Shown: positions 1 to 48,392 of the stretch, piece by piece
Numbering within the stretch: position 1 is the first letter of the stretch
How the letters are laid out: each line of letters starts with the position of its first letter
NCBI GenBank assembly: GCA_022925895.1
Contig: JAKSYS010000493.1
Location: 1-48,392, forward strand
Source of the DNA: Fragilaria crotonensis
Lineage: Eukaryota > Bacillariophyta > Fragilariophyceae > Fragilariales > Fragilariaceae
Direction of reading: 5' to 3'
Length of the DNA: 48,392 nt
Notes under the pieces: generated by a model
Told to the model about the DNA's origin: nothing
What the model saw: only the letters and a program-made list of their open reading frames with translations
The model's database searches: none
Translations under genes and position numbers: made by a program

Positions 1-3000
1 CCACTCACCACTCACCACCCCTGGCTCCATATTTACTGTTTCTCCACAAATCTGATTTATAAGGGAAAATTTTGTCCAAAACGCTATCACCGGTAGTAGG
101 GCCAAATCAGGGGCTCGTATGTTTAAGTTGGGGACCTGTATTTCACCAATTTTGTTGAAATATAGCTCCCCTCCGTAGAAATTGCTCCAATCGTTTCCCT
201 GATTGATTCATTGGGGTTCATGGTTTGACCCATTGGATTCCGTAGTACAAGTACGTTGTATCACGGTTTCCGATGATTTGCGCGTGACTGACGCAATTTG
301 ATGTTCCATCAATGCCTTCGTTTTCGCGCAGATGCGTTTGCACCAATAGAGTTGACAGTGTCGGCATTGACAGGACAGAAATCAGTGCTCACCTTCTACC
401 GGTTGCTTCCTCATGGGAATGACCATGATGCTCTTGGATGGTACTTGCTTGTTTAGGCGATAGAGGCAACCGTCGTTAGGGTGAATGTAGAAGTTGACAT
501 CGAGTGATGCCGTGTTGCCAACAACTAAAATAGATAATCGAAAAATGGAATGCAATGTGCAGATGACGGGGCCCGGCGCTATTTCGAAAAGAGATTTTGC
601 GAAAAAAATCTCTCTAGCGGTGGTTTCCAAAGGCACTATACGAAAATGTCCATCTTTGATTAAGCGCCAGCGGTGGGGATGCTGTGAGTTGCTGCGCAGT
701 TTGAAACTTAAAAAACCACTTGTTTGCTACGGGTTTCCTGCCTTTACTAGTTAAAGGGTTCCAGATGACTGCCTTGTTGTCATGATCAGAGCCGATAGTC
801 CTGATGTCAACATCATCGTCAAAAATGCATCAGACGGTTTGTACACAGGCAAGTCTCGCAAGTCCATTGCCATTGCACGGAATTGACTATAGCTGTCTAC
901 GGTTTTCACATTTGTTGACAGCTTCAATGATGAAGGCATGAAATTCGATGCGTCTCATGTTTGCTGAAAACCGTCCACAACTACAGTATCCTCCTCCTGA
1001 TGGATTTTGCAGTTAATTCTGGTGTAAGAAAGTAATTTATTCTGTTGGTATGAGGGTGATGTTGTCAAATGAGATACTAACAACAAACTGCATCAACAAG
1101 GGCAACCTACATTGTATTTGGTCAGCTTGTTCAAGCTATAACCAACAAACTTTGTCATAGGCTGGGTAGATTGCTTTCGCTGATGCCCTTGGAATGCCAT
1201 TGGCATGACACTGACTGGAAGCCATCAATGTCTGGTCATGCAGAGGGCAGTTGTGTAAGGTATTGTTCCATTGAAACATCCGTCAACCTTGGTGACATTT
1301 CTTGTTTTTATGTGAGTAGTGCTCCCAAGGTTATAGCCTGTGGACATCAAAATTTCAAGGCCATGCTGACGATTGGTACTTTGCTGGGCTGTGAAATGTG
1401 CACTGGTGCTTTATCACAACAGTGAGAGAAGATTCAATGGTGCTGCAATCACACATTATGATCATGGTGAACCAGCCACTGGCAGTGATGGTCATGTCAT
1501 CAGAATTTCCATATCATACTTTCTGAATTTGATGGGACGTATACATGCATTTTTGCTTGCTGGTAGTGGGCTGACAAGAACAAATCAGATACAGTATAGT
1601 ACGGAATCTTCACCGCGACTATGGATGAAAGGGTGTGAACGCAGGACACAATTTGATCCCTAGCTATATTGCAGAAAATGGAAGGAATTTGCAAAATAAT
1701 GAGGATGTCAGCCATTTGTTCCACACTGCTGGAGATGATCATGACAAGAATGTGCCTTTTGAACACAATCCAAGATTTGAATACGAAGATCCTGCTGTCT
1801 GATAATGATCTGGTACCACTAGATGGACAGCCTGGCTGAGTACTGGGTGGTCTGCTGGTGGGACTCGATGGGATGAGGCAGGTTTAATGAAAGCCACGAA
1901 GCAGAGAGAATACTATTGATCATGATTTTCACTGTTCTGCCAAAATTTGGATGGCAACTTGATTGATGGTACTGTTGAGAAAGATAGGACAATGAAGATT
2001 GTTGTCAGTGTGGTGATAGTGATGTTGATATTGACTGCGTTCATGTTGGACACTCTAGCAAAAACAACCCCTTTACAGAGTCAGTTCCAAGCTGAGTAGA
2101 AGAGGTTGTATGTGTGGCATATGCATTTTTGTGCTTCAATTCCTTCTCCTTGCTATTGCAACCACCTGCTGGTGTTGCAGAGTATTCTTAATCTTTTCAA
2201 AGACAATGACGGCTGCTTTGTAGAGAGGTAGAATGCCACATCTACTTGTCCTTCTTCAATAAAAAAGTACAAGTTGTGAGCAATATTGGTCATCAAGGTG
2301 CGCTTGTTGAATGCAGTAGAAGTTGAGATATGATTTGATTGTAGAAGCTGGTATTTGCACCAAATTCTTTATTGTTGTAAAATATCATGCCGAAATATAA
2401 ACGGCTACGCCACGGCGATGGAGTCAAGACCGCCATTTACAAGAACTTCCTTCGCCCAAGAGCCACATTCTTTTGTGAAGGTATCCATATACATCAATGA
2501 ATGATTTGCTCTACAACCTCCTTGACATTCTTGAATATGGGGAGAAACACATTTCCATCATTGGATGTCCGAACATCGGAAAATAACGGCCAGACAAAAA
2601 CGAAAGGTCAAAGCCAGCAGACACTCCCGGACGTGGACAGTCAGACAAGCACACCAGACACAGACAGACAGACAGATTGGTGAACAAACCAAAACAAGAT
2701 ACGAACTGCTAACAATCCAAACAGAACCAAAACAACACTACGCAATCCAAACAAACTCAAATCAAAATGACAAAACTATAGTTAGTCTGGCCTCTTCACA
2801 AATACAAACAAGTGAACACCAAAGTGGAATCAATGATGATGGAGAAGGCAGGAGGAGAGGCGATGTCACTGTTGACAATGACCTTGAGTTGGGCCTTGTA
2901 GGGACATTGTGAAGAAGCTCAGCAATTTACAAATGAAGCGAATACATTCCTTACCGGGTCTACAGGATTTTGACATCTGTGCTCACCTAACATTGACCCA

Positions 3001-3189
3001 TTGTCGGCAGTCAACACGCATGGGGTGATTTGCCTCGTCCACCACTTTCATCACGACGCAGACAATGGGCAAAATGACAGTCCAAATGCACTCCGGGCCC
3101 TCATGAGCGACAGGGGGATGGCGGCTGCCATGATGGTTGACACAAATCAGAACAGGACGCCCTGTTATTGATCAAACTTCTTCTTGGAA

Positions 3190-3287
3190 TTCTACAGCGG
3201 ACGTTGCGTTAGCCATCAACAAACTCATGATGACATTGTTCTACAGCGGACATTGTTTACCATCAAGAACCCACTCATGATGACAAG
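3190..3287. repeat. Imperfect tandem duplication, period about 49 bp
   Basis: The unit starting TTCTACAGCGGAC at 3190 recurs at 3239. Both copies continue through a CCATCAA segment and end in ACTCATGATGACA. The copies carry several substitutions and a small indel, so the duplication is not recent. Confidence 0.7.
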
Positions 3288-3973
3288 GACGCCCGAGAAG
3301 AACTAGCGGCACAAATGGCCGAGCTAAGGCGAGTAAGAACGCAGACGGCACCCGCGCCTCCGAGAAAGCCAACGAAGGCGATTCGGATGACACCGACGGC
3401 TGGTCGGATACCCATGGCTGAAACCAACCGTGCCCGTGCCTGCCTTCATTGCCACATCTATCATCGAGGAGTCCTATTACCGATCCAAAAGATTAAGCCT
3501 TGTTGATAATCAGAGCGATTGAGGAGAGGGCCAACGAACGGGCGACGACTCTCGCTAAAATGGCATCGGACGTCCCCAGCTGGGTGATTGGCATCGCCAT
3601 CAACAACAGACGGACATCAGGGCCCACCCAATGAGGCATCGGGATATCCACAGGCGGCACCTCACCGCGAAGGCGCCAAGCATCATTCAGATGGACGATC
3701 ACATGAGAATGCCAGGCCCAGCAGAGAACACCATTAGGAATCATTAAAACCTCTTGGAGCAACAGGCAACAAACGCCACCTCCTTGACGCCACCCCAGGG
3801 GCCTTAGACAGGGTTTGACTCCTCGTTCCCTCCATTGGCAAAGGGAAGAGACGCCCAAGGCAGGGTCCCGACTCACATGGTCCAGTCATTTGCATACTTG
3901 CAGACCGTCGGCAATGTTGCATACTTTCTGAACCACATCCACCATTTTCTCCACAACATGAAAGGGGGTGTGT

Positions 3974-4063
3974 CATTCCTTGCCAGCGCTTTGGACGGGC
4001 CTGGAGCATGCAGACATCAGGACCACATCATTCCTTGCCAGCGCCTCGGACAGGCCTGGCGCG
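3974..4063. repeat. Imperfect tandem duplication, period 55 bp
   Basis: A segment starting CATTCCTTGCCAGCGC at 3974 recurs at 4029 and is followed in both copies by a GGAC-GGCCTGG motif. A few substitutions separate the copies. No coding role is seen. Confidence 0.65.
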
Positions 4064-5569
4064 TACAGTCTTTTTGGGTGCGGGTCTCAGACGCTTGCCC
4101 ATTCCACTGCAATGGCCCTGTGAAAAATGTCAGTCAATCACGCAAGTGGCGCAGATAAAACTTAAGACAATGTCCAGAACCAGTGCACCAGGGTTCTCGG
4201 AGAAGGACATCAAGAGCATGACAAAACTCAATTCCACCTTCCTGCTGGACTTTCATGAAATTGCCTGACTGCTCAAAAACATTATTGGGGTCTTGCTGCT
4301 CCAGTTTCTTGGCCCCCAGTTGTTCCAGCTGCTCAGGAACATGATGGACAAATGATGCGTGGAATTGATTCTTGACACAGGTGCTGGTGGGGTCAAATCT
4401 TGTGACGCTCCACCAGCTAGCGCACGAGGACAGCGTGGCCGCGTGCCGGCTCGGATGCTTTCATCAAATAACGTATGCAGCAGTCAGTACTTCTTCATCC
4501 TGTGTGCATGGGTCAAACACAAGCATGGAATCATCCCAACCTTGCTTGAGTTCAGGTCCACCAGCCAGGAATTGGGGGATGGGGCCTTCGTTTTTCCAGC
4601 CTGAAACTTGTTGAAAGACAGACTTGGATGCGGGAGCGACACGACGAAGGCGGAAACGCCAACTGCTGTAACAGGAGGCAGCTCACGCTTTGGGCGACGC
4701 GGACAGCAGCCAGACACAGTCATCAACCCACAACAGTACTTTTTCCAAAAAACACAACACAAATGATAACTGGCAGATGTTCCTCACCAACCACGAACGA
4801 AGCAGTCCGATCCCAAACATGCTGTGCTTCGGCTGTCCACTGAACGGAAAGTGCGTCAACAAGAGCTGCTTCTTGAGCGCCTTGCATGTGTCGTCCTTCT
4901 TTCATTGTCAAGCCTTCGTATTGGTCATATGACTATGACTCAACACTCAACCTTTCTTCAATTCCACAACCGGCAACAACTCAGGTCTAATTTGCGTTTC
5001 AAACCGCAACGCCTGTGCCGCAGGAAGCAGCGACGGTTGTTGCTGCCGCCACTTGGCATCGAATGCGCCCACACGCCCACCTCCACCAAACATCTGCAAT
5101 GTCGTGCCAACGCCCGCGCTTGCACCTTGCGTTTTGCACCAGCCAACTATCGCCGGACCGGGATCACGCAGCTCGGGAGCTGCTCTCAACAACGGTCTCA
5201 CATCGCCCGCTCCGACCAGCCCTCAGGTGCTTTGCTGCACTTTCGGTTAGTACACTTCACTGGCCCCGCTGAATATCGACTTGCCTTTCCCACGCCTTTA
5301 CAAACCACTCCTCGCCGACGCCCTCCCTAGCATCCTAAACGCCCCCAAACTAACGACATGCCAGACTGAGTACAGGTTTGAATATACTTCTGAGACGCCA
5401 GCCCACAAGATCCTTGCTGTCATTTCACGTCACTCGCTCAATCTGCCTACTTGTAGGCGCAGCCATCAGGGCTCAAGCAACCTTTCAGCGCAAAGACGCC
5501 CAGATCCGAATTTTGCTCGCTCGAACTCCTTGCGCCACTCTCTCCGCGCATCTTCTCTGGCTCCAGTTT

Positions 5570-7510
5570 CAGGAACATGTTTTGGAGGGCGCTGACTTCC
5601 CCACCAAGTGATCTCTCTCACCGATTGTATTGCCGACGTATGCGCCAACTTAGCCTGTGGCAATCACAAATTGGCTTGGGGCCACAAGGAGAAGCTGAGA
5701 TAGCCATGTTGCAAGAAGAAGTGGAGAGGGGGTGGCAAGTGATGCCGCCAAAGGAAGCCGCCCTACAGATTGAAAGTTGGGATATAGCACCCTTAGGAAT
5801 GCTCGCACAAACATCTTTTGACAAAAGGGAAACCAATGCAACAAGCTCAGACACACTCACAACCAGTCATTCAATCCCAGCGCGGGGTACCAGGACAAAG
5901 CTTGAACAACTGAAGGGTGGACACATTGCAACTGACAATAGCAAGATTCAGAAAGGTCTTAAGCCAACCAATCTATCACATAATGTACTTACATCAGCAG
6001 CTGCAGTCAGACAACCCAATCATGCTCACAAAAGTTGACTGCTGCAAGCCGGCCTACGGACAGATCATCCTGAAAGTGACCACTGCTGTTACAAAATTAT
6101 GCATGCGTATCAATGACTTGCTTTTGGTGGCACTCAGGATGACATTTGGGAGCATGCCCAGGAACCCAGCCATTACAGGGGACAAGGGATGTTTCAGAGG
6201 TGATCACAGACCATGCAATCAACATTGTCAGGAAGACAGACCACGCAATCAACCTTGTCAGAAGGACATATTGGGGCCTGACGGTGTTCCACTCCCCACA
6301 CCAAAATCTACTTGACTCGGACAAAGCAGCCGTGGACAATGACAATGGGACGGTTGATAAGTTGAGAAACAATTTCGGGAAGGCCGACTTCTTTGCAGTG
6401 CTGAACTGTCCCACCGACAATGATGATGACCTTCCTCGATTCTTTTGCTACGTGGACGACATTTTTGGGGCCTTCAATCTGCGCGATGTCGAAAAAGCGC
6501 AGCCGCAATCCATCTAGAGTCAAGAGTCTTTCCCCAGGGATGATATTCTTGCCATGTTGATGATCCTGGCTGAAGCAAGCAAAGCCGTGCTAACAAAAGA
6601 CTATCCTCGGCTGGGTGGTTGACACAAGGCATTTCATCATCACTGTGCCACAGGACAAGCACACAGTCTGGAGCCGGTCCATTCACAGAATCCTGTCTAA
6701 CAAGCATACCCAAATGATGTCAAAAGACTTGGAGACAACTCTCAGATGACTCAGCCACACCGCCTACCTTATCATCCTCCCTTATGCAAGGCACTTTATG
6801 GGATGATTCTAAAGGGCATGTGAGAGGTCCAAGTGAATCGGAAGACTACGAGGGTGACTCCGCCCCAGCTTGCTGATCTTGCCCTCTGAAAGCAGCGCAG
6901 GCCATCTTGATCAACAGACTGGCTGGTCTGCTGATGGCCAATGCAAATCGCACAAGTGGACATGCCCGCAAGGGATAGGGAAACTGGGGGCTACTGCATC
7001 GTGAGCAGGATTGTGTGGAGGTACCAGCAGCTGCCTGAACACTTGCTCGGTCGGGCAAGAACCCTGAACACGCTGGAGTTTCTAGTCACTTCCATTGGAA
7101 TGCTTGTGGAGGTCTGTGAGGAACAACGTGGTCAGACAAGGACATTCTGCTCAATCAGTGCAACAGCACGTCGGCAGCGAGATGGCTATCAAAGTCGAGC
7201 TTTGACAACAATGCCCACTGCATCTCACAATTGCAAGGACCTTTTGCGGGCTTCTGTCTAAGTAACTGGATCAACCACCTCACCCAGTGGTTCCCATGCA
7301 AGGAGAACAAGGTAGTGGACATGGTACCAAGGGGCTTTGTTCTGGACGACTCGAGATTGACCCATCCCGGGCGCCAAACAAAACGGCTCACCTTTCGTTC
7401 CCAAGAATTTCAAAATCATCCCCTTGCAGCCAGCCCTCACCAGTTTGCATTTTGGCGGCTGGCTGCAACAGCTGCCCAAAGAAGCTCTTGTTCACGACTC
7501 AACCCGGGCA
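5570..7510 (+). mobile_element. Decayed reverse transcriptase-RNase H retroelement (DIRS-like family suspected)
   Basis: Broken frames on the plus strand read in order as one RT-RNase H polyprotein. The RT N-terminal part is around 5690-5860. An ALRMTFG-type motif lies near 6130-6150, followed one frame over by ACPGTQP and SEVITDHAIN. The RT catalytic YVDD lies in FCYVDDIFGAF at 6449-6460. A GWVVDTRHF-like segment follows near 6610, then YARHFMG. RNase H-like remains follow: LPEHLLGRA and TLNTLEFL near 7030-7080, an STSAARWL-like block near 7160, and WFPCKENKVVD near 7290. This order is familiar to me from diatom and oomycete RT-RNase H elements that usually carry a tyrosine recombinase downstream. 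I cannot recognise a recombinase here. Stops and frameshifts every 50-150 bp make this a fossil. The family assignment is inference. Confidence 0.7.
6207..6266 (+). repeat. 30-bp tandem duplication inside the RT fossil
   Basis: Two adjacent 30-bp copies, each beginning CAGACCA, lie at 6207-6236 and 6237-6266. They give the in-frame peptide duplication DHAINIVRKT / DHAINLVRRT, so the duplication kept the frame. It sits in the RT region just before the YVDD motif and probably arose after the element stopped functioning. Confidence 0.75.
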
Positions 7511-9550
7511 AAGCGCAATAGCAGCTGACGCTGTTACAGAAGATTCCTTGGACAAGTCAGAGTCTAGCCCAACAACAACCATTCTCAAAAACACAAATGC
7601 AACCCTTTTGGACGCACACTCATGGAGTGATTTTCTGCAATTCATGGCGATTCATTTTCCCTTGCAATGCTGATTCAGGGAGTGCGATGACATAGTGTGT
7701 TGCTTTTTGGGCAAATGATGTGCCAGACATATTCTGGGATGGTGCCCCATTTTCTCTACAAGCTAACATGTCCAGGGGACATTTTGAGGCAACTCTACAG
7801 CATTGAAAGCTCACAACAATACTGCCGCCATCATTTCAACATCCATTTGAATCTGATTGATGCTTTCAACAAGCATATGCAGGCTTCCTTTGTCAGTCTG
7901 AGCTGGGTCTCTGTTTGGATGAGTCCTTGTCGGTCTGGACAAACGAGATTTCATTTGCCCTGGCTGGATGTAGTATGTTTCAAGAAAACCCCATTCACGA
8001 CCCTTTTAAACCATTTCAAGTTTAAGCATCAGCTAGATGATCATGCCAATGCCAGACACTCTCCAATTGTTGGAGGAGAATGTCAACTAAATGGACGATT
8101 AGAAGATATGGGTATTCACTTTATCGCTGCTGCTGTGGTCAAGTTGAATGCATAACTAGCCCACTCTCTTTTCTCAATCTCATGCTCTCAGCCAACTGGA
8201 TTCCAGGCAATTTCTGGCTAAAGTGCTGATGAACTTCTCATTTGGTGTGAGTAAAGGTGACAAAAGAGCTTGAGGCAGAACATGGAGCCCATGACATCTC
8301 TTTGTGGGATGGAAATGCAGCCTGTCTATGCTAGAAGTATGACTGGAATCCAAGATGTATGGTGGTGAATGTCTTTGGCAGGCGCTTGTGTGAGTACTTC
8401 AGCGCATGAGCTGTTATATCCATTGGATTTTAGCTTTCCTTGATGTTTGTCTTGGGACAAAGTCACAGCCACCATGGTACTCATTGCATGCACACCCAGC
8501 CAAAAATTGAAACTTCTCCTTGGTGCTCCTCATCAAGCCTTTAGTGCTGGCCATTTCCACAAAGCAGTTCGCCATCAATCACCACACCAATGGCATTGAA
8601 CAACAGGGAAGGATATCCCCCCTCAAGCGGTACCTGGTAATGATTGCTGCATGGTGCTGGCGCAGCCTCTGTGTCACTGCGTGAGATTGTTGGAACCCAA
8701 CACCATCTTCTAGGATATGCCCCAGAATCCATGGACTTGGAATACATCAGTGAGCACTGATCCTCTGTTGTAAACTTACACAAAGAGTTAAACTAACATT
8801 GGTTGTTGATGATTACGGAAACTGAATGCATAAGGTTCTTGATGGTGATGAATGCAGCACCAAGTGCGCATGTTCCTACTGGTGTCATCATGCTGCTTTT
8901 ACTGAAGGTGTAGGACACCAAAAGAAGAGACATCAGTTAGACATGTGCATGCCAACATTTTTAGAGCTATTTTTGGTGAAGTAGCAACAGATGGGTGTGA
9001 GGAGAAAACGTATGGATGTCAGGGTACCGCCCTGCTTCACTGGAGAAGGGTTACTAAAAAACAGTTTGTGCAATCAGAGGAAGATTTGGCAGACTTACTC
9101 TACAAGAATGGTCTGGGAAATTGTAAGCATAGCATGAGGCAACAAGAATCGCTGAGGAATCGAAATCTTGCATGTTGGAGGGAGGATGGTGTTGAGGATA
9201 AGTGAATGCTACTACCACTCGCGGTACACTGACAGCAGTGGTACATATAGGGCCACAACAACTTTACAGAAAACATGAGCAACAGTTGCGCAGAATCTTC
9301 TTATCCCAGGAGGCGGACCCATGCAATGGAATATTGATTTCTTGAGGTGCAGTCCAACATGCAAGATCAACGTGCACAACCAAATGAAAGGAATCAACAG
9401 CCATGCAAATTTGACAAGTTGGGAAGAGTGGATTGAGGTGACAAACAAGTTCAAAAAATTGAGAAGCAAGATGGAATGGGTTAGACCAAGAGCTTTGGCA
9501 GGAAGGTTGGAAGTAATGGAGATTGAGTCACCTGTTGTCAAACTATAGTA
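7511..9550. other. Decayed sequence, no assignable gene
   Basis: Several open stretches (plus strand 7697-8155, 8945-9205, 9321-9548; minus strand 8541-8783) resemble coding DNA in composition, but none matches a family I can name and none is long. They may be remains of the 3' part of the preceding element, where a tyrosine recombinase would be expected, or of another transposase. I see no catalytic motif to support either. Confidence 0.4.
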
Positions 9551-10041
9551 CGTCGTACCGGTACTGTCTGTCGTAAATCGATCGTGCGAATTGCGAACAC
9601 AGATCGCGGACCCCTTCGCATTCGTTCTTGGTGCTTGTAGCAGGTACTAGAGTAGTACTGCACACTACATGATATATGGAAAAGCCTCTACATAATTGTA
9701 CCCTTATATCTCTATTATTGGTTACATATATTAGTGTACAGCATCTCAAACGTGCATCTGCCCTTAGGCTCGTAGTAGTCGTATACTACTGCTACTAGAG
9801 TCCGAGTACCAGGTACAGTACTGGTACTATACAGTTCGTGATGATTGGAGTGGCAGCACGAGTATGGTACATGGAGTAGACGCCACGTAAAAATTAGATC
9901 TGTGAGCGACATACGATTCCCTTTCTCGCTTACGGCTCTATGATACACGACGTTGTGATAGTATCATAGTAGACCAGGTACTGGTACAAGAGAATTGTCA
10001 ATGGCCATAAATCAGATAAACTCACAAGAAAAATACTGAAA
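9551..10041. repeat. Spacer rich in GTAC palindromes; upstream region of the ABCF gene
   Basis: This spacer contains repeated self-complementary motifs built from GTAC, TACCGGTA (9556-9563), GGTACTAG and AGTACTGG-type words. It changes abruptly at about 9990 to ordinary AT-rich sequence just before the ABCF start codon. No conserved TATA box could be fixed. Confidence 0.5.
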
Positions 10042-12432
10042 ATGGACACAACCAGCAAACGAGCCGAGCTGCAACGGTTGATACAAAGGTATGCTAACAC
10101 CGAAATGGACGAGGATAGTTGCAGCTATATTGCCTCAGTTTTGGAGGATGAAGAAGATGACATTGAAGCTGTTGTTGCCACATGCTTTCAAGGTCAAGCT
10201 GCGATTGACCTGGCAAGGGAGGTTCGAGATTTACTGTCTGGAGAATCCTCGAAGGCGGTCGACAATCTAACATGCTCGCGAGCTATGGCACCTATCCTGT
10301 CGACCAATGGTGACTGCACAGACGACGAAACCAATTCGGACGAGTCAAACCAACTGTCACCAAAAGCAAATGCACGCAGAAGTCGAGCAGAGGCCAAGCG
10401 ACATGCAAGGATGGAAAAGAAAAAAGGAAAGGCCAGGCAAAAAGAGAACGACTTTGTTGATGACGACGTTTCAGCATGGAATGAAAGACTATCAGAAGGA
10501 AAGGCTTGGGGAGGACGAGGGCATGGTGGACGAGGTGTTCGAGGTGATGTCAATACAGCGAGCAACATTCATCTATCAAATGTTACCCTTCAATTTGCGG
10601 GGAATGAGCTGCTGCAAGGCTCTACCATTCAAATCAACGGAGGTCACCGCTATGGCTTGGTAGGTCGTAATGGGTGCGGAAAATCTACACTGCTTCAACG
10701 ACTCGCAGCCCATGCCATTCCTGGTATGCCTCATGACCTGCGCATTGTGCTTGTCAAGCAGCAAATCGAAGGTGGAGATGAAACTGCCCTGCAATCCCTG
10801 ATAAGCGCAGATCGCGACAGGATTGCACTCTTAGAAGAGCAAGCAAACTTAGAAAGAAAGATGGAATCAACAAACGATCTTGACGAAATCGTTACTCGAC
10901 TTGCTGCCATTGCTAGTGAATTAGACATGATGGATGCCGAAGGAGCTGAAGAGAGAGCCAAGGATATTCTCTCGGGTTTGCAGTTCTCAGAGGATATGAT
11001 GCACAGTCCGACAAAGAACCTTTCGGGAGGTTGGAGAATGCGTTTGGCATTGGCACAGGCGCTGTACTTGCCGAGTGACTTGCTGCTCCTCGATGAGCCG
11101 ACGAATCATTTGGATCTGCACGCACTCGACTGGCTGAGCACGTATCTGCGAAACAGTAGCCATACAATCATTTTGGTATCCCACGACAGGGCCTTCTTGG
11201 ATATATGCACCGATATCATTACCTTTGATCAAAAGCGACTCAAGTACCATCCTGGGAACTACTCAGAGTTTACGCGTTGTCAGCAGGAAAAGACCGCCCG
11301 TCAAACCCAGATATTGGACGCTTCGGAGCGTCAGAGGTCGAAGGCCATGGAGTTCGTAAGGAAGCAAGAAGCTGCTGCGAACAAAAAGAATGCCGATCCT
11401 AACAAGCAGCGACAGGCTAAGATGATCAAAGAAAAGAAGCTGGACCGTATCGGTAACTTCCGCGAGGACGGAAAGAAGTATAAGAATTTTTCCCTAGCCG
11501 AGTTGTCAGAAAAGGCCATTCGACTTGCGGAGAAGGTTGTCATTGAGGTCGACGAACCTGTGATCCGAATGCAGTTTCCAGATCCGACATGGAGCTTTGG
11601 TGTCACACAAGGAAGCAGTTTGATCAGACTGGAAAACGTTAGTTTCGGATTCGTCCCCAAGGCCACCCCATTGCTGACAGGCGTCACACTCAATATCGAG
11701 CGTGGGAGCAAGATCTCGGTTGTCGGCAGAAATGGAGCGGGGAAATCCACGCTACTCAAATTGCTCACGGGCGAGATCGACCCAATGGATAGTACGTATT
11801 CGTTCAGAGGTGAAATCTGGCGCCATCCAACCCTTCGCATAGGACATGTTACCCAGTATTCCGTGGAGAATCTTCAGGAGTTTGCCGACATGACTACGGT
11901 CGAATACGCTGAGAAATTTCTAGACACCGGAAAGGCGTCGTCGAAGGTTATCAAGAGTGCCTCCGGCAATGTTCGCCAATATCTTGGACGTTTTGGACTC
12001 GGTGGAACACATTCTCATCGAGTAATCAGAAGCTTGTCGGGAGGTGAACGAATGAGACTCTGCTTTGCTACCGTCTTGGCCGAAGAACCGCACCTACTTG
12101 TGCTCGACGAGCCTACCAACCATTTGGATATTGAGACATTGGATGCTCTAAGCAGTGCTCTTCGTGCGTACCAAGGAGCTGTTGTGATCGTTAGTCACAA
12201 TCAGGAATTCTTGAGTGGATTTTGCAAGGAATTGTGGGTGGTCGAGGATGGCGGCGTCGATGTCCGCCATCAAGATGGTGGCAGTTTCGATGCCTTATTC
12301 TCCGCTTATCGGAAGGGTGGTTCAGCGGACTCGGAAGGGCGCAGGAATAAACGACAACAGAACACGGCTTTGGCCAAAGTGGCAACTCAGCTTCGCTCGG
12401 GAACAAAACAAGGGACAGGCTTCATTCCTTAG
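10042..12432 (+). CDS. ABC-F family ATPase, GCN20/ABCF3-like
   Basis: A soluble twin-ABC ATPase of the ABC-F family, 796 residues in one uninterrupted frame. Residues 1-65 form an acidic N-terminal segment (SCSYIASVLED, EAVVATCFQG) resembling that of GCN20/ABCF3. Residues 100-175 are a charged, Arg/Gly-rich linker. Domain 1 has Walker A GRNGCGKST at about 208-216, signature LSGGW at 327 and Walker B DEPTNHLDL. Domain 2 has Walker A GRNGAGKST at 562-570, signature LSGGE at 665 and DEPTNHLDI. A Lys-rich inter-domain linker lies between them. No transmembrane segment is seen, as expected for the family. Known members act on ribosomes; GCN20 works with GCN1 in activating GCN2 during amino-acid starvation. 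The ATG at 10042 gives a normal length. The gene is intact and converges on PEX6. Assignment to ABCF3/GCN20 rather than another ABCF rests on the N-terminus. Confidence 0.93.
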   Translation: MDTTSKRAELQRLIQRYANTEMDEDSCSYIASVLEDEEDDIEAVVATCFQGQAAIDLAREVRDLLSGESSKAVDNLTCSRAMAPILSTNGDCTDDETNSDESNQLSPKANARRSRAEAKRHARMEKKKGKARQKENDFVDDDVSAWNERLSEGKAWGGRGHGGRGVRGDVNTASNIHLSNVTLQFAGNELLQGSTIQINGGHRYGLVGRNGCGKSTLLQRLAAHAIPGMPHDLRIVLVKQQIEGGDETALQSLISADRDRIALLEEQANLERKMESTNDLDEIVTRLAAIASELDMMDAEGAEERAKDILSGLQFSEDMMHSPTKNLSGGWRMRLALAQALYLPSDLLLLDEPTNHLDLHALDWLSTYLRNSSHTIILVSHDRAFLDICTDIITFDQKRLKYHPGNYSEFTRCQQEKTARQTQILDASERQRSKAMEFVRKQEAAANKKNADPNKQRQAKMIKEKKLDRIGNFREDGKKYKNFSLAELSEKAIRLAEKVVIEVDEPVIRMQFPDPTWSFGVTQGSSLIRLENVSFGFVPKATPLLTGVTLNIERGSKISVVGRNGAGKSTLLKLLTGEIDPMDSTYSFRGEIWRHPTLRIGHVTQYSVENLQEFADMTTVEYAEKFLDTGKASSKVIKSASGNVRQYLGRFGLGGTHSHRVIRSLSGGERMRLCFATVLAEEPHLLVLDEPTNHLDIETLDALSSALRAYQGAVVIVSHNQEFLSGFCKELWVVEDGGVDVRHQDGGSFDALFSAYRKGGSADSEGRRNKRQQNTALAKVATQLRSGTKQGTGFIP

Positions 12433-12518
12433 GAAAGTAAGGGAAAGAACGTTCTAAGGCGAGGTACCCTTCTGTTCTGTTCAGAAGGTGGGCATGAAGC
12501 GATGCCTGTCATTAATAC

Positions 12519-14732
12519 CTAAATCACGTTACTACTGAACTCTTCTTGGAGGCGCTGATACCTACGTAGGTCCTGAGGGGTGACACTCGCAACAACTTCT
12601 TCAGAGGCGGCTATCAAGTCAGCTGCTGTCACCACGGGAATCATATCGTCACCCCAATTTTCCAAGACGTCGTCTAAAGAGAGAAATGGAGTCACTTGGT
12701 GTTCAGCAGCCTCGCATAATCGCTTCAAACTCCTCATTAAGGCACCGCTGGCGACGGCCGCAAAGTCGGCGCCACTCAGATGAGGTGGTAGTTCGTTCAC
12801 AACTGCAAGGGAGATCTGCATCGGATCACCGTCTTTTTCTAATTTAAACTTCCGAATCAACGCTGACAAAACTTGAGCCCGGTCCTCTTTGTTTGACGGC
12901 AATCCCAAGTAAACTTTTCGATCTAATCTCCCTGGCCGGAGCAACGAAGGATCCAGTAAGTCTGGTCGATTCGTAGCGCCTATCAAAAACACAGTGTCGT
13001 TGCGATCCAACTCAGTCAGCAAGGTAGCCACCACTCGCTCCATAACGCCTCCTCCATCACCCAAGCCGCCGCGACGAGGAGCCAATGAATCTAACTCATC
13101 GAAGAAGAGAACTGCAGCTTTGCTCATTACGGCCGCATCACGAGCACTGGCAAAGATTTGGCGAACATTCGCCTCACTTTCTCCCACGTACGAGCCCAGA
13201 AGTTCTGGACCCTTGACTGAAAAGAAGGGCAAACCACATTCCGTTGCAACGGCCTTCGCCACGAGAGTCTTTCCAGTTCCAGGTGGGCCGTACAAGAGGA
13301 TGCCTGATCTGCGCGTGCCTTGAAACAGTTCTGGGTGCTGCAGTGGTAGCTCAATGGCATCCATGATCTCCTTCCGAACGTGGCTAAGTCCACCGATGTC
13401 TTGCCAGTGAACGTCCGGGATCTGGGAGGAGGTTTGCGAGACAGGCTTGACTGCTTGCCCAAGAAATGCAGCGACACTATGCTTGCTGTTGAGCCACAGT
13501 CGCTTCCACTTGCGAATGTCCAGGGCGGTGTGCCCAACGAGGTGTGGCAAGGCATTGGCGAATGTAGCATCATCATTCCACAAGTATCGAGCGTACGCTT
13601 CGTCTGGCTCACTTATCGTTACGGCAGCAAAAACAAGATTCTCCAGCAAAGGCCCGGCCGCGAGGGGCGCCCGCGAGGACAAGACAACAATGACAGGAGG
13701 AACAAAACCTGATACAGCCTTTGGAATCGTCCTGAGTCTGAGAGCAGCCATTAACATCGTCCAGAGCCGCATCTCGAGCATATGACGTAGGGGTTCGTCA
13801 TCTTTTGGCAACTCGTCGTCGAGGTCGACAAGGTGCAAGACACAAGGTGCACATTCGTGAGCTTGGTCTAGAGCTGCCTGGCATCCTGCAAGTTTGTCCT
13901 GAGTCGACCCGGTTGTTACAGTCCGTCCGCGAAAATGAGCAAAGGCCGCCAGTCCTCTGACCTTTAAATATCGTCTACCTAAAGAATGTGATGCAGCTTC
14001 TACGCACCTGTCAGCATCATTTGACATACTGCCAATCACATGCAGAATTCTATGCGACGCAGGGACATCGAGTGGTGTTTGCAAGGCCCCGATGACTCTG
14101 CACAGAGTCGGATGAGTTGATTCCTGAAATGGCTTATTCAATAAATAATGCTTGGTTCGGTCCATTGGTGGTAATCTCTGTGTAGGGACATGGGAAGGGC
14201 AGGATTCCAACTTCCACTCAGTTTGGGATGTTGTCCAACATGGACCAGGAGTCAATACTTTATAGACAAAGACTTGATTATCTAGCAGCACCGATACAAG
14301 AACTCCTAATGATACAAGACGGTCGACGCTTCCAATCGGAGGGCATTCAATAGTTGTTCTCTCCTGAAGAACGCTGTTCATGACGGGTCTCCCCAAGAGT
14401 GCGATAGATACACTTGAAGCGAAGGCGACGTTCGCCGTGTGCGCTTGAATGTCGCAGGTCGACGCCCCAAAATAGAACATAGTTGGAGGAGTCTTTATCA
14501 GTGTTGTGGATGTGATCTCGTCGTCGATACAAAGCTTGGCTGGTATCCGAAAACCATTTCGAGACAACCAAACTACATCACCATGTTTGATCGACAGTCG
14601 AATGAGCAAGTCTGCGGACCCGTAGACGGTCGATTCCTCTCGCATATCCTGAAATAGTATGATTGTTACCTCTACCTTCGGAGCATTCAGGAGTCGACAA
14701 AACGAAGAAGCTCGAAGCAGGCGACGCGTCAT
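12519..14732 (-). CDS. PEX6: Peroxisomal AAA+ ATPase peroxin 6
   Basis: PEX6 pairs with PEX1 to form the hexameric motor that pulls ubiquitinated PEX5 out of the peroxisomal membrane. This 737-residue protein carries one good AAA domain at its C-terminus (about 441-700). It has WQDIGGLSHV, Walker A GPPGTGKT at 482-489, pore region VKGPELLGSYVGESE, Walker B FFDELDSLAP at 543-552, sensor GATNRPDLLDP near 585, and arginine finger region LRPGRLDR. The region before it (about 230-430) looks like the degenerate D1 of PEX6, without Walker A, and the last residues (VTPQDLRRYQRLQEEF) match the PEX6 C-terminal helix pattern. The GESEANVRQIF box and the closing helix favour PEX6 over CDC48 or PEX1. It is shorter than typical PEX6 (about 950-1000), so the N-domain is reduced or an upstream exon is missed. 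It is intact, and its 3' end faces the ABCF gene across 86 bp. Confidence 0.9.
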   Translation of the reverse strand: MTRRLLRASSFCRLLNAPKVEVTIILFQDMREESTVYGSADLLIRLSIKHGDVVWLSRNGFRIPAKLCIDDEITSTTLIKTPPTMFYFGASTCDIQAHTANVAFASSVSIALLGRPVMNSVLQERTTIECPPIGSVDRLVSLGVLVSVLLDNQVFVYKVLTPGPCWTTSQTEWKLESCPSHVPTQRLPPMDRTKHYLLNKPFQESTHPTLCRVIGALQTPLDVPASHRILHVIGSMSNDADRCVEAASHSLGRRYLKVRGLAAFAHFRGRTVTTGSTQDKLAGCQAALDQAHECAPCVLHLVDLDDELPKDDEPLRHMLEMRLWTMLMAALRLRTIPKAVSGFVPPVIVVLSSRAPLAAGPLLENLVFAAVTISEPDEAYARYLWNDDATFANALPHLVGHTALDIRKWKRLWLNSKHSVAAFLGQAVKPVSQTSSQIPDVHWQDIGGLSHVRKEIMDAIELPLQHPELFQGTRRSGILLYGPPGTGKTLVAKAVATECGLPFFSVKGPELLGSYVGESEANVRQIFASARDAAVMSKAAVLFFDELDSLAPRRGGLGDGGGVMERVVATLLTELDRNDTVFLIGATNRPDLLDPSLLRPGRLDRKVYLGLPSNKEDRAQVLSALIRKFKLEKDGDPMQISLAVVNELPPHLSGADFAAVASGALMRSLKRLCEAAEHQVTPFLSLDDVLENWGDDMIPVVTAADLIAASEEVVASVTPQDLRRYQRLQEEFSSNVI

Positions 14733-14749
14733 AGTAACTGTTAAGTTAC

Positions 14750-14767
14750 AATACTACCGGTAGTATT
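14750..14767. promoter_or_regulatory. 18-bp perfect palindrome just upstream of PEX6
   Basis: AATACTACCGGTAGTATT is a perfect inverted repeat without a loop, separated by 17 bp from the PEX6 start codon (14732). Its core TACCGGTA recurs in at least seven other spacers of the window, so it may be a genome-wide repeat word rather than a specific operator. A regulatory role is inference. Confidence 0.4.
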
Positions 14768-15318
14768 AGGTGTGTCAATGGCCACAAGCAAGCTGGGTTC
14801 ACCTTCATTCTGTTGCTCGTGGGAACATTGTACTGTAGTACATCGTACATTATATAGTCGTATGCATGATGAGGTTTACTGGGATACTACTCCGAGTTTC
14901 GTGTACTACTAGTAGAGTACATGTAACTGACGATAGTATCGAGTATCAAGTACTGTGGTACTCCAGTACTAGAAGGCGTACAGTACACTCCGCTGAAATC
15001 TACTGGTACTAGTACCACAACCCACAACACTGATGACTCCATACAGTACGATAGCTCTTCAGTTATTATTCCGAGATTCCAGCCTCCAGCCCCAGGCCCC
15101 AGGTTTCAGGACGAAGTCGAGTACTGACATATAAATGATATAAACTCTATACTCTATACTAGTAGTGGGTGCCTCCCAATTGGTCGGACTTTTGGAATAC
15201 GTGTACGGTACTGGCGAAGCTTCTTGGTTACTGTTACTGTTTACTTTCAGTACTCAACCCTGGCGAAGCTCCGTAGCGTTACTGTTTGTCCAGTTCAGTA
15301 CTATACGCAAGTAGTGCA
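14768..15318. other. Spacer with GTAC/CTAG palindromic words
   Basis: No gene is seen. The stretch is dense in GTACT, TACTAGTA and GGTACTAGTACC-like words and contains near-duplicated phrases around 15217-15300 (GGCGAAGCT followed shortly by a TTACTGTT phrase, twice). Nothing resembling an RNA gene was recognised. Confidence 0.5.
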
Positions 15319-15361
15319 GTACCCCAGAGCCCAGAGTGGTCATACTCCGTAACAGACGCAC
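15319..15361 (+). repeat. Direct repeat copy 1 (partner at 15704-15740)
   Basis: This copy begins AGTACCCCAGAG and ends TGGTCATACTCCGTAACAGA plus CGCAC. It differs from copy 2 by an extra 7-nt CCCAGAG in tandem. Apart from that insertion the two copies are identical over about 36 nt. They bracket the ankyrin fragment. Confidence 0.85.
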
Positions 15362-15487
15362 GCACTGACGCAACTACGTATATGCAAATCTTACCGATAT
15401 CGCTTACGGAGTACTCCAGTATGCATGTATGACATATACTCCGAGTATGAGACCACTGTACTGCGCATTGCGCACAGTGAAAAAATT

Positions 15488-15622
15488 CAGACAGGCCATG
15501 ATGAGAGCCGTGTTACCATTTTCATCATCTTGTTGGGTATTCAAACTTGCTCCTCGTTGCAAAAGTTGGCAAACCCTGGCCAGATTCCCCTCTCCGGCGT
15601 ATTGAATCAATTGTTGATTCAT
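15488..15622 (-). pseudogene. Ankyrin-repeat gene fragment
   Basis: From an ATG at 15622 the minus strand reads an ankyrin-like start: NQQLIQYAGEGNLARVCQLL, then RGASLNTQQDDENGNTALIMA. This matches the ankyrin consensus (G-x-T-A-L-x-x-A) and the typical first helix of an ankyrin protein. Past about 15488 the frame stays open to 15404, but the peptide no longer looks like ankyrin and runs into palindromic spacer. Either this is the first exon of a gene whose remainder is not here, or a truncated scrap; no good GT donor is visible at the break, so I prefer a fragment. It lies between two identical direct repeats. Confidence 0.55.
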
Positions 15623-15703
15623 GTACAGTAAGTACTCTGGACACTTTCGTCTGGAGTCTGGAGTCTGGAGTGTTTCTACGCCGGATCTTGCTGGATCCAG
15701 TAT

Positions 15704-15740
15704 AGTACCCCAGAGTGGTCATACTCCGTAACAGACGCAC
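15704..15740 (+). repeat. Direct repeat copy 2 (partner at 15319-15361)
   Basis: This 37-nt copy runs from AGTACCCCAGAGTGGTC to ACAGACGCAC and lacks the internal CCCAGAG duplication of copy 1. The GC-rich retrotransposon starts within some tens of bases downstream, so this copy could mark its 5' boundary or an older insertion or duplication event. A neighbouring triple TCTGGAG tandem lies at about 15651-15671. Confidence 0.85.
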
Positions 15741-18700
15741 ACACCACATTGAGGTTGTCGTCACGCCAAACCGACGAGAACTTTGTTGTGCAGTGTCATG
15801 ACTGCGAATGGTGCGGGAACGAGCAACCGCCGAGGAACGACAGCGAACAGAGCTGTAACGGCGGTGATCGACGGTGTCGATCATCGCCGCCTCGAGTTGC
15901 CAACCGCGCGCCAGGAAATTCAAAACTCCTTGACGCATAGCGCGCTCGTACCTCACGGTACAACTCGCGAGCGTCCGTCCTCTGTCCGTCAGCAGCCGCT
16001 GAATGACGACTCGCACGTCGATGCAGACGATGGTTTTACTCATGAGCCACCGCGGCGTCGACAGCGCCAAGTCCTTCAGCTCTGCTGCGACTGCTCGAGA
16101 TCGTCGACCTGTGCCCTGGCACGGCCGACAGCTCGCTCACAGGCTTGTCCCTGTCGAGTGGCGAACAAGCGCTGCACTTCGTGCACTTGCTTCAACCACT
16201 GCCAGAACAAGCGAGCGCCGCTGCCACCGCCGAACACCACGACGCTGCGATGCTTCTTCACCAGTCCCAGCGCACCTGCGCCCACAGAGCCCACCCCAGC
16301 AATCGAATCCGCCCCACCAGCTGCCGTTCCGCCCGCCGCGACCGAGACCCCCCCAGCGCTTTCCCCGACATCCCGACACCACACCGCAGCGACGAACGAC
16401 GTCGACGGCGACGTCGGCATGACTCCGGAGCCACTGGATCGGGCCCGCACTCCGCCGCCCGACGACGACACTGATGACCCCTCCCTGCCCGCCCCGACGG
16501 AAACAGCGACGGCCGCCATCGCTGGCGAGGACCCGATTCCAGCTTGTCCCCCCGTGACAGAGGCAGCGGCCACCAATAGGGCCAACGCCCCTGCGCGGGA
16601 AGATCCAGAGGCGACTCCCGGACCGGCGATAACGCCGGACGAGGGAGCCAATCTGCCCGGCTACTTCGTAACCGCGGCGGATCGCCTACTGGATGCCGCC
16701 CTCGGAGATCACGTCCACGACAACGCTGGGACGCATCTCCAGGGCGGCTTCTCCGATGACGCGCTATGGCAGCGCCGATGGAGGAGGATGGCACAGATCG
16801 CCACCACCCGCTACCCTGCCCCCGCTGGTAGAGTGGGGCGGTGCTTCCTTGCCATCCTCACCTCCGAGTTCCGGGGCGTACGCGAACGCCGCTGGAACTC
16901 GGAACGCCCCCTGGTGTTCGCCGCAACAGTGTTGCAGACGACACAAGGGGTTCGTCGGGCCAAGGACATTCGTTCGCGCCTCGCGCAACGAATGGACTTG
17001 TGGGACCAAGGCCACTTCAAGGCCTTGGTCGACGACGCTGAGGGGGAAGTCCTTTCTCGACAACCCTCCTCCCGTCCACCCGACGAAGAGGCGCGCGCTC
17101 GCTCCTTCAATGCACGCGTCCTCTCCGGCAGACTTCGCTCGGCCGTGCGAACACTCACCGACCGCTCCGGCGGCGGCGTCCGCCAGCCTGACGACCTCTG
17201 CTCGAAGGCAGGCCGACCGGTCTGGCAGGTGCTTCAAGAGAAGCGCCCGGCCCTTCGGGACCCGACCTCTGTTGGAGATGAGGATGGGGCCTTCGAGCCC
17301 TATCCCGATCTCCCAGCCCCAGTCCCTGTGTGTGTCACACAGGATGACGTGGAGGCCATCTCCTCCCGGCTCGCCGGCGCCGCCGGACCCGGCGGCACCG
17401 ACGCCGTCGACCTCGCCAACTGGCTCCTTCGCTTCGGACGAGAGTCCGAAGCACTGCGGGAGGAGATGGCGGCCTGGACCAACTGGCTCGCCAACACCTC
17501 GCCGCCCTGGGCGGCCTACCGCGCCATGATGGCAAATCGCCTGGTTGCGCTCGACAAGCAACCAGGCACTCGCCCGATTGGCATTGGCGAGGTGTACCGT
17601 CGCCTGTGGGCCAAATGCCTCCTGAAGGCAATCGGATCACAGGCGACGGCGGCATGCGGCAACTTCAACCTCTGTGCAGGCCTCCAGGCCGGCATCGAGG
17701 GCACCGTCCACGCCGTGCGCGACGTCTTTGCCGACCCCTCGCTGATCCCTGCTCCGCCCCCAGACGATCACGACGCTGACGACCCCCTTACGCAGGCGAT
17801 TGCGGATCCGCCTGCCGCGCCGCCTCCCATCCCCCTCGCCGATATGACGCTGGATGAGGCCTTCACGGCCATCGCCGATGACGCGGGCCTCTCCTCGGCC
17901 GAAGCCTCGGCCGTCCTTTTGGTCGACGCGACCAACGGCTTCAACGAGCTCGGCCGCAAGGCCATGCTCTGGACCGTGCGCCACCGTTGGGCCAACGGCG
18001 CCCGGTTCAGCTTCAACTGCTACCGGCACTCGGCCCAACTCCTCCTGCGTCGCCGCGGCGGAGACTGCGAGATCATTCTCTCGCGAGGGGGTCACGCAAG
18101 GCGACCCCCTCTCCATGGTGCTCTATGGACTCGCGCTGACGCCGCTCGCCGAGACCATACGAGCGCGCGTCCCCACGGTCGTCCAACCATGGTACGCCGA
18201 CGATGCGGCCATGGCCGACCCGGTCGCCGACATCGCTGAGGCACAGCGCCTCCTCCTTGAACTTGGCCCGCGCCGGGGGTACTTCCCCGAGCCGGACAAG
18301 TCCATCCTCATCGCCCCGCTCGCCACCCCATCCAACGCCCTAGCGTCCCTCGCGGAATTCAACTTCCGACACGAGGAGGGGCACCGATACCTGGGTGGCT
18401 TCGTGGGATCGGGCGCAGCCGAGGCGTCCTGGGTGGACCCTCAAGTCCAGCAATGGATCCAGGGCGTCCACAGCCTCGCGGCGGCTGCGCGGAGATACCC
18501 ACAGACCGCCTACGCCGGTCTGTCGCAGTCCCTCCAGTCGGAGTGGCAGTACCTCCAGCGCGTGACGCCTGACATCGCGCCTGCCTTCGCACCGCTGGAG
18601 GCCGCACTCGCGACTGTCTTCTTGCCGGCTCTCCTTGACGCTACGATTGAGGAGGTCGCCGCTCTCCGCCCCCTCCTCGCTCTCCCTCTACGCATGGGGG

Positions 18701-19870
18701 GCCTGGGCATCCCGGACCCGACGACGACCGGGGAGTTCTGCTTCGCGGCATCGACGGCGAGTACGAACCTCCTCCAAGACTCCCTGGTGACAGGCGCCCC
18801 GGGCTGCGCAACGGCGCACAGGCGCGACGCCTCCACCAATCGCCTCGCGGCGAAGGCGGATCAGCGACGCGCCACCGACAATCGCCTGGCCGCGATTCTC
18901 AGGGGCGCGCGGCCAATGGAGAAGCGACGCATCCTACGGTCGGCAGCGACCGGCGCGTGGCTCTCCACCCGGCCGAGCCTCCTCAATGGCTCGGACCTTT
19001 CCGCGGAGGAATTCCGCGACGGGGTCCGCCTCCGGCTCGGCCTGCCTCCCACCTCCCTTCCGCCCCGCTGCGATGGCTGCGGCGAACGCTTCACGACGGA
19101 GCACGCCATGTCCTGCCGCACAGGAGGGCTGATCATCCACCGCCACAACGACCTCGTGGCGACGTGGGGACAGCTCTGCGGACAGGCGCACACCCCCTCC
19201 ACAGTCTCTGACGAGCCACTCATCCGAACCAGTCAGGACGTGCAGGCGGCGGGCGCCAACCGTACCGAGCCCACCCCAGAACTCCGCGGCGACATCGCTG
19301 TCCACGGCTTCTGGACCCGCGACACCACGGCGATCTTCGATGTCCGCGTCACCGATACGGATGCCCCATCGCACCGCAACACCCCCCGGAGAAGGTCCTC
19401 CAGCGTCACGAGAAGGAGAAGAAGGCAAAATACGGCGCGCTCTGCATTGCGCGACGCCGTACCTTCACTCCCCTCGTGTTCTCGGTGGACGGGATGCAAG
19501 GCGTGGAGGCTACCGCCGCTTCGCGGCGGCTAGCCTCCAGCCTCGCTTCCAAATGGAAGCGATCGTACTCTGAAGTTTGCGGCTTCGTACGATCGCGCCT
19601 CGCGATCGCCCTGGTCCGCTCCGCCAGCCGCTGCCTCCGCGCCGATCGCAACCCGATGCGCCGAACCCCCTCCCCGATCTGGGACTGCGGAGCGGGCCTC
19701 GGCCTCTATCGAATGTAACCGATGCGCCCCTTCGCCCCTGCCCCCGCTCCCGCTGCCACTCGACGCATTCCCATGGCGCATGCCCCGGATTCTGGATTTT
19801 CGGATGTATAGCACTGGCGCACCGCCACGCGATGCCTACGGCACTGCTGTACCGGCCCATTCATACACAC
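15741..19870 (+). mobile_element. GC-rich non-LTR retrotransposon with restriction-like endonuclease
   Basis: A stretch of strikingly GC-rich DNA (for example 46 of 60 bases in 17161-17220), set in AT-richer spacer, carries a single long reading frame broken twice. Domain order is a Cys-rich N-terminus, reverse transcriptase, CCHC finger and PD-(D/E)XK-like endonuclease. This is the arrangement of early-branching non-LTR retrotransposons (R2, R4, NeSL, CRE and HERO groups), which insert by target-primed reverse transcription. There are no LTRs. The GC-rich composition continues past the last stop to about 19860, probably a 3' UTR. No poly(A) tail or clear target-site duplication could be fixed, so the boundaries are approximate. 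Confidence 0.8.
15798..19718 (+). pseudogene. Non-LTR retrotransposon polyprotein (RT + CCHC + endonuclease), two frameshifts
   Basis: The frame opens after a stop at 15750; its first ATG is 15798. Residues near 16080-16210 encode a Cys cluster (CCDCSRSSTC, then CPCRVANKRCTSCTC) that could bind zinc. A Pro/Ala-rich region follows. RT motifs include LVDATNGFNELGR (near 17925), GVTQGDPLSMVLYG (near 18090) and catalytic YADD at 18193-18204. A C-x2-C-x7-H-x3-C finger lies at 19069-19116. The endonuclease-like part shows RGDIAVHG, then FDVRVTD near 19336, then KEKKAKYG and VFSVDGMQGVEA. The frame shifts at about 18078-18090, consistent with loss of one TC unit in CTCTC, and again at the C6 run 19382-19387, where one more C restores the frame. 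With only two lesions over about 3.9 kb, it is either a recent copy or intact with assembly errors. Confidence 0.8.
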
Positions 19871-20836
19871 ATCAGTCATACATAGCATAGCTCAGCCCCA
19901 CGTAACATACATAGCACACAAAAATTTATAATATAGTAGGATAAGTGGAATTGCGACTTTGTCCAAGGTTTGTCGTTAGTACTTACCTTATATGTTATAC
20001 TTGTTCACTGCTATCTGCACTGCATACGTAAATACCTCATTTATACGTCGTCACTGCACTGCACACGTAAATTTCGCAAGTTCGAAGATTCTCATCTATG
20101 TACAGTATATTTGTATGTCACTTCAGGAAAGCCGTGTAGAACCGACATTTGCTTCCATCAAACTTCAAACGTTGGTTTGCAGGTCGAGGACACCGAAGCA
20201 GATGGTCCAATGCACGGTACCAGTACCAGTCCTTGTACTTTGCCAGAATCTTAGGTTATGTGCCTGGCACATACTGTATAACATAAGTAGTGGACAGGAG
20301 AGCAATTTGCATGCTACTGTACATTACCTGGTACCAGGTACTAGTACCACGTGTTGAGCGTTTAGAAAACACGAAAAATACATACTGTACGTTAGTGCGC
20401 CGTCGATGTTCAGCTTCAAAAATTGGTCTTCTATGCGTACTCGATTTAATACAGTTTTAGGAATTCGGAGTATCGTAGTTACTATGTATGTTGCACTAAA
20501 TACGCTGTCGAAGTTCTCAAACAAAAAAATTGGTCGTACCTTGTCATGCATCGTAGTCATAGTCGCTAGCACTTAGTCGTACCACGACCTTGATTTTCAA
20601 CGGCCGTTTCGTTTTTGATGTTTCAGTGCCATGTATGTATGTCACACATGTATTCTATGAATCGAGGTATACGGTATACGTGATCATATGAAACATGCTA
20701 CATTGTACCAGGTACGTATGCATGCATCATGCATCCTCACGAGATTTGGGCCTTGGTCCTTGGTTCCTACGGTACAACCTTTCTCGGTTCGATCACGAGC
20801 GTCGATATTCGAGCAGCACACATAACTAATAACGAC
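19871..20836. other. Spacer between the two retrotransposons
   Basis: No gene is supported. The sequence drops abruptly from GC-rich to AT-rich at about 19870. It contains GTAC palindromes (20215-20235 and 20325-20350). Its 3' end is the original flank of the host site into which the Copia element inserted, so it may include the displaced promoter of the helicase-associated-domain gene at 26436. Confidence 0.5.
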
Positions 20837-20841
20837 CAGGA
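20837..20841 (+). repeat. Target-site duplication, left copy (CAGGA)
   Basis: CAGGA directly precedes the first base of the 5' LTR and is repeated directly after the 3' LTR at 26400-26404. A 5-bp duplication is standard for Copia integrases and fixes both element boundaries. Confidence 0.92.
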
Positions 20842-20981
20842 TGTTGTTATCCCCGGGGAACCCGGAAGGTCATTGAGACTGCGTCACGCAATGTCCCACT
20901 ATGACTGAGTCCAGGGCCACCCAAATATCTAGCTCATAATTTATGTAGCTCATCGTTTGAACGACAAGCACCATCTCAACA
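20842..20981 (+). repeat. 5' LTR of the Copia element
   Basis: This 140-bp repeat begins TGTTGTTATCC and ends CCATCTCAACA, with the short terminal inverted repeat TGTTG/CAACA. It is identical to the 3' LTR except at 20876. The segment CTCATAATTTATG near 20933-20945 is the most promoter-like part, with the predicted RNA start near 20940. Confidence 0.95.
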
Positions 20982-20993
20982 GAGCTACATAAA
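20982..20993 (+). promoter_or_regulatory. Putative primer-binding site, self-complementary to the LTR
   Basis: GAGCTACATAAA begins at the first base after the 5' LTR, the position of a primer-binding site. It is the perfect reverse complement of TTTATGTAGCTC at 20940-20951 inside the LTR, and the match stops exactly at both ends. It does not begin with the TGG expected for pairing to the 3' CCA of a tRNA. The arrangement is like the self-priming site of the fission-yeast element Tf1, where the RNA's own 5' end primes minus-strand synthesis. That function here is inference; a packaging hairpin is an alternative. Confidence 0.5.
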
Positions 20994-21104
20994 CCTTCCC
21001 AAACGGCGTCGATAACGAACGCCGTCTTTCTACGGATAGTCATCTATACTATCTGCGTTCGTACCATAGTCCTAGCTGCGTCGACTTAGTCCACAGTTCA
21101 CGAC

Positions 21105-22173
21105 ATGGCATCCATGTCGAAATTCACGTTTCCTCATGAGTGTCTCACGCCCATCAGCGGCAAGCCAACAAACACCACGTTGCAGTTACTGCAACGCCAA
21201 CGTTACCAACGCTCGTTCCGTTCCATCTGCCCGTGGCGGCAGCGCCTACGGTCATCTTGCCATGCTCCTCAGCGATGCCGATTACCCGCTCGCGCTGGGG
21301 CCACCCTTCATTGTCCCCAGCCATCCCGGCCCACCGCCACCTCCCATCGGCACTTCCGCCGCTCTTACCGTCGCCATGCGAACGTACGCAGACGCCTTGG
21401 CTGATGTTGCCCTCTACAATAACCTCAGTGCTGCGTTGACAGCGCAGATCCTCACCGCTGTCAACGCGTCCTTTCTCAGTGCTCTCGAAGACCCTGACTT
21501 TGGATTTAGCGACGTCTCCCCTCGTGCCATGCTCACCCATCTGCGCGCCGAATACGGGACCCTGACCCCTGAAGAACTTGAGAAGAACCGAGCGGCCTTG
21601 TCCGAACCATGGAATTTTGACGATCCCATCGAGGATCTGTGGGCAAAAATTGCAAATATCCAGCGCGTTGCCACATTCGGTAACGTACCAATTGCGGACA
21701 TCACAATCATCACGCTCACGTTAGCAATGATAGAAGAAACCGGTCTTCTCGCAACCACAACCGAAAAGTTTCGCCTACGTCCCTTCGATGAATGGACAGT
21801 GGCTTTATTCCGCTCCGAGTTCCAACTCGGCAACAAGGAACGCATTCGCCGTCTCACAGCCGGCGATGCTGGGTTTCACGGCGCACACAATGTCATCGGT
21901 ACCCCCACGCCCGCCGTCGCTGCTGCCGCTGCCATCACGCCCACCGCCCCCACACATCCACCGGCGTCACGCCACGTCACCGTCGAAGGCGGCAAGATGT
22001 ATTATTGCTGGACTCACGGGCTCAGCCCGCATCGCATGCACACGTCCATCACATGCTTGCATAAAGCAGAAGGTCACCAAGATGACGCCACCGCGTTTCG
22101 CATGAAGGGTGGGAACAACACTATCTCATCCGGTAGACCGCGTCAACTCGCCGCCGCAGCCACAACCAACTGA
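21105..22173 (+). CDS. Copia Gag (one frameshift near 21203)
   Basis: Gag is the capsid and RNA-binding protein of the element. The likely start is ATG 21105, whose product reads MASMSKFTFPHECLTPISGK and PTNTTLQLLQRQ. At about 21200-21205 the conserved Gag pattern continues one frame over (NARSVPSARGG, AYGHLAML), so about two bases are missing or one is extra. An ATG at 21136 opens the downstream frame directly, but its first 20 residues do not fit the family. The body is helical and Ala-rich. The C-terminus has a zinc-knuckle-like set YYCWTHG, H, TSITC, EGH near 22003-22080. The frame ends with UGA at 22171-22173, and Pol continues in the same frame. Confidence 0.8.
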
Positions 22174-25100
22174 CGACGAGGGGAGCCTACTACCATAACC
22201 ACTCTAGCAACCACTATATCTCCGCCAATCGTTTCTAATGATACGGACGTTAGCTTCTCTACTGTGCACGTAGGTCCCCCCCCGACTCTCATTCCTCCCG
22301 ATGCGCTCGCTATCGCCGACAGTGGTAGCACCGCCCATTTCTGTACCGTATCCGCCGCCGTCATCAACAAACGCCCAACCACACGCCCGATCGGCATTGC
22401 AAATCCCAACGGCACTATCATGTACTCCACACATGAAGCTGAGCTTGATCTGCCCAGTCTCCCCATTGCAGCACGCCGCGTCCACATCGTTCCTGCTCTC
22501 CGAACCACGTCCCTATTGTCCATGGCCCAGCTCTGCGACGCCGGATGCACTGTCACGTTCGATGCCACCTCCGTTAGCGTACGCCGCAACAACCAAACCA
22601 TCCTAACCGGCGTTCGCACACCTGACACTGGTTTGTGGCATATGAGTCTGCTTCAATCGCCCCTCTCCCCCCACGTCGACACCGAATCGCCCGCAACAAC
22701 CCCAGAGCGCGACGACGTCCACTACAGTCACTCCGCCGTCCACTCGGCAACCCCCGAGGCACTCGTTGCTTTTGCACATGCAGCCCTCTTTTCCCCTGCA
22801 CTGTCCACGCTCAAACAGGCCATCGACAACGGTTTTCTACCTAATTTCTTAGGGCTCACCGCCACAGGATTACGCAAATACCCTCCTCTCTCGGTCGCCA
22901 TGATCAAAGGTCATCTCGACCAATCCAGGAAAAATCAACGATCCACCAAACCCGTGTCCCCCCCACCCGAACTCGAACCGACCGCGAGTGATACCGACGA
23001 CGCATTTCCTGCCAGTGACCCCGACAATGCACGAACGCATCAATGCTTCGCAGCCGTTTTCGAACCGGCCTCCGGACAAATCCATTCTGACCAGACCGGC
23101 AAGTTCATTGTCGCTTCCAGTTCGGGAAACAACTACGTGCTGATCGTATACGACTATGACAGCAACAGCATCCTCGTCGAACCCATACGCAGTCGCTCCG
23201 GACCGTGTATCCTCGCCGCGTTTAAAATCATCCACGCGCGCTTAGTCACCGCCGGTTTGCGACCACAGCTCCACCGTTTGGACAACGAATGTTCCAGTGC
23301 CCTCAAAACGTTCTTACGCGACGCCGAGATCGACTACCAACTCGTACCGCCGCGTCTCCACCGCCGCAACGCCGCCGAACGTGCGATTCGCACGTTCAAA
23401 AACCACTTCATTGCGGGCTTATGCAGCGTTGACAAGAACTTTCCGCTGCATCTCTGGGACAAACTTCTTCCGCAAGCTGAACTCACACTCAACTTGCTGC
23501 GCGGCTCCCGACTCAATCCCAAACTATCCGCCCACGCTCAAATGAATGGACACTTTGATTGTAATCGAACGCCATTGGCACCCCCAGGCATTCGCGTACT
23601 TGTTCACATCAAGCCAAGCGAACGCACCACGTGGTCACCATACGGCGCGGATGGCTGGTACACCGGTCCAGCTCTGGAATCCTACGGGTGCTACACCGTA
23701 TGGCTATGGGACACACGTGCGACGCGTATTTGCGATACGCTGACATGGTTCCCCACCAAAACCACGATGCCCTTGGCGTCCTCCAACGACCTCATACTTG
23801 CAGGTGTACAGGACATCATTCATGCCTTGCAGCACCCGTCTCCTGGATCCCCTCTTGCCCCTCTGACTGATAGTCATCACAATACCTTGGTCCAATTAAC
23901 CAAGATTCTCACTGCTGTCGCCAGCGACACGCGCGACCCCGAACCCACGCCGCCCCCTGCCGCCACACCACCCACTGCGTTACCAACCACCGTGGTGCAG
24001 CTCCCACATTCCCCGGATGCCTCTCTGAGGGTGGACGACGTCCCCGTCACCACCGTGGTACCAACGCCAGTCTCGGCCCTTCCCGATCCCACACGTCTGA
24101 GGGTGCCTCCGCCAGTTCTCTCCGTTAAAGCTGTCACCTTCGCTCCCGTCCCAGCACCACCCGGCGCGACCTTCGCAAACAGCACGGGTGCCATCGGCAA
24201 ACAACGTCGCCGCAACCACCGACGACAGCGCCAGCAGAACACCACTGTCGCACCACCCCCAGCCAAAACCGTTCATCCTCGCAAGCTCAACGCTGCCCAC
24301 ACGTCCCCTCGTATCGTCGCATCGCACCACCACGGCACACGCTCCAAGCACTTGCAGCACGTGGCCGCGTGCGGCCGCACGAGCATTGCTCCTCAATGAT
24401 GCACGTGCCCCACAGTCCCCCTTCGCCACGGCCACGTTGCCACCGCAACATTTTGCTTTACACGGACACGCGATCAATCCCGACACCGGAAAAATCGCTG
24501 AATACCGTGAACTCAGCCAATGTAGCGACGGTCCCATCTGGCAGGCATCGAACGCCGAAGAAATCGGACGCCTCGCACAAGGTTTTGGTACCATCAAAGG
24601 CACCAACACCATGTTTTTCATCCACCCATCGGCCATGCCCGCAGGTCGCAAAGCCACTTACCTGCGTGTTGTTTCCGCCCTTCGCCCAGAGAAAGCCAAC
24701 CCATACCGTATTCGTTGGACTGTTGGCGGCGACAAAGTTGAGTATCCCTTTGACGTCAGCACCAAGACCGCTGACCTCACAACTGCAAAACTGTTGGTCA
24801 ATAGTGTTGTCTCCACGCCTAACGCCAAGTTTATGACCGCCGACCTCAAAGACTTCTACCTCGGCACACCAATGTCCCGTTACGAATACATGCGCGTGCC
24901 CATTTGGATGCTCCCTGATGCCATCATTGAGCAATACAACCTCACGCCCCTCTTTCACAACGGCTTCGTCTACGTCGAAATACGCCGCGGCATGTACGGC
25001 CTGCCACAAGCCGGCCGCCTCGCCAACGATCAGCTCATCGCTTTTCTTGCACCCCACGGCTACAAGCCCTGTCCGTTAACGCCTGGTCTTTGGAAACACA

Positions 25101-26357
25101 ACACCCGTGATATTGTTTTCAGCCTTGTCGTCGACGACTTTGGCATTCGCTACACCAACCGCGCGGATGCTGATCATCTGCTCGCCACTCTTCAAACCTC
25201 GTACGAGGTCAGCATTGATTGGACCGGAGCACGGTACTGCGGTTTGACCCTCAAGTGGGACTACATCAATCGCACGTGTGACATGTCCATGCCTGGATAT
25301 ATTGAACGCGCCTTGCAACGTTTCCAGCATGTCAACATGCACAAAGCCGAACATTCACCGCATCCGTGGCAACGTCCCAACTATGGCGCCACGACACAGT
25401 TTGCGTCCGTGCCCGATTCTTCGCCAGCTCTTGACGCCGCCGACAAAACCCACATCCTTGAGGTCCTCGGCACCCTTCTTTTCTATGCACGAGCGATCGA
25501 TTCCACGATGTTAACCGCCATTGGTGAACTCGCCACCGAGCAATCGCAAGCCACGAAAACCACCCTCGACAAACTCGCTCAACTGTTGAACTATTGTGCG
25601 TCTCACCCCGACGCCACCGTACGTTTCACGGCAAGCGACATGATTCTCGCCGTCGAAAGCGACGCGTCTTATTTATCCGTCGTCAAGGGTCGATCTCGCG
25701 CTGCCGGGTACTTCTTTTTAACCAACAAACCCGTTGCGCGCAACGGCCCTTATAAACCGAACGGAGCCGTCCACGTGCTATGTCACATCATGCGCGAAGT
25801 TCTCTCGAGCGCCGCTGAAGCGGAATTAGGAGCCTTGTTTCACAACGGTAAAGAGGCGTGCCCCCTTCGCATTGCCCTTGAAGAGATGGGACATCCTCAA
25901 CCTGCCACGCCCATGGCGACCGACAACAACACCGCAAGCGGCATTGCCACCGACACCGTCAAACAAAAACGGTCGAAAGCAATCGACATGCGTTTCTATT
26001 GGATACGCGACCGTGTTCGCCAAGGCCAATTTCAAATCTACTGGAGCAAAAGGTAAGACAAATCGTGCCGATTACTTCTCGAAACACCATCCGGCCTCGC
26101 ATCATCAGGCCATACGTTCCACCTACTTGTACTCGCCTACAAATCCGGCGCGGAACTATTTTGATTGTCTCTCCGACACGGCCCCCGCACCGTCTACAAC
26201 GGTGCCCATACCCAGTGCCAACTTGCTCACTAGTCATTCTATGGCCCCTGGTGAGGGTGTGTTGTTATCCCCGGGGAACCCGGAAGGTCATTGTGACTGC
26301 GTCACGCAATGTCCCACTATGACTGAGTCCAGGGCCACCCAAATATCTAGCTCATAA
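22174..26357 (+). pseudogene. Copia Pol: protease, integrase, reverse transcriptase, RNase H (frameshifts)
   Basis: Open directly after the Gag UGA. The protease has ADSGSTAHF with catalytic Asp at 22318. The integrase has its zinc-like region near 22760-22950 (FAHAAL, KGHLDQSR); the acidic triad is D 23089 (HSDQTGKF), D 23281 (LDNECS) and E 23377 (NAAERAIRTF). The frame shifts in the Pro-rich linker at about 24330-24390. RT follows (TADLKDFYLG near 24834, YGLPQAGRLA near 24996) with catalytic VVDD at 25127-25138. RNase H has AVESDAS near 25650 and SSAAEAELGAL near 25806. At the A4 run 26048-26051 the frame would continue if one A were absent (GKTNRADYFSKHHP), and then stays open into the 3' LTR, stopping at 26355-26357. 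Without that change it stops at 26056. Confidence 0.88.
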
Positions 26358-26399
26358 TTTATGTAGCTCATCGTTTGAACGACAAGCACCATCTCAACA
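26260..26399 (+). repeat. 3' LTR of the Copia element
   Basis: This 140-bp copy has one mismatch to the 5' LTR (T at 26294). It is followed by CAGGA and then, 36 bp after the LTR end, by the ATG of the next gene. Bases before it (TGGTGAGGGTG, 26249-26259) are purine-rich and could serve as the polypurine tract, though the tract is weak. Confidence 0.95.
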
Positions 26400-26404
26400 C
26401 AGGA
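26400..26404 (+). repeat. Target-site duplication, right copy (CAGGA)
   Basis: Matches 20837-20841 exactly and closes the Copia element. Confidence 0.92.
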
Positions 26405-26435
26405 TTCTCTTTCTCATAACAAAATCGCTGACACG

Positions 26436-27255
26436 ATGAACAATGACTACGACCCTCATCTAGTTCTTCAGATCCAACGTCTGTTGGCAGTTCAGCAAGC
26501 TCAGCGGAGCTTTGAAACCGCTCACGTTCCACATCCGAATCCGCTGTTTGGTCAATTGCTGCGTGCTAACCTGAGAGACCAATTTCAATTCAATCGCCCC
26601 TCAACACTCTCGTTTCCCGGAGCCATTAGCCCCGCTCCTGACTATGGCATGCTTCATGCCATGATGATGATGAGCAGCGAGCGAGCCAGCGCGGATCGAG
26701 ACAGGCTTTTGCTTATGGAAAGGGCAAATCGAGAACGTGCCGCACGATTTATGACAGATCGTGTGATGCAACAAGAAAGACTCATCCAGAGCAACGAGAG
26801 GACTCTCAAGAGCCTCGAACCCAGTAGCTCTGTTCTGCTTCGACAGCAAGGAAGCTACGGCAGTGCGAGACAGATTACACGCCGAGATAATGGAGCGGAG
26901 TCAGGGCCGAATCGTCCGTCCACAACCTGACCAAAGCACTGCGAAGACCAAGAAAACGATTCAAAAAGAAAAGAAACCAAAATCAAAACAAGACGATAGG
27001 TGGCTGGCAGCGTACCAGGAAATGCGACAATACAAGGAGGAACATGGCGATTGCATTGTTCCACGCGGCTTCACTCAAAACCCACGACTCGCAGCTTGGG
27101 CGGCGGAACAGCGCAAGCAATACAAGCTCTTGCAAGATAGAAAGACTTCCTCGATCACCCCCCAGCGTATCAGACTGCTCGAGGAGATCGGATTCGCCTG
27201 GAAGACAAAACATCACCGAATTCTACCTGCCCGAAGAAGAACAACACAAACTTGA
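26436..27255 (+). CDS. Helicase-associated (HA) domain protein, frame break near 26865-26930
   Basis: The first frame from ATG 26436 gives a Met/Gln/Arg-rich helical stretch of about 140 residues (LERANRERAARFMTDRV-like). The second frame holds one HA-type unit at about 26997-27210: DRWLAAYQEMRQYKEEHGDC, then VPRG, LAAWAAEQRKQYKLL, ITPQRIRLLEEIGFAW. This W-Y-EEHGD-W-QR-LE-IGF pattern is the helicase-associated domain, a common family of unknown role in diatoms that is also found at the ends of some helicases. Joining the frames needs a net +1. A short intron (GT at 26824, AG at 26862-26863, 40 nt) or a sequence error could do it. No helicase core is present. A recent Copia LTR sits 36 bp upstream, so transcription may now start in the LTR. 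Confidence 0.7.
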
Positions 27256-27969
27256 GACTATGTCCCGACCAACAATCGCGACATCGAGTTTATCGAAACA
27301 CTCTAGTGGAATAGGAAGTACCTACCGGTAACCAGATTTGCGTCTAGTAGTTTCGCACATTTATTCATTTTGGATGAACTGTTGATGTACCTTATGCGTA
27401 ACCGAAAGAAACTTACTCCACCACATAATAGGAATGTGCAATAACTCCGTCTGTACCTGGGACGAAGCACGTGTATTCTACGATCCATGGTCTTGCTTGC
27501 ATGAGCGCTCTTCGGCCACTGAAGCACTGAGGTAGGCTGGAGTACCCCAATCCACTCTCTAATCGCACACCATGTTTCAAGGATATCAAATCACTCACGA
27601 AGCTAGGATCGCTACAAAATGAATTAACCTGACTTCACCGATCTCTATTTTTTTTCATACCACCCCGCTTTCATGTAGGACCCAGGACTCATTAGCCGTC
27701 AAGTGCCGGCTTACTGATGTGCTACGTGGAAAGTGGTTCACGCAGGTACCAAGCGTGGCAGGTCGTTGTAATTCACTCTCCATTTTCATCCTGAGGGAGT
27801 ACATTGCTGTGCGCACAGCCGCAAATTTGTGGACAGAACAGTACTGATAACATAGCCAGCGACGCAGACCCGACCACTTTGAGCTCTGTCTAGTCCGGGT
27901 GCACGTTATCAATACCTAGTCAAAATGGACGCAACATCATTGTCACGAGCGCAGGCAGCAGAACCTTGT
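27256..27969. other. Spacer without recognised gene
   Basis: Only short shadow frames are present. TACCGGTA occurs at 27323-27330. The region lies between two 3' ends (HA-domain gene and TLDc gene), so it should contain both poly(A) regions. No clear signal could be fixed. Confidence 0.5.
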
Positions 27970-29796
27970 CTAGTAGGTAGCCTCTCGTCGATTTGCCTCC
28001 ACCAGCTGTTTGTGTTGATGCAATTTTTCAGCCTCAATTTCCGTCATGCAAGGGGTCAGAGTCCAAACTTCGATGTTCAATATGGAAAACTCATTCTTGT
28101 GTGAAAGACAAGGATTGCAGAAGGTAGCGCAAGAATACGATTCTCCTCCTTGAAGATCGCCGTCAAGAAGCAACCCAATGCCCTTGGCTTCCCCATCACC
28201 GAACGGGGAACTAACATTCCAATCCCCAACCCCAACCGCGACCATGTGCGACGAACAATATTGGACCATATCGTCCGCACCGGTGTAAGGATAGACTTCA
28301 AGGGTATCTTTTTTTCTGAACAGGAACGATTGTCCGTTTCCAAACCAACGATCTTGACGACCCCATTCCGTCGAAGTGAATGCGCCAAAGATCAGATTTT
28401 CGTCACCTTTGGCTTGAATAACGATAAGACACGATTGGGATCCTTGCATTTTGTGAAGCAGTGTCTTGAGGGAGCAGCCGTCTCTCTCCAAGCTGAATTT
28501 AAGCCAAAAATTTTGTTCAGATATGGCATACGGAAGAAAACCTCGAAGCGCCTCCATCAACCTGACTTTCAACAAACGATGTTGTATGGAATCGGCGCCG
28601 AGAACTGGAAACGTCGAATCTTTCAGATCGTCATCGTCGTAGTCCTCGTCATTGATCAGTGGGGGAGCCTCTTCTTGATTCATTGGCGATTGGGTGATCT
28701 CGGCTTTCGCACGTTTCTTGGCACTGCGGTTCGCACGGCTGCCGAGTGTGGCCTCTACAGCCCCACCAGACGCAGAGGAGTTGACCGAGTAAACATCAAT
28801 GTATAGATCCGACTTGCGATCATCATTCGATGTCGATGATTGAGACCCTTTGTACTTTAAGTCATGAAGAGAGAAAGGGTCAGCTCCCAATCGCTGATTA
28901 GAATCTAGGCGCTCCATGGTTGACTCAATTTCTAAAATACGCTCATCGATTGTCGATTCATCGTCGCCTTTTGGCTTCAGAAGGTCTCGCAGAAAGGCTT
29001 TCTCAGCAGCTGAAAGCGACTCTTGCTTCTGAATAATGCGTCGATGTAGCAATTGCACTGCCGCCAAATACCGATGTCGAGCCGCCGGATCGACGTTTCC
29101 TTTGATTTCGAGATCAGTTTCAAGCTGCCATTCTATAGTTGGTGAGGAATACGAGGTCTTGGTTGCATTTCCAGTGTTTTTTCCCACTTGGTTTTCTTTC
29201 TTGTCCCTCGACTCCATCAAAACTTTCGTGGCTGAATGTATCGCTGCCGCAACCCTGCTTGGCGAAGCCTGCTTACAGAGGTTCTTCTGCGATTTGTGCA
29301 CATCTTCCTGATGTCGTTTTCGTCGTCTATCAGTCCTTCGTTTGTCATGATCCTCGCGCTCTGCAGCGGCGGCCTCTAGCTTGGTCAATATCCTCAGTTT
29401 TTCATGTGCTTCCTGTTGCAGTTCCTCTATCTCGTTTTGAGAACGTTGGGACTCGTCTAACAAATCTTCTAAAATCTCGACGCTGCCTTCTGCATTCTTC
29501 GCCAATGACATCTTCTGATCGCCTTCTCGCATCTGTATTTCAGGAACTGGGCCAAGGTCCGGGATGTACGAATCGTCCAATGGAGTCGTCACAAGTCGAA
29601 TGTCATCTTCAGACATGCTTTTGAGACCTTTTTCCATCGATCGTTCTAGCGATCGTTCTCTCATCCAAATTACAGCCTGCAAGTCCTCATCGAAATTATC
29701 CCCTCGACTGGCTGCTCTCTCGACATTATCACTCGGTTTCGAATGAGCCATCTTGTCGACAGCTCGATCTGACCGACAGCACCTGAAGAGTCCCAT
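27970..29796 (-). CDS. TLDc-domain protein with probable N-terminal acylation
   Basis: This 608-residue protein begins at the ATG at 29796; the frame extends six codons upstream only through a non-ATG codon. It begins MGLFRCCRSD, a good N-myristoylation start (Gly2) with Cys6 and Cys7 placed for palmitoylation, so it probably sits on a membrane. About residues 90-180 are charged and helical, probably coiled coil (LLDESQRSQNEIEELQQEAH). A low-complexity acidic region follows (NDEDYDDDDLKD). The C-terminal ~180 residues are a TLDc domain: LKVRLMEALRGFLP, FSLERDGCSLKTL, LIVIQAKGDENLIFGAFTS, SFLFRKKDTLEVYPYTG, GIGLLLDGDLQGGESYSCAT, NEFSILNIEVW. TLDc proteins of animals and fungi (OXR1, NCOA7, TBC1D24) act in oxidative stress and bind the V-ATPase. 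The molecular role here is not known. One intact frame, no intron. Confidence 0.88.
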   Translation of the reverse strand: MGLFRCCRSDRAVDKMAHSKPSDNVERAASRGDNFDEDLQAVIWMRERSLERSMEKGLKSMSEDDIRLVTTPLDDSYIPDLGPVPEIQMREGDQKMSLAKNAEGSVEILEDLLDESQRSQNEIEELQQEAHEKLRILTKLEAAAAEREDHDKRRTDRRRKRHQEDVHKSQKNLCKQASPSRVAAAIHSATKVLMESRDKKENQVGKNTGNATKTSYSSPTIEWQLETDLEIKGNVDPAARHRYLAAVQLLHRRIIQKQESLSAAEKAFLRDLLKPKGDDESTIDERILEIESTMERLDSNQRLGADPFSLHDLKYKGSQSSTSNDDRKSDLYIDVYSVNSSASGGAVEATLGSRANRSAKKRAKAEITQSPMNQEEAPPLINDEDYDDDDLKDSTFPVLGADSIQHRLLKVRLMEALRGFLPYAISEQNFWLKFSLERDGCSLKTLLHKMQGSQSCLIVIQAKGDENLIFGAFTSTEWGRQDRWFGNGQSFLFRKKDTLEVYPYTGADDMVQYCSSHMVAVGVGDWNVSSPFGDGEAKGIGLLLDGDLQGGESYSCATFCNPCLSHKNEFSILNIEVWTLTPCMTEIEAEKLHQHKQLVEANRREATY

Positions 29797-30314
29797 TTTG
29801 TGGTTCGATTTCAACGTATCAGTTCGAGGAGCGAGGAGTGGTCACGACTAACGATGAGCCTGGCTCACGTTCAAGAAGGATGACAGAGGACAGAGGTCGG
29901 AGTGGATTCCACGGCGCACGTTTCGACTCAGGACGAGATTGTCGCAATATAACAGTGCAACGTGAAACCCGTGAACTCGATTGCTCGAGAGGCGAGCATT
30001 GGGCATTTTCAGTCGCCGGGTTGCGGGACTTAGATTAATGCTGCACTTGTGACTAAGTTAAATGCTAGACCATATTCTGTATTCTACTCGTTTTTGAATA
30101 TATATATTATATACAAATGTGTTGGAGTCTGAGAGCATAATACTTATACGCTACTAGCTAGTAGAGTAGTAGTCTACTAAAGTACAACTTCTAAACGCAA
30201 GAGCAACGTATGATACGCACCGACTCGACTTACATTCTCTCATATATAATAAAGACGCATGTTCTAATATAAAATATATTATGCATTTCTTGTACTACTT
30301 CGTACTTGCATATT

Positions 30315-30359
30315 TGCATCAGTGCATCAGTGCATCAGTGCATCAGTGCATCAGTGCAT
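30315..30359. repeat. Octanucleotide tandem repeat (TGCATCAG)5.6
   Basis: TGCATCAG is repeated five times without error and then enters a partial TGCAT, 45 bp in all. A minisatellite-like array in the divergent spacer; its copy number is likely to vary between strains. Confidence 0.95.
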
Positions 30360-30478
30360 TATATACTGAATCGTGCTGTGCTCGGAATTTACAGTACTAG
30401 TAGAAGCTAGTACCCCGTATTGTACACAGTTAAGTAAGATCCTTTTCCTTCGCGAGTACTGTACTGCGATACTGTAGG

Positions 30479-30496
30479 ACTAGTACTAGTACTAGT
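30479..30496. repeat. 18-bp perfect palindrome of ACTAGT units
   Basis: ACTAGTACTAGTACTAGT is self-complementary and made of three ACTAGT units. It is one example of the palindrome-rich spacer sequence in this genome. Confidence 0.8.
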
Positions 30497-30745
30497 TCTT
30501 CTACATACAGTGTATGATATATGTTTAGCTTGGAACTGCAGAAACGTCTTCCGACTTCACCACTTCCGAAATAGAACAAGGAAGATACATGAAACGTGAG
30601 AAGTATCTTTGGAACGAGGTGATAGCGTCCATGTACGAACAAATGATATGAGCAGCAGCGAACTATCAGGTACTCCAGTCAACAGCTATCACCTACACAT
30701 TGATCTTTCCTGCAACACCTACCAGATTGTTCCTCGATATTGACA

Positions 30746-32122
30746 ATGTGGTCGGCTGTGGCTCGTTCCCTGGATTCATACTTCTTGATTACGGACCGAC
30801 AGTCAACTATCGGTACCGAGGTCAGGGCTGGAACAGCGAGCTTTCTCACTCTCAGTTATCTGTTGTTAGTCAATCCTCAAATAATGGCTCAAGCTGGAGT
30901 TCCTCATGACGATGCCGTGTTCGCGACTGCAGTGTCCGCAGCGCTTTCTTGCTTCATCATTGGCTTTGGTGGCAATCTGCCCTTCGGTTGTGCGCCGGGT
31001 CTAGGGCTGAGCGCATACCTAACGTTCGGATTGGTGCAGGCTGAACTTTGTACACTTCCCGAAGCCTTGACAGCCTGTTGGTGGTCTGGAGTCCTTGTCT
31101 TGCTTGTCTCACTTTCTGGCTTGGCACGACTTTTGATGAAAACTGTTCCGCACGCTATCAAGTTGGCGATTGTGGTTGGAATGGGATTGCTTATTGCGAT
31201 GATTGGAATGGTAAGCGTCGGTCTTATTGTGGCAAACCCCAAGACGTTGGTCGAGCTTGGTGATGTCTTTAACGACAGAACACTGCAGCTCTTCTTGGTG
31301 GGGATTCTCATGCTGGCCTCCCTGCTCTATCATGATATCAAGGGTGCAATTCTGATTGGAATCGCATTTCTGACCCTTGTTGACTGGACCATGAACAATT
31401 CCTGGCCATCAGCGGTGGCTGAAGTTCCTAATTTTCATCCAAATGACTACCTTTCGAATCTTCTGGTCATTTTTGATCCCGCCAAAGCATCTACGCTTCT
31501 CGTTGCTGTTGGCGCGTTCGTTCTCATTTGTATCTTCGACATCTCAGGTGTTCTTTACGGTCTGGCAACATTAGGAGGCCTTCAAAACCCAGAAACTGAC
31601 GAAATTCCTGGCTCCTTGTGGGCTTTTATCGCTTCATCTGTTGGTACTATTGTAGCTTCTTCCTGCGGATCTACTCCCATTATTGTCTGTGTCGAGTGTG
31701 CCTCCGGCGTTCGCGAAGGAGGCCGAACTGGATTAACTGCGGTCGTCATGGGAATCTACTTCACCTCTTCGATCTTCTTAGCACCCCTGTTCGGTGCAGT
31801 CCCCGATCTTGCCACAGCGCCTGTCTTGGTTATGGTGGGTGTCATGATGATGCCAGAAGCCGCGAAAATTGAATGGGGCAACATGAACGATGCCCTTCCA
31901 GCGTTCTTGACAATCATCCTCATGCCCCTCACTTACAGCATTACGAATGGAATGATATTCGGTCTGCTGACTTCCATAGGGTTCTACTTCACGACTGGCC
32001 AGTTCTGGATCGATGCCCAGACCATTCCAACTTGCAAAGTGGAGAGTAATGCGACACCCGAGACTGAGAACTTTTTGCCAGCCAATGATAAGGTTTCAAC
32101 TCCTGAATATGGAACCGTTTAG
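30746..32122 (+). CDS. Purine (guanine/hypoxanthine/adenine) permease, AzgA-type NCS2 family
   Basis: An integral membrane permease of 458 residues from ATG 30746. It would move purine bases across a membrane, probably the plasma membrane, with protons. The start LDSYFLITDRQSTIGTEVRA, then TASFLTLSYLLLVNPQIMA, is characteristic of AzgA-like members. Further family marks are PFGCAPGLGLSAYLTFGL in the first half, the GLIVANPKTLVELGD loop, and ASSCGSTPIIVCVECASGVR with EGGRTGLTAVV in the second half. About 12-14 hydrophobic segments are evident, followed by a hydrophilic tail of about 35 residues. Length fits the family. In algae such genes often respond to nitrogen supply, but nothing in the sequence shows that here. 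One intact frame; the N-terminus is compact and no signal peptide is seen. Confidence 0.92.
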   Translation: MWSAVARSLDSYFLITDRQSTIGTEVRAGTASFLTLSYLLLVNPQIMAQAGVPHDDAVFATAVSAALSCFIIGFGGNLPFGCAPGLGLSAYLTFGLVQAELCTLPEALTACWWSGVLVLLVSLSGLARLLMKTVPHAIKLAIVVGMGLLIAMIGMVSVGLIVANPKTLVELGDVFNDRTLQLFLVGILMLASLLYHDIKGAILIGIAFLTLVDWTMNNSWPSAVAEVPNFHPNDYLSNLLVIFDPAKASTLLVAVGAFVLICIFDISGVLYGLATLGGLQNPETDEIPGSLWAFIASSVGTIVASSCGSTPIIVCVECASGVREGGRTGLTAVVMGIYFTSSIFLAPLFGAVPDLATAPVLVMVGVMMMPEAAKIEWGNMNDALPAFLTIILMPLTYSITNGMIFGLLTSIGFYFTTGQFWIDAQTIPTCKVESNATPETENFLPANDKVSTPEYGTV

Positions 32123-32180
32123 GCTCATGCCAAATGCAGTATCCCAGGCTCTTGAACACATGATTGACTATATTGGTAGT

Positions 32181-32234
32181 CTCTGGAGTCTAGAGATAGC
32201 ACTAGATGGTGCCATAGTACTCCAGACTCCAGAG
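32181..32234. repeat. Inverted repeat downstream of the permease gene
   Basis: Arms CTCTGGAGTCT (32181-32191) and AGACTCCAGAG (32224-32234) are perfect complements with a 32-nt loop, starting 59 bp after the permease stop. It could form a 3' UTR hairpin or simply be another spacer palindrome. Confidence 0.55.
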
Positions 32235-32916
32235 TCCTGACTCCACATAGTACAATTGTTATGGAAATGCATGTGGCACACCTGGTACCTGGTACAGTAC
32301 CTTGTATGCTTGCTCGACTATACCGGTAGACTCTAAGCGAGAGTAGTAGTACGCTGTCTGCAGTATTCAGTACGAATGCGTGGTAGACGGTAGCAGTGCA
32401 GTACTACACTACGAAATGATACCAGCCCCGCAGAACTTGGTATGTGTGGCGATATGCATGATTATGTACTTTATGCACCTGGTTCAACTATCATACAATA
32501 CCAGTACGCGTACTCCTATGAACGTAGTACCAGGTACAAGTACTAGTACCTGGTACTATGGTACTGTACCATTCTTTCCGATCTCTGATCCTCGAACAGG
32601 ATCTGGTGTCGAGTGGGTGCTACCGGTACTGGTAGTCTGTAGTCTGTATGTAGCCTGTAGGCTAGACTAGTCAAAAGTTTATACATGTATGTTTATGTCG
32701 GATCCGGCCCAGGCAACTTTCGATTACAGTACTGCAATCCAGCATACATCTACCGAGTGCTCCGCATACTCGAGTACATCTACTATCATAGTACGCTTTT
32801 CTGTTCTTGGGAGTCAATTGTGACGGCATGTTTCAGAGGCGTTAAGACGACACGACTTAAGTTTCAACCAAGCTTGCCTATCTGGTCTCACAAATCCATC
32901 ACACCAATTGTCTTCC
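32235..32916. repeat. Spacer dense in GTAC/ACCGGT palindromes
   Basis: No gene. TACCGGTA occurs at 32321-32328 and 32621-32628. A 32-bp inverted repeat lies at 32526-32557 (arms AGTACCAGGTAC and GTACCTGGTACT). Many GGTACC/AGTACT words surround them. The last ~100 bp before 32917 lose this character and are probably the 5' UTR or promoter of the next gene. Confidence 0.65.
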
Positions 32917-33534
32917 ATGCCAACCAGAACATACAACAACAACAACGACCAAGTCGTCTACGCCCAATACATCGGGAGCGTCCCAACCGCTCCTAGTGAC
33001 ATCTACGAGTACGACGTTTCTATCGAACATGATGCGGACGTCGCTTACTGTGCGCATGCGGCGACAAGTGCACCGATAGCTGTGGCCACGCCTGCTGGCA
33101 AAATCCCTCCGAAGACCAAACCATCAAGCTTTGCGGATGCTAATTCGTCAACCAAACCTCCCACCGTAGGATCATACTCTCAACCAGATCGACCTACCGC
33201 AACCATATTGACAACAGCCACCACAACGACGGTGCCCCCTCCTCATCCATGCAATGCAATAACAGGAAATGAATTTCTCTTTCTGATGAAAAAAGATCGC
33301 AAACGCAAAACATTAGGCACCGGTATCCTCTGGGGGACTGTAGGATTTCTCATTCTTGGACCGATAGGAGCGGTAGCCTTGGGAGGAGGCCTAGCCATCG
33401 CTACCAAACAATCCCTCAAACGCCAAGAGCGCACAATACGTCAGCAATTTGAGAATCAGGGTACGCTCGACAAGCCGGTGGCCACTTCTACGTACCTCAG
33501 CCGACGACAAAGAAGAAGATTGCATCGTAGATAG
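32917..33534 (+). CDS. Small one-TM protein of unknown function
   Basis: A 205-residue protein from ATG 32917, not recognised as a known family. Residues 1-115 are hydrophilic and rich in Thr/Pro/Ser (TTATTTTVPPPHP), with Tyr-rich spots near the start (YNNNNDQVVYAQY). A basic segment KKDRKRK at 125-131 precedes a Gly-rich hydrophobic stretch at about 135-163 (GILWGTVGFLILGPIGAVAL and GGGLAIA) that looks like a glycine-zipper membrane helix or hairpin. The C-terminus is strongly basic (SRRQRRRLHRR). No signal peptide. It has its own spacer upstream and lies tail to tail with COX6A, 162 bp apart. Coding is supported by the length of the frame and its composition, not by homology. Confidence 0.6.
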   Translation: MPTRTYNNNNDQVVYAQYIGSVPTAPSDIYEYDVSIEHDADVAYCAHAATSAPIAVATPAGKIPPKTKPSSFADANSSTKPPTVGSYSQPDRPTATILTTATTTTVPPPHPCNAITGNEFLFLMKKDRKRKTLGTGILWGTVGFLILGPIGAVALGGGLAIATKQSLKRQERTIRQQFENQGTLDKPVATSTYLSRRQRRRLHRR

Positions 33535-33696
33535 GCGGATGCAATTATGACGCTTTAGCAATAGATACAACTTAGTTCATCACGGAATTATAGGTAGGAT
33601 ACACGTGCAACAACTTCTTCTCATGAATATAGGTGACTAGAGTTATCTACCTCGGTTTCCTCGCCTTCCTTCCTCATCTCACAAATCCTTGCATAC

Positions 33697-34360
33697 TTAA
33701 TTGCCCAGAGCTTTCTCGGCTTTGCAAGCCTTCCAGCATGCTGAGTCAAAGAGTGCGCAGTCGTCGCATTCCCAAGGGAAAGCCTTATTGCGAATCTTCA
33801 TGTAGTCAGGTAGTGGCCCATGAGGGGCGTGCTCGTGTTCTCCAAAGAGGACGTCCTTCATAGAAGAAATGAAGCAAATGGGAAAACCAACCGCGAACGA
33901 GATCTTAACCCACTTCCACATCTCATCGACCTCCTCGGCATGAGAGTGACCACCGTGCTTCGACTTCAATTCCTTTTGGTAGGCCAATCGAGCTCGGATT
34001 TGTTCCAGAGCATCTTTCTTCATGGCCTCCTCGGAACCATAACGAGGGACCGTGGTGGCAGATCGACGCTGCAAGGCGGCAGCGGCGGAACGAGACGCGA
34101 GGCAGCGGGCGGCAATCTGCAAGAGACAAGCGAAATTAGAAAAATTCAATCAGAACAATACGGAAATTCAAAAGGTGAATATGAAAAAGGGATTAACGGC
34201 AGAAGTCCTTCCGAATTCTTGATTTCAATTCTCGACAACACATGTCAAACAATGAAAGATGAAGACCAAACATGTTGGATTACATGTAATTTCCGCAGAG
34301 TGCAGTTGGGAGTTGATATTGCCATAAGAGGAGGTGACAACAAGTGAAAGCACGCACCAT
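33697..34360 (-). CDS. COX6A: Cytochrome c oxidase subunit 6A, one intron
   Basis: A small nuclear-encoded subunit of respiratory complex IV in the mitochondrial inner membrane. The coding exon (34116 down to 33697) gives IAARCLASRSAAAALQRRS, a basic, Ser/Ala-rich mitochondrial presequence. The COX6A core follows: EMWKWVKISFAVGFPICF as single membrane helix, then GEHEHAPHGP, PDYMKIRNKAFPWECDDCALF. The IRNKAFPWE block matches the conserved IRTKPFPWG box. The exon is preceded by TCTCTTGCAG, a typical 3' splice site. An ATG at 34360-34358 followed at once by GTGCGTG gives a 241-nt intron (34357-34117) in phase 0, so the first coding exon would be the ATG alone. The alternative is unspliced translation from an in-frame ATG at 34149, whose first residues fit the family less well. 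Confidence 0.85.
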
Positions 34361-35925
34361 GGTTCAGATGAACTTTAGCGCTGTTGTTGAAAAGGCACAC
34401 AGGTGTTTGAGCTGTGAACATCTACGTTGGTGATGTACCAGCGCACGATGACGTCTCTACCGGTAGACTCGACACAAGTATGCATAGACCCTATCGCTAT
34501 TTACAGTCTATTTACATAGGTGTGACATACGACCAGTAATCCATAAACTGTGAACCCGAACCAAACACTCCTACACCGGTACCAGTACAATAGTACTAAG
34601 GGTACCGTGTACTACAGTACTGGAGGACCCGGAGTGCGAGTACAGTACTGACAACACAGGCAACCCAAAAAAACGGGAATCAAAATGTCGTGGCCTTCAG
34701 ATTCCATGTGATGATTCATTCGCATATTCATGAATGAATACGACAAATGAAGTATGAACCATCGACGTTGAATGATCATTTAAGCTTGCACAACAACCAT
34801 CAGTTTGTTACCATCTCTAGGTGCTAACACAATGCCAAAATGGACCTGTTTGCCTACCGTGAAATCCTCTATCTCCAAAGGCAACAGATGAAGAACCAAC
34901 CCACAGATTTGGGAGGTCCCATCAACACTTGTTTGGCAGTGCAAAGAGTCAACTGATGGAAAAACATTCTGGATCAAAGTAATGTCTGCTGTTGCAAACA
35001 CCTTCATGTGCATGAAACTATGATATGAAGAGAATTCAGGCTTTATTGCTGAAATTTTATATGCTCCTAATGCACATGCGATTTGAGCCTCACTTTAAGA
35101 ATAAAGTATACTAGTCAAAGACAAAATGGAATGATGATGACGCAACGAAAGCTGCTGAGAGAAAAAGATTGAACCAAAAGCGTACTTGTACTGAGTGGGA
35201 ACACCATTGCCAACTTTGCATTGGATGCAAGTGGAGATGGAAGAGAAATCTGCCATGTACATTTGACCAACAAACCTGAATTAAATGACATTGACAAGGT
35301 TATTCATACTTTGTATACTCTTGTTTTGTCCAAACTCAATGCAATTGAATGCCTGATAAAACAAGTTAATGAGGCTTTTCTGAATTCAATTGAAGGAAAA
35401 GTGCAATTAGCAGCAACGGGAACAGTGAATACAACACCAGATTAATTAGAAAGAAATGAGCACTACTTTATTTAGGACAGCTACCAATGAAGTTTGCAGC
35501 AAGTGACTCAGCTTTGCAAGTTTTCAATATGTTCCGGGATGGTAATGACAACCCAAAGTCTGCTAGGAATGACAACAAGTTAGCTGTGACCCAGATAGGC
35601 TACCTCTGCAAATGATTCAACAAGAGGCAGTGCTAGCATGCTAATCACGCCATCACACTTCCTTACTGCAAGTTACTAATGGCATGATGCATGGTAATCA
35701 AAGTGTTTAAGTTGGCAATTAGGTCATGCATTCTGCTAGTTTATGATCACCTTTAAAGTACCGAAAGGAATAAAATCACTGTGTCACCAAGATCTATTGG
35801 ACATTGAATTCACAGGAATGTTAACATTCAGAAGTAGGAAGGAGCCAGCTACCGGTAGCTAGACCAGCTGAAGCTACTCTCCAGGTAATGTAAAAATAAA
35901 ATCAGACCTAATTATAGGGTTAGCA
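34361..35925. other. Long spacer, no supported gene
   Basis: Past the COX6A start come palindromic words (TACCGGTA at 34458-34465, ACCGGTA at 34575-34581, TACCGGTA at 35850-35857). From about 34690 to 35800 the DNA is AT-rich. It contains two open stretches (minus 34780-35013, plus 35221-35445, the latter ending LNAIECLIKQVNEAFLNS) that might be pieces of an old element or a tiny gene. Neither has a recognisable domain. Confidence 0.45.
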
Positions 35926-38900
35926 CCGCGCTCCGGCCGTAAGGCCAGACCTGTGTACCCCATCCCGGCGAGTTACCTCGCGAGGACTTAGTGTTAATTT
36001 TTGTTCATTACGATGTCGGTGTAGCATTCCTGTTAGTCGTAGTAAAATATGAAGTGATGAGAGATTGACGTGAACTCTGCGCTTCCTGGAGTTCAATTGA
36101 CTTTTTGACCTGACGTAGCCACCTCCTTCGGGTTGATGATTTGCCATTCAGCAATGCTTCCAATGAACCCTCACAGTAATGTCGATCATCAAACCGTAAC
36201 AAGTGAGGTCGACTAAAATAGTGTCTCACTTCTGAGATCTCCGCTGATCGAGAATCGCGTAGAGCGTTGTCATGTTTGGCGTGGAGAACCTCGTTCCTCG
36301 CTGCCCACAGTCTAGAGAAATGGTCAGCAATGGCCGTCATTATGTTGAGCATCATTGCTTCGCCTTTCGTGTTGTCGAAGGAGGTCGGATTATACATGTC
36401 CATCGAAGCCAATGTACGCCAGTGGGTGCTGAAATAGCCTTTGAGCAAAAGATCCCAGCCGATTTTTGTTTGCGATTGGAGCGCCGAGTTAATGATTGGA
36501 TGCAAATGGGATGGAGACTCCGCTATATCGACGAGTAAATCCGGATCTGTATTTGATGACCACTTGCGGATAACCCCTGCAATCAAATATTTTGTCGAAT
36601 GAGGTTCACCTGCTTGTATTTTCTTGCACAGTTCGTGAATGCTGGACCTGTATGCTGGGTTGTTTGGGCAGCGAAGGAGATGGGTGGCCGTTTCATCGTG
36701 ATTCTTGCAGCATGGACATAGTTTTAGAGACGCGTCCGGTATGCGAGCCTGCTGATATCTCCGAATACCCAGAGGAAGCTGATCATGAACAAATTTGGTG
36801 TGGCGAATCTGTTTCGATGGGCTTGATCGACGAAAGAATTTCCCAAATATGGAAAAATCTATTTCCTGCCATGTGGAGTCGCTCCATGAATGTTGCTCCT
36901 GGAGATATTGTCGCAGATGGTAACCATTAATATGGTATCTGATGCTGTCGTCGAAATGGTTGTTGATACGCAGGCCATTGATTGTAAATGACACTTTCTG
37001 ACTCTCCTGATGATCGACACTGGGCGTTGACTGGAATCGTCCTTGGTTCCTATATCTTGTTGCCAGGAAATCGGCATCAATATTCATCCTTGCCGAGCGG
37101 GGTAGCCGATCGTATGATCTATTGTCGTCCTGATGGCCTTTACCCATACTGGTTTAAGTGATCGATGGAATTCCTCGATTAACTTTCGAATAAGAGAGAT
37201 AAGGTCAGCGTCCTGAGGCATTACAGTGGGACAATATCGTGGAAGTGCATGTCTGTTTACCCTGGAGATCGCTGATTTACTATCCGCATACCACCGTATA
37301 GAGGCTTTATGACGCAGTCCCCAAAATCTGGCGATACCCACGATGAGTAGAAGAGATGCAGCGAGTCCACCCAGTTCACTCCGCGTGGAAGATGCGAGCT
37401 CAAAAGGGCCATCAACTGGACCCGACCCAGTGAAGAGGACGGTAGTACTGGTAGCCAGGATCCACCCATGTGTACTTTGAGTGCCGAGAAGTCCGCCGTC
37501 CGTTGCGAGATGCAACCGAGCTCGTGATCGAAAAGCTCGCCAGACTTGAATATCAGTTGCTTGCTGTGTCCATTCAGAAAGGAGGCGGCGTTGAGTCCGT
37601 GGCAATGTATGCAAATACGCTTTGAGAGTGGCAAACGAAGTTGGATGTGGATTTGTTGGTGGATGATGTTGTGTTGTAGCCATCTTCCGGGAGAATGATG
37701 TTGGTGGAACTTTCCAGAAAGGAATGTATCTGAGATGCAGGGACGTTATATACCGCTTCCACAGTCGGCGTTGAGACGAAGAGGGTGTATCCTGTCGTGG
37801 CCAATGATGGTCGGGTGTCCAGTCCGTAGGACGTCGTGCGTCGAGGTAGTCCAATTTAATAGCATTTGGTCGATCAGGATCAGACATCTCGGCGAGTGTG
37901 GTGACTTGGAGATACAACCGTACTAAGTTGAGATCTTGTTGTTGACGTGAAGTGTAGCGTTGAAGATGCTCAGGTTGCATGATATACTGGTCTGCGGAGC
38001 TTGCGAGGTGAACTTCGTATGAATCGGTGAGTTTGACCGTCATCTTGTGGCAAAAAAGATATTGTCGAAGGGACATTATCCAGGACGGAGTAAGGTACGG
38101 GAGATGTATACCTGGGTGTTCGAGAAGTGGTTCACCGATGCCAGATTCCAACTGCGAATATTGCAGATTGATACGTAACAGATTGCCTACCTCAGAATCA
38201 GAGTATATAGCGTTTCGAAAAAACTTCAAAGCCTCCAGCCCGGCCTCTGTTCGTAAATCATAAATACCGAGACCTCCAAGTTCCACTGGTCCATGACGTA
38301 TCGAAGTTGGTATGGTGCTACACACGTGCATGCGTTGTAACATTACTTGTACCACTTTGGATTGTATACCGCCGAGGGCTTCCTCGTCCACTGCCAGTGC
38401 AGGTAAGCTGTAGCGCATTGATGGTATGTAAATTGATCTGTGGAAGATACGGATGTGTGACGGTGTAAGTCGAGGATTCATAAGACGAGACGCGTATGAG
38501 TTTGCCTTTGTTTGAGGATTTCAAGGTGATCAGAAAATCACCCATGGGATTGAGATATACCCCAGCATGCGTGTCGATGTCGCGGGTCGGTACGCTTAAT
38601 CTCAGATGCCTCCTTTTGATTACCCTGATACAACGAGATTGTAGGATCGGTTGGAAGAATCGGACGGAGACGAGGTCTGCCACTTTTCCATTCCCAGGAC
38701 AAAACATACCACGAACATTTTGAAAGATTCAATTTACCACCCGAGAGGAATAAAATATGTTCCCATGTCTGCGCTATTTCTTGAAGACGATTAATCAATT
38801 GTTCGTAATTTTGATGCCCCGCTGATGTAAAACCCAGAGATGTGTCGTCAACAAAAGCGTCGACAAGACGGGAGTGAGGACGTTGACCTTGGATGGGCAC

Positions 38901-39440
38901 AAAATTCATCCGGTCAGGTATAATGCGGTCCAAAGTGTTGAGCATCAGAACAACCAGAGTCAGCCAAACCGAAGGCGATGCTCCGCTTCCTTGCCCTGTT
39001 CCAAAAAGAGGTTCAAATCCTGTGCCGTGGTAATTGTCCGCTGAGATACCGTAGATTGTCTTTACAGTATATTGCATGAAGTGGAGCGCATCTGCGTGGA
39101 CTTGTATTGCGTTCTTAGGCATACCGCAGCGCCTAGCCGCTAGCATTCCCAGTGCAACAATTATTCGGTCAAAGCAGGCTGATGCGTCGTTGTCGAAACG
39201 TGCAAGATCATGTTTGAGAATGCGACAGAGATCCGTAGTCAACTGGGTAAGCATAATAGGATCCATTGTTGTACGTCGGGGAACCGAACCGTGTTGTCCT
39301 GAGTTGAGAAGCTTCAATTCGCAGGCGCGACGCACAAGTCTGTGACCCCATTTTCTCCAGGTAATGTATGTTCGTATCCATTGTCCCTTCATGCTAATCA
39401 AACCATCGGTTATATCTAATATCCCAACACACTTGTCAAT
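35926..39440 (-). mobile_element. 5'-truncated RT-RNase H retroelement
   Basis: A minus-strand retroelement without LTRs. The coding part begins abruptly within the reverse transcriptase at about 39440, so the 5' end (N-terminal domains, possibly an endonuclease) is missing, as is usual after incomplete target-primed reverse transcription. The 3' end shows a short GC-rich tail at 35926-35995 with hairpin-forming words GGCCGTAAGGCC and CCTCGCGAGG, followed by AT-rich host-like DNA. No target-site duplication could be fixed. Confidence 0.75.
36008..39401 (-). pseudogene. RT-RNase H polyprotein of the truncated element, three frame breaks
   Basis: Reading from 39401 downward: RT with RTTMDPIML, LARFDNDASACFDRI, FGTGQGSGASPSVWL and catalytic FVDD at 38844-38855. 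The thumb/connection follows across frame changes near 38600 and 38475. RNase H has LATDGGLLG, SSTRSELGGLAA and RWYADSKSAIS. At 37139-37141 one more T (A on the coding strand) would turn VWVKAIRTT into VWVKGHQDD, the expected RNase H box, joining the two main frames. The last frame holds SARMNIDADFLATRY and a CPCCKNHDETATHLLRCP zinc-finger-like motif. The frame ends at 36008. This RT type (GTGQGS, FVDDT) with RNase H and KGHQDD is common in diatom genomes; I cannot place it in a named clade with certainty. Confidence 0.78.
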
Positions 39441-40110
39441 TTATATTGACACGATTTAACGTGAATACCACTGGTATCCTGAACGTTGAATGCTTGTCTC
39501 CACTGTTGCGTTAGTTACAATTCACTACCCCATGGATTTGAGACATTGCATGGGAATCATGATGGACCCCTGCTACGTCCCCCTTCAATAACATTCTAAA
39601 GCGCTGTGACTCTCTTGCCTGTGTAGCTGTGTAGTCGATATCCATGCATCTGCATGCGTGTGGACGCGTTGGTAACCTCGAAGATTCGCATTAGTTCTCG
39701 ATCATCACGATGATGAGACAAAGTGTTCATTTGCTTCAACAACACTGTACGATTCGCTGAGGCGGTCCTGTCAGCGAGCATCCACATTACCTGGTGAACT
39801 GCGTCGTCGATTGCGCATATTAATTTCGCGAGAGTGTCTAAAGCGACGTCTGCGTCACCTTTCGATGAGTCTGATTGCCTCTACGGAATAGTGTCGTCCT
39901 TCTCGTCTGAAGTTGGCAATCGTTACCAAACAAAGGCAGACAACGTGCAATGACTATAGCAACATATCATAGCGGAATGCATACATTCTACGCCACCAAA
40001 TGCCCAACTTGTTAACGACAACGGCTCCGTTATCATTATGTGTTCGCTATATCCTGGCGCCATTTTTTCCTTCAGCGCTAAAAGTCCATTTCCCCCGCCA
40101 TCCAATGAAT
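39441..40110. other. Spacer between truncated element and clathrin light chain
   Basis: No supported gene. A minus frame at 39596-39787 is open but unrecognised. A small inverted repeat (TGTCAAT/ATTGACA, 39434-39451) lies at the point where the RT coding frame is lost. The last 200 bp before 40110 should be the 3' UTR of the clathrin gene. Confidence 0.45.
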
Positions 40111-40725
40111 CTACGCCAAAACAGTCGCCCTGTTTGGTTCATTCTTGAGCAAGATCATGACATCCCTCATGCGCTTGACGTCCGCTGTCGCATCTCCACT
40201 GTCGTGGGAGAGTTCTACCATCTTGCAGACACGCTGCCACGAGTTGTCATTCTCAAGGTCAGCTTCAATGGCCTCCAACTTCTCCTGCTCGTCGGAGCGG
40301 TTCGTGGCCATCTTCGATTCGCGCTTGCTTTCGCGCTGTTGGTGGAAGACCTTCATGGCCTCTTCCGCTGCAGCAATGAATTCCGCCTTGCGAGCATTCT
40401 CCTCGTCCTTGCGTTGAAGCAAAATTGCCTGCCACTCTTCGTTGAATTTCTGCATAGGAGATGGGCCGGATGGTACAATCTGCGCTTCTTCGACAGGCTC
40501 CTCCCCCATGATGATTGGTTCATCTTCAGGAGGACCACCCAAAAGAATGGGGGCATCGTCTACCGGCACTGTTTCGTCGACAGTTCCAACGAATTGATCG
40601 CCATATCCAAATTGATCATCCGAAGGAGGGGCGGCGAAATCGTGCATGGTGTCTTCAGGCGGATCACCTAGAATGATTGGTGTATCATCAGGAGGGGAAG
40701 CAAAGTCAGAAGAGAAATCGTCCAT
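40111..40725 (-). CDS. CLC: Clathrin light chain
   Basis: Clathrin light chain binds the hub of the heavy chain and regulates assembly of clathrin coats on vesicles. The 204-residue protein has the usual layout. There is an acidic, disordered N-terminus; a helical heavy-chain-binding rod from about 90 to 160 (QKFNEEWQAILLQRKDEENA, AEEAMKVFHQQRESK); and a C-terminal part with NSWQRVCKMVEL and DVKRMRDVMILLKNEP, which is the conserved W-x2-V ... D-x2-RMR-x3-LK signature. The N-terminus carries three related motifs: DDTPIILGDPPED (13-25), DDAPILLGGPPED (56-68) and DEPIIMGEEPVEE (68-80), an internal duplication. No intron; ATG at 40725. Its upstream region is the 657-bp spacer next to CBF5. Confidence 0.85.
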   Translation of the reverse strand: MDDFSSDFASPPDDTPIILGDPPEDTMHDFAAPPSDDQFGYGDQFVGTVDETVPVDDAPILLGGPPEDEPIIMGEEPVEEAQIVPSGPSPMQKFNEEWQAILLQRKDEENARKAEFIAAAEEAMKVFHQQRESKRESKMATNRSDEQEKLEAIEADLENDNSWQRVCKMVELSHDSGDATADVKRMRDVMILLKNEPNRATVLA

Positions 40726-41382
40726 GGTGGAATAGTTATGGGTTATCGGTTATGCGGTGATGATGCCCATGCAACAAACAAAGCCTGCCTGTATCCTTGG
40801 TCCTATGGATATCGTACCTGGTAGGTCATTTCGTACGGAAGCCAATGGAAAAGCAAACGACACGCAGCTTTGGTTTGGCATTTTCCGTCCACGGTGGAGC
40901 GGCCTCAACGTAGAAACAGTACTGTGTGATGAGAGGTCGCGTTCCGTAAAGTTTTTTTCATTGTTTCATTTCCAACGGTACGACGGTTTTCATGGGCGTT
41001 AACGACAAGCAAGACACGTGAACGGATCACGACTCGACCAAAATCACGTTTTGAACACAGAAGCTGGCCAACGAGGAGAGAACTCACGGTTCCTGCGTGT
41101 GTTGCAACTGCGTCCCGCCACCCTGGCTCACAACATTCCTCACCAAGGTCTTACTGTTAAAGGTGCCTCAGGTTGCGGCGACGAGAACAGCTATAATTTG
41201 CGAAAATGAAAAAGGATGGACATAGTGAAGTGTCGACTCATCGTTAAAACGCATTTTTGTTGGCAAGCCTCAGAACATGAAAGAACACAACGCAGCCCTA
41301 TGTACTGCGGCGCCAAGGACTATCGTTAGTTATTGCTGCTGCCAGAGAAACACTGAGGTGTTGATGACTACGCTTACAACAA
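40726..41382. other. Spacer, upstream of clathrin light chain
   Basis: This stretch holds the promoter side of the clathrin gene and the 3' end of the CBF5 gene, both on the minus strand. Short open stretches here have no recognisable content. No palindrome cluster of the kind seen in other spacers is present. Confidence 0.5.
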
Positions 41383-42900
41383 CTACTCCTTGTCCTTCTT
41401 CGCCTTCTTTTCTTTCTTATCCTTCTTTTTCTTTTTCTCCTTCTTGTCTTTCTTCTTGGGAGTTTCGTCTGCATCCTCATCCGAGTCATCGCCCTTTTCG
41501 GGCTCGCGTTTCTTTGATGGGGTAATCGTTTCATCCACCTCCATGGCATCGTCTTTGGTGGCTTCGGCAACAGATGGGGCTGCTACAGCCCCATCACCGA
41601 TCATTTCTGGCGGCTTGGATTTAGAAAAGTCCTTGTAGGATGTCAAGAAGTCACTCGGCGTTTTCTCGTTCGGTTTCCCGTGCTTGTCGAGTTTACCTTC
41701 TGAAATGAGAGATTTCTTTCGCTGCGCCATGGGTCCCAGCCCCCATCGTCGTGGGTACACATCGCGTTCCATAATGACGCGCTTAATCTTGGCGACGACA
41801 CCGTGATCGACGGTTGCCATGACAGCCGTCGTCATCTGAGCGATTGCCATCGCAATCGCTTCACCCTTGGTGGTCATGAGGACTACTTCTGTACCCACTT
41901 CAATGCCATCGGCGAATCGCAAAAGGCCAGGTATCATAAATTTCGCTCCATAGCAAATGGCATTTACCGCCGAGTCCTTCACAACGATACGTTTGTATCC
42001 AGTCAACAATACTTCCAGTGGCATGACGACACGGCGGAGGTAGGTTTCATCCTTGGTCGTATCGTAGACGTGTTGCGCGTCCAGTACGTCGTGCATGGTG
42101 ACCATATTGTAGTCCTCGCTGAGGACTCCGGATCGGACGCGACGCAGTTCTTGCATGTGTCCGCCAGTACCCACCAAGAGTCCCAAATGTACGCAAAGAG
42201 TCCGAATGTACGTACCAGCTTCGCACGATACCCAGACGATTCCTAGATTGCGATCGGCATCAAACTCCACCAATTTTGAATTGTAAATGGTTCTAATTCG
42301 CAATTGTCTCTTGACGGCAGAAATGAGTGGTGGACGTTGAAAGAGAGCACCCGTGAGCGTTTCGACGGCACGATGCAGTTTGCGAGGTTCGTCGATGCTG
42401 GCGTGGAGGCGAACTACCGAGACGTATTCCTTTCCGGCCGATTGTTGTGCCTTGACGAGACGAGTGGAGCGGTCAATGCAAACAATGAGACATCCGGTGA
42501 CTTTAGGATCGAGAGTACCGGAATGGCCAGTCTTTTCAACGCGAAGGATGCGCTTGATCCAAGACACAACTTCGTGGGACGAGGGATTGGCAGGCTTGTC
42601 GAGGTTGATGACACCGTAGCTCATGTGTTCTGACAGAGGACGAGCGAGGGGAGAATGTCCAGTAGGTAGAGGAGTGTAATGAGAGGTGCGGACGTGGAGT
42701 TCGTGGTAGTTCTTAAGCAAGAGTGGCCACTTGGACGTATCAAGTTTGGGTGTCGTTGATGTGGGTTGAATCATCTGTACCTGCGTTGGCGTAGATTCTG
42801 TCACAGCTACAGCAGAGCCATCGTCGGCCTTTCGCTTCTTTTTCTTTTCTAGGCGTGAGAGGAGATGAAAATGTTGCTGTGAGTATCGTGTCTGGAGCAT
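41383..42900 (-). CDS. CBF5: H/ACA snoRNP pseudouridine synthase (dyskerin/CBF5)
   Basis: The catalytic subunit of H/ACA ribonucleoproteins, working in the nucleolus on rRNA and snRNA pseudouridines and probably on telomerase RNA stability. It has 505 residues from ATG 42900; six further codons upstream are open but lack ATG. The dyskerin N-terminal segment ([20 protein letters not shown]) precedes the TruB domain, with [20 protein letters not shown] and catalytic Asp131 in [12 protein letters not shown]. Then come [35 protein letters not shown] and [16 protein letters not shown] domain ([31 protein letters not shown]) follows. The tail is a Lys/Glu-rich repeat ([20 protein letters not shown]), the usual nucleolar-localisation tail. 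Length and domain order match the family. One intact frame. Confidence 0.96.
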
Positions 42901-43836
42901 GGTATTGGCCGTGGGCAAGACGATTATTCAAGAGTTGACTTATGAAGCTCGCATTCTGGTCAACGAGAGTGCTGGGGCACGACGCCGAAGGTGCTCGACT
43001 ATAAACAGCCTTCAGTGATGCGAATCCGTCCGTCCAGTTCCCTTACTCTTATACTTCGAGTATGAACATGCATGTACTTAGAGTAACCATTTTGTCCACA
43101 CATACCTGATCCGCCCATGATGAAGATTGGCGATTATAATACTGTGCTTGCCAATAGAACTGTTGTCAGCCTGATGCACACGCCAAGAGAAGTTTAAAGG
43201 AGAAGTGAACTCTTGGCACACGACTATCAAGTAGGTCTGTCTTGGTTTCCCGATTGGAAGAGTTGATAATCTTTTGGATCGGATGTTCGATGTCAGCTCA
43301 AGGGCAGATGAACAGGTTCCGGCATGACCGTGAGGTTACCTCGTGTGGCTCGGAACCACCGAGGCGCCACAGGGGCAACACAAGAGCTACATATCGGCTT
43401 TTGGTCCCACTTTGGTACTTGTACGGTCACAGGGGAGGTACATGTACCCGATACCATGGGTGAGATTTGCGTCTGTATGCGTACCAGTAAAAGGTTTCTA
43501 ATGAGTTTGAATGGCTCCCAGGCCACCAGGTTTATCCCTATTTCTAAACGACGAGGAACTCGAGAAGTACTCATAACCCATCCAATACCCTTCATCCGAA
43601 ACAAGAAAAATGGGCATACAGAAATCTGATGTGATGGGTGAACCGAAACTCTCAGTAACGTTGCAGTTTACGCTGAAACTTGTAGTTGCTTCAACTAGCC
43701 ATCAGCGATCATCGATCATAGCTGACTCTTACCTCATCCAATCCATCACTGCTAATCTGAAAAAATCTACCCAGCAAGAACAAGGGTCCCACAAAACAAA
43801 CGAACGAAACATCTGACAACATCGGATACTTGGATC
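42901..43836. promoter_or_regulatory. Divergent promoter region between CBF5 and the acidic protein gene
   Basis: The flanking genes diverge, so both promoters lie in this 936-bp interval. It has no convincing gene. A small word repeat (TATACTTCGAGTATGAACATG, part-palindromic, near 43050) is visible. No TATA box or known motif could be assigned. Confidence 0.45.
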
Positions 43837-46065
43837 ATGACATTCCCTTCCAAATAGCCTTCATCCTTCTGTCTCTGCTATCTTGTCGTACAGGATCATT
43901 TCAGGTGCCAGTTGTTGTGCTTGGTATACGGAGTCGACCGCTGTCATCTCCGCCGTCCTGCTTGTCGTTGTCATCGTCGTCACCTCGACATGCCTTTGTG
44001 AGTGCCACCCAAAGGTGTCGCAGTGCAAATCGACTGCGACATTCATTCCTATCGTCGTCGGCGCCGGATGGTGACGAAGAATTTTTCAATTTTGAACCAG
44101 ATGATTCCGATTTGGCAAAGCTGGGGGAAGAATTGGGTGATTTAGAAGCCGAGGAAGATGAAGATGTGGACGATACTGCACTCGTTGTGCCCGATGTCTC
44201 AGTTATTCAACCCTTGGGCTTCGTTGATGTCTTTCGCGATGACGACGATGATGATGTCATTGATGGTGATGATGATACTATTGGTAGTCTTCTTGTCGAA
44301 GACGATGAAGATGAAATTGATATTGCTTTTGATGGCGATGATGATGACGAAATTTTTACTGACGAAATCGTTGCCGACACTGAAGACGATTTCACCTACG
44401 AAGAAGATGATGACGATGACTATCTGGAAGGAGAAGATGACGATGACAATGACGATGATGACGAAGAATGGGATGAACTTTCGGATGACGAAGACTATGA
44501 TTATGAATTGGAAGACGACGATGATCCCAATTACATGATTCAAAAGAAACGAATCGAAGAACGCATGGCCAAATTGGACCAGGAAGATTTGGAAATGGCA
44601 GCGCGCGAACGTGATTGGGGCGGAGTGGTAGAGGCCTTTGAAGGCGAGGAGGAGAGGTTTGAGGATTATCAGCTTCTTGCCATTTTAATGCCGAAGCAAT
44701 CGAGAGTGGCGAAGAAGAGCCGCGGCTTCAGTGGAATGAGAACATTGCAGATAAGGTCAAGCAGCTACTGAGCAAGAATGATTTGATTACTGTTGTTGAC
44801 GCTGATTTAGAAGATAATAACAGTTTCAATGAAAACCGAGGACCTGATGATCCACTTGATCCATATGAAGCTGCAGACAAAGAGATTGACGAGGAGCTGA
44901 AGAAGGCTGAGTTTCAGCGACTAACCCAAGGTGCCGTGATTGACGAACTTGAGTCGCTTCGAACCACCAAATATGATGGAAATACTCCCAAATCCAACTT
45001 CATGGACATGAACCACGTTGCCGAAATCGGCATGGAGAGTGTCGATGCTTTCAGGGATATACCTGAAAACCTCAAGGATGAAATTCGAGAGTGCATGACG
45101 GAAATGGGATCGGCATCCTACAACGTTACCAAGTGGCTTGTTTACGACCTTGATTTCAATGTCACCAACCTGATGCTAGCGGCTTGTCAGCATAACCCGA
45201 AGGCGCCCATTCTTTTTGAGCACTGGTTCCCTCAACTACAAGTATGCGAACGCTACAAATATGCAAGGGAAGGGAACTTCAGTTTCACTTGGGAGGATTC
45301 CAAGAATGCTGATATGGAAGAACTTTACACCTACTACCGTGGATTTGGGTACAATGAGATCCCCTTAAAGGCTCCAGGTGATACAGGAATCGTCGATCTG
45401 GAGGAACTCGATGAAGATGAAGTACAGATGGTTGATTTTGCTTCGTGGTGTCAAGAAGTGTACAATCCCGAGTGGGATAGGAAGGACTTCGATGATGATG
45501 ACATTAAGGACGTTGACAACGTCTTCAGTCCTGAATTTATCTTGCCGCAGGATCCCGACGTTCCCACGTATCAGGATGCCAAAGATGATATCCGGAACTG
45601 GTATGGTGAAATTGAAAACAACAACGACGGAGACGTAAGTCCAGAACAGGCTGAGTATCGTGACATGGTGGGACAGGAACTGGATTACAAGTATTTGGAT
45701 GACAAGGAATTCACAGAGGCCGAGGCCATTTAGTTGTTGCTTGTACTACTGAAGAGGAAGATTTGGACGTCGCTGAAAAGATCACCATTCGATTCGAAGA
45801 AGAATTCGGTAAACAGATATACGTCGAAACCAGAGTAATCTCGCATGCCCTCATGGAGGACAATTGCTTTGAAGTGTGGCTAGAGAGTTACGACATTGAA
45901 CTCCTACATTCCAAGAAACGGGCGACGACTGGAGCCAAGGACTGGGATGGGCCGATTGAATGTAACGATGACGAGATCAACAAAATGGTGGAGAGAGTAG
46001 CATTCCTCATCAGTGACGACGCACGATACAGCTATCGAATGGACATGGGTGCAATCCTCAGCTAA
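43837..46065 (+). CDS. Very acidic, probably plastid-targeted protein, three homopolymer frame breaks
   Basis: Three overlapping frames read as one protein of about 743 residues if single bases are added at three homopolymers: A3 43852-43854, T4 44683-44686 and T3 45729-45731. The first repair joins ATG 43837 (MTFPSK) to the hydrophobic IAFILLSLLS, then TGSFQVP. This is a signal peptide ending at S-F, like the diatom plastid motif (ASAFAP-type), followed by a Ser/Arg-rich transit-like stretch. The next 200 residues are dominated by Asp/Glu runs (DDDDDDVIDGDDD, YLEGEDDDDNDDDDEEWD). The C-terminal two thirds are more ordered (FDMNHVAEIGMES-like, ILFEHWFPQLQVCERYKYAR, EEFGKQIYVETRVISHALME). I do not recognise the family. 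Without the repairs the gene is broken in three places; all three being homopolymers favours sequence error. Confidence 0.65.
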
Positions 46066-46265
46066 TTTTAACGTTAAATCCTGCGGAAGCCTTTTCCATG
46101 ATATTCTGACACTTGTTTATCGAGTTTAACGCACCTTACGTTAGCTAGTCGAGGCGATACATTTCACACGGCTGATTCGTTTCACTATCAAAACCCCAAG
46201 AAAGCGGGGATTTTCGTGACAACATCAGCAGGCACCGCTTGTCGATACAGTGCTAGTAGGCTGTG

Positions 46266-47536
46266 TCATTCCATCTTTTGAGGTAAAAACTCTGGTTTCT
46301 TCGTCACCAAGCGATCCTCTAGTCCATCCCAAAACTTGGCAAAACATACGGAATCCAACGATCTCTTGTCTCTTGATAAGTACCCCTTCTGAACCGCCCA
46401 TTGCTGCAACTCGTCAGGTTCCTTATCACCCTCCAATCCAATGAAAAAATCCGAAGGACTTCGTGAACAAGTCGACTGGAGTTGAAAACCCCCTGGGCCA
46501 ATCCTTGAATTGCCAACTGGCACCGAGCGACACAACTGCGACAATTCGATCCCATTCCTTCGGGTTGCCTCCCAATTGTGATGTCGGATTGTCCATGAGC
46601 TCAAACTCCACTTCATGTCCTCCCCGACGAATGTCGAACTTGTGTTTGACCAAAGTTTGAATCGATGTCTTCGTGGCGCCCTGCTTCATCAATACGTCGC
46701 GGGGGATAAATTTGGAGTTTTGAAATAAATGGTAAGCATTCCACATGGTAATGGGAGGTGTCAGGCCCTTCGGAAGGACAATGATGGGCTTCTTGCCCAC
46801 CAAGTGGGGCCGTTGAAGGGTTGGAGTAGTCTGGACCGCCTTTCGCCTATTTTCCGTCTCCAAGTACAAATCCAGGACGCGTTGAAAGTCCCGGTTCGGG
46901 GCAGGTCGTAGAATGCTGTTGGAGTTCCCAACTGGAATTTCAGTCGTCATAATGTCCACCGTGGACTCTTGAATCATTTCGGGTGTCAAGTCAAAGCCTT
47001 CAGCAGAGAGCGCCTTAGCAAGTTCTGACTTCTCTCGCGAGACCCCTCGCGCTTTCCCACGACAACATTGAGATTGTCCAACATTTGTTCAGTCGTCATG
47101 AGCTTCTTCTCCTTCTTTTTCGGAGGCACCGCTGGCGTTCCTGACGACGATCGTTTCTTATCATTCTTCCGATCCTTCTTGTCCGGCTTTCTACTTTTCT
47201 GATCTTCCTTGGGTGGGGGTGGGGAGGAGGAGCGATGACTGCGGCAGACCCAACAAAGTAAGCCACCACAATGGGTTTGTCAGTTGCCTTAATGGGGTCT
47301 GCAACTGCATGCTTCTTACAAGCGTTACGGTATGGCATGAGACCCTGCGTGGGATCGCGAATTTGAAGAAATATGGATGCCAACGAGTACTGACATGATT
47401 TTCCATCTTGATCAATCGATGCTATTTCGTCTCCCTGAAGGGAAATTCCATCCCAACTCAGGATTTTGCCATCATCAGATAGAACTGCTGATTGAAGGTG
47501 CCCCTTGGACGCCCATTCTTGCAAGGTCAACGCCAT
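46266..47536 (-). CDS. CDC73: CDC73/parafibromin, PAF1 complex subunit, three homopolymer frame breaks
   Basis: CDC73 is a PAF1-complex subunit that binds RNA polymerase II and supports elongation, histone modification and 3' processing. The N-terminal part from ATG 47536 has LTLQEWASKGHLQSAV, YSLASIFLQIRDPTQGLMPY and KPIVVAYFVG, fitting the CDC73 N-domain. A Lys-rich linker (KPDKKDRKNDKK, PPKKKEKK) and LTPEMIQES follow. The C-terminal Ras-like domain has KPIIVLPKGLTPPITMWNAY, LMDNPTSQ, EWDRIVAVVSLGASWQFKDW, FSTPVDLFTKSFGFF, then GYLSRDKRSLDSVCFAKFW. Frames change at three homopolymers: G4 47221-47224 (one more restores), C4 47043-47046 (one more restores) and A6 46444-46449 (one fewer restores). 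The repaired length is about 423 residues, between yeast (393) and human (531). It converges on the acidic-protein gene, 200 bp apart. Confidence 0.85.
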
Positions 47537-48392
47537 TGCGAGTTGTTAATTGCTTTTCCTTACTCGGGTGTGGTGGATTCCACAAGCGGTCGTACAACTC
47601 AGGAAGACGAGTCCTGTCCGACGCTAATGTTTGTTGATGTTAGACCCGAGTGTTAGACCCGAGACTCGAGTTGCGATGTAGGAGGTGTTGATGCCGAATG
47701 CCGATAACCCGATATAGGATACATACTGTAGCGTAAGTCAAAATTACGGGCACAGTATAGTACTTGTAGATGGTAGACGGTACAAGTACTATGCACTTAT
47801 GAACTATGCGATACAAGGTACTATTCATATGAATTATGAACTATGAATATGATATATAATACAGCATACTACCGGTAGGCGTGGACGCGCAACGTTTACT
47901 CAGTACTCAGTACCACTAGTAGCACCGTTGTCCGTACGTCCGTACTATTGCTTGAGGTCCTGCGTCGTGCAAGGTACTATACTGCTACATACGATAGTAG
48001 TCCGTATACTCTCCGTATGACGTAATATTTACTACTCCTTCATACGCCAATCCATCAAAACATATGAATACATACTCTAATACACGTCATATTTAATACA
48101 GTGCTATAGGCTATAGTGTGTACAGTATGAGAAAAACAAGTCTATGGTACTTTGGAGTTCTCGTATGCAGTATCTTTGGGCTACCACTACAGGTACTGCA
48201 TACTGCACCAGTATCGCGAGTCGAGCGTATCGAGGGATGCAACGACAGAACGACGATACGAAACAAACTCGTGACATCACGAGTCACGAGTCAGGTGGAT
48301 CAAGGATCAAGGCGCATATTCAGATGCGGCATGGTACACTGGTACTTGTACTGGAGTATTAGGTATTAATACTCTACTATACCGGAGGTAAT
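47537..48392. other. Palindrome-rich spacer at the window end
   Basis: No supported gene. The first 100 bp are probably the 5' UTR and promoter of CDC73. From about 47640 the DNA has short tandem phrases (GTTAGACCCGAG twice at 47638-47665) and many GTAC/TACTAG words, with TACCGGTA at 47870-47877. An open frame at 48118-48369 is made of the same spacer words and is not believed. Confidence 0.5.

Follow-up and report, generated by a model that had tools for sequence, protein, structure and literature searches.

A Copia-type retrotransposon whose putative primer-binding site complements its own LTR: a candidate for Tf1-like self-priming

The window, which is the whole 48,392-nt stretch of DNA analyzed here, carries an LTR retrotransposon between genes assigned with the use of Pfam. 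The flanking genes encode an ABC transporter ATPase (10042-12432), an AAA ATPase (12519-14732), a TLDc protein (27970-29814), a xanthine/uracil permease (30740-32122), and a dyskerin-like pseudouridine synthase (41383-42918). Two pairs of direct repeats were also observed in the window: 41-nt copies within 3973-4068 (85% alike, 55 bp from start to start) and 36-nt copies within 15330-15744 (97% alike, 379 bp from start to start). The retrotransposon lies on the plus strand, as do all its features given below, and measures 5558 bp from LTR to LTR. Its 5′ LTR (20842-20981) is 140 bp long and is identical to the 3′ LTR (26260-26399) at 139 of 140 positions, the single mismatch being located at 20876. 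Both LTRs start with TG and end with CA, and the insertion is flanked by a 5-bp target-site duplication, CAGGA, at 20837-20841 and 26400-26404. The paired direct repeats with TG...CA ends, the target-site duplication and the internal reverse transcriptase (RT) identify it as an LTR retrotransposon. A putative polypurine tract, GGTGAGGGTG (26250-26259), was read from the sequence directly adjoining the 3′ LTR. Because the LTR pair differs at only one position, the data suggest that the element was inserted recently and transposed with its present primer-binding site (PBS).

Three open reading frames were assigned to the element. The gag-like frame (21076-22170) gave no Pfam match. It is followed in the same frame by a protease-like and integrase-like part (22174-24396), in which the motifs DSGS (22318), SDQTG (23086), and AAERA (23371) were recognized by eye, and the two are split by an in-frame TGA at 22171-22173. 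This codon may reflect decay or, alternatively, a gag-pol junction of the readthrough type. The third frame (24101-26053) encodes RT, with VVDDFG at 25127, and RNase H, whose D, E, D, D motifs were found by eye at 25652-26011. The integrase-like and RT parts are in different frames and overlap at 24101-24396; given the near-identical LTRs, this frame change may stem from a recent lesion, from an error in sequencing or from a programmed shift. Presumably, a further frame change lies near the gag start, as a gag motif suggests. The coding frames of the present copy are thus interrupted, by the TGA and by the integrase/RT frame change. In the integrase-like D, D, E motif (23086-23385), the last two acids are separated by 31 residues; the usual integrase spacing is 35 residues.

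The RT frame matched the Pfam family RVT_2 (E = 6.8e-5, residues 264-383) with 23 bits, which is below the curated cut-off of 31.6; RVT_2 was the sole RT family matched, and we take this to indicate a Copia-type RT despite the sub-threshold score. The motifs read by eye suggest the domain order protease, integrase, RT, and RNase H, as in Copia, with Pfam giving a match for RT and none for the protease, integrase or RNase H domains. A PDB search of the element proteins returned no match, and structure models predicted from single sequences for the integrase part and the RT/RNase H part were unusable (mean pLDDT of 36.8 and 31.8, respectively). Membership of the Tf1/sushi lineage was rejected, as the RT matches only RVT_2, which is Copia-type, and no chromodomain was reported in the three element proteins scanned with Pfam. 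The proteins presumably resemble those of the diatom CoDi elements, a label that sequence motifs make plausible, and the element is probably of diatom origin. CoDi elements are likewise Ty1/copia, and their lengths of 5182-8062 bp include the 5558 bp measured here; TG/CA ends, as in this element, occur in 23 of 26 CoDi families, whereas the shortest reported CoDi LTR is 153 bp long, compared with 140 bp here (PMC2806351).

Relatives were searched for in viral and prokaryotic collections with exact patterns, and the outcome says little about eukaryotic genomes. No relative was found in the viral contigs by the RT protein, the protease/integrase protein or an LTR 20-mer, nor by the exact patterns GMYGLPQAG, RYEYMR, AAERAI, VDDFGVKY, and DFYL. 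The scanned genome contigs gave none, and neither did plasmids and phages in a tblastn search with the RT protein only. Stretches that fit the peptide patterns were obtained in the viral RT scan (1), the viral protease/integrase scan (4), and the genome-contig scan (26); they encode no relative. The eight viral loci taken from the motif scans (L001-L008) were compared by tblastn with the gag, integrase, and RT proteins and rejected at a best E of 0.27. The complementarity described below is accordingly known from one element copy.

The 12 bases that directly follow the 5′ LTR, GAGCTACATAAA (20982-20993), form the putative PBS. The first-pass annotation had described them as the exact reverse complement of a 12-mer within the LTR, TTTATGTAGCTC (20940-20951), with pairing that ends sharply on both sides. 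Sequence comparison confirmed this: the LTR ends at 20981, and the match sets in at the very next base and stops after 12 pairs. The LTR 12-mer, our proposed self-primer, has a second copy in the 3′ LTR at 26358-26369, and neither 12-mer has any further exact copy in the window. For the last base of the LTR to be copied first, the end of a minus-strand primer has to lie opposite the base that directly follows the LTR. The geometry here is as priming requires, with 20951 paired to 20982 and 20981 as the next template base. Priming by a full tRNA needs TGG, the complement of the tRNA CCA, in the PBS. The annotated absence of such a site was also upheld, since in the region searched, up to 21150, the first TGG downstream of the LTR is located at 21106.

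None of 20,000 dinucleotide-shuffled LTRs gave an anchored match of at least 11 bases, and the longest match, of 10 bases, was seen once. In the window, anchored matches of at least 12 bases to the preceding 140 bases were present at 10 of 48,092 positions, which correspond to 7 separate places including the PBS; the match at each of the six others is equal to or longer than that at the PBS. The cautious chance figure for the LTR-end position is about 2e-4, and this is the figure to use because the LTR-end position singles out the site.

The LTR was scanned for initiator-like motifs with four patterns. In P. tricornutum, the initiator consensus is given as CAY+1A in FCP genes and, in generalized form, as TCAH+1W (PMC4686930). 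The sole CAYA in the LTR, CATA at 20935-20938, predicts an RNA start at 20937, which is 3 nt upstream of the helix start at 20940. The looser TCAHW occurs at 20870 and 20934, so that all the initiator-like matches in the LTR (20870 and 20934/20935) are situated upstream of 20940. The motif is common, and the chance that a CAYA falls no more than 5 bases from 20940 is about 8% (11 positions, 361 CAYA in 48,392). For this reason it lends only mild support to an RNA start near 20940, a reading that presupposes a diatom host. No TATA-like match was found in the LTR, and a sigma-70 promoter scan, not designed for eukaryotes, gave nothing.

Folding of the predicted leader RNA was analyzed for a start at 20940 or 20936 and for lengths of 196, 305, and 505 nt. 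Within the helix between LTR and PBS, the inner pairs were predicted with a probability of 0.98-1.0; for the two outermost A-U pairs, the value was 0.56-0.92 at the same three lengths. Stretches selected for their helix, 20940-20993 and 20940-21030, gave z scores of -4.85 and -5.67, and in neither case was any of 500 shuffles as stable. The helix would enclose a 30-nt U5 loop (20952-20981), which reverse transcriptase would copy first. The region behind the PBS (20994-21025) may pair with U5, e.g., 21000-21005 with 20954-20959, which is not significant, and a predicted hairpin at 21003-21025 would compete with this pairing. In the case of Tf1, a "pretzel" structure with two further duplexes is described (PMC10085805). 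When such extra duplexes were looked for here, the best duplex of U5 with downstream sequence reached -10.4 kcal/mol (P = 0.078), which is not significant.

The arrangement resembles that of Tf1 of Schizosaccharomyces pombe, in which the first 11 nt of the RNA pair with the PBS and the RNA is cut between nucleotides 11 and 12 (PMC7175516). In both elements, a short sequence at the RNA 5′ end, which in the present element is a presumed one, complements the site after the 5′ LTR, over 11 nt in Tf1 and 12 nt here. The two differ in class: Tf1 is a Ty3/gypsy chromovirus, whereas the present element has an RVT_2 RT preceded by protease-like and integrase-like motifs. We propose that, as in Tf1, minus-strand DNA synthesis in this Ty1/copia-type element is primed by the 5′ end of the element's RNA, and put the probability of this at roughly 70%. 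Transcription would begin at about 20937-20940, and the first bases of the RNA would fold back onto the PBS. RNase H would then cut after 20951, a position proposed by analogy with Tf1, and the freed 3′-OH would copy the LTR end (A20981) first, so that the LTR would terminate precisely. Transfer of the short U5/R DNA to the 3′ LTR copy would follow. Self-priming had already been put forward in the first-pass annotation, and the placement at the LTR end, the stability of the helix, the missing TGG, and the diatom initiator motif all favor it; what did not stand is the view that such priming is a feature of Tf1/Ty3-type elements. The RNase H motifs recognized by eye likewise speak for self-priming, and the interrupted coding frames of this copy speak against it.

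The strongest of the other explanations, although an unlikely one, is that the primer is a 5′ fragment of a tRNA whose end lies in the D arm, near position 13 (...TGTAGCTC), in which case the LTR 12-mer would have been captured or would match by coincidence. The first bases of the PBS are complementary to TAGCTC, which is found in tRNA D arms. Among five tRNAs from organisms other than the host, human Ala(AGC) pairs over 8 bases anchored at 20982, and human Ile(AAT) and yeast Phe pair over 6, all three matches ending at tRNA position 13. With about 45 tRNAs in a set, however, chance alone would produce an anchored match of 8 bases about 5% of the time (45 × 76/4^8), and no element is known to us to be primed by a tRNA fragment with its cut at position 13. 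ARAGORN (bacterial code) found no tRNA genes in the window, and Rfam at gathering scores gave no match. Small RNAs derived from tRNAs do exist in P. tricornutum (PMC4247016). We keep this explanation at low probability because the LTR matches all 12 bases at the same anchor.

Slightly less probable is that the relevant partner of the PBS is the identical 12-mer of the 3′ LTR (26358-26369), and that pairing between the PBS region and U3 circularizes or aligns the RNA while another primer is used. Contacts between the 5′ and 3′ parts of the RNA occur in Ty1 and Ty3, and if the RNA began downstream of 20951, only the 3′ copy could pair. Against this, the initiator-like motifs of the LTR sit upstream of 20940, and the complementary site is located exactly at the first position after the LTR, where a primer must sit, with no TGG before 21106. 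A chance inverted repeat with no role in priming is less probable again. The six other places of the window with an anchored match of at least 12 bases speak for it, but they are outweighed by the exact abutment on the LTR end, the result of the 20,000 shuffles, and the fact that no alternative primer site is visible. Least probable of all is priming by a half-tRNA, for which tRNA-Met or tRNA-Ile would be cleaved within the anticodon loop; this is predicted for the Ty1/copia lineages Osser, Bryco, part of Gymco-II, and Bianca (PMC6317226). At the anchor, the initiator tRNA-Met of yeast pairs over 4 bases and that of human over 3, neither being the tRNA of the host, and the match of human Ile falls in the D arm and not in the anticodon arm.

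Priming by the element's own RNA, the reading that we prefer, is not new for Ty1/copia elements. To our knowledge, the experimental account of own-RNA primers that replace tRNA comes mainly from Tf1. The association of self-priming with Tf1/Ty3-type elements, on which the first-pass annotation relied, is outdated: in a survey of plant elements, self-priming is predicted for 12% of those covered, the Ty1/copia TAR lineage among them, and an earlier proposal for the TAR families Houba and Osr-1 is cited (PMC6317226). TAR is similar to the present element in being Ty1/copia and predicted to self-prime. The origin is likely separate from that of TAR, because TAR is a green-plant lineage and the proteins here appear to be of diatom type, as judged from sequence motifs. 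The fungal Copia element GalEa also lacks a tRNA PBS and has a conserved hairpin site in its place; its hairpin is formed by two sequences behind the LTR, with no complementary U5 sequence found, whereas the complement in our element is within the LTR (PMC5445492).

In the literature searched, we found no report of self-priming in a diatom-type Copia lineage. The main text of the CoDi paper does not describe priming; neither "tRNA" nor "primer binding site" appears in it, and its single "PBS" denotes the buffer (PMC2806351). Diatoms and self-priming are treated in separate passages of PMC5445492 and PMC3601003, self-priming is mentioned in PMC2864245 and PMC6934838, and in PMC2206039 and PMC4659654 the term was seen only within the title of a reference. 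The new point would be self-priming in a diatom-type Copia lineage, the idea itself being already known. Whether diatom-type Copia elements gained self-priming independently of both the fungal/vertebrate Tf1/sushi elements and plant TAR, with the host initiator placing the 5′ end of the RNA at the self-primer, appears to us evenly balanced. If this is true, self-priming would have arisen at least three times and would have freed such elements from host tRNA. On the same sequence evidence, self-priming may instead be an old Copia trait, which would agree with the suggestion that the ancestors of LTR elements were hairpin-primed (PMC3601003). A Copia element that is short, was inserted recently and has a clean self-primer of 12 bp, probably in a transformable algal group, would make repeated evolution and the minimal RNA structure testable. 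The element is also of a type that primer-site finders restricted to tRNAs would miss.

The LTR contains, in addition, a pair of near-copies, AATATCTAGCTCAT and TTTATGTAGCTCAT, located at 20924-20953 and 16 bp apart. They are identical at 9 of 12 positions over the primer 12-mer and may represent a duplicated initiator-like motif.
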